Source of the DNA: Plantactinospora mayteni
GTDB lineage: Bacteria > Actinomycetota > Actinomycetes > Mycobacteriales > Micromonosporaceae
Assembly (NCBI RefSeq): GCF_016862935.1
Contig: NZ_BONX01000023.1
Span: 62,001-126,000 of the forward strand
Reading direction: 5' to 3'
Length of the DNA stretch: 64,000 bases
How positions within the stretch are numbered: position 1 is the stretch's first letter; each line of letters starts with the position of its first letter. The notes under the pieces were generated by a model. The model was not told the origin of the DNA, searched no databases, and saw nothing but the letters and a program-made list of their open reading frames with translations. The translations under genes and the position numbers were made by a program. Below, one piece after another: positions 1 through 64,000 of this stretch.

Positions 1-33
1 GTCCGGCCGCGAGTCCGGCCGGCGGGCGGGCGG

Positions 34-1131
34 TCAGCCGCTCTGCCGCACCACCAGCGAGGGGCGCAGCAACACCTGCCCGGGTCCGCCGGCCGCCGGG
101 TCGGACCGGCGGGAGCCGACCGGGCCGCCCCGCCGCCCCCCGTCGAGTACGTCGGCGAGCAGGTCCACGCAGCAGGCCGCGGCCTGGGCCAGCGGCTGGC
201 TGACGCTGGTCAGCCCGATGGCCTGGGCCACCGGTGTGTCGTCGAAGCCGGTGACGGCGACCGGTGACCGGTGGTCCGACCCGGCCGCCGAGTCGCCCGG
301 CCCCGGGACGGCCTGGAGCGCGCCGAGCGCCAGGGAGTCGCTGGCGCAGACGATCGCGGTCGGCGGCTCGGCGCCGGCGAGCAGGTCCCGGGCCGCCGCC
401 TCGCCCTGGGCGAACCCGTCCGGGGCGGCCCGGTCCAGGCCGGTCGGGTCGAGTCCGGCCGACCGCAGGGTGTCCGCCCAGCCGGATCGCCGGTCGTCGC
501 CGACACCGGAGCCGGTGGGCCAGCCGACGAAGCCGATCCGCCGGTGGCCGGTGTCGAGCAGTCGCCGGGTCGCCTGCGCGACTCCGTCGGCCCCGTTGAC
601 GTCGACCCAGGGGTGCGGGGACGGCACCGCGGCCCGTCCAAGCGAGCGGGTCTGCGCCGGGTCGTCCCAGGGCCGGCCGAAGGTCACGAACGGTACGTTC
701 CGCTCGGTCAGCCACGCGGCCCGGGCGTCGTCGTGCTCGGTGCCGGTGAGCACGAACGCGTCCAGGTCGTACGCGCCGAGCAGGCTGTCGTACGCGCCGA
801 TCTCGCTCCGGGAGTCCGGCGCGGTGTAGAGCATCACCCGGTAGCCGGCGGCCTCGGCCGCCTCGGTCAGCCCGTGCAGGAAGCGGTCGAGCACCGAGCC
901 GTTGACCCCGTCCCGGGTCGGCTCGATCCGCACCGCGATCAACCGCGACCGGCCGGTACGCATCTGCCGGGCGGCCTGGTTGGCCCGGTAGCCGAGTGCG
1001 CTGATCGCCTCCCGCACCCGTTCCCGGGTCTCCTCCCGGACGATGTGCGGGGCGTTCAGCACGTTGGAGACGGTCTGCCGACTGACCCGCGCCCGGCGAG
1101 CAACTGTCGCGATCGTCACTTTTTCCGCCAT
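34..1131 (-). CDS. LacI-family transcriptional repressor
   Basis: A sugar-responsive DNA-binding repressor. The N-terminus (IATVARRARVSRQTVSNVLN) is a classic LacI helix-turn-helix followed by the hinge region, and residues from about 60 onward form a periplasmic-binding-protein-like effector domain (IVCASDSLALGAL, VTGFDDTPVA). I chose the ATG at 1131, which has GAGGG about 8 nt upstream, over the in-frame TTG at 1164, which would lie inside the operator. Length of about 365 aa is normal for the family. The gene diverges from the debranching enzyme at 1275, and a perfect inverted repeat lies between them, so it probably represses itself and that enzyme. The inducer cannot be read from the sequence; a maltooligosaccharide would fit the neighbour. 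Confidence 0.93.
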   Translation of the reverse strand: MAEKVTIATVARRARVSRQTVSNVLNAPHIVREETRERVREAISALGYRANQAARQMRTGRSRLIAVRIEPTRDGVNGSVLDRFLHGLTEAAEAAGYRVMLYTAPDSRSEIGAYDSLLGAYDLDAFVLTGTEHDDARAAWLTERNVPFVTFGRPWDDPAQTRSLGRAAVPSPHPWVDVNGADGVAQATRRLLDTGHRRIGFVGWPTGSGVGDDRRSGWADTLRSAGLDPTGLDRAAPDGFAQGEAAARDLLAGAEPPTAIVCASDSLALGALQAVPGPGDSAAGSDHRSPVAVTGFDDTPVAQAIGLTSVSQPLAQAAACCVDLLADVLDGGRRGGPVGSRRSDPAAGGPGQVLLRPSLVVRQSG

Positions 1132-1150
1132 AGAATCCCTCGTCGCCCCT

Positions 1151-1194
1151 CTTGAACGATCCAAAAGAAGTAGGGCAGTATTGGATCGTTCAAG
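1151..1194. promoter_or_regulatory. Paired LacI-type operators in the divergent promoter
   Basis: CTTGAACGATCCAA (1151-1164) and its exact reverse complement TTGGATCGTTCAAG (1181-1194) flank 16 nt. Each arm resembles a LacI-family half-palindromic operator with a central CG, and the two centres are 30 bp apart, close to three helical turns. The pair lies just upstream of the repressor start (1131) and about 80 nt upstream of the debranching gene (1275), a position suited to joint control. Binding itself is inferred. Confidence 0.7.
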
Positions 1195-1274
1195 TTGCTG
1201 GAATGTTTCGCACTTTGCACCCCACGCGACGATCTGTCAAGGCACCGCGTACCACCCCGGATCAGGAGTTCCCC

Positions 1275-3335
1275 GTGGCCGACCAGCACCTCCAACCGCT
1301 GTTACACGATCTCGTCGGAGTCGTGCTGGCCCCGACCAGCGCGTTGACCGACCCGGACGGGCAGCTCAGGCCCGTCGGCGTGCAGGGGGTCTTCCACGCC
1401 GACGCCCGGGTGCTGCGGCAGGCCGAGTTCCGGCTCGACGGCCGTGAGCTGGAGGCGATCGGCAACAGCCCGGACGGTCCGCACGGGGCGCGCTTCGTCT
1501 CGCTGGCCCGCTGGCTCGGCGACGACGGCCCCGACCCGACGGTACGGATCGACCGGGTCCGCCGGGTCGTCCCCCGTGGCCTCACCGAGGAGATCCACGT
1601 GGTCTCCACCGCCGCCGACCCGGTACGCGCCACCGCCACCCTCGACCTCGGCTGCGACCTGGCCCCGGTCGAGGCGGTCAAGTCGGGTCTGCCGACCACT
1701 CCGCTGGAGGCCAAGTCCGGCCAGCCCGGCCAGCTCGGTTGGACCGCCGAGGGGATCACCGTCACGGTCAGCGGCGAGGGTGCCGAGGTCGAGCCCGAGA
1801 CCGGCCGGCTCCGGTGGTCGATCGAGCTGCCGCCGCGCGGCCAGGTCGTGCTGCGCTGGCGCCTGGCGGTGGACGACCCCCGGGCGGTCGTGGTCACCCC
1901 GCCCCGGGAGCCCGCCTGGTCCCGGCCGGAGGTGTCGGCGGACGACCCCCGGCTGGCCCGGCTGCTCGACCGTTCCCTGGACGACCTGCGGGCGCTCCGA
2001 CTCGCCGAGGCCGAGACGCCGCACGAGGTCTTCCTCGGCGCCGGCGTGCCGTGGTTCCTCACCCTGTTCGGCCGGGACAGCATGTGGGCGGCCCGGATGC
2101 TGCTGCCACTCGGCACCGAGCTGGCCGCCAGCACGCTGCGGGTACTGGCCCGGCGGCAGGGCACCCGGGTCGACGAGCGGTCCGGCGAGGAGCCCGGCAA
2201 GATCATGCACGAGTTGCGCCGGCACGAGTTCGTCGCGGTCGGCAACGGACTGCGACTGCCCGCCGCCTACTACGGCACCATCGACGCCACCCCGCTCTGG
2301 GTGAGCCTGCTGCACGACGCCTGGCGCTGGGGCCTGCCCGACGAGGAGATCGTCCCGCTGCTGCCGCACCTGGAGGCGGCGCTGCGCTGGCTGGCCGAGC
2401 ACGCCGACCCGGACGGCGACGGCTTCGTGGAATACCTCGACCTCAGCGGGCAGGGTCTGGCCAACCAGGGCTGGAAGGACTCGCACGACTCGGTGCGGTT
2501 CCGGGACGGCAGCCTCGCCCGGCCCCCCATCGCGCTCGCCGAGGTGCAGGGTTACGCCCACCGGGCCGCCCTGGACGGCGCGGCGCTGCTCGACGCCTTC
2601 GACCGCCCGGGCGGCGAGCGCTGGCGGGCGTACGCGGCCGGGCTCGCCGAGCGGTTCCGGGCCCGGTTCTGGGTGGACGGGCCGCTCGGCGCCCACCCCG
2701 CGCTGGCGCTGGACCGGGACAAGCGCCCCGTCGACTCGCTGACCAGCAACATCGGGCACCTGCTCGGCACCGGCCTGCTCGACGCCGACGAGTCGGCCCG
2801 GGTCGCCGACCTACTCGCCGACGACACCCTGGCCGGCGGCTACGGGCTGCGCACGATGTCGACCAAGGACGCCGGGTTCAGCCCGCTCTCCTACCACTGC
2901 GGGTCGATCTGGGCCCACGACACCGCCATCGCGATCGGCGGGCTGGCCGCGCAGGGGCACGCCGACGCGGCGGCCCGGCTCGCCGACGGCCTGCTCGGCG
3001 CGGCGGAGGCGTTCGACTACCGGCTTCCCGAGCTGTTCGGCGGTGACGACCGGACGATGCTGACCCGGCCGCTGCCGTACCCGGCCGCCTGCCGTCCCCA
3101 GGCCTGGTCCGCGGCGGCTGCCGTGGTACTGCTCCAGACGGCGGTCGGCCTCTACCCCGACGTACCGGCCGGCCAGGTCCACCTCCAACCCCTCACCGGT
3201 ACGCCGTTCGGCGCGGTCACGGCCCGCCGGCTCCGGATCGCCGATGCCCCGGTCGACGTCACCGTCGACCGCACCGGGCAGAGCACCATCGCCGGCCTGC
3301 CGTCCGGGCTGGTCATCACGCCTCGGCAGCGCTAG
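1275..3335 (+). CDS. Amylo-alpha-1,6-glucosidase-like (glycogen debranching) enzyme
   Basis: This protein of about 686 aa has the layout of bacterial glycogen-debranching-like enzymes: an N-terminal beta-rich domain (about residues 5-190, GVQGVFHADARVL) and an (alpha/alpha)6-barrel catalytic region. The motif FGRDSMWAARM lies near residue 265 and FVEYLDLSGQGLANQGWKDS near 380. It should hydrolyse alpha-1,6 branches or related glucosides in the cytoplasm; no signal peptide is seen. The start is the GTG at 1275, preceded by AGGAG; the in-frame upstream extension would run through the operator. It diverges from the LacI gene and is probably its target. Members of this family vary in substrate, so exact specificity is uncertain. 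Confidence 0.88.
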   Translation: MADQHLQPLLHDLVGVVLAPTSALTDPDGQLRPVGVQGVFHADARVLRQAEFRLDGRELEAIGNSPDGPHGARFVSLARWLGDDGPDPTVRIDRVRRVVPRGLTEEIHVVSTAADPVRATATLDLGCDLAPVEAVKSGLPTTPLEAKSGQPGQLGWTAEGITVTVSGEGAEVEPETGRLRWSIELPPRGQVVLRWRLAVDDPRAVVVTPPREPAWSRPEVSADDPRLARLLDRSLDDLRALRLAEAETPHEVFLGAGVPWFLTLFGRDSMWAARMLLPLGTELAASTLRVLARRQGTRVDERSGEEPGKIMHELRRHEFVAVGNGLRLPAAYYGTIDATPLWVSLLHDAWRWGLPDEEIVPLLPHLEAALRWLAEHADPDGDGFVEYLDLSGQGLANQGWKDSHDSVRFRDGSLARPPIALAEVQGYAHRAALDGAALLDAFDRPGGERWRAYAAGLAERFRARFWVDGPLGAHPALALDRDKRPVDSLTSNIGHLLGTGLLDADESARVADLLADDTLAGGYGLRTMSTKDAGFSPLSYHCGSIWAHDTAIAIGGLAAQGHADAAARLADGLLGAAEAFDYRLPELFGGDDRTMLTRPLPYPAACRPQAWSAAAAVVLLQTAVGLYPDVPAGQVHLQPLTGTPFGAVTARRLRIADAPVDVTVDRTGQSTIAGLPSGLVITPRQR

Positions 3336-3338
3336 GGG

Positions 3339-3421
3339 TCTTTGTCAACCTCCCCTGCGGTCCGTCGTGGTCGCAGGTGGAGGTCGGGGCGCACCCGCCG
3401 CGCGGTTCAGGTGGAAAAGGT
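3339..3421 (+). repeat. Copy A of an approx. 85-bp intergenic repeat element
   Basis: This stretch between the convergent ends of the debranching gene (3335) and dapB (3494) matches the reverse complement of 14783-14868. Shared blocks include an exact 16-mer, GCCGCGCGGTTCAGGT (3397-3412), and TCAACCTCCCCT near the left edge (3345-3356). The ends (TCTTTGTCAACCT and AGGTGGAAAAGG) are degenerate versions of the inverted ends of the other copy. It has no coding capacity. Here it could also act as a transcription end for either gene. Confidence 0.6.
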
Positions 3422-3493
3422 TCGGTGTGCGCGGGAGAGTCTTCCCGGTCGGGCGACTCGGGGCCACCGGCGGCGGCCGGGGCTGCGCCGACC

Positions 3494-5684
<2,191 letters not shown>

Positions 5685-5844
5685 GGGACCTGGCTCCTAC
5701 CTGTACACCGACGGCACGGCGGACGCCGCCCCGGAAACCCCGGCAGCGGACGCCGTACCCGATTCGGTGCGGTGCTGCCGTGCGCGCCGCGCCGGCCCGG
5801 GGCACCTGGTCAGGTGCGGGCCCAGGCCAGCGCGGCGCGATCGA

Positions 5845-8235
5845 TCAGCTGTGCCGGTTGCGCCGGCGGCGCGGCTCGCCGCCACCGCCCTCGCCGCCAC
5901 CCTCGCCACCTTCGCGGTCGCCGCGGCTCGGGCCACGGTCGCCCCGGTCCCGGTCGCTGCGGTCGCGCGGGCCACGGTCGCCCCGGTCCCGGCTCGCCGG
6001 ACGCTCGCCGCCGGCCTCCTGGGCCGGTGCCTCCTCGCCCTCGGGCCGCACCTTGTCCAGGTAGATCTTGCCGCGGGCGTCGATGTCGGCGATCGACACC
6101 TCGACCTTGTCCCCGACGTTGAGGAAGTCCTCGACCCGCTCGACCCGCTTGCCGTCGCCCACCTTGGAGATGTGCAGCAGGCCGTCCCGGCCGGGCAGCA
6201 GCGAGATGAACGCGCCGAACGCGGCGGTCTTGACCACCGTGCCGAGGAACTTGTCGCCGATCTTCGGCAGCGTCGGGTTCGCGATCGCGTTGATCCGCTC
6301 GACCGCGGCCTCGGCCGACGGGCCGTTGGTCGCGCCGACGTAGATGGTGCCGTCGTCCTCGATCGAGATCTCGGCACCGGTCTCGTCCTGGATGGCGTTG
6401 ATGGTCTGGCCCTTCGGCCCGATCACCATGCCGATCTTGTCGACCGGGATCTTCACCGTGGTCACCCGGGGCGCGTAGTCCGACATCGTGGCCGGGCCCT
6501 CGATCGCGTCCTGCATCACGCCGAGGATGACCTGCCGGGCCTCGTACGCCTGCTGGAGCGCCGCTGCCAGCACGTCGGACGGGATGCCGTCGAGCTTGGT
6601 GTCGAGCTGGAGGGCGGTGACGAACTCCTTGGTGCCGGCGACCTTGAAGTCCATGTCGCCGAAGGCGTCCTCGGCGCCGAGGATGTCGGTCAGCGTGACG
6701 TACTGCGTCTTGCCGTCGACCTCGTCGGAGATCAGGCCCATCGCGATGCCGGCGACCGGCGCCTTCAGCGGCACACCGGCGGACAGCAGCGCCAGCGTGG
6801 AGGCGCAGACCGAACCCATCGAGGTGGAGCCGTTCGAGCCGAGCGCCTCGGAGACCTGGCGGATCGCGTACGGGAACTCCTCGCGGCTGGGCAGCACCGG
6901 GATCAGTGCCCGCTCGGCCAGCGCGCCGTGCCCGATCTCGCGCCGCTTCGGCGCACCCACCCGGCCGGTCTCACCCGTCGAGTACGGCGGGAAGTTGTAG
7001 TTGTGCATGTAGCGCTTGGTCTTCTCCGGGGAGAGGGTGTCCAGCGCCTGCTCCATCCGGAGCATGTTCAGCGTGGTGACGCCGAGGATCTGGGTCTCGC
7101 CACGCTCGAAGAGCGCCGAGCCGTGCACCCGGGGCAGTACCGCGATCTCGGCGGTCAGCGGCCGGATGTCGCGTACGCCCCGACCGTCCATCCGGACCTG
7201 CTCGCGGAGCACCCGGGCGCGTACCTCGGACTTGTTCAGCGAGCGGAACGCCGCGCTGATCTCCTTCTCCCGACCCTCGAAGGTCGGGGCGAGCTGCTCG
7301 ACGACCCGGTCCTTGATCCGGTCGAGGGCCTCTTCGCGGTCCGCCTTGCCGGCGATCTTCAGCGCCTCGGCGACCTCGCCGCGCGCCGCGCCGGAGACCG
7401 CCTCGTAGACGTCGTCCTGGTAGTCGAGGAAGACCGGGAAGTCGGCGACCGGCTTGGCGGCCACCTCGGCCAGCTCGCTCTGCGCCCGGCACAGCTCCCG
7501 GATGGCCGGCTTGGCGGCCTCCAGGCCGCTCGCCACGACCTCCTCGGTCGGTGCCGGGGCACCACCGGCGACCAGCGCCACGGTGTGCTCGGTGGCCTCC
7601 GCCTCGACCATCATGATCGCGACGTCGCCGTCCGGCAGGGCACGGCCGGCGACCACCATGTCGAAGGTGGCCCGGGCCAGCTCCTCGTGGGTCGGGAAGG
7701 CGACCCACTGGCCGTCCACGTGCGCCATCCGGGTCGCCCCGATCGGGCCGGAGAACGGCAGGCCGGAGAGCTTGGTGGAGAGCGACGCGGCGTTGATCGC
7801 CACGACGTCGTACGGGTGCTGCGGGTCGAGCGCCAGCACGGTCTCGACGACCTGCACCTCGTTGCGCAGCCCCTTGACGAAGGACGGGCGCAGCGGCCGG
7901 TCGATCAGCCGGCAGGTGAGGATGGCGTCCTCGCTGGGCCGCCCCTCGCGGCGGAAGAACGAGCCGGGGATCCGGCCCGCCGCGTACATCCGCTCCTCGA
8001 CGTCGACGGTGAGCGGGAAGAAGTCGAACTGCTCCTTCGGGTGCTTGCTCGCGGTGGTCGCGGAGAGGACCACGGTCTCGCCGAGTTGGGCGAGGACGGA
8101 GCCGGCGGCCTGCCGGGCCAGCCGCCCGGTGGAGAAGGTGATCTCACGGGTGCCGAAGGACCCGTTGTCGATCACGGCGGTGCGGTGCTGGCTGCCCAGC
8201 GTGCCTGTGCTGTTGGGGTTGGACGTTTCGGTCAT
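5845..8235 (-). CDS. pnp: Polyribonucleotide nucleotidyltransferase (PNPase)
   Basis: A phosphorolytic 3'-5' exoribonuclease that can also add tails, and a guanosine-pentaphosphate synthetase in actinomycetes. Two RNase PH-like domains are visible ([15 protein letters not shown] near the start; [14 protein letters not shown] for the second), followed by a KH domain ([19 protein letters not shown]) and an S1 domain ([21 protein letters not shown]). The tail is rich in Arg, Asp and Gly, as in many actinobacterial PNPases. I chose ATG 8235 with GAAGGAG 12 nt upstream; the longer in-frame extension runs through a hairpin in the leader. About 796 aa. rpsO lies upstream. Confidence 0.97.
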
Positions 8236-8280
8236 GGTGCGGTAGCACTCCTTCGATCGGGGGCCGCGAGACTGCCCTCC

Positions 8281-8300
8281 GCGCCGGTGGACACCGGCGC
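8281..8300 (-). promoter_or_regulatory. Hairpin in the rpsO-pnp intergenic leader
   Basis: GCGCCGGT and ACCGGCGC form a perfect 8-bp stem with a 4-nt loop, 46 nt upstream of the pnp start. The 312-nt stretch between rpsO and pnp has no gene. In other bacteria the rpsO-pnp junction carries an RNase III processing stem that mediates PNPase autoregulation; by position this is a candidate for the same role, but it could simply be a weak terminator after rpsO. Confidence 0.45.
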
Positions 8301-8547
8301 GGGACCGTGGCCAGAGGAGCTGCCCTGACAACCGGTCTTCGATCGAAGCGCCCGGGGCGCCGGGGGTACCGGCCGGCCCGGGGGCCACTACCGAGGACCG
8401 GTGCGTCGACCGGCTCCCCATCGGGTGGTCGCGCTGGCCCCTGGTTACGGGTGTGGCGAGGTGGGCGGGTGGAGCGGCTGCCCGTCGGTGCCGTCGACGA
8501 CATCGTGTCGCCGGGCCGGCATCGGGACGGCCGCTCCCCCGCTCAGA

Positions 8548-8817
8548 TCACCGCCGCAGGCCGAGCCGCTCGATGAGCGACCGGTAGCGGCTGATGTCCT
8601 TCTTCTGCATGTAGTTGAGCAGCCGCCGACGGCGACCCACCAGCAGCAGCAGACCACGACGGCTGTGGTGGTCGTGCTTGTGCACCTTGAGGTGCTCGGT
8701 GAGGTCTGCGATCCGCTTGGTCAGCACCGCGACCTGTACCTCGGGCGACCCGGTGTCACCCTCGACGGTCGCGTACTCCTGGCGGATCTTGGCCTTGCTT
8801 TCCTGGTCGAGCGCCAT
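8548..8817 (-). CDS. rpsO: 30S ribosomal protein S15
   Basis: An 89-aa primary 16S rRNA-binding protein of the small subunit. The signature runs through [32 protein letters not shown] and [12 protein letters not shown], with the standard length and no gaps. The ATG at 8817 has AGGGAGAC directly upstream. It is followed by pnp, as in most bacteria. A longer in-frame opening upstream is not supported because S15 always begins near this Met. Confidence 0.98.
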
Positions 8818-9046
8818 GTCTCCCTGTTCCTGGATTGTCGTGTCCGCCCGGGCCGGTCGGTGGACCGGCCGGGACGACCTCGCACCCGCGGCGTCGTGCA
8901 GGCACGCGAGGCCACGCCGGTAACCCGACGTCCCCGTCAGGTTACCAGCCTGCTCCGGTCCGGCCGAGTCAAGGGCACGCCCGACCTGGGCGGGTCGGGT
9001 CGACCGGAAGCTTTCCCCTGGTCGGGGACGACCGGGACCGGGCCCG

Positions 9047-9991
9047 TCAGCCGAGCACCTGACGGGTCCGCTCGACGTCGGCGTTGATCTGCGCGACCAG
9101 CGGCTCGATGCCGTCGTAGCTGCGCATCTCCCGCAGGTACGCCACGAAGTCCAGGGCGAGCCGTTCCCCGTAGAGATCGCCGGAGAAGTCCAGCACGTAC
9201 GCCTCGACCCGGCGCTCCCGCCCGGAGAATGTCGGATTTGTGCCAATCGACACGGCGGCGGGGAGCCGCTCGGCGCCCTGTCCGGCCCGGCCGCCCCGGC
9301 GGATCAGCCAGGCCGCGTAGATGCCGTCCGCCGGCACCGCCGCGTAGCGGTGGCAGAGCAGGTTGGCGGTCGGGAAGCCGATCTCCCGGCCCCGCTGGTC
9401 GCCCCGGACCACCACACCCTCCAGCCGGTGCGGCCGGCCCAGCGCCGCCGCCGCGGCGGTCACGTCACCGGCGGCGACACAGGCCCGGATGTAGGTGGAC
9501 GAGAAGACCGTGTCGGCGTCGGCGACCAGCGGCGCCCCCTCGACGCCGAAGCCGAAGGTACGGCCCAGCCGCTCCAGCAGGGCCACGTCACCGGCCGCCC
9601 GGTGGCCGAACCGGAAGTTCTCCCCCACCACCACCAGCGCGGCGTGCAACTGCTCGACCAGTACGTCGTGCACGAACGCCTCCGGCGAGAGCCGGGAGAA
9701 GTCGGGGGTGAACGGCACCACGCAGAGTACGTCCACCCCGAGCGCCTCGATCAACTCCGCCTTGCGGGCCGGCTCGGTGAGCACGGCCGGGTGCGAACCC
9801 GGTCGTACCACCTCGGCCGGGTGCGGGTCGAAGGTGACCACCACCGACTGCACGCCCAGGTCCTTGGCCCGCTTCACGGCGTGCCCGATGGTCGCCTGAT
9901 GGCCCTTGTGAATGCCGTCGAAGACGCCGATGGTGACCACCGAGCGGCCCCAGCCGACCGGCACCCCGTGGTACCCCCGCCACCGCTGCAT
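9047..9991 (-). CDS. ribF: Bifunctional riboflavin kinase / FAD synthetase
   Basis: Makes FMN from riboflavin and then FAD from FMN in the cytoplasm. The N-terminal nucleotidyltransferase domain has [15 protein letters not shown] and the loop [13 protein letters not shown]; the C-terminal kinase domain has [11 protein letters not shown] and the conserved [11 protein letters not shown] 9991 has GAGAGGG 8 nt upstream; an ATG seven codons earlier (10012) has a weaker site. About 314 aa, normal for the family. It lies between truB and rpsO on the same strand. No FMN riboswitch fits in the 50-nt gap to truB. Confidence 0.96.
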
Positions 9992-10041
9992 GTCCGAATC
10001 CCTCTCCCGCATCCTCGCCGCGCGCCGCTGCTGCTCTCCGG

Positions 10042-10944
10042 TCAGGCCGGCGCGAGCACGATCTCCGCCCGGGCCCGCCCGCCCCGCTCGCTGACGATAG
10101 CGATCACGTCGCCGTCCGGCCCGAAGACCGCGTACGGGCCGGTGATCCCGGTGGGGTCCAGCGGGCCGCCGTGGGAGAGGACCTTCGCCTCCGCGACGGT
10201 CGCCTCCCGCTGTGGGAAGAACCGTCGGGCCGCCGCGTCGAGCGGCAGGTTGACCACCTCCGGGGCGCGTTCCTCCAGCGCCGGCAGGGTCAGCGCCTCG
10301 GCGAGGGTGAAGCCGCCGACAGCGGTACGCCGCAGCGCGGTCAGGTGCCCGCCGACCCCGAGCCCGGCACCGAGGTCCCGGGCCAGCGCCCGGACGTACG
10401 TCCCCGAGGTGCAGTCCACCGCCACGTCCACGTCCAGCACGGCCAGCCCGTCGACGGCGCACCGGCGCAGTGCGAGCGGGTCGAGCCGGGAGACGGTCAC
10501 CCGACGGGGGGCCAGGGCGACCGCCTCGCCGTCGCGTACCCGCTTGTAGGCCCGTTGTCCGTCGATCTTGATCGCGCTGACCGCGCTCGGCACCTGGTCG
10601 ATCTCGCCGGTCAGCGCGGCCAGGCCGGCGTGGATCGCGTCCTCGGTCACCCCGTCGGCGCCGGCCGCGGCCGTCACCTCGCCCTCGGCGTCGTCGGTCA
10701 CCGTCGACTGGCCGAGCCGGATCGTCGCGGTGTAGCTCTTGGCGGCACCGATCACGTACGTCAGCAGCCGGGTCGCCCGGCCGACCCCGATCACCAGCAC
10801 CCCGGTGGCCATCGGGTCCAGCGTCCCGCCGTGCCCGACCCGACGGGTCCGGGCCAGCCGGCGGATTCGGGCGACCACGTCATGCGACGTCATGCCGCCG
10901 GGCTTGTCGACCACGATCAGACCGTCCACGCTCACGACCGCCAA
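10042..10944 (-). CDS. truB: tRNA pseudouridine-55 synthase
   Basis: Isomerises uridine 55 in the T-loop of tRNAs. GLIVVDKPGGMTSHDVV and RVGHGGTLDPMATGVL (with the catalytic Asp in LDP) are diagnostic, and TYVRALARDLG lies further on. The C-terminal region is of the actinobacterial type. I chose TTG 10944, about 10 nt after GGGGGA; a GTG at 10935 is equally possible, and the long in-frame extension beyond would run through a terminator. It sits upstream of ribF in the same operon direction. Confidence 0.94.
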   Translation of the reverse strand: MAVVSVDGLIVVDKPGGMTSHDVVARIRRLARTRRVGHGGTLDPMATGVLVIGVGRATRLLTYVIGAAKSYTATIRLGQSTVTDDAEGEVTAAAGADGVTEDAIHAGLAALTGEIDQVPSAVSAIKIDGQRAYKRVRDGEAVALAPRRVTVSRLDPLALRRCAVDGLAVLDVDVAVDCTSGTYVRALARDLGAGLGVGGHLTALRRTAVGGFTLAEALTLPALEERAPEVVNLPLDAAARRFFPQREATVAEAKVLSHGGPLDPTGITGPYAVFGPDGDVIAIVSERGGRARAEIVLAPA

Positions 10945-10997
10945 GCGTGCCAGATCCCCCGAGCGGTCGTCACCGACGGGTGACCCGGTGAACGGGA

Positions 10998-11039
10998 AGG
11001 GCGTCCCGGAGGCCGTTCCAACGGCTGCCGGGACGCCCT
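10998..11039 (-). terminator. Strong intrinsic-type terminator after the secreted six-Cys gene
   Basis: A perfect 12-bp outer stem (AGGGCGTCCCGG with CCGGGACGCCCT) encloses an inner 6-bp stem (GCCGTT with AACGGC). It lies 9 nt past the stop of the gene ending at 11048 and upstream of truB, insulating the two. No T-run is seen, which is common in actinomycetes. Confidence 0.75.
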
Positions 11040-11047
11040 GACGACGG

Positions 11048-11533
11048 TCAGTTGTTGGCGAACCCGAAGACAAATTCTTTGTGCACGGTGGAGTTGTTGT
11101 CCCGGTAGCCGCCGTAGACGTCTTTGGAACTCTCCTCGGTCCAGTCGAAGTTGCACTCGGCCCAGGTGCCGTTTCCATGGGGATTGCGACAGTATCGGGT
11201 CCGGATACTGCCCGTGGAGGAGATGACTACCCCAACCGCCGAGTGCCCGTCGGCCTGGCCGTCCCTGACGTAGACCTTGTCACCGTGGTAAAGGACGCAG
11301 ACCCTCGTCAGATGCCCCGCCGAGCCCGCCGTCCCGCATTTGTCGCTCGGCACAGAATCGACCTTGGTGCCGGTCTGGCAGCTCACGTTCTGGAACGCGC
11401 ATTCGTACAACCAGTCCTCGTTGGCCATGGCCGGCGTCGGCGCGGCGAGTACCACGGTCGCCGCGGTCACGAGAGCGAGGGCCCCACCAACCGCGCGCCA
11501 CGATCGCGCGAGTCCCTCCCGTACCGTCGTCAT
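11048..11533 (-). CDS. Secreted six-cysteine protein of unknown function
   Basis: About 161 aa. Residues 1-38 form a Sec signal peptide (positively charged start, hydrophobic stretch ALALVTAATVVLAA, probable cleavage after PAMA). The mature part contains six cysteines, enough for three disulfides, and many Tyr, Asn and Gly residues; it is unlike a typical enzyme and resembles small secreted inhibitor or binding folds in style only. I do not recognise the family. ATG 11533 is used; an ATG at 11578 would add 15 residues before the signal. It is followed by a strong terminator and preceded on the same strand by a two-HTH regulator ending 86 nt upstream. Confidence 0.7.
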   Translation of the reverse strand: MTTVREGLARSWRAVGGALALVTAATVVLAAPTPAMANEDWLYECAFQNVSCQTGTKVDSVPSDKCGTAGSAGHLTRVCVLYHGDKVYVRDGQADGHSAVGVVISSTGSIRTRYCRNPHGNGTWAECNFDWTEESSKDVYGGYRDNNSTVHKEFVFGFANN

Positions 11534-11618
11534 GTGTCTCAAGGACCGCTTCCTCTCTGGATTTTGTTCGATCTTCATCCGGACAGGGAGCACACTATGG
11601 CGCGGCACTCTGCCGGAG

Positions 11619-13124
11619 CTACCGTGCACGATGCGCAGATTCCTCGTCGGGGTGTGCACGGTGCCCGCTCACGGCACGGAGGGCGTGGACGAGGTCGTTG
11701 ATGCCCGACCCGGTCGTCAGCAGGTCGCGGTTGAGCGAGCGCTCGGCGACGCGCAGGTGCGCCCGGACGGTGTTCCGGCTCAGGCCCAGCCGCGCGGCGG
11801 TCTGCTGGGCGTCGGTGTTGGCCTCGATCCAGGACCGCACAGTGCGGTACTGGCTGCGGTGTTCGGCCTCGCGCAGGGGACGGAGGAAGGTTTCCGCCCA
11901 CGTCGTCGCGGGCCGGGTACGGAGCAGTTCCCCCAGGCTCGGCGCGGCCTGCCGGGTGTCTCCCGGATCGGGCTGGAGGCCGCTCGGGAGACTGCTGAGC
12001 GACAGCGCCAGGTCGAGCGTGGCGCGGGCCTGGACGTCACCGAGGTCGAGCCCCAGCGCCTCCTCCGCCCGCCGGCAGTGCGCGGCGACGGTGTTACGGC
12101 CGATCTGTAGCAGGCGCGCCACCGCGGAGCGCGGGAAGGTCAGGGTCAGACGCGTGATGTCCAGGGTGAGCCTCGGGACGGCGTTCAGGGGCGCCACGTA
12201 CGCGTGTGCCCACGCGACCGCCGCCGGGCGGGGCAGCAGGTGCACCAGCGAGGGCTGGCCGCGGTAGGCCGCCACGCGCTCCGGGGAGTTACGCGCGACG
12301 GCCAGGGCGTGCAGGGCCTCGCCATAGGCCGCGGCTGTGGCGTCGAGCGGGTGGAACCTGCTGGCGCCGAGCGCGTACGACGGGTTCTCCCTGATCAGGC
12401 GCCGCAGCACCGAATCCAGGTGGAGGCGACCGCCGGCACCGGGGTCCTCGGCGACCGGGCAGATCAGGTGCTCCTTGAAAGACGGGCAGTGCACCATCAG
12501 GCCCGGGCCGTGGTAACCGGAGACGTCCTGGTAGGCGCGGGCGAGCCGGTCACGGTCGGCGGGAAGGCAGTGCAGGACGTACACCCGCACCCGCTCGTCA
12601 CCCAGCAGCGCGGGTACGTCACCGGCGGTCATCCGCCTGGCGAGGGCCACATCCCCGGCCATCAACGCGCTCAGCACCGCGAACCGCAGTTGCCGCGCCT
12701 TCTCCTCGTAGCCGCGTGAGGTGTCGTCGGCGGCCAGCGCCCGTCCCAGGAGCTCCACCAGCCCCCCGGCCCGCGACGCCAGCGCCGCCGCCGCACGCGA
12801 CAACTCCACGGCGCTGACCGTCACCAGGACCGGGCGTGGCTCGCGCTCCCCGAATGCCTCAAGGTGTACCTGCGCCCCGCCGACCTGCGCCGTGACCGCG
12901 GCCAACCGACCCATGGCCAGGCGCCGCAACTGCTCGTCCAGCGCGTCGAGGACCGTACGGCGGAACCCGGCCGTCGCCGCCTCGACCCTGCCCGTGCCAC
13001 CGACCCAGGCAACCTCTGCCCCGATCCGCCGCCCCAGCCAGTGCAGGACCTCCCCCAGCGACCCCGGCCGCCGCACCACCCGCAACAGCTCATCAAGATC
13101 CTCGGCACACCCCAACGCCCGCAC
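11619..13124 (-). CDS. PucR-like regulator with two HTH units
   Basis: A protein of about 501 aa. Its C-terminal segment (QQTAARLGLSRNTVRAHLRV, near 450-470) is a PucR/CdaR-type helix-turn-helix. A second, similar unit (SAVARLLQIGRNTVAAHCRR, near 340-360) suggests an internal HTH duplication. The N-terminal 330 residues look like a ligand-sensing region without a recognisable binding motif. The start is GTG 13124 with GGGAGG 7 nt upstream. It is the last gene before the secreted six-Cys protein and may control it; the signal sensed is unknown. Confidence 0.75.
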   Translation of the reverse strand: MRALGCAEDLDELLRVVRRPGSLGEVLHWLGRRIGAEVAWVGGTGRVEAATAGFRRTVLDALDEQLRRLAMGRLAAVTAQVGGAQVHLEAFGEREPRPVLVTVSAVELSRAAAALASRAGGLVELLGRALAADDTSRGYEEKARQLRFAVLSALMAGDVALARRMTAGDVPALLGDERVRVYVLHCLPADRDRLARAYQDVSGYHGPGLMVHCPSFKEHLICPVAEDPGAGGRLHLDSVLRRLIRENPSYALGASRFHPLDATAAAYGEALHALAVARNSPERVAAYRGQPSLVHLLPRPAAVAWAHAYVAPLNAVPRLTLDITRLTLTFPRSAVARLLQIGRNTVAAHCRRAEEALGLDLGDVQARATLDLALSLSSLPSGLQPDPGDTRQAAPSLGELLRTRPATTWAETFLRPLREAEHRSQYRTVRSWIEANTDAQQTAARLGLSRNTVRAHLRVAERSLNRDLLTTGSGINDLVHALRAVSGHRAHPDEESAHRAR

Positions 13125-13235
13125 CGCTCGACCTCCCGATCCACGCCGACAACGTCAGCATTCTGGGGGGTATGGGATCTTAGGGGGTATCCGGCCCGAC
13201 CCGCCCGGCCTGTTCACCCTCGATCGTGGGAGGCG

Positions 13236-14660
13236 TCAGCGGGTGGCACCGAGCACCAGCCAGCGTCCGGAGCGCATCCGCAGCAGCAGGCCGACCAGGC
13301 GGATCACCACGAAGAGGGTCAACCCGGCCCAGATGCCACCGAGGCCGAGGTCGAGAGCATAGGTGAGCCAGATCGCCGGCAGGAAGCCGCCGAGCGCGCC
13401 GAGTACGGTGAGATCGCGCAGGTACCGGACGTCCCCGGCACCGATCAACACCCCGTCGAGGGCGAAGACGACCCCGGCCAGCGGTTGCATGGCGGCGAAC
13501 CAGGGCCAGGCGAGCAGCGCCTGGTCGCGTACCTGCGGATCGGTGCTGAACCAGCCCGGGATGACCCCGGCGCCGGCCCCGATGAGCACCGCGAAGCCGA
13601 CCCCGCAGAAGCCGCCGAAGACCGCGACCCGCCGGGCCAGCAGCCGGGCGCTTGTCGCGTCGCCGGCCCCGAGCGCCGCCCCGACCAGCGCCTGGGCGGC
13701 GATGGCCAGCGCGTCGAGCAGCAGCGCGGTGAAGAACCAGAGTTGCAGGGCGATCTGGTGCGCGCCGACGGCGGCCACCCCGAACCGGGCCGCCACGGTG
13801 GTCGCGGAGAGGAAGCTGGCCTGGAAGGCGGCGCCCCGGATCAGCAGGTCCCGGCTGAGCACGAGCTGCCGCCCGATCACCCGGGGCCGGGGCGCCAGCG
13901 GCACCCGCTCGGCGACCAGCGCGCCCGCGAAGAGCAGCCCGGAGATGGTCTGCGCGATCGCGTTGGCGATCGCCGAGCCTGCCAGGCCGAGCCCGGCCGG
14001 ATAGACCAGCAGCGGGCAGAGCAGCGCGGAGAGCAGGTTCGGCCCGAGCACGAACCAGAGCGGCCGACGGGTGTCCTGCACGCCGCGCATCCAGCCGTTG
14101 CCGGCCGCCGCGAGCAGCAGGCCGGGGGCGCCGATCGCCGCGATCCGCAGCCAGAGTGCCGCGCCGTCGACCACCTCGGGGGACCCGCTTCCGGCGACGG
14201 TACGCGCCAGCGGGCCGGCCGCGAACTGCATGGCGACCGCCAGCAGCAGGCCGGCGGAAAGGGCGAGCCAGGACGACTGGACGCCCTCGGCGACGGCGGC
14301 GGCCCGATCGCCGTACCCGAATCGGCGGGCCGCCCGCCCGGTGGTGCCGTACGCGGTGACGGTGCCGATCCAGACGACCAGGGTCATCACCGGCCCGCCG
14401 ACGGCGAGCGCGGCCAGCGGCACCGATCCGAGGTGCCCGAGCACGGCGGTGTCGACCAGCACGTAGAGCGGCTCGGCGGCCAGCACCACCAGGGCCGGCA
14501 GGGCGAGCCCGAGGATCCGCCGCGCGGACGCGTCGACCGCCCTCGGCGGCGCGGCGACCTCCGGCGGTTGCGCCGCCTCGGGCGGTTGGGTCGCCTCCGG
14601 CGCTTGGGTCGGCTCCGGTGGCGGGGCGGCTTCCGGGGCCGGGACGCTGGGCTGGCTCAT
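13236..14660 (-). CDS. MATE-family efflux protein (DinF-like)
   Basis: A cation-coupled multidrug or metabolite exporter of the inner membrane. After about 45 Pro/Glu/Ala-rich residues there are about 12 hydrophobic segments in two pseudo-symmetric halves; AAEPLYVLVDTAVLGHLG and VRVGAHQIALQ-like segments (FGVAAVGAHQIALQ) are MATE/DinF hallmarks. About 474 aa from ATG 14660, with AGGA 10 nt upstream; a GTG at 14678 is an alternative. In related genomes a DinF-type MATE often lies close to nrnA/rbfA, but here it is about 19 kb from them, on the far side of the accessory block. Substrate unknown. Confidence 0.93.
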   Translation of the reverse strand: MSQPSVPAPEAAPPPEPTQAPEATQPPEAAQPPEVAAPPRAVDASARRILGLALPALVVLAAEPLYVLVDTAVLGHLGSVPLAALAVGGPVMTLVVWIGTVTAYGTTGRAARRFGYGDRAAAVAEGVQSSWLALSAGLLLAVAMQFAAGPLARTVAGSGSPEVVDGAALWLRIAAIGAPGLLLAAAGNGWMRGVQDTRRPLWFVLGPNLLSALLCPLLVYPAGLGLAGSAIANAIAQTISGLLFAGALVAERVPLAPRPRVIGRQLVLSRDLLIRGAAFQASFLSATTVAARFGVAAVGAHQIALQLWFFTALLLDALAIAAQALVGAALGAGDATSARLLARRVAVFGGFCGVGFAVLIGAGAGVIPGWFSTDPQVRDQALLAWPWFAAMQPLAGVVFALDGVLIGAGDVRYLRDLTVLGALGGFLPAIWLTYALDLGLGGIWAGLTLFVVIRLVGLLLRMRSGRWLVLGATR

Positions 14661-14782
14661 CGCGAGCGATCCTGGCACGACATCCGTAAGGAACGCAAGG
14701 CATTACAACGCTTACCGAGACTGGCCGGGAACCTCTCCGTGGCGCACTGTCGAACTGCCCCGTCTGTGCGCCCACCCACTGG

Positions 14783-14868
14783 ACCTTTTTCAACCTGAAC
14801 CGCGCGGCGCTCACACACCGCGTCCGACGTTGCGCTCCGCCGAACGGCAAGGGGAGGTTGAAAAAGGT
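14783..14868 (-). repeat. Copy B of the approx. 85-bp inverted-end element (MITE-like)
   Basis: ACCTTTTTCAACCT (14783-14796) and its exact complement AGGTTGAAAAAGGT (14855-14868) bound a 58-nt centre. The reverse complement matches 3339-3421. CACTGGACC occurs on both sides (14777-14785 and 14870-14878), which could be a target duplication, although it overlaps the left end by 3 nt and is offset by 1 nt on the right. It lies in the divergent gap between the MATE gene and the gene at 14931, where it may carry or block promoters. No transposase is encoded. Confidence 0.65.
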
Positions 14869-14930
14869 TCACTGGACCCCGGCCGCGCCGCACTGGCCCG
14901 ATCAGCGACCAGTGCCTATGCTCCGGAATC

Positions 14931-15545
14931 GTGTCGAACCACGGCGGGGGGCCGGGAGCGGGCCGATCGGGACTGGGTGCCCGGCTGTTGGCGGTGCCAC
15001 TGCGCTGGTTGGGGCTTGGCACCGGGGTGGCCGGGCTCGCCGCGTCGGGTCTGTTCGGCGGCCTGGACACGGTGACGAAACCCGAGGTGCCGACGGTCGC
15101 GGTCGGCACGGTGGTCGACGGCGGCCCGTGGAACGTCACGGTGACCGGGAGCAGGCTGGTCGGCGAGCTGCCGAAGCTCCACCTCCGCGACGGCAGGCGC
15201 TGGTTCAGCGTACTGGCGACGGTCGAGAACACCGCCGACGAGAGCCGTACCGACTTCGGCGACGCGATCAGGCTGACCGGTGTCGCCGGGATCGCCGAGG
15301 AGCGGCCGAGCCAGGTCCTGCTGGTACGCGACGGGAGCAGGCCGAGCTATCTCAATCCCGGCCTGCCCGAACGGCTCGCCTTCCTCTGGGAGCAGGACGA
15401 CAGCACCCCGGTGCCGACGAGCGCGACGGTGCAGGTCTGGGGTACGACCCGCCGCCTCGACACCATCGGCGAGACCTGGGAGTGGCTCGACCCCGAGCGC
15501 CGGGCCGAGGTCGAGGTGCCGGTGCAGGATCGGAGGGCCGGATGA
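14931..15545 (+). CDS. Membrane-anchored protein, first of a three-gene operon
   Basis: About 204 aa with one N-terminal membrane segment (LLAVPLRWLGLGTGVAGLAA), followed by a predicted extracytoplasmic beta-rich domain (VTVTGSRLVGELPKLHL, FSVLATVENTADES). This layout resembles DUF4352-like extracytoplasmic domains, but I cannot assign a family. The start is GTG 14931, with no clear ribosome-binding site. Its TGA overlaps the next ATG (ATGA), so translation is coupled. All three proteins in the operon share a single membrane anchor plus a C-terminal domain that mentions 'additional ligand' style strands, suggesting one envelope complex. Function unknown. Confidence 0.75.
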   Translation: MSNHGGGPGAGRSGLGARLLAVPLRWLGLGTGVAGLAASGLFGGLDTVTKPEVPTVAVGTVVDGGPWNVTVTGSRLVGELPKLHLRDGRRWFSVLATVENTADESRTDFGDAIRLTGVAGIAEERPSQVLLVRDGSRPSYLNPGLPERLAFLWEQDDSTPVPTSATVQVWGTTRRLDTIGETWEWLDPERRAEVEVPVQDRRAG

Positions 15546-16210
15546 CCGTACCAACCGACTACCCGGATCCGGACTCCGTCACCAGTCACCGGGCGCCGCC
15601 CGGCCCCGGGCAGCGGATGGGCCTGCGGGCCGGCGCCGGCACCCTGATCGTCGCGGCGCTGGCCGTCGGCGGGGCCATCGCCAACTGGCGGCCGATCAAC
15701 GGCGGCGGTGCCGAGGCCCGGGAACGGCCGTTCGTCCAGGCGGGCAGGTTCGGCGAGACGGTGTCGACGCGGGTCTTCGACGCGACCGTGCTGGACGTCC
15801 GGGGCGCCGCCAAGGTCTCCAACGGCGGCCAGTCCCACGACACGGCGGGGGTCTGGATCGTCCTGCGGGTCCGCCTCGCCACCCGGGACAGGGCGATGAG
15901 CATCGGGTACGCGGCCCTGCGCGACCAGCGGGACCGGGAGTTCCGGGCCACCACCCGGTTCACCCAGCCGCTGGTCGGTGCCGGCCGGGTCCTCCAGCCC
16001 GGGATACCCGTCGAGGGGGACCTAGCGTTCGAGGTGCCCCGGGACGCGGCGACGCGACTCTCCGCGTACTTCGGCCAGGAGCAGATCGACATCCGGATGG
16101 ACGACCTGGCCGAGGTGCTGCTGCCCACAGTGGACAAGGCGCGGGTCGACGAGTGGGCGAGTGCTCCGGCACCGGTACCGCTGGCCAGCGCGCGGGCGGT
16201 GGCGCCGTGA
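15542..16210 (+). CDS. Membrane-anchored protein, second of the operon
   Basis: About 222 aa: a short cytoplasmic N-terminus rich in Pro, one membrane segment (LIVAALAVGGAIANW) and an outside domain with alternating beta-type hydrophobicity (VFDATVLDVRGAAKV, GVWIVLRVRLATRD, PVEGDLAFEVP). It resembles its upstream neighbour in layout and could be a distant paralogue. ATG 15542 follows GGAGGG at close spacing and overlaps the upstream stop by 4 nt; its own stop overlaps the next GTG. No catalytic motif is seen, and no function can be assigned. Confidence 0.78.
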   Translation: MTVPTDYPDPDSVTSHRAPPGPGQRMGLRAGAGTLIVAALAVGGAIANWRPINGGGAEARERPFVQAGRFGETVSTRVFDATVLDVRGAAKVSNGGQSHDTAGVWIVLRVRLATRDRAMSIGYAALRDQRDREFRATTRFTQPLVGAGRVLQPGIPVEGDLAFEVPRDAATRLSAYFGQEQIDIRMDDLAEVLLPTVDKARVDEWASAPAPVPLASARAVAP

Positions 16211-17133
16211 CCCAGCCACCGCCGGTACCGTCCGGCCAGGGCCTGGACGCACTCGCCCCGCCACCGCCCGCACCGCCCCGGCGGGACCCGCTCGCCCCAC
16301 CGCCGCCGTGGACCGGCCCGCCGACGGTGATCCTCCGGTACGCCGAGGTCGACACGGCGGTACTGCCGGTGGTCGAGCCCGGCCCGCCCCCGGCCGCCAC
16401 CCCCGCCGCACCACCGCCCCATCCATCCACCGCCCCCTGGCCCGTCCCCACCGCCACGCCGCCGGCCTCGTTCCGCACCGCGCCGCCGAACCCTCCGACC
16501 GTCCTGCCGGCTGCCCTCGCCGCCACCAGCCCCGAGCCCGGGACACCTCTCGCGGAGCCCGGGACCGCCGCACCGGCTGCTCCCGAAGGTGCGGGCAGCG
16601 GGCAGGTCGGCTGGTGGCGACGTAACCGCTGGGGTCTGCTGGCCCTGCTGCCGGCCCTGGTCCTGGCCCTCGGCCCAGGGGTGAAGGACGGCTACGAGCA
16701 GTACTCCCAGGCGGAGTACCTCGAACCGGTCGGGGTCGGCGCCGACGGCTGGGTGGAGTTCGCCGCTGCCCGGATCCGGCTGGTCGAACTGGTCGAGGTG
16801 CCCTCCGTCCCGGCGCGCGGCAGCCGGCAGGTCACGCTGCCGGAGGGCGTACGCGTCTGGCGGGCGACGCTGGCGTTCGAGCTTCCCGACCCGGAGGCGC
16901 TGATCGGCTGTCTGCCCTATCTGGAGGATCGGGACGGTCGGCTGTTCAGCGCGAACCCGCCCGAGCTGAACGGCGCACGGCTGCCGGTCACCCGATGCGC
17001 CGCGGACGACCCCGCACAGCGCTCCCTCCAGACGGAGGCGTACTTCGTGCTGCCCGGCCCGGCCACCCCGGCGGCGCTACGGATCGTCAAGGCCACCCAG
17101 CGACCGCGCTACGCCCGGCTGCCGGTCGGCTGA
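16207..17133 (+). CDS. Pro-rich membrane-anchored protein, third of the operon
   Basis: About 308 aa. Residues 1-135 are a Pro/Ala/Thr-rich, probably disordered cytoplasmic stretch, followed by a basic patch (WWRRNRW), one membrane segment (GLLALLPALVLALG) and an outside domain (about 165-308) related in style to the two upstream proteins, with two Cys that might pair. The GTG at 16207 overlaps the upstream stop (GTGA). The 3' end overlaps the convergent gene at 17109 by 25 nt. Function unknown; it probably works with its two operon partners at the membrane. Confidence 0.78.
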   Translation: MTQPPPVPSGQGLDALAPPPPAPPRRDPLAPPPPWTGPPTVILRYAEVDTAVLPVVEPGPPPAATPAAPPPHPSTAPWPVPTATPPASFRTAPPNPPTVLPAALAATSPEPGTPLAEPGTAAPAAPEGAGSGQVGWWRRNRWGLLALLPALVLALGPGVKDGYEQYSQAEYLEPVGVGADGWVEFAAARIRLVELVEVPSVPARGSRQVTLPEGVRVWRATLAFELPDPEALIGCLPYLEDRDGRLFSANPPELNGARLPVTRCAADDPAQRSLQTEAYFVLPGPATPAALRIVKATQRPRYARLPVG

Positions 17134-18761
17134 TCCCCGGCCGGCCGATCCCAGGGCGACGTCCCGCCGGCCGATGTCTCCCTGATCGACGTCCCGCCGG
17201 CCGACGTGTCGGCGGTCGACGTCCCGCCCGTCGATGTCTCCCGGATCGACGTCCCACCCGTCGACGTCTCGGCTGCCGGCGTCTCGGTGGTGGATGTCGG
17301 GGGCGGCTGGATCCGTAGGACCCGGTCGACCGCGGCACCCAGTAGACAGGCCAGCAGCACGGTGCCGACCGCGTCGTTGAGCAGCGTCAGTTGACCGGAG
17401 AGCGGCATCCAGATCGACTCCAGGTCCTGCCCGCCGATGGCCAGCCGCTCCGCCTCCCACAGCCATTCCCGAGCGGTCTGCGCCAGCAGGAAGGCCAGGC
17501 AGAAGAAGAGCATCGGGGCCAGGCCGGCCCGGGCCATCAGTCGCAGGCTGTGCACCATCGGCGCGAACCGCTCGCGGAGGTCGGCGCCGAGGTTCGCACC
17601 GACCGCGCGTACCGGTCGGGGCAGCGCCCGCCACCGCCGGGCGGCCCGTTCCACCAGGTCGGCGTCGGACGGCGGAGGTGGGGTGAGCCGGTGTCCGTAG
17701 ACGACCGCGCCGACCGCCAGCCAGGCCAGCGGTACGACGATGGCCACCTGCACCGACCCGCCCGCACCGACCAGGAACGCCCCGGCGGCCCGGGTCGGCT
17801 CGGAGAGCGGCCCGAGTTGGTCGACCAGCGCGTGCCAGGCGTCCAGCACCCAGACGACGATCCGGCGCCCCTGGAGCCATTGCAGCAGCGGGTCCTGTGC
17901 CTGCGCGAGGGTGGTGGCGACGACGGAGATCCAGATGACCTCGAGGTAGGCGCCGGGGATGCCGAGCCAGCCCATCCGGGACCGCTCCTGCCACCTGCCC
18001 AGCAACCAGCGCAGCACCACCGCCACGGCGACCACCGCCACGATCGTGCCGGTGAGGTCGAGCGCCATCCGGCGCTCCGCGTTCTCGGCGACCTGTCCCG
18101 GGTCGGTGAAGATGGCGGCGTCGGAGAGGTAGGTGTCGACGAAGAGTTCGTAGAGATAGTCGGTGAGGTCCTCCTGGAGGTATCCCCAGGAGGCGTAGAC
18201 GGCGAGGAACGGCACGAGCGCACTGCCCAGGTGGTCGAGGAGGGTCTTGCGGCGCGGCGGGCGAGGGTCCGCGTCCCCGGCCACCCCGGTCCCCGCGTCT
18301 CCCGTTCCGGCCGCCTGCACCGCTCCCGCCGCCTCGACTGTTCCTGGGTCCGCCGTCCCGGTCGGGTTCGTCGTCCCGGTCGGGTTCGTCGTCCCGGTCG
18401 TGCCTGTCGGCTCGGTCGCGTCCGCCGTGGCGGCCGAGAGCCACGGCAGGGAGGGGCGCAGGGCGCGCAGCATCAGTACCAGCGCGGTCAGGGTGGCGAT
18501 CGGTCCCAGGATGACGACCAGCATTCCCAGTACGCCATTGATCTTGCTGACCTGCACCGCACCGAGTACGACGAACTCACGGGCCGCCGCCCCGGCGAAG
18601 TAGAGCGCGAACAGCACCGGCCAGTGCCGGAGCAGCAACCGCAGCGAGGTGCCGAGTACGGCGAGCGCCTCCAGCAGCGCCCCGCCGAGGGTACGACGTC
18701 GGCGCGGCGCCCGGGTCCACGCCGCCGGAGCCGCCGCCGTCCCGTCCGAGCCCCCGATCAC
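17109..18761 (-). CDS. Multi-pass membrane protein of unknown function
   Basis: About 550 aa with roughly eight hydrophobic segments (for example VLGMLVVILGPIATLTALVL, LTGTIVAVVAVAVVLRWLL, GLAPMLFFCLAFLLAQ). Two low-complexity stretches are rich in Thr, Gly and Pro: one at about 115-140 (TGTTNPTG repeats) and a C-terminal tail made of degenerate TSxGG and TSIRET units. The tail corresponds to a repetitive DNA tract at about 17150-17290. The GTG start at 18761 has a poor ribosome-binding site. No transporter signature is recognised. It converges with the three-gene membrane operon and may serve the same envelope function, but this is a guess from position only. Confidence 0.75.
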   Translation of the reverse strand: MIGGSDGTAAAPAAWTRAPRRRRTLGGALLEALAVLGTSLRLLLRHWPVLFALYFAGAAAREFVVLGAVQVSKINGVLGMLVVILGPIATLTALVLMLRALRPSLPWLSAATADATEPTGTTGTTNPTGTTNPTGTADPGTVEAAGAVQAAGTGDAGTGVAGDADPRPPRRKTLLDHLGSALVPFLAVYASWGYLQEDLTDYLYELFVDTYLSDAAIFTDPGQVAENAERRMALDLTGTIVAVVAVAVVLRWLLGRWQERSRMGWLGIPGAYLEVIWISVVATTLAQAQDPLLQWLQGRRIVVWVLDAWHALVDQLGPLSEPTRAAGAFLVGAGGSVQVAIVVPLAWLAVGAVVYGHRLTPPPPSDADLVERAARRWRALPRPVRAVGANLGADLRERFAPMVHSLRLMARAGLAPMLFFCLAFLLAQTAREWLWEAERLAIGGQDLESIWMPLSGQLTLLNDAVGTVLLACLLGAAVDRVLRIQPPPTSTTETPAAETSTGGTSIRETSTGGTSTADTSAGGTSIRETSAGGTSPWDRPAGDQPTGSRA

Positions 18762-18860
18762 GGGCCACAGGGTACCGCCGGGTGGGGTCGGCGCGGGGGC
18801 GGCTCAACCCGAGTGCAGGAAGCCGAAGTCGGAAGACCAGTCTGCCGACCGGTCAGCCGG

Positions 18861-19023
18861 CTATCCCTCCAGCGGGTCGGCGATGCCGAGCCACTTCCCC
18901 GGCACCAGCCACTGCTTCTCGGTATGAGGCCGCTCGACAAGGTCGATGACCACAAGCTTTCGTGGCTCCTCGGCCCGCTGTGCCTCGGCCGCGGCCCCGG
19001 AGTCGAGGTTAGCCCCGGTCGAG
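18861..19023 (-). other. Orphan coding-like fragment, no start found
   Basis: One minus-strand frame ending at the TAG at 18861-18863 reads as protein-like sequence (RKLVVIDLVERPHTEKQWLV, then PGKWLGIADPLEG), with good G/C third-position bias. No ATG, GTG or TTG lies early enough, and upstream the frame enters the 3' end of the 736-aa gene in another frame. It may be the remaining tail of a deleted gene. The 16-bp tandem repeat at 19002-19040 marks the junction. Confidence 0.35.
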
Positions 19024-19040
19024 GTTAGCTCCGGTCGAGG
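19002..19040. repeat. 16-bp tandem repeat over a stop codon
   Basis: GTCGAGGTTAGCCCCG (19002-19017) and GTCGAGGTTAGCTCCG (19018-19033) are followed by a partial third unit (GTCGAGG, to 19040). The stop codon of the 736-aa gene (19025-19027) is inside the second unit. It is probably a slippage product at a deletion or duplication boundary. Confidence 0.7.
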
Positions 19041-21235
19041 CCGAGGGCGGTGAGGGCGGCTGGGAGGGTCGGCGCGGTGCAGAGTTGGCGTACGCCGTCG
19101 CGTTCGTGGACGAGGAGTCGGCAGGTGACGCCGTCGTAGTGGACGGCGACGGGCTGGCCGGCGTGGTGTCGGGCGAGCCGGCGGACGAGTGGTACGGGAT
19201 CGTCGACCACGATCGGGGTCGGGGTCTGCGGCACCGGGATCGGTTGGGCGGGATCGTCAGGGACGCGACGGGCGACGGCGAGTTCGAGACGTTCGAGGCG
19301 GTACGCGATGGCGGCTTCCGGGGTACGCGAGGCGGGAAAGGTGTTCGGGGCGACCGGCCGCCCCGGTGGTTCGACGTCGACGTCCCAGCATTCGCCCTGG
19401 ACGAGTCGGAGGTCTCCGGCGTTGTCGACGTGGTCGACGAGGGTGACCGTGACGGTGAGGCGCAGCCCGAGGACGAGTCGGACCAGGTCGGCCAGGGATG
19501 GCACGTCGGGCCGTCGGGCCAGTACGAACAGCCGGGCGCCGGGCTGGCCGCGGGAGGCTTGGTGCAGGTATTCGGTGAGCGGGTCGGCGGCGGGGTGCGG
19601 CAGGGTGACGATGCCCTTGCGCAGGTCGTGGTGGACTTCGCCGCCGCCGTCGAGTTCGGTGAGGTCGTCGGGGCGTACCCCGAACCGGTCGGCCCAGGTC
19701 GCCAGCCGGAACGGGTCGGGAAGCTGGTGCACCGGCTTGCCGCCGGGTTGGGTCGCGACGTGCGGCGCCGACACCCGTTCGCCGACATGCCAGCCCTGCT
19801 CACCGGCCTGCCAGGTGTGCTCGTCGCCGTGCCAGGTGAGGTCGTCGGCCCGCCAGCCATGCCGGTAGACCTGCCAGTGCAGGTGGACGACCCGGCCAGC
19901 CAGGTCGGTGAGCGTGACGGTCAGGCCCCGATAGAGACGGTGGCTGTCCCGACAGGTGTCGCAGGGCAGCGCCGACGGGCTGCGACCGGCACCAGAGCAC
20001 TTCGGGCAGTCCGGGTCGGCCCGCCCGGTGAACAGGACACAGTCGCAGCGGCGGAGCCGACTGTGCGGATCGCAGTCGGGGCAGTCGACGTACGGGACGG
20101 GTGGGCCCTGCCACGACGGTGCCGGCGGCTGCCAGCCGCGCCGCAGGATGCTGGTCTCGTAGAGGTAGATCTGCCCGGTGTCCCGTTCGCTGAACGTCTC
20201 GGCGGTGTCGGCGATCCGCAGACTGGTGTGCCACCAGCGGCCGTCCCGCCAGATGGCTTGCGCCCCGGCGGTCGGGGCGCCGGTGTGCAGGTCGGTGCAG
20301 TCGGCGAGCATCCGCCGTTCGATCTGGTCCAGGTCGACGGCTGGCGGGTCGACCGGTGGCCGGTCGCTGGCGGTCATGTGGTGGGCCGGGGCGGTCCGAC
20401 CGCGCGCCTGAAGGTCGTAGAACGCGTCGAGGTCGCTGTTCTCCGCGATCGCGCTCGTCAGGTCGTCGGCGCCGCCACGGGCGTCGATCGGTACCGCCCC
20501 GCCCGGCACCTCGTAGCGGAGATGCCACGTCGGGTCGGCGGCGGGATGCCGACGCCGGGCCTCCAACACCAGGTCCAGCCGGAGCAGCTCGGCCAGCCGG
20601 CAACGCCGGGTCAGCTCACGGACCGGATCGGGCGGCGGATCGGCGGCAGTACGGCCGAGGAAGAGCTGCCACGCATCATGGCAGTGCGAGGCGATCGCCT
20701 CGGCCTCCAACGCGGCCCGGGTCCCGGGCGGCAGGTCCGGACGCCACCGGGACGGCAGCAACACCACCGGCCCGTCCGCAGACCCGGGCGGGTTACGCAC
20801 CTCGGCCCACGAGCCGGCGCCGACGGCGGCGGCCAACTCGTGCAGCAGCGGCGCCACCGGCAGATGCCAGCTTCCGCCGTCGCCCAGCCACTGCGCCGGT
20901 TCCACCACTCCGGGTACGACGTTCGCCGACGCCACCGCCCCGGTGTCCACGTTCGCCACCGTCAAGACGAGTTGGGCACGCAACCGCCCGGTCTGCCGGC
21001 ACCGGTGGCACGGTTGCGGCACCGTGCCCATGCCCCGGCAGAGCTGGCAGTCCTGGTATGCCTCCCCGCTCCCCCACTGCCCGACGTCGACGAGCAGCCG
21101 GTCACCGCCGCTCGTGCAGGGGCAGTCGGCGAGGACGAAGGTGAGCCGGTCGCAGGCGGGGCAGTCGAGCACCGGCGGACCGGCGTCGGGATCGGGTGGT
21201 CCGGTTCCGGCGTCAGGATCGATCGCCCCGGTCAC
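19025..21235 (-). CDS. Large protein with two DnaJ-like zinc-ribbon clusters
   Basis: About 736 aa. There are two cysteine-rich clusters of the DnaJ central-domain kind. The first (about residues 20-80) contains CPACD, CPC, CQLCRGMG and CHRC; the second (about 395-460) contains CPDCD, CDC, CPKCSGAG and CDTC. Each could hold two zinc ions. No J-domain, ATPase or nuclease motif is present. The rest is rich in Trp, His and Asp and was not recognised. The GTG start at 21235 overlaps the stop of the 84-aa gene (GTGA), and that gene is itself coupled to a DivIVA-like protein, so the three probably act together. Function unknown; a scaffold or chaperone-like role is only suggested by the zinc ribbons. 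Confidence 0.75.
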   Translation of the reverse strand: MTGAIDPDAGTGPPDPDAGPPVLDCPACDRLTFVLADCPCTSGGDRLLVDVGQWGSGEAYQDCQLCRGMGTVPQPCHRCRQTGRLRAQLVLTVANVDTGAVASANVVPGVVEPAQWLGDGGSWHLPVAPLLHELAAAVGAGSWAEVRNPPGSADGPVVLLPSRWRPDLPPGTRAALEAEAIASHCHDAWQLFLGRTAADPPPDPVRELTRRCRLAELLRLDLVLEARRRHPAADPTWHLRYEVPGGAVPIDARGGADDLTSAIAENSDLDAFYDLQARGRTAPAHHMTASDRPPVDPPAVDLDQIERRMLADCTDLHTGAPTAGAQAIWRDGRWWHTSLRIADTAETFSERDTGQIYLYETSILRRGWQPPAPSWQGPPVPYVDCPDCDPHSRLRRCDCVLFTGRADPDCPKCSGAGRSPSALPCDTCRDSHRLYRGLTVTLTDLAGRVVHLHWQVYRHGWRADDLTWHGDEHTWQAGEQGWHVGERVSAPHVATQPGGKPVHQLPDPFRLATWADRFGVRPDDLTELDGGGEVHHDLRKGIVTLPHPAADPLTEYLHQASRGQPGARLFVLARRPDVPSLADLVRLVLGLRLTVTVTLVDHVDNAGDLRLVQGECWDVDVEPPGRPVAPNTFPASRTPEAAIAYRLERLELAVARRVPDDPAQPIPVPQTPTPIVVDDPVPLVRRLARHHAGQPVAVHYDGVTCRLLVHERDGVRQLCTAPTLPAALTALGLDRS

Positions 21236-21486
21236 CGGTCCAGCTCCAGACTCGCGCACGGCACCTCGTGTTCGGCCCGCAGCGCACAGCGTCTGCCGGC
21301 GCCGAGGAGCCGGTCGCAGAAGAGGCGGGACTGCACCGTCTGGTCGTCCTCGACCGAGACGGTCGCCTCGGCCTGGTCGACCTCGGGCAGCCGACCGAGA
21401 GTCCGGGCCAGCATCCGGGCCGCCTGCCGGGCCGCGTCCGGGTCCGGCGCGGTGAAGGGCACGTGTACGACGTAACGGTCGACCAT
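21232..21486 (-). CDS. 84-aa partner protein of the DivIVA/zinc-ribbon operon
   Basis: A small acidic protein beginning MVDRYVVHVPFTAPDPDAAR with a ferredoxin-like beta-alpha-beta pattern and a Cys pair near the C-terminus (FCDRLLGAGRRCALR). Its ATG overlaps the upstream DivIVA-like stop (TGATG), and its stop overlaps the next GTG. Not recognised. Tight coupling on both sides indicates a fixed stoichiometry with its neighbours. Confidence 0.7.
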   Translation of the reverse strand: MVDRYVVHVPFTAPDPDAARQAARMLARTLGRLPEVDQAEATVSVEDDQTVQSRLFCDRLLGAGRRCALRAEHEVPCASLELDR

Positions 21487-21803
21487 CAGCGATCCACCAG
21501 CTCGCGTGCCGTCGTCGCCTGTCGGGACTGCCAGCGGCGCAACGCCTCCTTGATCCGCGCGTTCTGCTCCCGCACGGTCGCGACCTCGTTGTAGGCCCTG
21601 GCCAGGTCACCGGCGACCTGGTCGAGGAAGGCTGTCACCTCGGCCGGATCGACTCCCCGCCGAGCGAAGCCGACCAGGGAGAACCGGCGCAACCTGACCT
21701 GCGACGGCAGAAGCGGCCGGTACGCCGCCGACCGATACGCCTGACCGAGCCGCCGAGGCGACCTCCGACCCCGCCGGAGCAGCCACCGAAGCAGAACCCG
21801 CAC
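21486..21803 (-). CDS. DivIVA-domain small protein
   Basis: 105 aa. After a basic N-terminus, residues 35-80 match the DivIVA N-terminal domain pattern (RLRRFSLVGFARRGVDPAEV followed by TAFLDQVAGDL), which binds curved membrane and forms coiled-coil dimers; a short helical tail follows. Full DivIVA/Wag31 proteins are much longer, so this is a reduced version. The start is GTG 21803. It is the first gene of the three-gene operon and could place the zinc-ribbon protein at the pole or septum. Confidence 0.75.
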   Translation of the reverse strand: MRVLLRWLLRRGRRSPRRLGQAYRSAAYRPLLPSQVRLRRFSLVGFARRGVDPAEVTAFLDQVAGDLARAYNEVATVREQNARIKEALRRWQSRQATTARELVDR

Positions 21804-21997
21804 GACACCACCAACCTTTCCGAAGCAGGTCAGGACGTTGATGGGTGGCGCCGGCCCGCATCCCCATGTGCTTCCGGACCGGCACCACCCCGCCCTACCG
21901 ACGCAGCCGGAGGCGCCGTACGACAGCAGGGCGTGACTCGGGGGCCGGGGCGGACAACACGTACAGGCTGGCCGCCCCGGTGGATGGTGATCACAAA

Positions 21998-22105
21998 GTG
22001 CTACCTAGGGATCACTCGGGGGAGAACTTATCGCGGTTACCGCGATAAGTGCAAGTAGTTGAAGCCGACGAGCTTGCGTGATCGAATCGGCGTGCTACCT
22101 AGGGA
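21998..22105. promoter_or_regulatory. Control region of the GntR operon: palindrome between two direct repeats
   Basis: This 311-nt gap (21804-22114) has no gene. A 25-bp palindrome at 22026-22050 has arms ACTTATCGCGGT and ACCGCGATAAGT around a single T. A 14-bp direct repeat, GTGCTACCTAGGGA, lies at 21998-22011 and again at 22092-22105, the second overlapping the ribosome-binding site of the GntR gene. The palindrome is a strong candidate for the GntR operator, and the CCTAGG repeats may be a second factor's site. Binding is inferred. Confidence 0.6.
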
Positions 22106-22114
22106 GACGCACAC

Positions 22115-22345
22115 ATGGTCACGCCGAACTACCAGCGTGTCGCCGATGACCTGCGCGACCAGATCAAGTCTGGTGTGCTCGGTCCCGGCGACAAGCTGCC
22201 CTCGACAGCTCAACTTCAGGCCAAGTACGGCGTAGGCAACAACGCCGTCCACATGGCGATCGTCATCTTGAAGGCCGAAGGGCTCGTCTACGGACACCAG
22301 GGCAAGGGCGTCTTCGTAACGAAGCCGGAGCAGACCGGGCAGTAG
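22115..22345 (+). CDS. Minimal GntR-family regulator (DNA-binding domain only)
   Basis: 76 aa consisting of just the GntR winged helix (YQRVADDLRDQIKSGVLGPG, DKLPSTAQLQAKYGV, IVILKAEGLVYGHQGKGVFV) and no effector domain. ATG 22115 is preceded by AGGGAGAC. Such short GntR proteins in actinomycetes often autoregulate and control an adjoining gene set in integrative elements; here a perfect palindrome lies just upstream and an operon of four small genes lies downstream. Codon use is slightly less GC-biased than that of the core genes. Confidence 0.88.
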   Translation: MVTPNYQRVADDLRDQIKSGVLGPGDKLPSTAQLQAKYGVGNNAVHMAIVILKAEGLVYGHQGKGVFVTKPEQTGQ

Positions 22346-22491
22346 TCCACGAAGGAAGCGCGGGGCAGGACTGCACTCCCCAACGCTCTCGGATAGTGTT
22401 CGGTCGGCCACGCAGGCGTAAGGCCGAAGGACCGGCTAGGTCGGCCTGCGTCGCGACTTGTCGTACGGCAACCGCAACCGGGGAGGATCGC

Positions 22492-22755
22492 ATGGCCAGT
22501 ATCGAGGAAGTCAAAGCAGCGCTTCTTCAGGCCGCCGAGCAGGGAAACACCACACTCAGCCAGATCCGCTCCGCCGCCGAGCACACCGAGCAGGTGCTCA
22601 ACCGACTCAGGGTCGTCGCCGCCGGGACCAACCACCCCAAGATTGCGGAGGCGATCCAACGCGCCGAGCAGAGCAAGCAGCGTCTGTCCGAGGCAGCCAC
22701 GTCCATCCAGGGCAGCTCTGCCGCCGCCCGCGAATACGTCAGCGTCCTCGGCTGA
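22492..22755 (+). CDS. Small helical protein A (87 aa) of the GntR operon
   Basis: All-helical, with heptad-like spacing (SIEEVKAALLQAAEQGNTTL, AIQRAEQSKQRLSEAATSIQ) ending in AAAREYVSVLG. It has the size and helical hairpin style of WXG100/ESX-like proteins but no WxG turn, and no signal peptide. The ATG at 22492 is preceded by GGGGAGG. It is similar in length, composition and ending to the next gene (AAxEYxSxL), so the two look like tandem paralogues. It may belong to a Micromonosporaceae-restricted DUF (possibly DUF6244), but I cannot confirm this. Confidence 0.75.
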   Translation: MASIEEVKAALLQAAEQGNTTLSQIRSAAEHTEQVLNRLRVVAAGTNHPKIAEAIQRAEQSKQRLSEAATSIQGSSAAAREYVSVLG

Positions 22756-22778
22756 TCCGCGTCCGACGGAAGATCCCG

Positions 22779-23036
22779 GTGGACATTAGGCAGGTCAGAG
22801 CAACCATCAACCAGGGTGAGCAGGCAGCCAAGCAAGGCATCAGCCTCATCCAGGAGATGCAGGCTCGGATCGAACAAGCTCAAACGTCGGCCGCCGCGAC
22901 AGCCCACGACAGTGCCCATCGCGAGGTTGAAGCAGGTCTCGGCAAGCTCAAGGAGGCGGTGAAAGAGTCGTCTCGGGTCGCCGGCCTGCTGCACTCTGGT
23001 GCGTCTGCCGCCCATGAGTACGCCTCCAAACTCTGA
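22779..23036 (+). CDS. Small helical protein B (85 aa), paralogue of A
   Basis: All-helical (IRQVRATINQGEQAAKQGIS, LGKLKEAVKESSRVAGLLHS), ending HEYASKL like protein A. The start is GTG 22779 with GGAAGA 5 nt upstream; a longer in-frame ORF upstream overlaps protein A and is not supported. The stop overlaps the ATG of the next gene (TGATG), giving coupled translation. The pair A/B may form a heterodimeric helical bundle in the manner of ESX partners; this is inference from size and pairing. Confidence 0.72.
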   Translation: MDIRQVRATINQGEQAAKQGISLIQEMQARIEQAQTSAAATAHDSAHREVEAGLGKLKEAVKESSRVAGLLHSGASAAHEYASKL

Positions 23037-23713
23037 TGGCCCGCGTATCGGTGGGGGATGTCGTCGCCCAGTTTCGGGCCGTACTGGGGATCGTCGACGA
23101 GGCCGCCATAGGGGCCGCACGCGCCCAACGGGAGGCTGAGCAAACCCAAGCCGCCTACGCAGAGGTGTCCCAAGGCACAGCGGACCGGTTGATGCGTAAG
23201 GCGGTTGTGGATTCCCGGACTGCCGCCGAGAAAGCGGGTAAGACTGCACGACTGTTATCGGAAGCTGCCGAGCATTTCACCACATACGTAAACATCATCG
23301 CGCCAGGCACCGTGCCACCCCGTTCATCAGCGCCCGAGGCGATTCCGGAGGGCGAACGGGTGGTTTCGGATGCGATGGCCCGGCGCAAGCGGGCAACTGG
23401 CTTTCTGGATCGAGCGGCGAGACGTGCTGACGACGTCAAAGACTCCGTCGCCTCGGCCACCAAGGCGGTCGAGGAGGGCACAAAGATCGCCTTGAAGCAG
23501 ATCAAGGGCGATCGTCCACCTACCGGTGGCGCCCCATCGTCGACAACCACCACATCTACTCCACAGCCCGCTCCTGCTCAATCCCCGCCAGCACACGAGG
23601 CCGTCTCCGCGCTCGTCGTCACTGCCCTCGGAGCCGCCCTGGTCGGCCGGGCTGGCATCGACTACATCAAGAAACGGCTCAACAGAAGGAACCAAGATGG
23701 CGATCAAAAGTGA
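23036..23713 (+). CDS. Helical protein with C-terminal membrane anchor
   Basis: 225 aa. The N-terminal half continues the helical pattern of A and B (FRAVLGIVDEAAIGAARAQR, TARLLSEAAEHFTTYVNII). Then come a basic helical stretch (about 110-155), a Thr/Pro-rich linker, one hydrophobic segment near the end (ALVVTALGAALVGRAGIDYI) and a positively charged tail (KKRLNRRN). It therefore looks tail-anchored, with most of the chain in the cytoplasm. It is coupled to B by TGATG and overlaps the next gene by 17 nt. Function unknown; it could dock the A/B proteins at the membrane. Confidence 0.75.
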   Translation: MARVSVGDVVAQFRAVLGIVDEAAIGAARAQREAEQTQAAYAEVSQGTADRLMRKAVVDSRTAAEKAGKTARLLSEAAEHFTTYVNIIAPGTVPPRSSAPEAIPEGERVVSDAMARRKRATGFLDRAARRADDVKDSVASATKAVEEGTKIALKQIKGDRPPTGGAPSSTTTTSTPQPAPAQSPPAHEAVSALVVTALGAALVGRAGIDYIKKRLNRRNQDGDQK

Positions 23714-24122
23714 TGTCGTCGAATTCGCCCGGACTCTGATTCGAGGAGACTTCGAGGCCAACGACCGATACGAGGAGAAACTTGATGCCGAGGGCTGGGA
23801 CGGCTGGCCCCGCTTCCTGAGCGCGCTCTTCTTCCTCGCGGTCGAACGACGCTTTCAGGGCGGGTATGACGAGGCCGCCGTGATCCACTTCGTTGCCGAC
23901 CTTCGCGCTGAGACCGTTGATGACGCAGCGCCGATCGACGCATCCAACGCAGAGTCCCTGATCAGGGCAGTGTTCGACGAGTCGGTACAACTTACTGTGA
24001 CGCCGGAAGCTATGGGCCGGATCCAGACCTTGGCGACTTACAAGATCATCGCCCACGAGAACCTGAGCGACGAGGATATAGACAAACTTCTCGCTGAAGC
24101 TAAGGAAATTGCGGAGGAATAG
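23697..24122 (+). CDS. 141-aa acidic helical protein, last of the GntR operon
   Basis: A soluble, acidic, helical protein (MAIKSDVVEFARTLIRGDFE, RFLSALFFLAVERRF, HENLSDEDIDKLLAEAKEI). No catalytic motif is recognised. ATG 23697 has AGAAGGA upstream and lies within the 3' end of the membrane-anchored gene, so all four genes after GntR form one transcript with tight coupling. By position it is the candidate soluble effector or partner of the anchored protein. Confidence 0.75.
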   Translation: MAIKSDVVEFARTLIRGDFEANDRYEEKLDAEGWDGWPRFLSALFFLAVERRFQGGYDEAAVIHFVADLRAETVDDAAPIDASNAESLIRAVFDESVQLTVTPEAMGRIQTLATYKIIAHENLSDEDIDKLLAEAKEIAEE

Positions 24123-24152
24123 CCGGGAAGGTCACGACGACTTCTGATGCCG

Positions 24153-24463
24153 TCATGACACGTCGGACAGCCCTCGCAACAACCCAAGCGCCGAGCGGTC
24201 GGAGCCGAGTTCGGACAGTTGTGTATCGATGAATTCGGTGTAGAACGCGGCTGGCGAGGCAGGATAGCCGGGCTGCTCCGCAGCGTGCCACTGGTGATGT
24301 CTTCCAGCCACGACTCGAAGGTGCCCGCGGTCCGCTGGGCCTTCTTCGCCTCCTCGTGCTCCTCGCGCAACTCCGCGCGTAGTCCGGGCGCTGCCGCCAC
24401 CTGTTTCCGCAGGTCGTCCACCAGGTTCCTGACCTGCCCTTGCAGCGCCCGCAGCTCGATCAC
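24153..24463 (-). pseudogene. Remnant of a PglX-like (BREX type 2) methyltransferase N-terminus
   Basis: From GTG 24463 (AGGA 8 nt upstream) the frame reads MIELRALQGQVRNLVDDLRK, then LREEHEEAKKAQRTAGTFES and WLEDITSG. This is the pattern of the start of PglX, the adenine methyltransferase of BREX type 2 / Pgl phage defence, which begins at its MI(D/E)RKALLxDLQxQV segment and continues to an RTAATxxxW segment. Coding then shifts to another frame, which reads AAFYTEFIDTQLSELGSDRS and stops at 24153-24155. The 1,000-residue catalytic part is absent. The PglX assignment rests on my recall of the family; the frame change is directly visible. Confidence 0.5.
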
Positions 24464-24594
24464 GACCAGATCCTACGGCCGGTTTCGCAGGCCGGCCTAA
24501 TACTCCGGGCCGAGGCTTGCCCGACGACAGAAGGCCGCCAACCGTGCCACACGCCCGAATCCGCGCCTGCGGCGAGCGCAGCCACTACTCAGGA

Positions 24595-25068
24595 TTAGCG
24601 GCCAGTGATCGAGAAGAGACGATCAATGGGGTCCACGACAGCGGCCAGCACCGCGCCGGGCACGAGGGCCGGATCGTCGGCGCGGGTCGTATCTGCCTCG
24701 AACGTGGCGAACCCGGGCCCGCTGATCCGCAGGTGAAGTTCCAGCCCAGGGTCCTCTCCACCCAGGTGGTTCGCCACCCGGAGAATCTCGGCATTCGCGG
24801 CGACACCAGCGGTGGAGAGCCGACGCGCGTCGCGGCGTGAGCGGGTGACCACCCGCCAGCCGAAGACGCCAAACCCAACACCGACGATCGTCATCAGTAC
24901 GCCACCGGCGAGTAGGCCCCAGAAGTCCTCGGGTGACCGTAGCCTGTCCAGCGTCATCGCGACGGCGAGTAGTACCGGCCCGGGCAGGCAGATGGCCAGG
25001 AACGCCAGTCGGCTGAGTAGCGCGCCGATCGGACCGATGCGCGCTTCCGCTTCCCGAGGCGTACTCAT
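24595..25068 (-). CDS. Small membrane protein, two transmembrane segments
   Basis: About 157 aa with two hydrophobic segments (AFLAICLPGPVLLAVAM and LLAGGVLMTIVGVGFGVFGW), a short basic loop and a C-terminal beta-rich domain of about 75 residues (AEILRVANHLGGEDPGLELH). This layout resembles DUF3592-type membrane proteins. The ATG at 25068 has only a weak ribosome-binding site. It lies alone between a gene relic and the Hsp70-membrane fusion on the same strand. Function unknown. Confidence 0.65.
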   Translation of the reverse strand: MSTPREAEARIGPIGALLSRLAFLAICLPGPVLLAVAMTLDRLRSPEDFWGLLAGGVLMTIVGVGFGVFGWRVVTRSRRDARRLSTAGVAANAEILRVANHLGGEDPGLELHLRISGPGFATFEADTTRADDPALVPGAVLAAVVDPIDRLFSITGR

Positions 25069-25233
25069 CACTCTGGCACCCTACGACAGCGGCCACGTGA
25101 CTGACCGAGTCGTTTTCATCCGTCGTGGCGGGTCGTTGCGATGGGGCGTAGGGCGAGGGTGGCCTGCCGCCTCGCCCTCATCGCCTGCCAGCGGGCCGGG
25201 GAGGCGGCAAGGGTCCCGCGCTCCGCCGTCGCA

Positions 25234-27390
25234 TCACCAGGAGTTGACGTCGGTTGCCGCCGGCTGGCCGGGGTGGTGGGCGTCGGCACCGTCGGTCGGC
25301 TGGCCCGGTCCCGCTCCGAGGCGAATAGTCCAGATGGCGGCGGCGACGAGGGCCGCGTACAGGAGGAAGGTCAACACCGGGGGCCCGACGATCATGCCCC
25401 GAACGACCAGCAACGGAGCGAGGACCACCTGACCGAACTCGTAGCTGGCGGCGGTGCCGGATAGTACGAGCACGGCCGCCGCGGTGATCACGATGACGCG
25501 GGTGCGGGGGGCGGGTCGCCGCCCGATGGAGCGCCGCGCCAGTGTCACGGCCGCGCTGGCCACCAGGGCCAGCATGATCACAAGGCTGATCGCGCGCGGC
25601 CAGTTCGCGTCGACCAGGACCATCAGCCCGTCCAGTACACCCATGACGGGCGCGCAGGCCAGTCGCACCCATCCCGGCCACAGCCTCGGACGCGACTCGA
25701 TCGGCGCCGTTTCGTGCTGCCGGCCTGGGCTTGTCCCGAGCCGGATCATCCAGATGGCCACGCCGCTGACGACCCCGGCCGGGAGACAGAGGACCAGCGC
25801 GATGCGTGGCCCCAGCGCCATGTGGTCCCAGACCAGATCCTCGCCGAGCATCACCGAGGCGATCAGTGATCCCACCGCGTAGCTGGCGACGCTACCGAAC
25901 AGCGCCAGCATGACCGTCCCGGTGACCGCGATGTCGCGGCGGCGGGTTGGCGGGCCGGCTTCCGGTGCGGATCGCTGCCCGGGCCAGAGCCGTGCCAGCG
26001 TCACGGCCGCAGCGGTCACCAGTGCCAGCACGACCACGAGCCCGATGGCGATACCAGCGTCGAACGCTTCCTGGGTCAGGATTATCAGCCACGCCACGAC
26101 GGCGACGACAGGCGCGCAGGCCAGCAGTGCCCATGCCGGCCACGGCGTCGGACGCGACTCGACCGGGGTCGGGGTCGGGGTCGGGGTCGGTTCGCGCGGC
26201 TGGTTCGGTTCGCGTGACCGGGAGCCGACGACTGGCTGATCCGGCTGATCCAGTGCGTCGGATGGTAGGGCGCCGCTGCCAACTGGGCTGGTCTCGGCGA
26301 TCGGTGCCGCGAGTGTGCGGGGTACGGCATGGAGGGCGCCTTCGGCGACGACGAGTTCGGGATGGTCGAGGGCGGTGGGGGCGATCCGGAGGGTGCGGTG
26401 CAGGAGGGAGGCGACCAGGGGTACCCGGGAGGAGCCGCCGACCAGGAAGATGCCGGCGATCTCCTGCCTGGGTACGCCGGCGTCGCGCAGCAGAGTGGCG
26501 GTGAGGTCGACGGTGCGGTCCAGGTGGGGGCGGGCCGCCGTCTCGAACTCGTCGCGGGTCACGTGCACGACGGTGTCGACCAGCGGGATGTGCAGGTCGG
26601 CGTTGGTGTGCCGGGACAGTTGTTCCTTGGCGGTGCGGGCATCGCGCCACAGCTGCTGGTGGGCGCGCTGGTCGGCGTCGGTCTGCGGCCACTCCAGCCG
26701 TCCCCACGCGTCACCGCCGCTGGTGGTGGACGCGCGGGCGTGGGCGACGACGGTGGCGTCGAGGTCCAGACCGCCGACGTCGTCGAGCCCGGCGCTGGCC
26801 ACCACCTCCAGCCCATCCTCGGTACGGCGGACGATGCTGACGTCGCAGGTGCCGGCGCCGAGGTCGTAGACCACGAGGCACCGGCCGACCGGCAGGTCCT
26901 TGCCGAGGACATCGGCGAAATACGCCGCGGCGGCGACCGGTTCGGCGACGAAGGCGCATGCGCCGAGATGTGCCTGTGACGCGGCGGTGGCCAGGACATC
27001 CAGGCGGGTACGGCTCCAAGCGGCCGGATGCGTGACCACCGCCGTCTCCGGCGGTTGGCCGGCGACCCGGCGTGCCTCGGCGCCCACCCGGGTCAGCACC
27101 GCGACGATCGCGTCGGTGACCGCGATCTCCCGATCGGCGAGCCAGAGCACGCGATCGTCGATCCGCCGCTTCGGGTTGGCCTCGAAACCCGCCGGGTGGG
27201 CCGACGCGGCGCGTTCGGCATCCGTCCCGGCCAGCAGTGGGCCGGCATCGGAGCCGGCGAACACCCCGGACGGCAGCAGCGGCGAGGCGTCGAACAGCAA
27301 CGGCTTCACCCGCCCGTCCGGGGCGGCGAGCACCGCCACCGTCGACGAGGTTCCGAAGTCGAGTCCCAGCCGATATCCACCGATTGCCAC
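25234..27390 (-). CDS. Hsp70-type ATPase fused to a duplicated membrane module
   Basis: 718 aa. Residues 1-355 form an Hsp70/actin-fold ATPase: phosphate-1 motif GLDFGTSSTVAVLA, phosphate-2 VVYDLGAGTCDVSIV, adenosine loop IFLVGGSSRVPLV. There is no substrate-binding domain. After a Pro/Thr linker come two related membrane modules of about 150 residues, each starting ESRPxxWPxWxxLACAPV and ending IWxIRLGxxPG, with about four membrane segments each. So the membrane part is an internal duplication. The start is GTG 27390. Hsp70-like ATPases with membrane tails occur in actinomycetes, but the doubled module is unusual. The role is unknown; it may be signal or stress sensing at the membrane. Confidence 0.85.
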   Translation of the reverse strand: MAIGGYRLGLDFGTSSTVAVLAAPDGRVKPLLFDASPLLPSGVFAGSDAGPLLAGTDAERAASAHPAGFEANPKRRIDDRVLWLADREIAVTDAIVAVLTRVGAEARRVAGQPPETAVVTHPAAWSRTRLDVLATAASQAHLGACAFVAEPVAAAAYFADVLGKDLPVGRCLVVYDLGAGTCDVSIVRRTEDGLEVVASAGLDDVGGLDLDATVVAHARASTTSGGDAWGRLEWPQTDADQRAHQQLWRDARTAKEQLSRHTNADLHIPLVDTVVHVTRDEFETAARPHLDRTVDLTATLLRDAGVPRQEIAGIFLVGGSSRVPLVASLLHRTLRIAPTALDHPELVVAEGALHAVPRTLAAPIAETSPVGSGALPSDALDQPDQPVVGSRSREPNQPREPTPTPTPTPVESRPTPWPAWALLACAPVVAVVAWLIILTQEAFDAGIAIGLVVVLALVTAAAVTLARLWPGQRSAPEAGPPTRRRDIAVTGTVMLALFGSVASYAVGSLIASVMLGEDLVWDHMALGPRIALVLCLPAGVVSGVAIWMIRLGTSPGRQHETAPIESRPRLWPGWVRLACAPVMGVLDGLMVLVDANWPRAISLVIMLALVASAAVTLARRSIGRRPAPRTRVIVITAAAVLVLSGTAASYEFGQVVLAPLLVVRGMIVGPPVLTFLLYAALVAAAIWTIRLGAGPGQPTDGADAHHPGQPAATDVNSW

Positions 27391-27517
27391 CGGATCACCC
27401 TACGGCCAGGCTTCGATCCATTGCGGAGTACATCCGGATGCGATGCTCGGCCCTTGCGAGATCGTCGCCTTCAGCTCGTCCGGACCAGCGTGAGCGGCCT
27501 GCCCGCGACTTCCTGCC

Positions 27518-27939
27518 TCACTCCGTGTCCTCGTCGGCAATCCCGACGAGCCCGTCGGTCAGCGGGACCTGGAGCTCGGCCGCAAAATCGCGCAGCCGCC
27601 CGGCCAGCAGCTCCGTCCGGTCGTCCACGAAAAGGGTCCCGCCCCGCCCTCCCTCGCGGAGCCGGTGCCACGCCCAGAGCGGGATGCCGTGGCTCTCCAG
27701 GATGCCCCGGGCCGTCGGCTCCGCCAGCTCCTTCAACGCCGTCGCCAGGGTCATGTTCGGCGGGGTGGGCAGGACCAGCCGGTTCGCCGGCCGCTTGTCG
27801 CCGGCCACCACCGGGCGGAACACCTACGTCCCGCCCGAAGCGATGTGTCAGGCATGAGATGCATGTAGCGCCGATCCTCCGGCGCGACGGCCCGGAGTGC
27901 GGCCAGTGTAGGTTCCCACTTGTGACGACACTTTCCCAA
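27518..27939 (-). pseudogene. Frameshifted gene of unknown function
   Basis: Two consecutive frames both look coding. From about TTG 27939 one frame reads WEPTLAALRAVAPEDRRYMH, then LMPDTSLRAGR. Near 27824-27840 coding continues in another frame (FRPVVAGDKRPANRLVLPTP) to LTDGLVGIADEDTE and the stop at 27518. One inserted or missing base near a TAGGTG sequence would restore a protein of about 140 aa. It is either a recent pseudogene or a sequence error. The family was not recognised. The intact frame after the shift has its own in-frame TAG immediately before a GTG, so an independent 101-aa gene is less likely. Confidence 0.5.
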
Positions 27940-28007
27940 GATCGTGTCGGTGGCGATGTCGCTTGCGACATGGATCTGGGAGATCGTCGGCGTGGGGGAG
28001 CCGACCG

Positions 28008-28706
28008 ATGACCGGCACCGAGACACCGTTGGAGGACGACAACAGATCCAGCTTGTCGGACAGGAACACGGACAGCTGGTTGGCAGACACTCGGACCTCC
28101 TACGACACAGTCGCCGACAGCTACGCCGACTTCGTACGCGACGCACTGGCCAAAGAGCCGTATCTGGGCGCGGCGCTGGCGCTGTTCGCCGACCAGGTCC
28201 ACGCCATCGGAGGAGGGCCGGTGGCCGACGTGGGCTGCGGGCCAGGACACGTCACCGCTCACCTGCAGAAGCTGGGTGTCGACGCCTTCGGCATCGACCT
28301 GTCACCCGCGATGATCGACCTGGCTCGGCGCGAGCACCCCAACCTGCGATTCGACGTGGGCTCGATGACGGACCTGCCCCTGGCCGACGCCTCGATCACG
28401 GCCTTGCTCGCCTTCTGGTCGTTGATTCACATCCCTGACGACGCGATCCCCACGGTTCTCGGCCAGTTCCGGCGCGTACTGCGCCCCGGCGGACCACTGC
28501 TACTCGGCTTCCACGTCGGCGACGAGTCGCGGCTGAAGACGCAGGGCTACGGCGGCCATCCGATGAAGGTCTACGTCCACCGTCGCCGCCCCGACCGAGT
28601 CGCAGCGTGGCTACGCGACGCCGGATTCACGGTCAAGGCCCAACTGCTGATCGACCCCGACGCCAGCGTTCCAGGGGCGGTCCTTTTCGCAAACCACCAG
28701 CCCTAA
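28008..28706 (+). CDS. Class I SAM-dependent methyltransferase
   Basis: 232 aa with a Rossmann-type methyltransferase core: motif I PVADVGCGPGHVT, the acidic post-I strand AFGIDLSPAMIDLAR, motif III-like FRRVLRPGGPLLLGFHV. The start is ATG 28008 with GGGGGAG 7 nt upstream. The substrate cannot be told; the fold covers small-molecule, ubiquinone-type and antibiotic-modifying enzymes. It stands alone between two broken genes. Its 3' end abuts a truncated ATPase gene on the other strand, so the region was rearranged around it. Confidence 0.88.
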   Translation: MTGTETPLEDDNRSSLSDRNTDSWLADTRTSYDTVADSYADFVRDALAKEPYLGAALALFADQVHAIGGGPVADVGCGPGHVTAHLQKLGVDAFGIDLSPAMIDLARREHPNLRFDVGSMTDLPLADASITALLAFWSLIHIPDDAIPTVLGQFRRVLRPGGPLLLGFHVGDESRLKTQGYGGHPMKVYVHRRRPDRVAAWLRDAGFTVKAQLLIDPDASVPGAVLFANHQP

Positions 28707-28945
28707 GACCCGTTGCCCGTAATAGATGTCGGCAAAGTCGTCGACCGCGTCCGAACCAAGTTTGTCCAGGTCGAGCGGCAGCTCACTGGTGGTGTCGAAG
28801 CCGGTGGCGAGGACCAGTGGCGCTCGGGTCAGCACACTCTTGCCGGAGTTGTTTTGCCGAGGACCACCGTCACCGGAGCCAGCTCGATCTCCTGGCGATC
28901 ACGGAAGCAGCGGTAGTTCTCCAGCACGAGTTTGCGCAGGGGCAT
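28707..28945 (-). pseudogene. Truncated, frameshifted P-loop ATPase (AAA/SMC-like, OLD-type N-terminus)
   Basis: From ATG 28945 the frame reads MPLRKLVLENYRCFRDRQEI, then ELAPVTVVLGKTT, and stops early. Adding one A to the AAAA run at about 28850-28856 gives the Walker A loop GKNNSGKS, followed by LTRAPLVLATGFDTTSELPL and DLDKLGSDAVDDFADIYY. This is the N-terminus of an AAA-type ATPase with the 'NYRCF...GxNNSGKS' start seen in OLD, RecF and DUF3696-type proteins. After about 75 codons it runs into the tail of the methyltransferase on the other strand, so most of the gene is missing. Frameshift and truncation together point to a real relic. Confidence 0.7.
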
Positions 28946-29006
28946 TCCGAAGTGTCTACCAGATCAGAAAGTCATTCAGTGTCCCTGAAGCGTCTACTCT
29001 GCACTC

Positions 29007-30164
29007 ATGGACCATGATCGGGCGCCATCCGTGCCGATTCTTGGGCAGCCGGCCCCCGGGCAGCCCTCAGCGGCTCCACCCGGACCGGTCTCCGGCAGCC
29101 GCCGCCCAAAACTCGGCTCGGGGATCGTCGCGGGCGGACTGGCTCTGGCCGTACTCTGCTGCGCCGGGGCAGCGGTGCTGACCTTCGTGGCCCGCGACCG
29201 GTTCCTCGGCGGCCCGCCTGGCAGCACCACGATCACTGTGGAGGCGGTCGGTCCAGCCGGGACGGTCCCGGACGAGTCTGCGATCGAACGAACCAGCCGG
29301 ATGCTCGCCGATCGGGCCGAAGCCGCCGGGTTGGCCGACCCGTCGGTGAAGCGTTCCGGCGACCGCCAGATCGTCGTACGGGTCGCCGGAGTCGACCAGG
29401 AAGACGAACTGCGCGCACTGGTGGCCGTCGGTGACCTCCGATTCCGCCGAGTACTCGCCACCACGCCCGATCCCGACGGCGGAGCCGCCGCCACCCCGGC
29501 AACACCGGCTCCGCCGGGCACACCATCGCCCAGCCGCGAGCAGGTGATCGCCAAGCTCGGTCGGGCTTACGAGGTCGCCCAGTCGCTGACCCGCGATCAG
29601 CCCGCTCCGGCCCAACTCGACCCGGAGACCCGGGAAGCGCTCCTCCCGTTCGCGAGCCTCTCCCCCGCCGAAGTCGCCGTACTGCCGGCCGACGTGCTGG
29701 CCGTCGTCCCGGAAGTAGCCTGCGCACAACTGCTGGCGCGTCCGGTCGAGGCGCGTGGGGACCCCGGCGAGCGGTCGGTCACCTGCGACCGCGCCGAGCC
29801 GCCGAGCAGGTATCTGCTCGACTCTGCCGCACTGTCGTCGGCGGAGGTCCGGGATGCGAAGGCAACGATGGACGAGCAGGGCGGCGGTTGGCTGGTCACC
29901 GTCAGCTTCACCACAGCCGGGCAGCAGCGGTTCACCGAGCTGACCCGGGCGGCGTCCAGCGTCCCGGACGGCCTCAACCAGGTGGCCATCGTCGTGGACG
30001 ACGTGGTGCTCTCCGCACCGGCGGTCACGACCGTACTCACCGGCGACGTCCAGATCTCCGGAAGCCTCACCCGGTCGACGGCGGAGGCGCTGGCAGGCCA
30101 ACTGCGCTCTGGTGCACTTCCCGTCGCGCTGCGGATCGTCGACCTGACCAGCACCCCGGACTGA
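29007..30164 (+). CDS. SecD P1-head-like membrane-anchored protein
   Basis: 385 aa. A Pro-rich cytoplasmic N-terminus precedes one membrane segment (GIVAGGLALAVLCCAGAAVL). The outside part resembles the SecD P1 base (TITVEAVGPAGTVPDESAIE, RQIVVRVAGVDQEDELRALV) and, after a Pro/Thr linker, the P1 head (FTTAGQQRFTELTRAASSVP, VVLSAPAVTTVLTGDVQISG). The six-helix channel domain of SecD is missing, so this cannot replace SecD; it may bind exported proteins or regulate the translocase. ATG 29007 has no visible ribosome-binding site, but a TCTACT hexamer lies about 14 nt upstream, so a leaderless start is possible. Confidence 0.82.
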   Translation: MDHDRAPSVPILGQPAPGQPSAAPPGPVSGSRRPKLGSGIVAGGLALAVLCCAGAAVLTFVARDRFLGGPPGSTTITVEAVGPAGTVPDESAIERTSRMLADRAEAAGLADPSVKRSGDRQIVVRVAGVDQEDELRALVAVGDLRFRRVLATTPDPDGGAAATPATPAPPGTPSPSREQVIAKLGRAYEVAQSLTRDQPAPAQLDPETREALLPFASLSPAEVAVLPADVLAVVPEVACAQLLARPVEARGDPGERSVTCDRAEPPSRYLLDSAALSSAEVRDAKATMDEQGGGWLVTVSFTTAGQQRFTELTRAASSVPDGLNQVAIVVDDVVLSAPAVTTVLTGDVQISGSLTRSTAEALAGQLRSGALPVALRIVDLTSTPD

Positions 30165-30181
30165 CAACCCGGGCTCCGGCG

Positions 30182-30395
30182 TTACAGGCCCGCCTGCGCC
30201 GGGCCGGCGGTGGACACCGTCGGCGGGTCGAGCCAGGTGTCGGGTAGCCAGCGGGACTGGCTGGCCGGCGAGACGAGCGGGATCGGCTCCCCGTCCAGCA
30301 TCGCCGTCTCCGGCCGCCGGACCGGCACCAGCAGCAGCCGGGCCGCCGGCCGGGGTCGGGTCGGCCAACTCCTGGATCACCCGCAACTGTCCATA
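30182..30395 (-). pseudogene. C-terminal gene fragment with frame change
   Basis: Coding-like sequence ends at the TAA at 30182-30184. The final frame reads RLLLVPVRRPETAMLDGEPI, then PLVSPASQSRWLPDTWLDPP. Upstream, near 30360, it is continued only by another frame (LRVIQELADPTPAGG). No start is available before the lipoprotein gene at 30411. It is probably the end of a deleted gene. The family was not recognised. Confidence 0.4.
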
Positions 30396-30410
30396 TCGGG
30401 CCAGCGGGGC

Positions 30411-30929
30411 TCACTGCGGGGCGGGCGTGCCGTGCTCCCAGACACACGGCGAACTGCCGATCAGATATATGTCGACCGAGCCCGGTGCGCGGTTGTAGAC
30501 GGTGACGCTGATCCGGTAGCCGTCGGCCGGGTCCTCGACGCTCAGCCGGGGGTCGCTGCGCTCCCGCAGGTCGTTGACCACCTTGAAGTCGCGCTGTTGC
30601 CAGTAGTCGGCCAGCGTCGGCAGTGCCTGGTCGGCTGGCCAGCTCGCCGGGAAGGCCACCTCGTACTGCTGCTCCACGAAGACCCGGCCGGCCGGGCCAC
30701 CGTCGGTCGGGTCGTCGCACGGCAGCGTGCCGCTGTTGCCGAACGGCTTCAGCTCGGCGCCGGGCGGGAGCTGGGAATGGGCCTCCCGCAGGATCTCCTC
30801 GACCCGCTGGGCCGCCTGTACGGCGGTGACGGTGGGCTGCACGTCGTCGTCTCCTCCACATGCCGATGTCGCCAGGCCGGCCACCAGAGCCGCCGCCAGT
30901 ACGCCGGTGCGCCAATGCCGGGCACCCAT
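30411..30929 (-). CDS. Secreted lipoprotein of unknown function
   Basis: About 172 aa. The N-terminus has a signal peptide (WRTGVLAAALVAGLATSAC) with a lipobox ending at Cys21 and an acidic GGDDD start of the mature part, so it should be lipid-anchored outside the membrane. The mature domain (VTAVQAAQRVEEILREAHSQ, LPTLADYWQQRDFKVVNDLR) is a small alpha/beta type seen in many Micromonosporaceae lipoproteins. Its ATG at 30929 overlaps the stop of the broken hydrolase gene (TGATG), so the two were once one operon with the WXG-like gene upstream. Confidence 0.78.
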   Translation of the reverse strand: MGARHWRTGVLAAALVAGLATSACGGDDDVQPTVTAVQAAQRVEEILREAHSQLPPGAELKPFGNSGTLPCDDPTDGGPAGRVFVEQQYEVAFPASWPADQALPTLADYWQQRDFKVVNDLRERSDPRLSVEDPADGYRISVTVYNRAPGSVDIYLIGSSPCVWEHGTPAPQ

Positions 30930-31662
30930 CAGGTGACCTTGCCGTTCTGCCCGGTCACGATGTACGCGATGTTCTCCCGGGCCAGGTTCCCGTCGTCCCA
31001 GTACGCCGAGTGCGTGGCGCCCTCGTTGTCGGGGTCGCCCGGGTTGCTGCTGAACACCCGGCCGCCGAAGTCCTCCCGGGTCGGATCGTTGCCGTGCGCG
31101 ATGTCCCAGTCCGGCACCCGCCGGATGATGTCGTGTTCGGCCCGGCTCGCCCACACCTCCTGCGGGGGACGCCCTTGAGTTCGGTCGCCGAGTTGGTGTC
31201 CACCCCGGGCGAACCGACGAAGACCACCGCGTCGGCGTTGATCCCGGCGCCGGTGGCGGCGTGCCCGATCACCGTCGAACCGTAGCTGTGCCCGAGCACG
31301 ACGTTGCGGGAGGGTTCTCCGTCGTGGGTGGCCCGCAGGCCGTTCTGGAACTGGTTGAGTTCCGGCGCACCGCTCTTGGCGGAGCCGTCGAACGGCGCGT
31401 TCCAGGCGATCGAGTCCGGCGCGTCGTAGCCCAGCCAGAGCAGCGAGGCAGTCTCCTGGCTCGGGTCGACCCGCTTGGCGTCCAGGGCCATCCGGTCGGC
31501 CCGGTCGATGTCGCCGCCCACCTTGGAGAGTTCGGCACCGGTGCCGGGCACGTACGTCAGTCCGATCCCTGCGCTCGCCGCACCGCCGTCGACCTGCCGC
31601 TGCGGTCCGGGCCGGCCGCAGGTGACAACCGGGGCACTTCTCGGTCTCATCTGGGACAGCAC
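30929..31662 (-). pseudogene. Frameshifted alpha/beta hydrolase (DUF1023 type), N-terminus missing
   Basis: The first frame reads LTYVPGTGAELSKVGGDIDR, then VVLGHSYGSTVIG (nucleophile Ser in GHSYGS) and FVGSPGVDTNSATELKGVP. At a run of five C near 31166-31170 coding moves to the next frame (VWASRAEHDIIRRVPDWDIA) and continues to the TGA at 30929. One extra C would restore PPQEVWAS. The region before LTYVPGTG lacks the usual N-terminal 150-200 residues of DUF1023 proteins. In Micromonosporaceae such hydrolases follow small WXG-like proteins. This copy is decayed, or the frameshift is a sequence error. Confidence 0.7.
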
Positions 31663-31720
31663 GATGCCGCCGGACGGTGCTGCGCGGGACCCGAGCCGGA
31701 CCGTCCAGGTTGGAGAGGGC

Positions 31721-32008
31721 TCATTGGACCGGCACCCCGCCGTGCCGCTGGCCGGCGCGCTGGTCCGAGCCCTGGTAGTTGTTGGCGGAGTCGATCAGGG
31801 ACTGTCCGGCCGCCTCGATCCGGCCGCCGAGTCCGTTGAGATATGCCTCCCAGCCGTCGGAGGCCCTGGTCGTCGCGTCGAAGGCGGCCCAGCCGTTCAC
31901 TCCGGGCCCGCCCGGCGGCAGCAGTTGAACCTCGACCGCCGTGACATTGCGCTTCAGTTCGCTGCCGTGGCCGACGATCTCGCCGCCCAACGTCCGCAAC
32001 CCGGGCAC
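31721..32008 (-). CDS. WXG100-like small helical protein (type VII secretion-associated style)
   Basis: 95 aa. Two helical segments (LGGEIVGHGSELKRNVTAVE and LNGLGGRIEAAGQSLIDSAN) are linked by GVNGWAAFDATTRASDGWEA, and the end NYQGSDQRAGQRHGGVP fits the ESX-type helical hairpin with a C-terminal Y-x(n) tail. No signal peptide. The GTG at 32008 has no good ribosome-binding site, and the frame is open slightly further upstream (DAACAVNVPGL), so the start is unsure. It precedes a DUF1023-type hydrolase and a lipoprotein, the normal grouping, but the hydrolase is broken. Confidence 0.6.
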   Translation of the reverse strand: MPGLRTLGGEIVGHGSELKRNVTAVEVQLLPPGGPGVNGWAAFDATTRASDGWEAYLNGLGGRIEAAGQSLIDSANNYQGSDQRAGQRHGGVPVQ

Positions 32009-32095
32009 GTTGACCGCACAGGCTGCGTCATCACGCCTCCCCGTCAGACCTCTCGGGGGCTACCACCCGGCCGACCGGGCCCGTTGGGGAAGAAA

Positions 32096-32262
32096 TATAC
32101 CAACATCGACCTACGGGCCAGGGCTGGTCAACTGTCCTGGCCCGACTCGAACAGCCTCGGCGAGTTCCCACAGGTGGCGCTCGTCGGTGTCGAGATCGCG
32201 GGTGGCCGGATCCACATCGTCAACGGCGCGGCTCACACCGCCGGCGACTCGGTCACTGGCGG
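32096..32262 (+). other. Coding-like fragment on the plus strand
   Basis: One frame reads NIDLRARAGQLSWPDSNSLG, then EFPQVALVGVEIAGGRIHIV with good third-position bias, but it has no start and breaks up within the tandem repeat at 32252. It is probably an internal piece of a lost gene. No family was recognised. Confidence 0.3.
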
Positions 32263-32297
32263 GTGTCCATCGACGTCACTGGCGGGTGTCCATCGAC
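32252..32297. repeat. Two exact 23-bp tandem units
   Basis: The 23-bp unit beginning GTCACTGGCGGGTGTCCATC occurs at 32252-32274 and again at 32275-32297 with no mismatch. It covers the 3' end and stop of the 32-aa gene on the minus strand; because 23 is not a multiple of three, the duplication changes frame and leaves a second copy of the stop region downstream. Confidence 0.85.
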
Positions 32298-32374
32298 GTC
32301 TGGAGCGCGCGGCGGGCCTGCTCGCGGGCCTCGTCGGTGTTCTCCGGCTTGGGTTTGGTCGGCTTGGCTGCCAT
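32276..32374 (-). CDS. Very small charged protein (32 aa)
   Basis: MAAKPTKPKPENTDEAREQA followed by RRALQTSMDTRQ. The ATG at 32374 has an excellent site, GGAAGGAG, 8 nt upstream, which is the main reason to call it. The N-terminus is Lys/Pro-rich and the rest is a short amphipathic helix. The stop lies at the edge of the 23-bp tandem duplication. No function can be assigned; small basic proteins of this kind are often missed in annotation. Confidence 0.5.
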   Translation of the reverse strand: MAAKPTKPKPENTDEAREQARRALQTSMDTRQ

Positions 32375-32586
32375 GGCGTGGCTCCTTCCAGGGCGGGCGG
32401 CACCGCACGGCGCGGTCCACCGCGACAGGGGTTCTGCTGATCGGCCGGGGTCGGCGGGTCCGGGATCTCCGGACGAGGCGGCCGGGTCGGCGTGAGCCCC
32501 GGGTCGGTTGACCCTGGGAGGCAGGCGATCTGCGCGGGGTTGCCACACCCGGGCACGGGTGGGACGGGTGCGACCACAACCCTAGG

Positions 32587-32625
32587 TATCGTTCAGTTCC
32601 CTTACCCAAGTTATCGTTCAGTTCC
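32587..32625. promoter_or_regulatory. Direct repeat pair in a 419-nt non-coding stretch
   Basis: TATCGTTCAGTTCC occurs at 32587-32600 and 32612-32625, 25 bp apart. Read on the minus strand each starts GGAAC, the core of many ECF-sigma -35 elements, and they lie about 215 nt upstream of the 32-aa gene. They may be promoter or operator half-sites. The rest of 32375-32793 shows nothing else that I can name. Confidence 0.4.
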
Positions 32626-32793
32626 ATATCCTGTGCGGCATTCCCGCCATACGAGACAGTATGAACCGTCAGATCTTGGCGGCTCGCCTGGTCGGCGCGG
32701 TGCTGGAGACTTGGAGTCGTTGTGGAGCTGACCGAGGTCGAGGTCGGAGATCCTGCCTCGGCCCTCGCAGCAATACCCGGGGTGCGGAGACGT

Positions 32794-33003
32794 TCAGCGG
32801 GCGAAGAAGTGCCAGCCCATCCACCACCAGAAACCGAACAGGGCGATCCGGCCGACCGGCACCGGACCGACCTCGTAGCGCATGACGTAGGCGCAGACGT
32901 CGCCGAAGGTGGGGATCCGGGAGTCCTCCCGGCGGGCCGCCCACTCGACGACCACGAAGAGCAGCAGTGCCACGGTGAACCCGGCGATCGCGACGTATCT
33001 CAT
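32794..33003 (-). CDS. Small membrane protein (69 aa)
   Basis: One clear membrane segment at the N-terminus (YVAIAGFTVALLLFVVVEW) and a second Trp/Phe-rich one at the C-terminus (IALFGFWWWMGWHFF), with an RIPTFGDVCAYVMRYEVGPV loop between. ATG 33003 overlaps the stop of the upstream gene (ATGA). It forms a two-gene unit with the 135-aa membrane protein; both lie next to nrnA. Probably a lineage-specific DUF family; function unknown. Confidence 0.8.
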   Translation of the reverse strand: MRYVAIAGFTVALLLFVVVEWAARREDSRIPTFGDVCAYVMRYEVGPVPVGRIALFGFWWWMGWHFFAR

Positions 33004-33407
33004 CGACGTACCAACCCCCAGAACGCGGCGAGCCACGCGAAGTAGCCGACCGAACGGACCAGCGGGTCATCCAGCAGCGGGTCGGCAATCTTGGAGAAGG
33101 TCGGGAAGTCGTCCCGGGAGCCGAGCATGAAGGTGCTGGCCTCGAAGACGCCGAAGACGAGTACGGGCAGCAGCCACCAGACGGCGCCGGACCCCAGCCG
33201 GTGCGGTACGGGCCGCCGGGGCACCCGGTTGGAGAGCCCGAGCCACACCAGCGCGCCGCCGGTGCCGATGGCGTAGACGTTCGCCTGCGTCGAGAACGAC
33301 GGGAACTGCCCGCCGATCAGGGACAGAACGGTGAGGGTCGGAACCGTGACGACCGGTCGGTCCCAGGCCCGGGGCACATCCGCAGAGAGCTCCGGCTGCT
33401 GTTCCAT
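33000..33407 (-). CDS. Membrane protein (135 aa), partner of the 69-aa protein
   Basis: About four hydrophobic segments (PTLTVLSLIGGQFPSFSTQA, GGALVWLGLSN, AVWWLLPVLVFGVFEASTFM, VGYFAWLAAFWGLV). The loop DDFPTFSKIADPLLD resembles the SRIPTFGDVCAYVM loop of its small partner, so the two may be related halves of one fold. ATG 33407. Coupled to the downstream 69-aa gene by ATGA. Function unknown. Confidence 0.78.
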   Translation of the reverse strand: MEQQPELSADVPRAWDRPVVTVPTLTVLSLIGGQFPSFSTQANVYAIGTGGALVWLGLSNRVPRRPVPHRLGSGAVWWLLPVLVFGVFEASTFMLGSRDDFPTFSKIADPLLDDPLVRSVGYFAWLAAFWGLVRR

Positions 33408-33459
33408 GCACCGATTGTCCCCGGGCCACCGCCCAGCGGAAAGCTAGATGCCGCCCGCG

Positions 33460-34545
33460 TCATTCCTGATCTTGGAGGTCGGCCGGGCCGTGCCCGACCT
33501 CGGTCGCGCCCCGGGCCAGTTCGGCTCGGATCGCGTCGACGACCTCGGGCGCCGAGCCGTACCCGGTGAACCCGGCCGCCAGCCGGTGCCCGCCACCGCC
33601 GAGGGCCACCGCCACCCGGCTCACGTCGGTGGGGCCCTTGCTGCGCATGGAGACCGCCCACTCCCCCTCGGCGACCTGCTTGAGTACGCAGCTCACGTCC
33701 GCCTCGGCGGTGCAGCGCACCGAGTCGATCAGCGGCTCCAGAGTGTACGGCCGCTGCCCGTGCCGAGCCAGATCGTCCAGGGTCGCGTACGTCCAGACCA
33801 GTCCCCGCCCACCGGCCGCCAACGGCTCCAACTGGGCACGCCCCAGCACGTCACCGTAGAGCCGGACCGCGCCGAACGGCCGGGTGTCGAAGATCCGCCG
33901 GGAGATCTCCCCGGGGCGGATGCCGGTGGCCAGCAGCCGGGCGGCCATCTCGTGCACCGCCGGGGTGGTCATGTCGAACCGGAACGAGCCGGTGTCGGTG
34001 GCCAGCGCGACGTAGAGGCACTCGGCGATCCCCTGGTCCAGTGGGACGCCGAGCCGAGCCAGCAGCTTCTCCACCAGTACCGAGGTGGCGGCGGCGTCCG
34101 GGTCGACCAGGTGGATCCCGCCGAACCGGGTGTTCGAGGCGTGGTGGTCCAGCACGATGGCGGCGTCTGCCCGGTCCAGCCGGTCGGCCAGGTCGCCGAG
34201 CCGGGAGACGGCGGCGACGTCGAAGCAGATCACCAGGTCCGGGTCCGGTTCGGCGGCGGTCGCCGGGACCAGCAGGTCGAGGCCGGGCAGCGCCTGGAGC
34301 GGCTCCGGCACCTCCGGGCGCCCGGGGAAGGTGGCCTGGAGCTGCCGTACGCCGAGCCGGCGCAGCCCGAGCCCGAAGCCGAGCATGCTGCCCAGCGCGT
34401 CCCCGTCCGGGTTGACGTGGCAGATCAGCAGTATCCGGCCATCGGCGGGGAGCCGGGTGATGGCGGAGACCGCCGCCGCCCACTCCGCCTCGGTCGGCTG
34501 TTCGGCGGCCGGCTGGGACACGTCGGCGAGCAGTGCGCCGCTCAC
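33460..34545 (-). CDS. nrnA: Bifunctional oligoribonuclease / PAP phosphatase (DHH family)
   Basis: A manganese-dependent hydrolase that degrades nanoRNA and 3'-phosphoadenosine 5'-phosphate. DHH motifs are complete: CHVNPDGDALGSM near residue 45, ICFDVAAVSRLG, the DHH triad in IVLDHHASNTRFG, and DTGSFRFDMT. The DHHA1 end has VALGGGGHRLAAGF. 361 aa, typical. The GTG at 34545 overlaps the rbfA stop (GTGA). Standard neighbour of rbfA in actinobacteria. Confidence 0.94.
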   Translation of the reverse strand: MSGALLADVSQPAAEQPTEAEWAAAVSAITRLPADGRILLICHVNPDGDALGSMLGFGLGLRRLGVRQLQATFPGRPEVPEPLQALPGLDLLVPATAAEPDPDLVICFDVAAVSRLGDLADRLDRADAAIVLDHHASNTRFGGIHLVDPDAAATSVLVEKLLARLGVPLDQGIAECLYVALATDTGSFRFDMTTPAVHEMAARLLATGIRPGEISRRIFDTRPFGAVRLYGDVLGRAQLEPLAAGGRGLVWTYATLDDLARHGQRPYTLEPLIDSVRCTAEADVSCVLKQVAEGEWAVSMRSKGPTDVSRVAVALGGGGHRLAAGFTGYGSAPEVVDAIRAELARGATEVGHGPADLQDQE

Positions 34546-35039
34546 CGCCGGTCTCCGCCGGTCCCGGCCGAGGGCCGGTCCTCGTCGTCCCGGCCGTCCT
34601 CGGTGCCGTCCTCGTCGTCGTCTTCGTCGAGCTTGTAGGGCTGCGCCTCGCCCGCGTACTCGGCCTGGGCGGCCAGCCGCTGCACCTCCGCGTCGGCGGT
34701 ACGCGCCGCCGCCAGCAGTTCGTCGATCTGCTTGACCTGGTCCTGCACGTCGTCGAGGACGAAGGTGAGGCTGGGCGAGTGACGCAGCCCGAGCGCCTTG
34801 CCGACGGTACTCCGCAGCAGCCCCTTGGCGCTCTCCAGCGCGGCGGCGGTGGCCGCCTGGTCGGAGGCGTCGCCGAGCACCGTGTAGAAGACGGTGGCGT
34901 CGCGCAGGTCAGGAGTGATCCGGGCGTCGGTAATGGTGATCATGCCGAGGCGGGGGTCCTTGATCTGGGTACGCACCACCGACGCCACCAGCTCCCGCAC
35001 GCGCTCCGCATGCCGACGCACCTTGGCCTGGTCCGTCAT
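34542..35039 (-). CDS. rbfA: Ribosome-binding factor A
   Basis: A small KH-fold factor that matures the 30S subunit at the 5' end of 16S rRNA. The signature is clear: VRRHAERVRELVASVVRTQI, KDPRLGMITITDARITPDLR, and LRSTVGKALGLRHSPSLTFV. About 165 aa with an acidic C-terminal extension (DEDDDEDGTED) as in other actinobacteria. ATG 35039 has GGAGG 7 nt upstream, which rules out the 41-residue longer frame. Confidence 0.96.
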   Translation of the reverse strand: MTDQAKVRRHAERVRELVASVVRTQIKDPRLGMITITDARITPDLRDATVFYTVLGDASDQAATAAALESAKGLLRSTVGKALGLRHSPSLTFVLDDVQDQVKQIDELLAAARTADAEVQRLAAQAEYAGEAQPYKLDEDDDEDGTEDGRDDEDRPSAGTGGDRR

Positions 35040-35200
35040 CTCCGCACCTCCACGCCCATCCTGCTTCCGGGCCGGACCGGCGACGCTCCGCGTCGCGGCC
35101 GGACCGGCCGACCTGGGAAACACTACCCGCGCATCCTGCGGCCTCGCCGCCGCCGTCACCATTGGCCGTACCGGCCGATTCCCCCTGGCCAGCGGCCGAT

Positions 35201-35494
35201 TCAGTCATCCGCCCCGTGCAACCGGCGCCGTACGGAGAGCAACTCGACCTCCGGTCGGCCGGCGACCAGCCGCTCGCAGGCGTCCAGCACCGTACCGACG
35301 TGGTCGGGTTCGGAGGCGACCACGGCGACCCCGATCTGGGCCCGGCCGTGCAGGTCGAGTGCGCCGACCTCGGCGGCCGAGACCTCGAACTTGCGGAGCG
35401 CGGCGACGATGGGGCGGACGTAGGACCGCTTTGCCTTCAGGGAGCGCGAGTCTCCGGGCAACAGCAGGTCGAACAGGGCGGTTCCGGTATACAC
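35201..35494 (-). CDS. DUF503 protein (YlxP-like)
   Basis: 97 aa matching the DUF503 pattern: YTGTALFDLLLPGDSRSLKA, KRSYVRPIVAALRK, AEVGALDLHGRAQIGVAVVA and CERLVAGRPEVELLSVRRRL. This family (B. subtilis YlxP) travels with infB and rbfA and is thought to act in 30S biogenesis. GTG 35494 fits the homologues, although the ribosome-binding site is weak; GGGGAGGAG lies about 20 nt further upstream. It is separated from infB by a terminator-like hairpin. Confidence 0.9.
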   Translation of the reverse strand: MYTGTALFDLLLPGDSRSLKAKRSYVRPIVAALRKFEVSAAEVGALDLHGRAQIGVAVVASEPDHVGTVLDACERLVAGRPEVELLSVRRRLHGADD

Positions 35495-35613
35495 GGCGGG
35501 AAGAGTACGCCATCTCCTCCCCATCGCTCGACGCCTTTCCGCGCCACCCGGCACCCGGGTACGGCGTACCGCCCGGCCGGTAGGCACAGCGGTGGCCGGC
35601 GGCCCCGAAACGG

Positions 35614-35649
35614 CCGGTGGCCGGAGCCCCGCAGGGTCCCGGCCACCGG
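35614..35649 (-). terminator. Hairpin after infB
   Basis: CCGGTGGCCGG and CCGGCCACCGG make an 11-bp perfect stem around a 14-nt loop, 12 nt past the infB stop and upstream of the DUF503 start. It probably attenuates or ends the rimP-nusA-ylxR-infB transcript. No T-tract follows. Confidence 0.65.
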
Positions 35650-35661
35650 TATCGAACTCGC

Positions 35662-38664
<3,003 letters not shown>

Positions 38665-38757
38665 TGCACTCCTCACTCCGAGGTCGTGCGGGCAGCACCC
38701 GCAGCGACCTCACTCGTGCACTTGAAGCCTGGTCATTTCTGGGACTTCATCGTGTGC

Positions 38758-39102
38758 TCATGTCGGTCGTCCTACCTTGCTCGGGTTCCGTTGCGTCGAT
38801 CCCGCCCGGCCGGCTGGCCGGTCATGGTCGTCAACGCCTTGGAGGTGCTCGGCCAACTCACTCGCGTCGGGTACGCCAGCGATACGCAGCGCGCGCCCGA
38901 AGGCCCGACGCCGCACTGCCAGCGTGAAGCAGGCCGGGTCGGGATGCAGGTGTGCTCCCCGCCCCGGCAGCTTACGGGTCGGATCGGGTCGGAGGCTGTG
39001 ACCAGTCTCATCGCCGACCGCGACGATCCGCAGCAGCTGGCCGGCCGGCGCTCGTTGCCGACAGCCCACACAGGTGCGCTCCGGCTCCGCGCGTCGTACC
39101 AC
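38758..39102 (-). CDS. YlxR / DUF448 RNA-binding protein
   Basis: 114 aa with the diagnostic RTCVGCRQRAP motif, followed by LLRIVAVGD and GRGAHLHPDPACFTLAVRRR. This nucleoid- or RNA-binding family lies between nusA and infB in most bacteria, as here. The start is GTG 39102, beginning MVRRAEPER. The C-terminal 25 residues are lineage-specific. Confidence 0.93.
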   Translation of the reverse strand: MVRRAEPERTCVGCRQRAPAGQLLRIVAVGDETGHSLRPDPTRKLPGRGAHLHPDPACFTLAVRRRAFGRALRIAGVPDASELAEHLQGVDDHDRPAGRAGSTQRNPSKVGRPT

Positions 39103-39117
39103 TGGGAAAGTCTACCC

Positions 39118-40173
39118 CTACCCGGCCGAGATCGCTCCGTCCGCCTCGGCCGCGTGATCAGGACCGCCCTGCCGGCCGGCCGGCGCCTGGGTCGGCATCT
39201 GCTCGGTGTCCGGTCGGATGTCGATGCGCCAACCGGTCAACCGGGCGGCAAGCCGGGCATTCTGCCCCTCCCGCCCGATCGCCAGCGACAGCTGGAAGTC
39301 CGGCACGGTCACCCGGGCTGTCCGCGTCGTCGCGTCGACCACCTCGACCCGGAGCGCCTTCGCCGGCGAGAGGGCGTTGCCGACGAACTGGGCCGGATCC
39401 TCCGACCAGTCGATGATGTCGATCTTCTCGCCGTGCAGTTCGCTCATCACCGCCCGGACCCGCTGGCCCATCGGGCCGATGCAGGCGCCCTTGGCGTTCA
39501 CGCCCGGCACGGTGGAACGGACCGCGATCTTGGTGCGGTGGCCGGCCTCGCGGGCGATCGCGGCGATCTCCACGGTGCCGTCGGCGATCTCCGGCACCTC
39601 TAGGGCGAAGAGCTTCTTCACCAGGTTCGGGTGCGACCGGGAGAGGGTGATCTGCGGGCCACGGAAGCCCTTGACCACGTGTACGACGACGCAGCGGATC
39701 CGCTGGCCGTGCTCGTACAGCTCACCGGGGACCTGCTCGGCCTGGGGTAGCACCGCCTCGACCTTGCCGAGGTCGACCGAGACGATGCCCTTCTCGCTGC
39801 GCGCCTCGTGCGCCTGTACCACCCCGGTGACCAGGTCGCCGTCCCGACCGGCGTACTCGCCGAAGTGCACCTCGTCGGTGGCCTCGCGGAGCCGTTGCAG
39901 GATGACCTGTTTGGCGGTCATCGCGGCGATCCGGCCGAAGTCGTGCGGGGTGTCGTCGAATTCCCGGATCACCGCACCCTCGGCGTCCTGCTCCTGGGCA
40001 TATACCAGGGCCGCGCCGGTCTTACGGTCGATCTCGACCCGGGCATGCGCCTGGGCCCCCTCGGTGTGCCGGTACGCCGTCAGCAACGCGGTCTCGATCG
40101 CCGCGAGAATCGTGTCGAACGGGATCTCCCGTTCGCGCTCCAGGGCGCGCAACGCCGCGAGGTCGATGTTCAC
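39118..40173 (-). CDS. nusA: Transcription termination/antitermination factor NusA
   Basis: Binds RNA polymerase and controls pausing and termination. The N-terminal polymerase-binding domain starts [20 protein letters not shown]; the S1 domain contains [22 protein letters not shown]1 and KH2 follow ([40 protein letters not shown]). 351 aa, the short actinobacterial form without acidic repeats. GTG 40173 overlaps the rimP stop (GTGA) and follows GGAGGG. Confidence 0.97.
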
Positions 40174-40862
40174 CGCTCCTCGCCCTCCACATCTTCGTCG
40201 TCGCCGTTGCCGACGTCGTCATAGTCATCATCGCCGGCACCGGTCGGATCGTCGTCGGCGATCTCGTCCAGCCGGCTGAACTCCACCTGGACCCGCCCCG
40301 GCCCGAGGTCGGGGTACGCCCAGCCGACCGGTCCGGCGTCGGTCTCCAGCATCACCCGCTCGTCGTCGGCGGCGATCACCCGGGCGGTCAACTGCCGGTC
40401 CGCGACCGTCGACGGCCGCCCGTCGACGGCGCCGCGTTGCTCCGGGCGCTTCCCCGGGCCCCGCACGGTCACCTTCACCAGCCGGCCGACGTTGCGTCGC
40501 CAGTGCCGGGGCTGGGTCAGCGGCCGGTCCACGCCGGGCGAGCTGACCTCCAACTGGTATTCCCCGGCGACCAGGTCGCCACCGGTCTCCTCCGCCTGGT
40601 CGAGTGCCTTGGAGAGGAGTCGGGAGACGTCCGCCACCGCGTCGAGGCTGACCCCGCCGTCGCCGTCCACCACCACCCGGACGACGTACCGCCGGCCGGC
40701 CCGGGACACCGAGAGGTCCTCCAGGTCGTAGCCGGCGGCGGTGATCACCGGTTCGATCACGGCACGGAGCCGGAGCCGACGCGCGGACGAGTCCTCGCGG
40801 GGACGGTCCGGAGCCCGGTGACCCACTCTGGGCCGACCGGCGTTCCGGCCACGCTGCGTCAT
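40170..40862 (-). CDS. rimP: Ribosome maturation factor RimP
   Basis: Needed for 30S assembly. The core reads [40 protein letters not shown] and [20 protein letters not shown], all RimP hallmarks. About 230 aa, with a basic N-terminal extension ([15 protein letters not shown]) and a strongly acidic tail ([15 protein letters not shown]), both common in actinobacteria. ATG 40862 follows GAGAGGGG. It heads the nusA-infB operon. Confidence 0.95.
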
Positions 40863-41049
40863 CTCCGCCCCTCTCTCGTGATCGCCGGCTCCGCCCGGCA
40901 GCCATACCAGCGTGCCACCGGACTGATGCGTCCGGCGGCTGCGCAGAGCGTAACGCGCTGGCCGCCCGAGAGCCCGATCGGCGCACCGACGACCGGCCGT
41001 GCGGAGCGTGCTGACCCCGTCGACGGCACCGATGGTGTTGACTTGCCGG

Positions 41050-41562
41050 GTGCGGATCGGCAACACGAACCAGACGATCGGCGCGACGGGGCGGTCCCGA
41101 CGCGAAGTGGTACGGGCGGTCGCCCTGGCGGCGCTGGTCGGCGCCACCGGAACCCTCACCGGCTGTGGTCTCTTCGGCGGCGAACCCGATCCGCCGCCCG
41201 CGCCGGACCCGCTGGCACCGTTGATCACCGGCGCCCTCGACCTGGCCGGCCGGTACGAGACCACGATCGCCGCGTTCCCCGAGCTGGCCGACCGGCTCCG
41301 CCCGGTCGCCGAGGCACACCGCGCGCACGCCGCGGAACTGGCCCGGGTGACCGGCACCGCCCTGCCGAGCGCGACCGCCACCGCCCCGACCCCCGGCACC
41401 GGAGCCGGCGGCGTCTCGGAAACCCTGGGGCAGCTCCGGGAGGCCGAGCAGCAGGGCCGGGAGGCCGCCGCGAAAGCCTGCGCCGGGGCGCCGGCCAGCC
41501 GGGCCGCGCTGGTGGGTTCGATCGCCGCGGCCCGGGCGACGCACCTGGAGGTGCTCCGGTGA
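41050..41562 (+). CDS. Lipoprotein of unknown function (Tat-like signal)
   Basis: A signal peptide with a twin-arginine-like SRREVVRAV stretch, a hydrophobic part ([13 protein letters not shown]) and a lipobox ending GCG, so it is probably lipid-anchored outside. The mature domain is helical ([31 protein letters not shown]) and resembles the ferritin-like helices of the next gene's product; the two may form a pair. The start is unclear: GTG 41050 is used, and the frame is open to 40999. The next gene begins 37 nt downstream. Confidence 0.72.
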
Positions 41563-41599
41563 CCGGGCGCGGCAACGGAATGGCGGGAGGGCTGGCCTG

Positions 41600-42022
41600 A
41601 TGTCCGAGGCACTGGCGGCGGCGCTGGCCGCCGAGCACGCGGCGGTCTACGCGTACGGGGTGATCGGGGTACGGCTGTCCGGTGGCGCTGCCGAGCAGGC
41701 CCGTTCTGCCGAGGCGGCACATCGCAGCCGGCGGGACGGGCTCGTGCTGCTCCTCACCGAGCAGGGCGGACCGGTACCGGCGGCCGAGCCGGCGTACGCG
41801 CTGCCGTTCGCGGTCACCGACCGGGCGAGCGCGCTGCGGCTGGCGGTAGAGGTCGAGGAGCGGACCGGGGCGGTCTGGCGGGCCGCGTTGCCGGCGACCG
41901 AGGGCGCCCAGCGCACCCGGGCGCTGGACGGGCTCACCGACACGGCGGTCCGGGCCACCCGGTGGCGCCGGGCGGCCGGGGTCAGTCCGGCCACCGTGCC
42001 GTTCCCGGGCCGCCCGACCTGA
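41600..42022 (+). CDS. DUF4439 ferritin-like domain protein
   Basis: 140 aa, a four-helix ferritin-like bundle typical of DUF4439: [20 protein letters not shown] with the conserved E-H-A-x-V-Y-x-Y pattern, [19 protein letters not shown], and [20 protein letters not shown]. Possible metal ligands (Glu, His) are present in helix 1 only, so iron binding is uncertain. ATG 41600 follows GGGAGGG. It is next to a lipoprotein with a similar helical pattern; together they are common downstream of rimP in Micromonosporaceae. Confidence 0.85.
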
Positions 42023-42114
42023 CCCGCCACGCCCCGGGACTCTCCGCACCCCATCCCTGAACCGAATGCTGGTACGGGCAGATCGCGGCGAGCGTCAGCC
42101 GGCACACTGTGTCG

Positions 42115-42615
42115 ATGTCCGCTCTGGGAAGACCGGTCTCCGCGTTCGGCCGGGCCGTACGCCGGCTCGGCCACTCACGCTGGTTCGCCGCCTGCACGCC
42201 GATCCTGGTCCCGGCCGACCGGCTGGTCGCCAGGCTGACCCGGGGCCGGGTGGTGGCGCTCGGCCTGGTGCCGTCGCTGCTGATCACCACCACCGGTCGG
42301 CGCTCCGGACGGCCGCGCAGCAACCCGCTGCTCTACGTGCCGGACGGCGACGCCTTCGTGGTGACCGGCTCGAACTGGGGTCGCCCCGAGCAGCCTGCCT
42401 GGGCCCTCAACCTGCTCGCCGAGCCGAGCGCCACGGTCACCGTCGACGGCACCCGGATCCCGGTCCGGGCCCGGCTGGCCGAGGGCGCCGAACGGGAACG
42501 GCTGTGGGCTCTGCTGGTGGCCGAGTGGCCGGCGTACCTGACCTATGTCCGGCGGGCCGGCGTTCGCGACATCCGCGTCTTCCGACTCGAACGGAACCCG
42601 TCCCGACAGGGGTAG
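42115..42615 (+). CDS. Deazaflavin (F420)-dependent nitroreductase-family protein
   Basis: About 166 aa of the DUF385/Ddn-type split-barrel fold: LLITTTGRRSGRPRSNPLLY followed by FVVTGSNWGRPEQPAWALNL is the cofactor-binding signature. Such proteins reduce quinones or nitro compounds with F420H2, or have lost activity. ATG 42115 is used; GTG 42109 is in frame, and neither has a clear ribosome-binding site. It stands alone, convergent with the VIT1 gene. Confidence 0.88.
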   Translation: MSALGRPVSAFGRAVRRLGHSRWFAACTPILVPADRLVARLTRGRVVALGLVPSLLITTTGRRSGRPRSNPLLYVPDGDAFVVTGSNWGRPEQPAWALNLLAEPSATVTVDGTRIPVRARLAEGAERERLWALLVAEWPAYLTYVRRAGVRDIRVFRLERNPSRQG

Positions 42616-42630
42616 CTCTCGGAGAAGGTG

Positions 42631-43341
42631 TCAGCTCACGCCGACGCCGATGAGCCGGCCGACCAGGTACGTCGCGGCGGTGGCCGCCGCGCCGAGCAGC
42701 AGTTGCCGGCCGCCGCTGACCCACCACTTCCGGTTGGTGAACCGGGCGACGATCGCACCCGCGACGAACAGGCCGAGACCGCCCACCCCGAGCGCCAGCC
42801 AGAGGCTGGAGAAGCCCAGCAGGTAGGTGATCAACGGCACCACGGCACCGACCGAGAAGCAGAGGAACGACGAGAAGGCGGCGGTCCACGGGCTGGGCCG
42901 CTCGTCGGCGTCGACGCCCAACTCCTCCTGGACGTGTACCCGGAGCGCCTGTTCCGGGTTGTCCCGGAGCGTCTCCGCGACCTGTACGGCGAGGTCCCGG
43001 GGCAGCCCCCGCTCCACCCAGGCGTCGGCGAGTTCCCGGGCCTCGCCGGCCGGGTTCCGCTCCAGCTCGCGCCGCTCCTTGGCGACCTCGGCGGCCACCT
43101 GCTCGTTCTGCGACTGCACGCTGGTGTATTCGCCGAGGCCCATCGAGATCGCCCCGGCGACCAGCCCGGCGAAGCCGGTCAGCACGATGTTGCGCGGCGC
43201 GGCTCCACCGCCGCCGACGCCCGCGATCAGGGCGATGTTGGTGACCAGCCCGTCCATCGCGCCGAAGACGGCCGGGCGCAGCCAGCCGCCGGAGACGTCG
43301 GCGTGGTGGTGCTCGCTGACCGGGGTGGACGCGTCCGTCAC
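42631..43341 (-). CDS. VIT1/CCC1-family transporter
   Basis: 236 aa. The membrane protein has GWLRPAVFGAMDGLVTNIAL, the GxxSMGLGEYTSVQSQNE segment of VIT1/CCC1, a cytoplasmic helical hairpin with Glu residues that bind metal in the family, and three more membrane segments at the end. It probably moves Fe(II) or Mn(II) out of the cytoplasm. A His-rich start (SEHHHAD) could also bind metal. GTG 43341, just downstream of map on the same strand. Confidence 0.9.
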   Translation of the reverse strand: MTDASTPVSEHHHADVSGGWLRPAVFGAMDGLVTNIALIAGVGGGGAAPRNIVLTGFAGLVAGAISMGLGEYTSVQSQNEQVAAEVAKERRELERNPAGEARELADAWVERGLPRDLAVQVAETLRDNPEQALRVHVQEELGVDADERPSPWTAAFSSFLCFSVGAVVPLITYLLGFSSLWLALGVGGLGLFVAGAIVARFTNRKWWVSGGRQLLLGAAATAATYLVGRLIGVGVS

Positions 43342-43354
43342 GAGAGCGCGCCCG

Positions 43355-44212
43355 TCACGGCAGGGTGAGGATCTCGTGGCCGTCCTCGGTGACCACGATG
43401 GTGTGCTCGAACTGGGCGGTCCAGCGCCGGTCCTTGGTGACCACGGTCCAGCCGTCGTCCCACATGTCGTACTCGTAGGTGCCGAGGGTGATCATCGGCT
43501 CGATCGTGAAGGTCATCCCCGGCTCCATGATGTCGGTGGGCCGAGGGCTGTCGTAGTGCGGCACGTAGAGCCCGCTGTGGAACGCCTCGCCGATGCCGTG
43601 CCCGGTGAAGTCCCGGACCACCCCGTAGCCGAACCGCTTGGCGTACGACTCGATCACCCGGCCGACCACGTTGATCTGCCGGCCCGGGGCGACCGCCCGG
43701 ATGCCGCGCATCATCGCCTCGTGGGTCCGCTCCACCAGCAGCCGGGCCGGCTCGGCCACCTCGCCCACGCAGAAGGTGGCGTCGGTGTCCCCGTGCACCC
43801 CGTCGAGATAGGCCGTCACGTCGACGTTGATGATGTCGCCGTCCATCAGCACCGTGGAGTCCGGGATGCCGTGGCAGATCACCTCGTTGAGGCTGGTGCA
43901 GCACGACTTGGGGAAGCCCTTGTAGCCGAGGGTGGAGGGGTAGGCGTCGTGGTCGACCAGGAACTCGTGCACCAAACGGTCGATCTCGTCGGTGGTGACG
44001 CCCGGCTTGCAGTGCTCACCGGCGAGCTGGATGGCCTGGGCGGCGATCCGGCCGGCGACCCGCATCTTCTCGATCGTCTCGGCGGACTGCACGTGCGAGC
44101 CGCGCCACTCCTTCGGCCGCTTCTTGCCGACGTACTCGGGGCGGACGATGTGGGACGGCACCTGGCGCCACGGGGAGAGCGTGCCAGGGGTCAACGGCGC
44201 ACGGACGGTCAT
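43355..44212 (-). CDS. map: Methionine aminopeptidase, type I
   Basis: Removes the N-terminal Met from nascent proteins using two metal ions. The ligands are visible: Asp in [11 protein letters not shown], Asp in VHGDTDATF, His in [11 protein letters not shown], Glu in TIEPMI and Glu in QFEHTIVV. About 285 aa with a Pro-rich N-terminal stretch ([20 protein letters not shown]), the mark of the actinobacterial MetAP1c type that docks on the ribosome. ATG 44212 with AGGG upstream. Confidence 0.96.
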
Positions 44213-44291
44213 GACTTCCACCCTAACGTCGCAGTCCGAGAGCGCTCACGCTTCGGTGACCCGGACGACATCCGGACGTCACCGGACAACC

Positions 44292-45062
44292 TCACAGCGG
44301 TGTGACGTACGCGCCGGTGATGCCGCCGTCGACCACGAACTGAGCGGCGGTCATGAACGAGGCGTCGTCGCTGGCCAGGAAGGCGACGGCGGCGGCGATC
44401 TCCTCGGGTTCGCCGAACCGCCCCATCGGTACGTGCACCAGCCGCCGGGCGGCCCGCTCCGGGTCCTTGGCGAAGAGTTCCCGGAGCAGCGGGGTGCCGA
44501 CCGGCCCGGGGCAGAGCGCGTTGACCCGGATCCCCCGCCGGGCGAACTGCACGCCGAGTTCCCGGGTCAGCGCCAGTACCCCGCCCTTGCTCGCGGTGTA
44601 GGCGATCTGCGAGGTGGCCGCGCCCATCAGGGCGACGAAGGAGGCGGTGTTGACGATCGAGCCCCGGCCCTGGCGCAGCATGTGCGGGATGACGTATTTA
44701 CAGCAGAGGTAGACGCTGGTGGTGTTGACCCGGAGTACCCGCTCCCAGGCGTCCAGACCGGTCTCCAGGATCGAGTCGTCGTCCGGCGGGGAGATGCCGG
44801 CGTTGTTGAACGCGATGTCGATCCGGCCGCGCCGGGCCGCGACCTGGTCGAAGAGATCGCGTACCTGGGCCTCGTCGGCCACGTCGCAGGCCACGAACTC
44901 GCCGTCCACCTCGTCGGCGGCGGCCCGCCCGGCGTCGGCCGCGATGTCGACGCAGACCACGTACGCGCCCTCGGCGGCGAGCCGGCGCACGGTGGCCAGC
45001 CCGATCCCGCTGCCGGCGCCGGTCACCACCGCCACCCGCCCGGCCAGTCGATCACTGATCAT
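44292..45062 (-). CDS. Short-chain dehydrogenase/reductase
   Basis: 256 aa of the classical SDR type: cofactor loop VVTGAGSGIGLATV, Asp at the end of strand 2 (VCVDIAADA) favouring NAD, NNAG, the catalytic Ser in NTASF, and Tyr-x3-Lys in YTASK. ATG 45062 has GGGAGGAG 8 nt upstream. It lies 78 nt downstream of the NRPS. However, SDRs of this kind usually accompany a GS-family gene and an aldehyde dehydrogenase in amine degradation, and relics of that set lie on the other side of the NRPS, so it may be older than, and unrelated to, the peptide pathway. Confidence 0.92.
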   Translation of the reverse strand: MISDRLAGRVAVVTGAGSGIGLATVRRLAAEGAYVVCVDIAADAGRAAADEVDGEFVACDVADEAQVRDLFDQVAARRGRIDIAFNNAGISPPDDDSILETGLDAWERVLRVNTTSVYLCCKYVIPHMLRQGRGSIVNTASFVALMGAATSQIAYTASKGGVLALTRELGVQFARRGIRVNALCPGPVGTPLLRELFAKDPERAARRLVHVPMGRFGEPEEIAAAVAFLASDDASFMTAAQFVVDGGITGAYVTPL

Positions 45063-45140
45063 CGCCGTACTCCTCCCGGGGATCGCCGTCCCCGGCATCC
45101 TCGCCGACGGCGTGGCCGATGGTCGAGGGGCGCCGATGCG

Positions 45141-48100
45141 TCAACCCGACCGTGTCGCCCCGGCGGGTGGCGTCAGCAGGTTGCCGCGTACCCGGGGCAG
45201 GCAGCGCGGCAGCGCGGCGGTCCGTCCGGCGACCAGACTCAGTCCGGTCGGACGCAGCCGCAGCTCGATCGCGCGCAGCCGGTCCGGTACGGGCAGCGCC
45301 GCCACCCGGGCCCGGACGGTCGGGTCGTCGAACAGCTCCTCGGCCCGCAGCGTGAGGGACGTGCCGGTGTCCACTCCGGAGAGGTCGAGCAGCCGGCCGG
45401 CGTCGGCCACGTTCAGCCCGTACGCGGCCACCCAGTCGACGTCGACGCCGTCGAACATCGCCGGCACGTCGGCGAAGGTGGCCAGCCGGACCACCGGGTG
45501 CAGGAAGGCGTCCACGTCGTACGCCGCCCGGGTCGCGGCGTCCGCTCCGCCGGCCGCGGTGGCGCCGTAGCGGCCCGGCGCGAGCGAGAGGCCGAGGGCC
45601 CGGACGACCGCGAGGTCCGGCTCGCCGCCGCCGGTGCCGGCGAGCAGCCGGGCCAGTTCCCGGTCCAGCAGCCGGTCGTGTTCGCCGAAGGCGTGGTAGA
45701 GCCAGCAGAAGAGCAGGCCGTCCGGGGTCAGCCGGTCGACGAGCCAGCCCAGCCCGGCGACCGGGTCGGTTAGGTGGTGCAGCACACCGGAGCAGACCAC
45801 CAGGTCGAAGCTGCCGGGGAGCCGCAGTTCGGGGATGCCGCCGAGTACGAAGTGGACGTTGGTGGCGCCGTGCCGGGCGGCGAGCGCCCGGGCCACCGCC
45901 AGGGAGCCGGGCGACGGGTCGACCCCGACGAACCGCGCCTCCGGATGGCGCAGGGCGAGCGCCACCAGCCGGTGCCCGGTGCCACACCCGGCGTCGAGCA
46001 CCCGCCAGCCGGCCAGCCCGTCCTCCTCGACCAGGTACGCCACCGCGTTGGCCACGTCGTGCAGCAGCTCGCCCGCGTCGTCCGGGGAGGGATACGGGTA
46101 CCGGTCGTAGAGCCGCACCACCTCGTCCAGCCCCGGACCGCCGGCCGGCGGGCGGCTCAGGTGCTCGGCCGGCTCGTCCAGCCCTGGACCGCCGGCCGCT
46201 GGACGGCTCCGGTGCGCGGCCGGCTCGTCCAGCCCTGGACCGCCGGCCGGTGGACGGCTCCGATGCTCGGCCGGTCGGTGGCGTGGGGCGTCGGCGGGGG
46301 TGGGGCGCGGGGCGTCGGGGGGCAGTCGGCGGGCGAGGTCGGCGACGGTGGGTGACCCGTACAGGTCGGTGACGTCCAGATCGGTGCCGAACTCGGTACG
46401 CAGCCGCCCCAGCAGGCGGGTGGCGAGCAGTGAGTGGCCGCCGAGGTCGAAGAAGCCGTCGTCGGCAGCGACCGCCGGCAGCTCCAGCAGCTCGGCGAAG
46501 ATCCGGCCCAGCGCCTCCTCCCGCCCCGGCGACGGCGGGCGGGGCGAGGACACCGCCGACCCGGCCAGCTCCGCCCGGTCGAGCTTGCCGTGCGGGGTAC
46601 GCGGCAGCGCGGTCACGAACTCCAGCGTCGCCGGTACCGCCGCGCCGACCAGCCGCTCGACGAGATGGCGGCGCAGTTCGGCGGCGGTCACCTCGCCCGG
46701 CACGGCCGGTACGACGTAGCCGACCAGCCGGACGCCGCCATCCCGCCCCGGTCCGGTCAGCACCGCCGCCTCGACCACCCCCGGGTGCTCGGCGAGCGTC
46801 GCGGCGACCTCGGCCGGCTCGACCCGGACACCCCTGATCTTCACCTGCTCGTCCACCCGGCCGACGAACTCGAATCCGCCGTCGGTACGGCGCCGCGCCA
46901 GGTCGCCGGTGCGGTACATCCGGGAACCGGCCGGACCGTACGGGTCGGGCAGGAACGCGTCGGCGGTCGGCCCGGGGCGGCCCAGGTAGCCCCGGGCCAG
47001 CCCGGCACCGGCCAGGTACAACTCCCCGGTCCGGCCGTCCGGAACCGGCCGCAGCTCGGCGTCCAGCAGGTACGCCCCGACCCCGGATCTCGGCCGGCCG
47101 ATCGGCGGGCGGCCCGGAGTCGTACCGTCGTCGTCCCAGGTGGTGGCGTAGACGGTCGCCTCGGTCGGCCCGTACGCGTTCACCACCCGCCCGGCACCCA
47201 GCCCGGTACGGGCGGCCCGGACGGTCGCCGCGCCCAGTGCCTCGCCGGCCAGCACGACCGCCGGCACCCGGAACTCGGGCGACGGGGCGAGCCGGAGCAG
47301 GGCGTCGAGCCGGGATCCGACGGTGGCGACCAGGGTCGGCGGCCGGTCGGCGAGCCCGGGCAGCGCCGACAGGTCGGCCACCAGCTCGACGCTGCCGCCG
47401 CTGCACAGTGGCGCGAAGAGTTCGAAGACGGAGACGTCGAAGCCGAGCGGCGTCGACGCGAGTACCCGGGCCAGCCGGTCCGGGCCGAACTCGGCGGCTG
47501 CCCAGCGGGCCAGTTCCGCCGCCGCCCGGTGCGGCACCAGCACCCCCTTGGGCCGACCGGTGGTGCCCGAGGTGTAGAGCAGGTACGCCGGATGCTCCGG
47601 GTGCAGCGGCGCTCGGGGGTCGGTGTCGGGCCGGCCCGACACCTCCGGCGGTACGGCGTCGGTCAGTACGACGACCGGGTCCGCCTCGGCGAGTACCGCC
47701 TCGACCCGGGCGGCCGGGCCGGGCTCGACGGGCAGGTAGGCGGCGCCGGACTTGAGTACGGCGAGCACCGCCACCACGAGTTCGGCGGAGCGGCTCATCC
47801 GCAGTGCCACGATCCGCTCCGGCCCGGCCCCGTGCGCGACGAGGTGCTGGGCGAGCCGGTTGGCCCGGGCGTCCAGTTCGGCGTAGGAGTAGCCGACTCC
47901 GGCACAGCGCAGCGCGACCGCGTCCGGGGTCCGGGCGACCTGCTCCGCGAAGAGCCGGGTCAGCGTGCTCGGCGCCGCGCCCGCCTCCGACCGGAGGTCC
48001 GGTGTCCCGGCTGTCGCGGCGGACCGGTGCACGGACTGCTGCGGCTCCCTGGCGGGCCGGGGAAGGGACCGGTCGAGATCCTCGGCGATCGTGGTCAGCA

Positions 48101-51100
48101 GTTCGGTCAGTTCGCGGCCGAACTCGGCGACCGTCTCGGCGGTGAACTGCGCGGGCTGGTAACGCAGTACCAGGCGCAGCGCCGGGCCGGGATAGGCGAA
48201 GAGGCCGAGCGGGTAGTGCAGCGAGTGGTGGATCTCGACGTCCGGCACCGCCGCCGCGGCCTCGGCGTCGACCGGGTAGTTCTCGAAGACGGTGAGGGTG
48301 TCGAAGAGCGCCGGCAGGCCCGCCGCCCGCTGGATGTCGGAGAGCCCGAGGTGGTGGTGCGGGGTCAGCCGGGACTGCTGGTCCTGCACCCGGCGCAGCA
48401 GGTCGACCAGCCGCTCGCCGGGCTGCGGGGCCAGCCGTACCGGCACGGTGTTGAGGAAGAAGCCGAGCATCCGTTCGATCCCGGGGACCTCGGGCGGCCG
48501 ACCCGAGACGGTACTGCCGAAGACCACGTCCGAGCCGCCGACGAGCCGGCCGAGCAGCAGACCCCAGGCGCCCTGCACCACCGTGTTCAGCGTGACGCCG
48601 CCGGCCCGGGCAACCTGGGTGAGCCGGTCGGTGAGGTCGGCGGTGAGCTGCACGCCCACCTGTCGGGCCCACTCCGGACGGGTCCGCCGGCCGGGCGGCG
48701 CCACCAGCGTCGGTTCGGCGAACCCGGCCAGCGCCTCCCGCCAGGCGGCTGTCGCGGCAGCCCGGTCCTGCCGGACCAGCCAGGCCAGGTAGTCCCGGTA
48801 GCTGCCCTCCGGCACGGCAGGTGCACCGGTCACGGCGGCGGCCAGTTCGGCGGCGAGCAGCGGCAGCGACCAGCCGTCCAGCAGTACGTGATGACAGGTC
48901 AACGCCGCCCGGTAGCGCTCCGGGCCGAGCCGGAACACGGTCAGCCGCAGCAGCGGTGCCGTGGTGACGTCGAACCGGCGTACCCGGTCGGACTCGACCA
49001 GTCGGGTCAGCGTCGCCGCCCGCTCCGGTTCGGGTACGCCGGTCAGGTCCACCTCCTGGTAGGGCAGCTCGACCTCGGCCGGCACCACCCGGACCGGCTG
49101 GCCCGACTCCGGAAACCAGAACGCGGCCCGCAGGTGCGGGTGCCGGGCGAGCAGGGTGGCCAGGCCGGCGCGGAGCGAGTCCGGCCGCCAGGTCGCCGGC
49201 AGCCCGAACACCGTCTGCACGGTGTAGACCTCCGGCGCCCGGGTGTCGTGCACCGAGTGGTAGAGCAGGCCCTCCTGGAGCGGGGTCACCGGCCAGACGT
49301 CGACCAGGTCCGGACAGGTCGCCTCCAGCCGGGCCACGTCCGCGTGGCACAGCGACACCAGCGGCAGGTCGGCGGGGGTACGGCCGCCGATCCCCGGCCG
49401 CCCGGCGTGCGCGGTGAGTGCCGCCAGCACCCGGGTCCAGAGTTCGGCGAGCCGGCGCAGGTCCGGTTCGGTGAAGACGGCCGCCGGCCAGGAGAACGTG
49501 CTGACCAGGTGCGGTCCGTCGGCGCCGTCCTCGGTGTACGCGTTCACCTCCAGCGGGTGCGCCAGCGGGGCCCGGACATCGGCGCCGCCGCGTACGTCCC
49601 GGCCCTCGACGGCCGGCGTCCAGTCGGCGGCCTCGGCCGTGGCGCCGGCGAGCCGGCCGAGGTAGTTGAAGCAGACCTCCGGCTCGGGCAGTTCCCGCAG
49701 TCGGGCGGCGGTCTCCGGGTTGAGGTACCGGAGCAGGCCGAAGCCGAGTCCGTGCCCCGGTACGGCGCGCAGCCGGTCCTTGACCGTTCCGAGCAGCCGG
49801 CCCAGCTCCGGCCCGCCGGCCCAGACGTCCGTCCAGTCCACTCCGGACAGTTCGAGCCGGACCGGGTGCACGCTGGTGAACCAGCCGACGGTCTGGGCCA
49901 GGTCGACGTCGTCGGTGAACGGCTCCCGACCGTGCCGCTCCAGGTCGACCAGGACTGTCCCGTCGACCTCGGAACGCCAGGCGGCCACCGCCAGGCCGAA
50001 CGCGGTGAGCAGGACGTCCTCGACGCCCGCGTGGTACGCCGCCGGCAGCACGGTGAGCAGCGCGGAGGTCTGCTCGCGCGGAGTGCGTACCGTCATCTTC
50101 CGCTGGGTGGCGACGGTGTCGCGGGCCGGGTCGAGCCGGCGCCCGGCGAGCGGCGCCGGCGGCCGGTCCAGGGTGGCGGTCCACCAGGGCAGCTCGGCGC
50201 GGAGCGCCGGGTCCAGGGCCCGGGCGGCGAGCAGTTCGGCCCAGCGGCGGAACGACGTGCCGACCGGCGCTGGCGGCGGTGGCGGTGGCGTGGCCGGTGT
50301 GCCGTCCCCGACCGACGCTGGCGGCGGTGGCGTGGCCGGTGTGCCGTCCCCGGCGGCCCGCCAGGCGTCGGCGAGCTGGGGCAGCAGGATCCGCCAGGAG
50401 ACCCCGTCCACCACGAGGTGGTGCAGGACCAGCAGCAGCCGTCCCGGGCGGTCCGGGCCGAGGTCGAACCAGACCGCCTGGAGAGTCACCCCGGCCTCCG
50501 GCGCCAGCCGGCGCGGGGCGGCGTCCGCCTCGGCCCGGATCAGCTCGGGCAGCGGCACCGCGCCGGTCGCGTCGACCCGGCGGAGTTGGTCGGCCACCCG
50601 GACCGCGCCAGGGGCGGTCACGTCGAGACCCGGACGGCGGAGTTGATCGGCCACCCCGACTGCAGCAGGGGCGATCACGTCGAGACCCGGCCCGCGGAGT
50701 TGGTCGGGCACCCCGACCGCGCCGGGGGTGGTCACGTCGAGGCCCGGTCCGGCGGTGAGCCGCAGCCGCAGCGCGTCGTGCCGGTCGACCAGCGACTGGA
50801 GCGCCGTGGCCAGCCGGTCCAGCCCGAGTTCCGGCGGTACGGCCAGCACCACCGCCTGGTGGTGGGCCCCGATCGGGCCGCCCCGATCCAGGGTGGCCCG
50901 GACGATCGGGGTGAGTGGCACCCGGCCGCCCCCGGGTTCCGGTCCGGTCCCGGAGTCCGGCCCCGTCCCGGAGTCCGGTCCCGATCCGGTCGGCGCCGTC
51001 CGGCCGGCCCGGCGGGCGAGCCGGGCCACCGTACGGTGCTCGAACACGTCGCGGGCGCTCAGTGTCAGTCCGGCGGCCCGGGCCCGGCCGACGAGCTGGA

Positions 51101-54100
51101 TCGCCACGATGCTGTCCCCGCCCAGCACGAAGAAGTCGTCGTCGACCCCGACCGCCGGCAGCCCGAGCAGCCCGGCGATCACGGCACAGAGCAGCCGCTC
51201 CTGCGCGGTCTCCGGCGCACGGCCGGCCGCCCGTACCTCCGGCCGGGGCAGCGCGGCCCGGTCGAGTTTGCCGTTCGTGGTCAGCGGCAGCCGGTCGAGG
51301 CAGACGATCGCCGACGGCACCATGTAGTCGGGGAGTACGACACCGAGCCAGGTCGCCAGGTCCGCCGGGTCGACGCCGCCGGCCGCCGGTACGACGTAGC
51401 CGACCAGGCGCCGGCCGCCGGACTCCTCGTCCCGGGCCACCACCGCGGCCCGGGTCACCCCGGGCTGGGCCAACAGGGCCGCCTCGATCTCGCCCAGCTC
51501 GATCCGGTAGCCGCGGATCTTCACCTGCTGGTCGGCGCGGCCGAGGAACTCCAGCCGGCCGTCGGTGGCCCGCCGAGCCAGGTCGCCGCTGCGGTAGAGC
51601 CGGGCGCCGGGTGGTCCCCACGGGTCGGGTACGAAGCGCTCGGCAGTCAGCGCCGGATGCCCCAGGTAGCCCCTGGCCAGTCCGGCACCACCGACGTGGA
51701 TCTCCCCGACCGCGCCGGTCGGCACCGGCTCGCCGTACCGGTCGAGCAGGCGTACCACCAGGTCGGCCAGGGGGCGGCCGATCGGGCTGACTCCGCTGTC
51801 GAGGTCGGTGTCGGTGAGCCGGTGGGTGGTGACGTGCACGGTGGTCTCGGTGATGCCGTACATGTTGACCAGGGCCGGCCGGTGCAGGCCGAGGTGCCGT
51901 ACCCAGCCGGCCAGCGCGGCCGGCTCCAGCCGCTCACCGCCGAAGACCACCGCCCGCAGCGCGAGCCGGTCGCGCCACGGGCCGCCCTCGTCGACCGCCG
52001 CGACCAGGCCGGTGAACGCCGCCGGGGTCTGGCTGAGCACCGTCACCCGGTGCGCCGCGAGCAGTTCGGCGAGTTCGGCCGGTACCCGGGCCACGTCCGG
52101 CGGTACCACCACGAGCCGGCCGCCGTGCAGCAGCGGACCCCAGATCTCCCAGACCGAGAAGTCGAAGGCGTACGAGTGGACCATCGTCCAGGTGTCGGCC
52201 GGTCCGCAGTTCAGGTCGGCGGCGACGGCGGTGAACAGCCGGGCCGCGTTGGCATGCGTCACCGCGACGCCCTTGGGCCGCCCCGTCGAGCCCGAGGTGT
52301 AGATCACGTAGGCGACGTTGTCGGGTACGGCCCGGGGAGGCAGGTCGCTCGCCGGCAGCGTGTCGAGCACCGGATCGTCGTCGAGCACCACCACCGGACC
52401 GGGGTGGATCGTCGGGGCCGCAGCCTGATGTCGGCGCTCGGTCAGCAGGATCGCCGCCCCGGCGTCCGCCGCCAGGAAGCGCAGCCGGTCGACCGGGTTG
52501 GCCGGATCCAGCGGCAGGTATCCGGCACCGGACTTCAGCACCCCGAGCAGCGCCGCGACCAGCTCCGGCCCACGCTCCAGGCAGACCCCGACCAGGGATT
52601 CCGGGCCGGCGCCGAGGTCGCACAGCCGCCGGGCGATCCGGTTGGCCCGCTCGTTCAACTCCCGGTACGTCCACTCCGTCCGGTCGTACGCCACCGCGAC
52701 CGCGTCCGGGTCCTGCCGTACCCGTGCCTCGAAGACCTCCGGCAGGCAGCGTCCCGCCTCGGCGGGCGGCTCCGGCACGGCGGCCAGTTCGACCCGCTCG
52801 TCCGGAGCCAGCATCCCGAGCCGGGAGAGCGGGGTCTCGGGTGCTTCCGCCAGATGGCCGAGCAGCCGTACGTAGTGTGCCGCGAGCCGGTCGACGGTGG
52901 CTGGGTCGAAGAGCGCGGTCGCGTACTCGATCTCGCCCGTCACGGCACCGTCGGCGTGTTCGGTCAACTGGACGGCGAGTTCGAACTTCGCCACCTGGCC
53001 GTCAACCGGTTCCCGGGTCAGCAGCACGTCCGCCAGCCGGCTCGCCGGCAGCTCGTCGCGGAGCGCGAACGCGACCTGGAACAGGGCCGGCCGGGACGCG
53101 TCCCGCTCCGGGGCCAGCTCCCGGACGAGCTGCTCGACCGGTACCTCCTGGTGCGCCAGCGCGGCCAGGGTGGTTTCCCGGACCGACCGGAGCAGGGTGG
53201 CGAAGCTCGGATCCCCGCTCCACCGGGTACGCAGCACCAGCGTGTTGACCACGAAGCCGACCAGCCCGGCGAGTTCCGGATCGGTACGCCCGGCGATCGG
53301 TGCCCCGACCGCCACGTCCCGGCTGCCGGTGTAGCGCCCGAGCAGCAGTTGGAAGGCGGCGAGCGTCACCATGAACAGGCTCGCCCGGTGTGCCCGACCC
53401 AGCTCCCGGAGCCGCTCCGCCGACGGCGCCGGTACGCCGAACCGCGCGACGGCGCCGGCCCAGTTCCGGGTGGTGGCCCGGGGCCGGTCGGTCGGCAGCT
53501 CCAGCGGGGCGAGGTCGGCGAGCTGGCGGCGCCAGTAGTCCAGTTCGGTGTCGACCAGCCCGCCGGCGTGCCGGGCCCGTTGCCAGCCGGCGTAGTCGGC
53601 GTACTGCGGGGTGACCGGGGGCAGGGCCGGGGGCCGCCCCTCGACGTGTCCACGGTAGAGGGTGCCCAGCTCGGCCAGGAGCGGCGACAGCGACCAGCCG
53701 TCCAGGGCGATGTGGTGCCAGACGGTCAGCAGCACGTGCTCGTCGTCGGCGGTCTTCAACAGCCAGCTCCGGGTCGGCCACTCCCGGTCCAGCGCGAACG
53801 GCCGCCGGGACTCCGCCCGGGTCAGCTCGCCGACCCGGCGTTCCGGGTCCGGTTCGCCGGTGAGGTCGAGGAGCGGCAGTTCGACCGGGCCGGGCGGGTC
53901 GACGAGCTGCGCGGGCTCGTCGGCGACGCGCACGTACCGGGTCCGCAGGATCTCGTGCCGGGCCACCACCTCGGTCCAGGCCCGCCGCCAGGCCGGCACG
54001 TCGAGCTTGCCGCGCAACCGGAAGGAGCCGGTCATCAGGTACGCCGGGCTGCCCGGGTCGAGCTGGTCGAGCAGCCAGAGCTGGCGCTGCCCGGCCGACA

Positions 54101-54371
54101 GCGGGATCGGTACGCCCCGGTCGACCGGCCCGATCCGGCGCCCCCGCCCGACCCCGGCCGACCGTCCGGCCAGCCGCCGCCGCAACAACTCCGCCCGCCG
54201 GGCCAGTGCGTCATCGCCCGCCCCGCCGGCCGGCACGCCGGACTCCTGACCCGCCGCCGAACCGCCGGGCTCCTTCCCCGCGACCGGACCGCCGGGCTGC
54301 TGTCCTGCTGTCGGCACGCCGGGCTGCTGTTCCGCTGTCGGCACGCCGGGCTGCTCTCCGTCGGCCGTCAC
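45141..54371 (-). CDS. Nonribosomal peptide synthetase, modules 3-4, with terminal methyltransferase
   Basis: 3,076 aa: C (HHIALDGWS near 220)-A ([11 protein letters not shown] near 690)-T (LGGDSIV near 1085)-E ([10 protein letters not shown] near 1320, NYLGR)-C (HHVLLDGWS near 1830)-A ([11 protein letters not shown] near 2270)-T (LGGHSLL near 2643)-methyltransferase ([11 protein letters not shown] near 2795). The first A domain's binding-pocket residues read as DFWSVGMVH, close to the Thr code; with the E domain this predicts D-Thr. The second reads DVFTVAAVY, which I cannot assign with confidence (possibly aromatic). There is no thioesterase or reductase, so release is unexplained. GTG 54371 overlaps the upstream NRPS stop (GTGA). 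Tandem repeats interrupt the E domain and the last linker. Confidence 0.95.
46122..46274 (-). repeat. 51-bp in-frame tandem repeat in the NRPS T4-methyltransferase linker
   Basis: Three units of exactly 51 bp (starts at 46122, 46173 and 46224) encode about 17 residues each of the form [17 protein letters not shown]. They form the flexible link between the last carrier domain and the methyltransferase, so copy number may vary without breaking the frame. Confidence 0.85.
50581..50751 (-). repeat. 57-bp in-frame tandem repeat inside the E domain
   Basis: Three 57-bp units (starts 50581, 50638 and 50695) encode about 19 residues each ([19 protein letters not shown] type). They are placed between the first strand region ([10 protein letters not shown]) and the catalytic HH motif of the epimerisation domain, a position where the fold normally has a short loop. 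The units differ by a few bases, so the expansion is not very recent. Confidence 0.85.
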
Positions 54372-57300
54372 GCCGGCTCTCCTTCCGTCACCAGCCGCGC
54401 GGTGCCGGTGGCCGCCAACGCGTCGTCGACCTCGGCATCCGTCAGGTCCGCCACCTCCGCGCTGATCGCGCGGACCAGCTCGGCGGCGAGTTCGGCGACG
54501 GTCGGCCCGGCGAAGAACGCGGCGGCCGGCAGTTCCACCTCGTACTCCCGCTGCACCCGGGCCAGCATCCGCATCGCGAGCAGCGAGTTCCCGCCCAGCC
54601 GGAAGAAGTCGTCGTGCACACCCACCCGGTCGCCGAACAGCTCCGCCCAGAACTCCACCAGCCGTTCCTCGACGCCGTCACGCGGGCCCACCAGATCGAC
54701 CGGCTCGGCCGCCGGGGCCGGCAGCGCGGCGCGGTCCACCTTGCCGTTCGGGGTCAGCGGTACGGCACCCAGCGTCACCCAGTGCGCCGGCACCATGTGC
54801 TCCGGCAGCCGCCGCCGGCAGTACGCGGCCAACTCGGCCCCCAGCTCGGCCCCGTCCGGAGCACTGTCCCCGGCCGGAGCACCGTCCCCGGCCGGAGCAC
54901 CGTCCCCGGCCGGCACCAGGTAACCGACCAGCCGGTCGCCGTCGACTCCGACCACCGCGTCCCGGACACCCGGATGCCCCAGCAGTACGCCCCGGACCTC
55001 ACCCGGTTCCACCCGGTGCCCCCGGATCTTCACCTGCTGGTCGGTGCGCCCGTGGAAGGCGAGTTCGCCGTGCACCGTCATCCGGGCCAGGTCACCGGTC
55101 CGGTACATCCGCGCCCCGGGCGGCCCGTACGGGTCGGGAAGGAAGCGCTCGGCGGTCAGCGCGGGCCGGTCGAGGTAGCCACGGGCCACTCCGGCTCCGC
55201 CGAGGAAGAGTTCGCCGACGGCGCCCCGGGGCAGTGGCCGCAGCGCACCGTCGAGCAGGTACGCCCGCACGCCCGGACGGGGCCGGCCGATCGGGACCAC
55301 TCCGGCCGGCGGGGCGGAGTCGACCGGCTGGACGGTCGCGTTCACCGTCGCCTCCGTCGGCCCGTACGAGTTGACCAGCCGGCCGGGGCCGAGCAGCCGG
55401 AGCCATCGCCGGGCCAGCGGTGCCGGCAGCGCGTCGCCGGCCACCACCAGTACCTCGGCGATCCGGGCGGCGGTGGCGTCGTCGAGCTGGTACCCGAGCA
55501 GTTCGAGGTGACCGGGGGTCAGCTTGACGAAGCTGAACGGTCCCGCCTCGGCGAGGGCGCGACCGAGCCCGGTGACGGGCAGGGCCGGCGGCAGCAGGTG
55601 CAGCGGCTGGCCAGCCAGCAGCGGCGCGTAGAGGGTGGTGACCACCAGGTCGTAGCCGACCGACGAGAGGAGCGGCGCCCCACCGGTACCCCGGGTGGCC
55701 AGCTCGCGGACCGCCCAGTCCAGGTGGTGGGCGAGCGAGCGGTGGCTGACCTGCACCCCCTTCGGGCGTCCGGTGGAGCCGGAGGTGTAGACGACGTAGG
55801 CGAGCTGGTCGGGGTCGACGGGCCGGGCCGGTGCAGGGGCGACCGGAGGTCCGGTCTCCCGGTCCACCAGCACGCACGGCAGCAGCCGGTCCGCACCGAT
55901 CCGGTCCCGCTGCACCGAGCTGGTGAGCAGGGCCACCGCGCGGGCGTCGTCGAGGAGTTCGCGGACCCGCTCGGCGGGGGTTCCGGGATCGAGCGGCAGA
56001 TACGCCGCACCCGATCGCCAGACCGCCAGCAGGCTCGCCACCAGGTCGGGATCGCGGTCGAGCAGCACCCCGACCACCGTCTCGGGCCCGACTCCCCGCC
56101 GCCGCAGCGCCCCGGCCAGCCGTTCGGCCCGGAGGTCGAGTTCGGCGAAACTGACCGTGCGGTCGCCGGCGACCACGGCGGTGGCGTGCGGCTCCCGCCG
56201 GACCCGTGCCGCCAACGCCTCGGGCACCGACGTCGGAGCGCCACTCTCCGGGACGTCGACCACGGGTGGGACGTCGGTGGCCGGTGGGTCGGTGGCCGGT
56301 GGGTCGGTGGGTGCCAGGTCGGCCACCGCCTGGTCGGGCCGGTCCGCGACGGCGACCAGCAGGTGACGCAGGTACGCCGCCATCCGGTTCGCGGTCTCCG
56401 CGGCGAAGAGCGCGGTGGCGTACTCCAGGACGCCGAGCAGGCTGCCGTCGCCGAGCCGACGGATCCGCAGCGTCAGGTCGGTCTTGGCGATCCGCCACGC
56501 CCGACCCAGCGTCTCCGCGTCGGACCCGGCGAGTGCGGTACTGGTGACGCCCTCCTCGTCCAGGTCGAAGCCGACCTGGACCAGTGGCGTCCGGGACGGG
56601 TCCCGCCGCACGCCCAGCTCGTCCACCAGCCGCTCGAACGGCACGTCCTGGTGGGCGAAGGCGGCCTGGCAGATCCGGCGGGTCCGGTCCAGCAGGTCCC
56701 GGAAGGTCGGCTCGCCGCCGAGGTCGCAGCGGAGCACCACCGAGTTGACGAAGAAGCCCACGACGTCCCGCACCTGCGAACCGGGTCGGCCGGCCAGCGG
56801 GGTGCCGATCGCCAGGTCGGACTGCCCGGTGTACCGGGACAGCATCGCGGCGAAGCCGGCCAGCAGGGTCATGAACGGAGTCGCGCCGTGCGCCCGGCCG
56901 AGCCGCAGCAGCCGTTCGGCCGGTACCGCCGGCACGGTGAACGTCGCCAGTGCTCCGGCCGGGTCCCGGTGCGCCGGCCGGGGGTGGTCGGTCGGCAACT
57001 CCAGCACCGGAAGACCGGCCAAGTTCTCCCGCCAGAAGGCGAGCTGGCCGTCGAGGGCGGCCCCGGCCAGGACCTGCCGCTGCCAGGCCGCGAAGTCCGC
57101 GTACCGGATCGGTGGTACGGGCAGCGCGGCGCTCGCGCCGTCGGACGGACCCTCCAGGCTGGCGGCCTGGCGGTAGAGGTGCTGGAAGTCCCGCTCCAGC
57201 AGCACCGTCGACCAGCCGTCGCAGGCGATGTGGTGCACGCCGACCACCAGTCGGGACGGCCCGTCCGGTACCCGGACCAGCAGTGCTCGCCAGACCGGCC

Positions 57301-60300
57301 CGGCCGCCAGGTCGAACCCGTGCCGCAGCAGTTCGGCGCAGGCGTCCGCGACCTCGGCCTCGCGGCGGTACGCGACCGCCACCTCGACCTCGCCGGCCGG
57401 CTCCACCAGTTGCCGCGGCTCGCCCGCCAGCACCGGATAGCGGGTCCGCAGCACGTCGTGCCGGTCGACGAGCCCGCGCAGCGCGGTCCCGACCTGTCGC
57501 AGCTCGACGGCGGCGTCGACCTGCCGGGGCAGGGTCAACAGGATCGGCACCACCCACTCCGGGCTGCCCGGATCCATCCGGTCCAGCAGCCAGAGCCGGT
57601 ACTGCCCGACCGACAGTTCGGCCGGTCCGGTGCCGACCGGGCCGATCGGCACCGACAGCTCCGGCCCGACCTCGGCCGGCGCCGACGCGTCCACTTCGGA
57701 TGGTCCGCCGGAGCCGTTCCCGGCGGGCTCTCCACCAGAGCCGTTCCCGGCGGGCTGTCCACCGGAGCCGTTCCCGGCGGGCTGTCCACCGGAGCCGTTC
57801 CCGGCGGGCTGTCCACCGCCGGCCGGCTGTCCACCGGAGCCGTTCGCGGCGGGCTGTCCGCCGTCCGGCGGGGCGGTGACGAGTCGGGCCTGGTCGGCGA
57901 CGGTCGGGGCGTCGAAGAGCCGCCGGAACGGCACCGGGCGCCCGGTCTCGCCGCGTAGCGCCTCCGCGAGTTGGGTGACCAGCAGTGAGGTGCCGCCAAG
58001 CTGGAAGAAGTCGTCGTGCACGCCGACCCGCTCCAGGTCGAGCAGCCGGCTCCAGACCCGTACGACGAGCCGCTCCTGCGGGCTACGCGGCGCCACGTAC
58101 GGCGGCCCGCCGACGGCGGTGCTCCGGAGCGCTGCCCGGTCCACCTTTCCGCCGCTGGTCAGCGGAAACCGGTCGACGACCGTGAACGTCGAGGGCACCA
58201 GCGGCCGGGGCAGCCGCTCGGCCAGGTACGCCCGCAACCGCGGCCCGGTCAGCTCGCCCCGCGCGGTCACGTACGCGGCCAGCCGCCGCCCGCTGCCGCC
58301 GTCGCCTCCACCGCTCCCGCCGCCTACGCCGTTCCCGTCGGCTCCGCCGCTCCGGTCACTTTCGCCGCTGCCGTCGTCCTGCCACCGCGTCCCGTTGTCC
58401 CGCCACCGCGTCTCGTCGTCCCGCCACCGCGTCTCGTCGTCCAAGGCCAGCACCACCGCACCGGAGACGGCCGGATGCTCGGCCAGTACCGCCTCGATCT
58501 CGCCCGGCTCGACGCGTACCCCGTTGACCTTCACCTGGTCGTCGCAGCGGCCCAGGTATTCGAGGGCCCCGTCGGCGCGGCGGCGTACCAGGTCACCGGT
58601 GCGGTAGAGCCGGGCGCCGGGCGGCCCGTACGGGTCCGGCACGAAGCGCTCGGCGGTCAGCCCGGGGTTGCCGAGATAGCCCCGGGCCAGGCCGACGCCG
58701 CCGGCGTACAGTTCACCGGCCACGCCCGGCGGCACCAGTTCGCCGGACTCGCCGAGCACCAGCGCCCGGGTCCCGTCGATCGGCCGGCCGATCGGCACCG
58801 GTCCGGTCCGCTGCGCCACCGCGAACGGATACGCGGTGACGTCGATCGCGCACTCGGTCGGACCGTACGTGTTCCACAGTTGCGCCCCGCTGGGCGCCAC
58901 CAGCCGGTGGGCGAGCCCGGCGTGCAGCGGCTCACCGGCCGAGAAGACCAGCCGCAGCGAGCGGCAGTCCGCCCAGCCGGGGGTGTCGACCAGCGTCCGG
59001 AGCACCGACGGCACCCCTTGCAGGACGGTGACGTCGTGTGCCGAGACCGCAGCGGCGATCACCCCGGGGTCGTGTTCGGCGCCGGCCGGGGCGAGCACCA
59101 CCACCGCGCCGCCTACCAGCGGGGCGAAGAGCTCCCAGAGCGCGGCGTCGAAGCTGAGCGCGGTCTTCGCCAGGATCCGGTCCGCCGGTCCGAGCCGGTG
59201 CCGACGTACGGTCCAGCGGACCCGGTTGGCGATCGCACCGTGGCTCACCAGCACGCCCTTCGGCGTGCCGGTCGATCCGGAGGTGTAGATCGCGTACGCC
59301 AGCCGCGCCGGGTCGACACCTGCCCCGCCCGACCGCTCCGGTCCAGCATCCGGCCCGGGATCTGACTCGGGATCTGGCTCGGGATCTGGCTCGGGATCTG
59401 GCTCGGGATCTGGCGTCCATGGCACCGGCCAGGACGGCTCGGCCGACGTGCGGAGCACCTCCGCCGGCAGCAGCACCGGCACGTCCAACCCGGCCGGTCG
59501 CCGGTCCGCGAGCAGCAGCACGGCGCCGCTCTGCCGCAGTATCAGCCGCAGCCGGGCGGCCGGCCCTTGGGCGTCCACCGGTACGAAGAAGCCACCCGCC
59601 CGCCAGACCGCGAGCAGCGACACCAGCATCTCCACCGAGCGCTCCATCGCGACCACGACCGGGGACTCGGGTCGTACGCCCTGCTCGACCAGTACCCGGG
59701 TCAGTCGGCGGACCCGGGTGTCCAGGTCCGCGTAGTCGACCTTCCGATCGCCGGCCAGCACCGCGACGGCCTCCGGGGTGAGTGCGGTCTGTGCCGCGAT
59801 CCCCTCCGGCAGCGTGTCCCAGCCGTGCCCGGCGCCGACCCCCGCAACGGTGCTGTCGGCGCGGGTGCCGAGGCTGTCGGCGGGCGTGTCGAGGTTTTCA
59901 GCGACAGCGGCGGTGCCGAGGCTTTCGGCGACAGCACGGGTGTCGAGGCTTTCGGCAGGGGCGGCGAGCAGGGTGTGGCGGTCGTCGGCGGTGAGCACGT
60001 CGACGGCGCCGATCGGCAGTTCGGGGTCGGCGAGCCAGGTCGCCAGCACGCCGACGAGTCCGGCCCGGTGCCGGGCGAGGTCGGGCCGGTCGTAGACCTC
60101 CGGATGGCCCTCCAGACAGAGCAGCGGGTTCCGGCCGTCCGGTTCGCTGAGGTAGCCGACGTAGAGGTCGTCGGTCGGCCCGTTCGCCAGCACGTGCAGC
60201 GTCACCCGGTGGTCCCCGGCCCGCAGCCCGGCGCCGAAGGGCAGCACGTTGACGGAGATGTCGCAGAGGCCGCCGTCGAGATGGAGGTCGCGCAGCAGTT

Positions 60301-61291
60301 CGTCGTACGGGTACCGCTGGTGGCGCCGGGCGGCGACCATCTCGTCGTACGCCGCCCGGGCCAGCGCCGCCAGGCTGGTCTCCGGTCGGAGGGCGAGCCG
60401 CAGCGGTACCACGTTGGCGGTCATCCCCGGGGTGACCAGGGACGCCCGGGTGGACCGGCCGAGTACCGGAAATCCCACCACCAGATCCCGGCGACCGGTG
60501 GCCCGGTGCAGGTAGCCGGCGCACCCGGCGACGACCAACGCGGGCCAGCCGATGCCGAGCCGCTCGGCGTACGACCGGAGCTGGTCGGGGAAGCCGGCAG
60601 CCACCCGGTACTCGTCCCGGAGGGTACGCCGGGGCAGCCGACCGCGCCGGCCGGTGAGTCCCGACGTGGCGGTACGGCCGGCGAGGCGGTCACGCCAGTA
60701 CCGCCGGTCCGTGTCGAGGTCGGCGGAGTCGCGGTAGGTCGCCTCTTCCGAGACCAGCAGGCGCGGCGATCCCCAGCGGCTCTGCTCCGGCGGGGCGCCC
60801 GTCAGGCCGGCGGCATAGAGCCGGACCACCCGGCGGGCCAGCAGCACGATGCTGTAGCCGTCCATGACCAGGTGGTCCGCCTGGACGAAGAGCCAGACCC
60901 GGGACGGCGAGAGCCTCAGCAGCGCGACCCCGAACAGCCGGCCCGCCGGGTCCGGGAGCCGGTCCAGCGCCGCCTGCATCCAGCTCTGTGCCGCCGTCTC
61001 CGGAGACGCCGCCGCACCGAGGTCGACCTGTTCGACCGGCCACCCGGAGTCCTCGGTCGGAACCTGTCGGGGCACGCCGTCGACCAGGACGATACGGAGC
61101 CGCAGCGCCTCGGCCTCCGCGACGGCCCGCCGCACCGCAGCCTCCAGCAGATCCGGCCGTGCCGGGCCATCCACCGCGAGGTAGACCCCGATCCGGTACG
61201 CGGGATTGCCGGGGTGGAGCTGCTGCGCGTGCCAGATCCCGGACTGGACGCCGGACAGCGGCCAACCACCGTCCCTGGAGGGTATTGACAC
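54368..61291 (-). CDS. Nonribosomal peptide synthetase, modules 1-2
   Basis: About 2,307 aa: C (DHLVMDG near 140)-A (YTSGSTGTPKG near 670)-T (LGGTSLL near 1100)-C (HHIACDG near 1355)-A ([11 protein letters not shown] near 1835)-T (LGGNSLL near 2235). A C domain at the front, with the first His of HHxxxDG replaced by Asp, suggests an acyl or unusual starter. The pocket of A1 reads DAWQFATID (Glu/Gln-like) and that of A2 DLTKVASVN (Asp/Asn-like); these are hand alignments. The GTG at 61291 is chosen because the in-frame extension to ATG 61399 crosses an AT-rich dyad and uses rare TTA, ATA and CTA codons. The stop overlaps the start of the next NRPS. No MbtH-like gene is seen nearby. Confidence 0.92.
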   Translation of the reverse strand: MSIPSRDGGWPLSGVQSGIWHAQQLHPGNPAYRIGVYLAVDGPARPDLLEAAVRRAVAEAEALRLRIVLVDGVPRQVPTEDSGWPVEQVDLGAAASPETAAQSWMQAALDRLPDPAGRLFGVALLRLSPSRVWLFVQADHLVMDGYSIVLLARRVVRLYAAGLTGAPPEQSRWGSPRLLVSEEATYRDSADLDTDRRYWRDRLAGRTATSGLTGRRGRLPRRTLRDEYRVAAGFPDQLRSYAERLGIGWPALVVAGCAGYLHRATGRRDLVVGFPVLGRSTRASLVTPGMTANVVPLRLALRPETSLAALARAAYDEMVAARRHQRYPYDELLRDLHLDGGLCDISVNVLPFGAGLRAGDHRVTLHVLANGPTDDLYVGYLSEPDGRNPLLCLEGHPEVYDRPDLARHRAGLVGVLATWLADPELPIGAVDVLTADDRHTLLAAPAESLDTRAVAESLGTAAVAENLDTPADSLGTRADSTVAGVGAGHGWDTLPEGIAAQTALTPEAVAVLAGDRKVDYADLDTRVRRLTRVLVEQGVRPESPVVVAMERSVEMLVSLLAVWRAGGFFVPVDAQGPAARLRLILRQSGAVLLLADRRPAGLDVPVLLPAEVLRTSAEPSWPVPWTPDPEPDPEPDPEPDPESDPGPDAGPERSGGAGVDPARLAYAIYTSGSTGTPKGVLVSHGAIANRVRWTVRRHRLGPADRILAKTALSFDAALWELFAPLVGGAVVVLAPAGAEHDPGVIAAAVSAHDVTVLQGVPSVLRTLVDTPGWADCRSLRLVFSAGEPLHAGLAHRLVAPSGAQLWNTYGPTECAIDVTAYPFAVAQRTGPVPIGRPIDGTRALVLGESGELVPPGVAGELYAGGVGLARGYLGNPGLTAERFVPDPYGPPGARLYRTGDLVRRRADGALEYLGRCDDQVKVNGVRVEPGEIEAVLAEHPAVSGAVVLALDDETRWRDDETRWRDNGTRWQDDGSGESDRSGGADGNGVGGGSGGGDGGSGRRLAAYVTARGELTGPRLRAYLAERLPRPLVPSTFTVVDRFPLTSGGKVDRAALRSTAVGGPPYVAPRSPQERLVVRVWSRLLDLERVGVHDDFFQLGGTSLLVTQLAEALRGETGRPVPFRRLFDAPTVADQARLVTAPPDGGQPAANGSGGQPAGGGQPAGNGSGGQPAGNGSGGQPAGNGSGGEPAGNGSGGPSEVDASAPAEVGPELSVPIGPVGTGPAELSVGQYRLWLLDRMDPGSPEWVVPILLTLPRQVDAAVELRQVGTALRGLVDRHDVLRTRYPVLAGEPRQLVEPAGEVEVAVAYRREAEVADACAELLRHGFDLAAGPVWRALLVRVPDGPSRLVVGVHHIACDGWSTVLLERDFQHLYRQAASLEGPSDGASAALPVPPIRYADFAAWQRQVLAGAALDGQLAFWRENLAGLPVLELPTDHPRPAHRDPAGALATFTVPAVPAERLLRLGRAHGATPFMTLLAGFAAMLSRYTGQSDLAIGTPLAGRPGSQVRDVVGFFVNSVVLRCDLGGEPTFRDLLDRTRRICQAAFAHQDVPFERLVDELGVRRDPSRTPLVQVGFDLDEEGVTSTALAGSDAETLGRAWRIAKTDLTLRIRRLGDGSLLGVLEYATALFAAETANRMAAYLRHLLVAVADRPDQAVADLAPTDPPATDPPATDVPPVVDVPESGAPTSVPEALAARVRREPHATAVVAGDRTVSFAELDLRAERLAGALRRRGVGPETVVGVLLDRDPDLVASLLAVWRSGAAYLPLDPGTPAERVRELLDDARAVALLTSSVQRDRIGADRLLPCVLVDRETGPPVAPAPARPVDPDQLAYVVYTSGSTGRPKGVQVSHRSLAHHLDWAVRELATRGTGGAPLLSSVGYDLVVTTLYAPLLAGQPLHLLPPALPVTGLGRALAEAGPFSFVKLTPGHLELLGYQLDDATAARIAEVLVVAGDALPAPLARRWLRLLGPGRLVNSYGPTEATVNATVQPVDSAPPAGVVPIGRPRPGVRAYLLDGALRPLPRGAVGELFLGGAGVARGYLDRPALTAERFLPDPYGPPGARMYRTGDLARMTVHGELAFHGRTDQQVKIRGHRVEPGEVRGVLLGHPGVRDAVVGVDGDRLVGYLVPAGDGAPAGDGAPAGDSAPDGAELGAELAAYCRRRLPEHMVPAHWVTLGAVPLTPNGKVDRAALPAPAAEPVDLVGPRDGVEERLVEFWAELFGDRVGVHDDFFRLGGNSLLAMRMLARVQREYEVELPAAAFFAGPTVAELAAELVRAISAEVADLTDAEVDDALAATGTARLVTEGEPA
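57711..57856 (-). repeat. 27-bp in-frame tandem repeat in the T1-C2 linker
   Basis: Units of 27 bp start at 57711, 57738, 57765 and 57792, with a diverged copy at 57837. They encode GGQPAGNGS repeats between the first carrier domain and the second condensation domain, forming a flexible Gly/Asn/Ser tether. Confidence 0.85.
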
Positions 61292-61314
61292 GGCCGGATC
61301 ATCGAGCGACGGGC

Positions 61315-61340
61315 TATAGAAAACCTGTAGGCGTTCTATA
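61315..61340. promoter_or_regulatory. AT-rich dyad upstream of the NRPS operon
   Basis: TATAGAA (61315-61321) and TTCTATA (61334-61340) form a 7-bp inverted repeat with a 12-nt gap, inside the most AT-rich stretch of the NRPS region. It ends 24 nt upstream of the chosen GTG. It could be an operator and/or -10-like elements of the NRPS promoter. Its base composition argues against coding here. Confidence 0.4.
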
Positions 61341-61511
61341 AATAAGGGGTCGGAGATGGGCTGTGGGACGCCCGGCGGGACCCCGGCCGCATGCTGCATG
61401 GGAAGGGCGACGCCGTCAAGAACTGCACGGACGGGAAGAAGAGCGAAGCCTGATCCACCGTCCGGCTGGCCGGAGCCGCAGACCTACGGTTCGGCAGAGC
61501 TTGCAGGCAGA

Positions 61512-61546
61512 GTTCGCGGGCCGGGGTCCAGCCCTGGCCCGCGAAC
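61512..61546 (-). terminator. Terminator after the secreted orphan gene
   Basis: GTTCGCGGGCC pairs perfectly with GGCCCGCGAAC, with a further GGG/CCC pairing inside. It starts 13 nt past the stop of the gene ending at 61559 and lies upstream of the NRPS promoter region, so it separates the two transcripts. Confidence 0.75.
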
Positions 61547-61558
61547 TGCCTCGTGGCG

Positions 61559-62143
61559 CTACAGGTAGGTGTGCTGCCAGGGATTCCCCGACACGCAGAC
61601 ACGCCCGTCGGCCAGTACCACGTAGCCGTTCGTCACCTGCGCGACCGAGTACCCGCCGACGCTGTGAGTCGTGTCCCAGGTGGTGTCCCAGCTCCATCCG
61701 AGTGAAGGCGTCCACGTCCGCGAGCCGACACCGGCGTTGTCAGTCACCGCGACGGTCCACGAACCCAGGACCGACGGTGGGATGGTGTTCAGATCGAACC
61801 CGGTATGCACGATGGCCTTGCGGGGAGCGCTCCTGGCGTAGTAGAGGAACGAGACTCCGCAGTTGCCGTAAACGACTGGTGCGTCCAGCGGAGTAACGAC
61901 CGGATCTTGCGTGATCGGGTGATCAGCCACCTTGACACTGTCCAGCCCGCCATTCCTCACGATGACCTTGTAGCCGTGCTGGTTCGCGATGGCCTGGTCG
62001 ATTCGGGTAGCCGTGAGTGACGTCCGGACAACCTCCACAGTCGACGGCGCGGCCGGCGCGGCAACTGCGGCGTTCAGTGGCATCGAGGCACCCGTGATGG
62101 CGGCGACAACAATCGCCAGGGTCATGAGATTTCTGCGTACCAT
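61559..62143 (-). CDS. Secreted protein of unknown function
   Basis: 194 aa. A Sec signal peptide is clear (RRNLMTLAIVVAAITGASMP, probable cut after AAVA). The mature part is beta-rich with many Thr, Val and Trp residues (SLGWSWDTTWDTTHSVGGYS) and two Cys that could pair (GNCGVSFLYY and GRVCVSGN). I do not recognise the family; an adhesin, inhibitor or small binding domain would all fit. ATG 62143 with GGGGG 8 nt upstream. Strong terminator downstream. It sits between the ALDH relic and the NRPS and may have arrived with either. Confidence 0.7.
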   Translation of the reverse strand: MVRRNLMTLAIVVAAITGASMPLNAAVAAPAAPSTVEVVRTSLTATRIDQAIANQHGYKVIVRNGGLDSVKVADHPITQDPVVTPLDAPVVYGNCGVSFLYYARSAPRKAIVHTGFDLNTIPPSVLGSWTVAVTDNAGVGSRTWTPSLGWSWDTTWDTTHSVGGYSVAQVTNGYVVLADGRVCVSGNPWQHTYL

Positions 62144-62282
62144 GCTTCAGCCCCCATGTCTGATTGACGTACGCGATGTCGGACACCAGGCAATCAGGAG
62201 CCGCATTCAGTTCGGCTTCACTCGATGAACTCGCTGGTCAACCAGGGGTGGGAGGGATGGCCGACCGTCCGGTAGTCCGTGG

Positions 62283-62429
62283 TCAGCCGTCGGTGGCGAG
62301 GAAGACGTTCTTGACGTCGGTGAACGCGTGCAGGGCGTCCGGGCCCAACTCCCGGCCCAGACCGGAGCCACCTTGGTCAGCGCGTCAGCCACCTCGGTCG
62401 GTGGGGCCGACGTCGAGCCGGGAACGGGT
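62283..62429 (-). pseudogene. Aldehyde dehydrogenase C-terminal relic
   Basis: The frame ending at the TGA at 62283-62285 reads GGSGLGRELGPDALHAFTDV, then KNVFLATDG. This is the last 30 residues of an NAD-dependent aldehyde dehydrogenase (the family ends with S-GxGRELG and a T-x-KNV segment). The 450 residues before it are gone. A different frame just upstream (VPGSTSAPPTEVADALTK) could be a piece of the N-terminus. It directly follows the GS-family gene, as the intact ALDH does in related amine-degradation operons. Confidence 0.65.
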
Positions 62430-63800
62430 TCAGAGTCGTTCGAAGCCACGTCGCAGCTCCCAGTCCGTCACCGCCGCCTCGAAGGCGGCCAACTCCACCC
62501 GCGCCTGGTTGGCGTAGTGCGCCACCACCTCGGCCCCGAACGCGCCCTCGGCCAGTGGCGACTCCGTCCAGCGGTCGAGGGCGTCCCGCAGGGTACCCGG
62601 CACCCGGGGTGCGGACTCGTCGGCGTACGCGTTGCCGGCGAACTCCGGCTCCAACGCCAACTCCGCCTCGATCCCGTGTACCGCCCCGGCCACCAGCGCC
62701 GCGATCGCCAGGTACGGGTTGACGTCCGCCCCGGGCAGCCGGTTCTCCACCCGCATCCCCTGGCCGTGCCCGACCAGCCGCAGCGCGCAGGTGCGGTTGT
62801 CGGTGCCCCAGCGCAGCGCGGTCGGCGCGAACGAACCGGGCTGGTACCGCTTGTAGGAGTTGACGTTCGGCGCCATCAGCAGGCCGAGGTCCGGAATCGT
62901 CGCCAGCAGCCCGGCCAGTACCCGCTGCCCGATGGTCGACAGCCGCGCCGGCCCGTCGCCGAGCATCGCGGACCGGCCGTTCGCGGTACGCAGCGAGAAG
63001 TGGATGTGGCAGGAGTTCCCCTCCCGCTCGTTCGGCTTGGCCATGAAGGTGATCGACATGCCCTCCTGGGCGGCGATCTCCTTCGCCCCGTTCTTGTAGA
63101 CGACGTGGTTGTCGGCGCAGGTCAGCGCCTCGGCGTACCGGAAGGCGATCTCGTGCTGGCCGAGGTTGCACTCGCCCTTGACGCTCTCCGGGGTCAGCCC
63201 GGCGCCGGCCATCTCGGTCCGGATCCGCCGCAGCAGCGGCTCGACCCGGGCGGTACCGAGCAGCGAGTAGTCCACGTTGTAGAGGTTCGCCGGGGTCAGC
63301 TCGCGGTAACCCCGGCGCCAGGCGTCCTCGTAGGAGTCGCGGTAGAGCACGAACTCCAGCTCGGTCCCGACGTACGCGGTCAGCCCGTGCCCGGCGAGCC
63401 GGTCGAGCTGGCGGCGCAGGATCTGTCGGGGCGAGGCGAGTACCTCCCCGCCGCCGTCCAGCCAGCGCAGGTCGGCCAGCAGCAGCGCCGTGCCGGGCTG
63501 CCAGGGGACCCGGCGCAGGGTGCTCAGGTCGGGGATCATCGCGAAGTCGCCGTACCCGCGTTCCCAGCTCGACATCGCGTACCCGTCGACGGTGTTCATC
63601 TCGACGTCGACGGCGAGCAGGTAGTCGCAGCCCTCGCTGCCGTGCGCCAGCACCTCGGCCAGGAAGTACGGCGCGTGGAACCGCTTGCCCTGGAGCCGCC
63701 CCTGCATGTCGGTCAGAGCCAGCACCACCGTGTCGATCTCGCCACTGTCGACCGCCACCCGGAGCGCCTCCAGGCTGAGCGCCGGAACCCGTGCCCTCAT
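62430..63800 (-). CDS. Glutamine synthetase family protein (gamma-glutamyl-amine synthetase type)
   Basis: 456 aa. GS-family ATP-dependent ligase: AYVGTELEFVLY (metal Glu), VKGECNLGQHEIAFRYAEAL, GNSCHIHFSL (metal His), LMAPNVNSYKRYQPGSFAPT and NRTCALRLVGHGQGMRVENR. It lacks the features of housekeeping GlnA (for example the adenylylation-site tail) and is closer to the GlnA3/GlnA4 and PuuA type that joins glutamate to polyamines or ethanolamine. ATG 63800 overlaps the stop of the upstream gene (ATGA). The ALDH relic follows. Substrate is inferred from family only. Confidence 0.9.
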   Translation of the reverse strand: MRARVPALSLEALRVAVDSGEIDTVVLALTDMQGRLQGKRFHAPYFLAEVLAHGSEGCDYLLAVDVEMNTVDGYAMSSWERGYGDFAMIPDLSTLRRVPWQPGTALLLADLRWLDGGGEVLASPRQILRRQLDRLAGHGLTAYVGTELEFVLYRDSYEDAWRRGYRELTPANLYNVDYSLLGTARVEPLLRRIRTEMAGAGLTPESVKGECNLGQHEIAFRYAEALTCADNHVVYKNGAKEIAAQEGMSITFMAKPNEREGNSCHIHFSLRTANGRSAMLGDGPARLSTIGQRVLAGLLATIPDLGLLMAPNVNSYKRYQPGSFAPTALRWGTDNRTCALRLVGHGQGMRVENRLPGADVNPYLAIAALVAGAVHGIEAELALEPEFAGNAYADESAPRVPGTLRDALDRWTESPLAEGAFGAEVVAHYANQARVELAAFEAAVTDWELRRGFERL

Positions 63801-64000
63801 CCGCCCTCCCCGTCCGCCGCGCCCGCCCGGTCCCGAGCCGGACCATCCGGCTGCGGGGCTGGACCGTCCGGCGGTGCGGCTGGGTCACCCGGCTGTGGTG
63901 CCGGACCACCTGGCTGTGCGGGCGGGTCCGGCGCGGTCGGGTCGGGCTGCGGCACGGTCGGGACCACGTTCTGCCGTGGACCGGTGAACCAGTGCCGGGC
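63797..64000 (-). CDS. C-terminal end of a gene cut by the window (possible permease)
   Basis: Only the last 67 codons are present; the 5' part lies beyond base 64000. It reads HWFTGPRQNVVPTVPQ and then a Pro/Gly/Asp-rich tail (about 50 residues with PDGPAPQP-type units). The short WFTGPR segment before the tail resembles the end of APC-type amino acid permeases, which often precede this kind of GS gene, but this is weak evidence. Its TGA overlaps the GS start (ATGA), so the two are coupled. Confidence 0.5.
   Translation of the reverse strand, partial: ARHWFTGPRQNVVPTVPQPDPTAPDPPAQPGGPAPQPGDPAAPPDGPAPQPDGPARDRAGAADGEGG

Follow-up and report, generated by a model that had tools for sequence, protein, structure and literature searches.

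Results

The Hsp70-Type Protein and Its Membrane Tail

The open reading frame (ORF) at 25234-27390 on the minus strand of the window, by which we mean the whole 64,000-nucleotide stretch of Plantactinospora mayteni DNA that was analysed, starts with a GTG codon and codes for a protein of 718 amino acids. Its N-terminal part (residues 1-356; 26323..27390, minus strand) was delimited as an Hsp70 nucleotide-binding domain (NBD) from its Pfam match, its alignment with DnaK and its structural model. The Pfam HSP70 profile matches residues 96-352 (E 1.1e-31), and the match stops at position 368 of the 599 in the profile, so the protein lacks a peptide-binding domain, in agreement with the original prediction. 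No kinase domain was detected by Pfam in the protein, with HSP70 and a sub-threshold MreB match as the only hits. In the alignment with the Geobacillus DnaK (2v7y), which spans residues 8 to 353, the NBD has D11, K74, E150, D176, T181 and D183, which we take to be ATP-site residues by their roles in DnaK, and none of them varies in the 42 rows of a family alignment. The AlphaFold2 model of the NBD scores above 90 in most of its 10-residue blocks, and its comparison with the DnaK NBD 5obx gave a Z of 38.4 and an rmsd of 2.5 over 342 aligned residues, in support of a predicted DnaK-like actin-type fold that keeps the active-site residues. The domain also matches a phage protein family (phrog_22485, E 9.8e-26).

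The NBD is followed by a Pro-rich, low-complexity linker (residues 357-410; 26161..26322, minus strand), which is predicted to be disordered, with pLDDT values below 50 at residues 363-415. The interdomain linker of DnaK-type Hsp70s is a conserved, hydrophobic segment of the DVLLLDV type, and no such motif was found when residues 357-410 were read by eye. Linker length varies across the family of NBD-only Hsp70s described below, and this variation, together with the predicted disorder, makes a mechanical coupling between the ATPase and the membrane part doubtful. The coupling of the membrane part to an ATP switch, which had been proposed from the sequence, thus finds no backing in a linker of this composition that has no recognisable Hsp70 coupling segment.

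The membrane part consists of two modules, defined by hydrophobicity and by the helices of the AlphaFold2 model. Module 1 (residues 411-552, 142 aa; 25735..26160, minus strand) has its helices at residues 419-440, 443-467, 482-515 and 528-553, and is connected by a short linker (residues 553-564; 25699..25734, minus strand; low pLDDT at 556-571) to module 2 (residues 565-692, 128 aa; 25315..25698, minus strand), with helices at 573-592, 599-622, 628-656 and 671-691. A short tail (residues 693-718 and the stop codon; 25234..25314, minus strand; low pLDDT at 704-718) ends the protein. Module 1 starts with ESRPTPWPAWALLACAPV and ends with IWMIRLG, and module 2 starts with ESRPRLWPGWVRLACAPV and ends with IWTIRLG, so the two related blocks can be read with the opening and closing motifs that had been described for them. 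They are 47-49% identical to each other, and their local BLOSUM62 alignment scored 229, whereas 2000 shuffles of module 2 gave a mean of 41, a s.d. of 7 and a maximum of 78, confirming the internal duplication that had been claimed. Four hydrophobic segments were counted in each module, matched by four long helices per module in the AlphaFold2 prediction, so that the modules agree in helix pattern as they do in sequence. The tail is, according to sequence and model, a tandem duplication of a four-helix membrane module, with eight predicted helices.

Loops 1-2, 3-4 and 5-6 of the tail are acidic and loop 6-7 is basic, whereas loop 7-8 and the C-terminal tail depart from the charge pattern of the other loops; these charges give a mild preference for a protein with its N-terminus inside. 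The AlphaFold2 model of residues 404-700 alone was poor (pLDDT 55), and a Foldseek search with the tail model against PDB chains returned no match at E 0.001 or better, a result that is uninformative on fold novelty. In a second look, the Z values for the tail model were at most 9.4, which is the range usual for helical bundles with the tool used. No plasmid match was found for the tail.

Gene Neighbourhood

Among the called neighbour proteins, the window shares only a LacI-like regulator with the loci of genomes G005, G004, G048, G002 (Plantactinospora alkalitolerans S1510), G063 (Actinocatenispora comari) and G064, and such unshared neighbours are consistent with the Hsp70 gene being a single-gene unit. 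Pfam recognised no J-domain, GrpE, full HSP70, GTPase or tubulin in any of the 19 neighbouring ORFs that were scanned. An ORF of 861 aa on the same strand as the Hsp70 gene (19025-21610, minus strand) gave weak NCBIfam DnaJ matches (E 3.6e-4) that may be due to chance, at DnaJ positions of about 180-220, presumably the zinc-finger region.

Several other features were observed in the window. The genes between 10900 and 33460, including the Hsp70 gene, are non-core genes that appear to be inserted into a translation gene cluster, the flanks of which we take to be DHH/rbfA/infB/nusA/rimP-like genes on one side and MATE/truB/ribF/rpsO/pnp-like genes on the other (by eye, except MATE, by Pfam). Just upstream of the Hsp70 gene, a small gene (27518-27823, minus strand) matches residues 454-554 of the 554-aa PDC-M55C, a defence candidate of PADLOC (E 4e-21), and looks like a 3' remnant. 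Three small adjacent ORFs at 22481-23713 (plus strand), the first two alike by eye in length and style, had no Pfam family above the cut-off, and the lone protein encoded at 29007-30164 (plus strand) has SecD P1-type domains without being a full SecD. Further away, 45141-61135 (minus strand) encodes two proteins with nonribosomal peptide synthetase domains, of 3031 and 2255 aa, the first also with a methyltransferase domain.

Two-Module Homologues

A search for homologues in a sample of 61 genomes turned up this two-module architecture in one further Plantactinospora genome, that of P. alkalitolerans. The two-module protein of P. alkalitolerans (L066) is 53% identical to that of P. mayteni over residues 5-697 of the latter, and the two tails are 56% identical over 285 columns; the frame is open and intact in both species, and both tails have eight hydrophobic segments at a laxer threshold. 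The presence of both modules in this independent species rejects an assembly duplication, the artefact that had been considered when the blocks were first noticed. Profile searches in 354 genomes of the family detected diverged two-module versions in Actinocatenispora, namely in A. comari and in genomes G064 and G065. Domain matches to both modules were obtained in A. comari and G064, with the second half of module 2 in a different frame in the latter; in G065 the NBD and the membrane part are read in different frames, and the frame changes once more within the latter. Breaks of this kind, in or before the membrane part, affect two of the three Actinocatenispora copies and are due either to frameshift mutation or to sequencing error. 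Actinocatenispora rupis gave a further, weak two-domain match (L144, E 1.6e-7, bias 28). In these profile searches the two-module duplication is rare, being found in two genera, and all the clear module matches sit on Hsp70 NBD proteins.

A single-module homologue was also sought, and none was confirmed by the profile searches in the 354 genomes of the family and 394 genomes from the class; as only 10 or 11 candidates were scored per genome, the absence of single modules is unproven. In the 394 class genomes, E 1e-4 was passed only by the P. mayteni protein and four weak partial matches, and the weak partial module matches outside the two-module set ranged from E 5e-6 to 7e-4. Candidates L045, L048, L049 and L051 were rejected because, by eye, two resemble FecCD-type permeases, one a further permease and one an NTPase with helices. 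No Hsp70 NBD was found in the loci of ten weak matches (L149-L152 and L156-L161), whose module scores were 45-78.

The dating of the duplication was achieved in part. Between both Plantactinospora species module 1 is 61% identical and module 2 is 52% identical, compared with 48% between the two modules within the P. mayteni protein, and for this reason the duplication probably predates the split of both tails. In contrast, the dS values of 0.44 between modules and 0.45 between the tails of the two species do not separate these events, and the duplication cannot be placed with the Actinocatenispora modules, which have diverged too far.

A Family with Diverse Tails

The P. mayteni genome gave 13 matches, among them eight long NBD-family genes, i.e., the one studied here and seven others at 43-54% identity in the matched parts. 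The best match was below E 1e-50 in 39 of the 61 genomes, and the other 22 gave weaker matches, as ordinary DnaK would give. The original prediction had overlooked both these eight same-genome paralogues and the relatives in 39 genomes, with their many unrelated tails. To describe the family we kept 114 distinct homologues from relatives and from named genomes (best 80 of 305), sampled mostly from Micromonosporaceae, and the membrane helices of their tails were predicted with a simple hydrophobicity threshold. Tails with three or more predicted helices were found in 15 of the 114 (among the matches listed). For the 107 uncut homologues with tails longer than 60 aa (named genomes, best 80 of 305), the number of predicted helices among the matches listed was none in 6, one in 85, two in 2, and three or more in 14.

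Of the 82 tails that reach 150 aa or more, 14 matched WD40 propellers (among the matches listed), and in the P. mayteni genome itself paralogue L004 has a WD40-like tail and L007 and L008 have PQQ-like repeats by eye. When the 15 tails with at least three helices were compared with that of P. mayteni, none among the matches listed scored above all the shuffles except those of L066, L052, L053 and L144, the last one weakly (z 5.3), and L119 (z 4.4) remained below the highest shuffle. Because the multi-helix tails beyond the two-module set and L144 show no detectable relationship to that of P. mayteni, these comparisons indicate that the actinobacterial family joins one NBD to many different, unrelated tails. 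The P. mayteni protein fits into this family of actinobacterial NBD-only membrane Hsp70s, with a homologous NBD, no peptide-binding domain and a variable tail bearing helices. In the titles and abstracts of the literature, mostly from non-subscription papers, no description of such a family was found.

One end of a 3.8-kb contig of the same genome (C101, 3478-3816; L062) carries part of a close Hsp70 paralogue, about 69 residues with 76% identity. This piece of NBD runs into TPR-like sequence (by eye), which corresponds to a broken gene or to an assembly join.

Histories of the NBD and the Tail

In a tree of 115 NBDs, that of P. mayteni was sister to the one from the WD40-tailed protein L012 of the same genus (support 0.991, among the matches listed), whereas the NBD of P. 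alkalitolerans grouped with those of the two-module proteins from Actinocatenispora (support 0.998). A second tree was made with 28 of these NBDs from around both clades, hand-picked after the first tree, and again joined P. mayteni with L012 (99/98) and P. alkalitolerans with Actinocatenispora (100/99). With these 28 NBDs, the AU test rejected the grouping of the P. mayteni NBD with the four NBDs of the two-module clade (p-AU 3.6e-6), and also with that of P. alkalitolerans alone (p 7e-60). In 30-residue steps, the identity of the protein with L012 is 57-83% as far as residue 360 and 10-37% beyond it, while the values with P. alkalitolerans are 40-73% up to residue 360 and 33-76% at 361-690. 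In this way, its closest partner changes where the NBD ends (around residues 355-380): the tail shares 56% identity with the P. alkalitolerans tail and is unrelated to the L012 tail. As the AU test rejects the grouping of the two-module NBDs, the NBD and the tail of the P. mayteni protein were recombined, with the breakpoint near the NBD end, and the two-module tail probably arose with the second NBD clade and was later joined to the WD40-type NBD of P. mayteni.

The silent divergence between the P. mayteni and P. alkalitolerans proteins (dS of 1.13 for the NBD and 0.45 for the tail) agrees weakly with this recombination, because its tail/NBD ratio of 0.40 is only just below the 0.50-1.72 found in eight control pairs, one of which (L018/L022) had a dS of 1.30 for the NBD and 0.65 for the tail. 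It is the tree test, and not dS, that carries the recombination claim.

A second case of tail replacement is possible in Actinocatenispora. A. comari and G064 are 91% identical at the DNA level through the NBD and upstream of it, and 95% identical downstream of the gene, but at this same syntenic locus the tail region gave no blastn alignment; A. comari and G065, in contrast, align over the full length at 90%. The tails of A. comari and G064 are 34% identical, with a dS of 0.75 versus 0.26 for the NBD, in a poor alignment; the break could thus come from tail replacement or from rapid divergence. Among orthologues from Actinoplanes, with NBDs 88-91% identical, tail identity falls to a median of 49% and a minimum of 40% without any exchange. 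This subfamily (L166-L195) shows one architecture in 29 of 30 loci, with a very variable linker followed by one C-terminal helix, and the thirtieth (L185) has a tail of 50 aa without a helix. Since a single architecture is kept there, the comparisons support tail exchange in places, not as a general process. Tail-anchored, single-helix Hsp70-NBD proteins of this subfamily were observed in 67 of 67 Actinoplanes genomes.

Selection on the NBD and the Tail

In eight control pairs with alignable tails, the dN/dS was 0.11-0.25 for the NBD and 0.28-1.02 for the tail, which was higher in all eight. For the P. mayteni protein, the values were 0.31 for the NBD against L012, 0.80 for the tail against P. 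alkalitolerans and 1.06 for module 1 against module 2. These ratios point to an NBD constrained by purifying selection and to faster-evolving tails, where the high values may reflect either weak constraint or diversifying selection, which the method cannot separate at such distances. When random substitutions were simulated, the tail of 282 codons was still open in 11-44% of the runs, so an open frame alone is no proof of constraint, and we consider that it supports constraint mildly.

Discussion

The duplication of the membrane module in the P. mayteni protein is rare, and the recombination between NBD and tail is a more telling feature of it, as is the wider family in which it is set. A membrane machine or sensor, as first guessed from the sequence, was a reasonable idea, and we can put it in a more defined form. 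The chances are about even (a probability of around 0.5) that the protein is a receptor-like, membrane-tethered ATPase switch of the Hsp70 type, and not a peptide-folding chaperone. The NBD would be in the cytoplasm, and the eight helices would form one integral-membrane sensor or anchor with short loops outside. The opening and closing of the NBD, driven by ATP, would probably make it a tethered switch for recruiting or releasing a partner in the cytoplasm: the tail would act as sensor or anchor, and the interaction in the cytoplasm would depend on the nucleotide state of the NBD. With a linker that is predicted to be disordered, proximity or oligomerisation would be likelier than a direct mechanical coupling. 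An exchange of tails would supply a new input to an unchanged ATPase output. Counting against the receptor-like switch, there is no conserved partner gene to suggest a function, and the tail dN/dS values and the frameshifts in Actinocatenispora could mean weak constraint.

A similar layout is known from receptor-type Ser/Thr kinases such as PknD, in which a cytoplasmic catalytic domain is connected through a flexible linker to a membrane anchor and a variable sensor, which can be a beta-propeller; in the P. mayteni protein an Hsp70 ATPase replaces the kinase, and there is no homology between them. With Hsp70/DnaK chaperones it shares the NBD fold and the active-site residues, but it differs in having a membrane-embedded tail and neither a recognisable coupling linker nor a peptide-binding domain. 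The NBD-only paralogues have the same NBD (40-67% identical in the 42-row alignment), also without a peptide-binding domain, and most of them end, like this protein, in a C-terminal membrane segment; unlike it, most carry one helix, some with a WD40 propeller added, instead of eight helices in two duplicated modules. What is new here is the duplicated module and the recombined NBD and tail within this kind of Hsp70-NBD membrane protein. HSP70s that lack the peptide-binding domain also appear, according to passages of PMC7159879, in the GAP1-N2 conflict systems, found mainly in actinobacteria and firmicutes, where their genes adjoin those of full HSP70, GrpE and GTPases. The P. mayteni protein is like them in its HSP70 domain and in its actinobacterial host, and unlike them in that no full HSP70, GrpE or GTPase was recognised in the 19 neighbouring ORFs scanned.

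Three other explanations have to be weighed against the receptor-like switch. The canonical DnaK-like NBD with its active-site residues, and the weak DnaJ-model matches (E 3.6e-4) in the 861-aa ORF, would suit a membrane-tethered platform for chaperone or co-chaperone work, with J-domain proteins and GrpE as its partners in the insertion, folding or remodelling of membrane proteins. Such a role seems unlikely to us for a protein that has no peptide-binding domain, that belongs to a family with tails too varied for a single folding task, and whose 19 scanned neighbouring ORFs gave no Pfam match to a J-domain or GrpE. The protein could also be a degenerating or weakly constrained paralogue, with an NBD left over from a large family and a membrane part that drifts under little selection, as the high dN/dS in the tail and between modules, the frameshifts in two of three Actinocatenispora copies, the broken-off NBD fragment on contig C101 and the several surrounding ORFs without a Pfam family would suggest. 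We consider this improbable, given that the NBD is under purifying selection (dN/dS of 0.31 against L012), that both Plantactinospora species keep an intact frame, and that the modules are 56% identical between them and retain their eight hydrophobic segments (at the laxer threshold).

A system for conflict or recognition at the membrane, combining a constrained ATPase with a fast, exchangeable tail for defence, kin or phage recognition, appears quite unlikely. Pointing towards it are the dN/dS of the tail above that of the NBD in all eight control pairs, the exchange-like break in the syntenic tails of A. comari and G064, the small upstream gene that matches a fragment of a PADLOC defence candidate, and the occurrence of HSP70s without a peptide-binding domain in GAP1-N2 systems, as reported in passages of PMC7159879. 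However, Pfam recognised no GTPase, tubulin or other conflict-system partner in the 19 scanned ORFs of the neighbourhood, the tail had no plasmid match, and the protein itself matches PADLOC weakly (PDC-M61B, E 2.2e-4), with no stretch passing on its own; moreover, linkers and membrane segments are expected to evolve faster without any conflict too.

Extending the receptor-like switch to the whole family, we put forward only tentatively, as something that may well not be the case, that actinobacterial Hsp70 NBDs constitute a receptor platform, a standard ATPase switch whose sensor tails, be they propellers, single helices or multi-helix membrane modules, are exchanged through recombination where the NBD ends, the P. 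mayteni protein being a polytopic instance whose duplicated sensor would have been joined to a second NBD lineage. Most of what is known about Hsp70s concerns their role as chaperones that bind peptides. Should actinobacteria maintain a set of Hsp70 ATPases that lack the peptide-binding domain, each on a different membrane tail, the Hsp70 cycle may be reused for membrane signalling, and the eight long paralogues of the P. mayteni genome would be a ready set for testing this idea.
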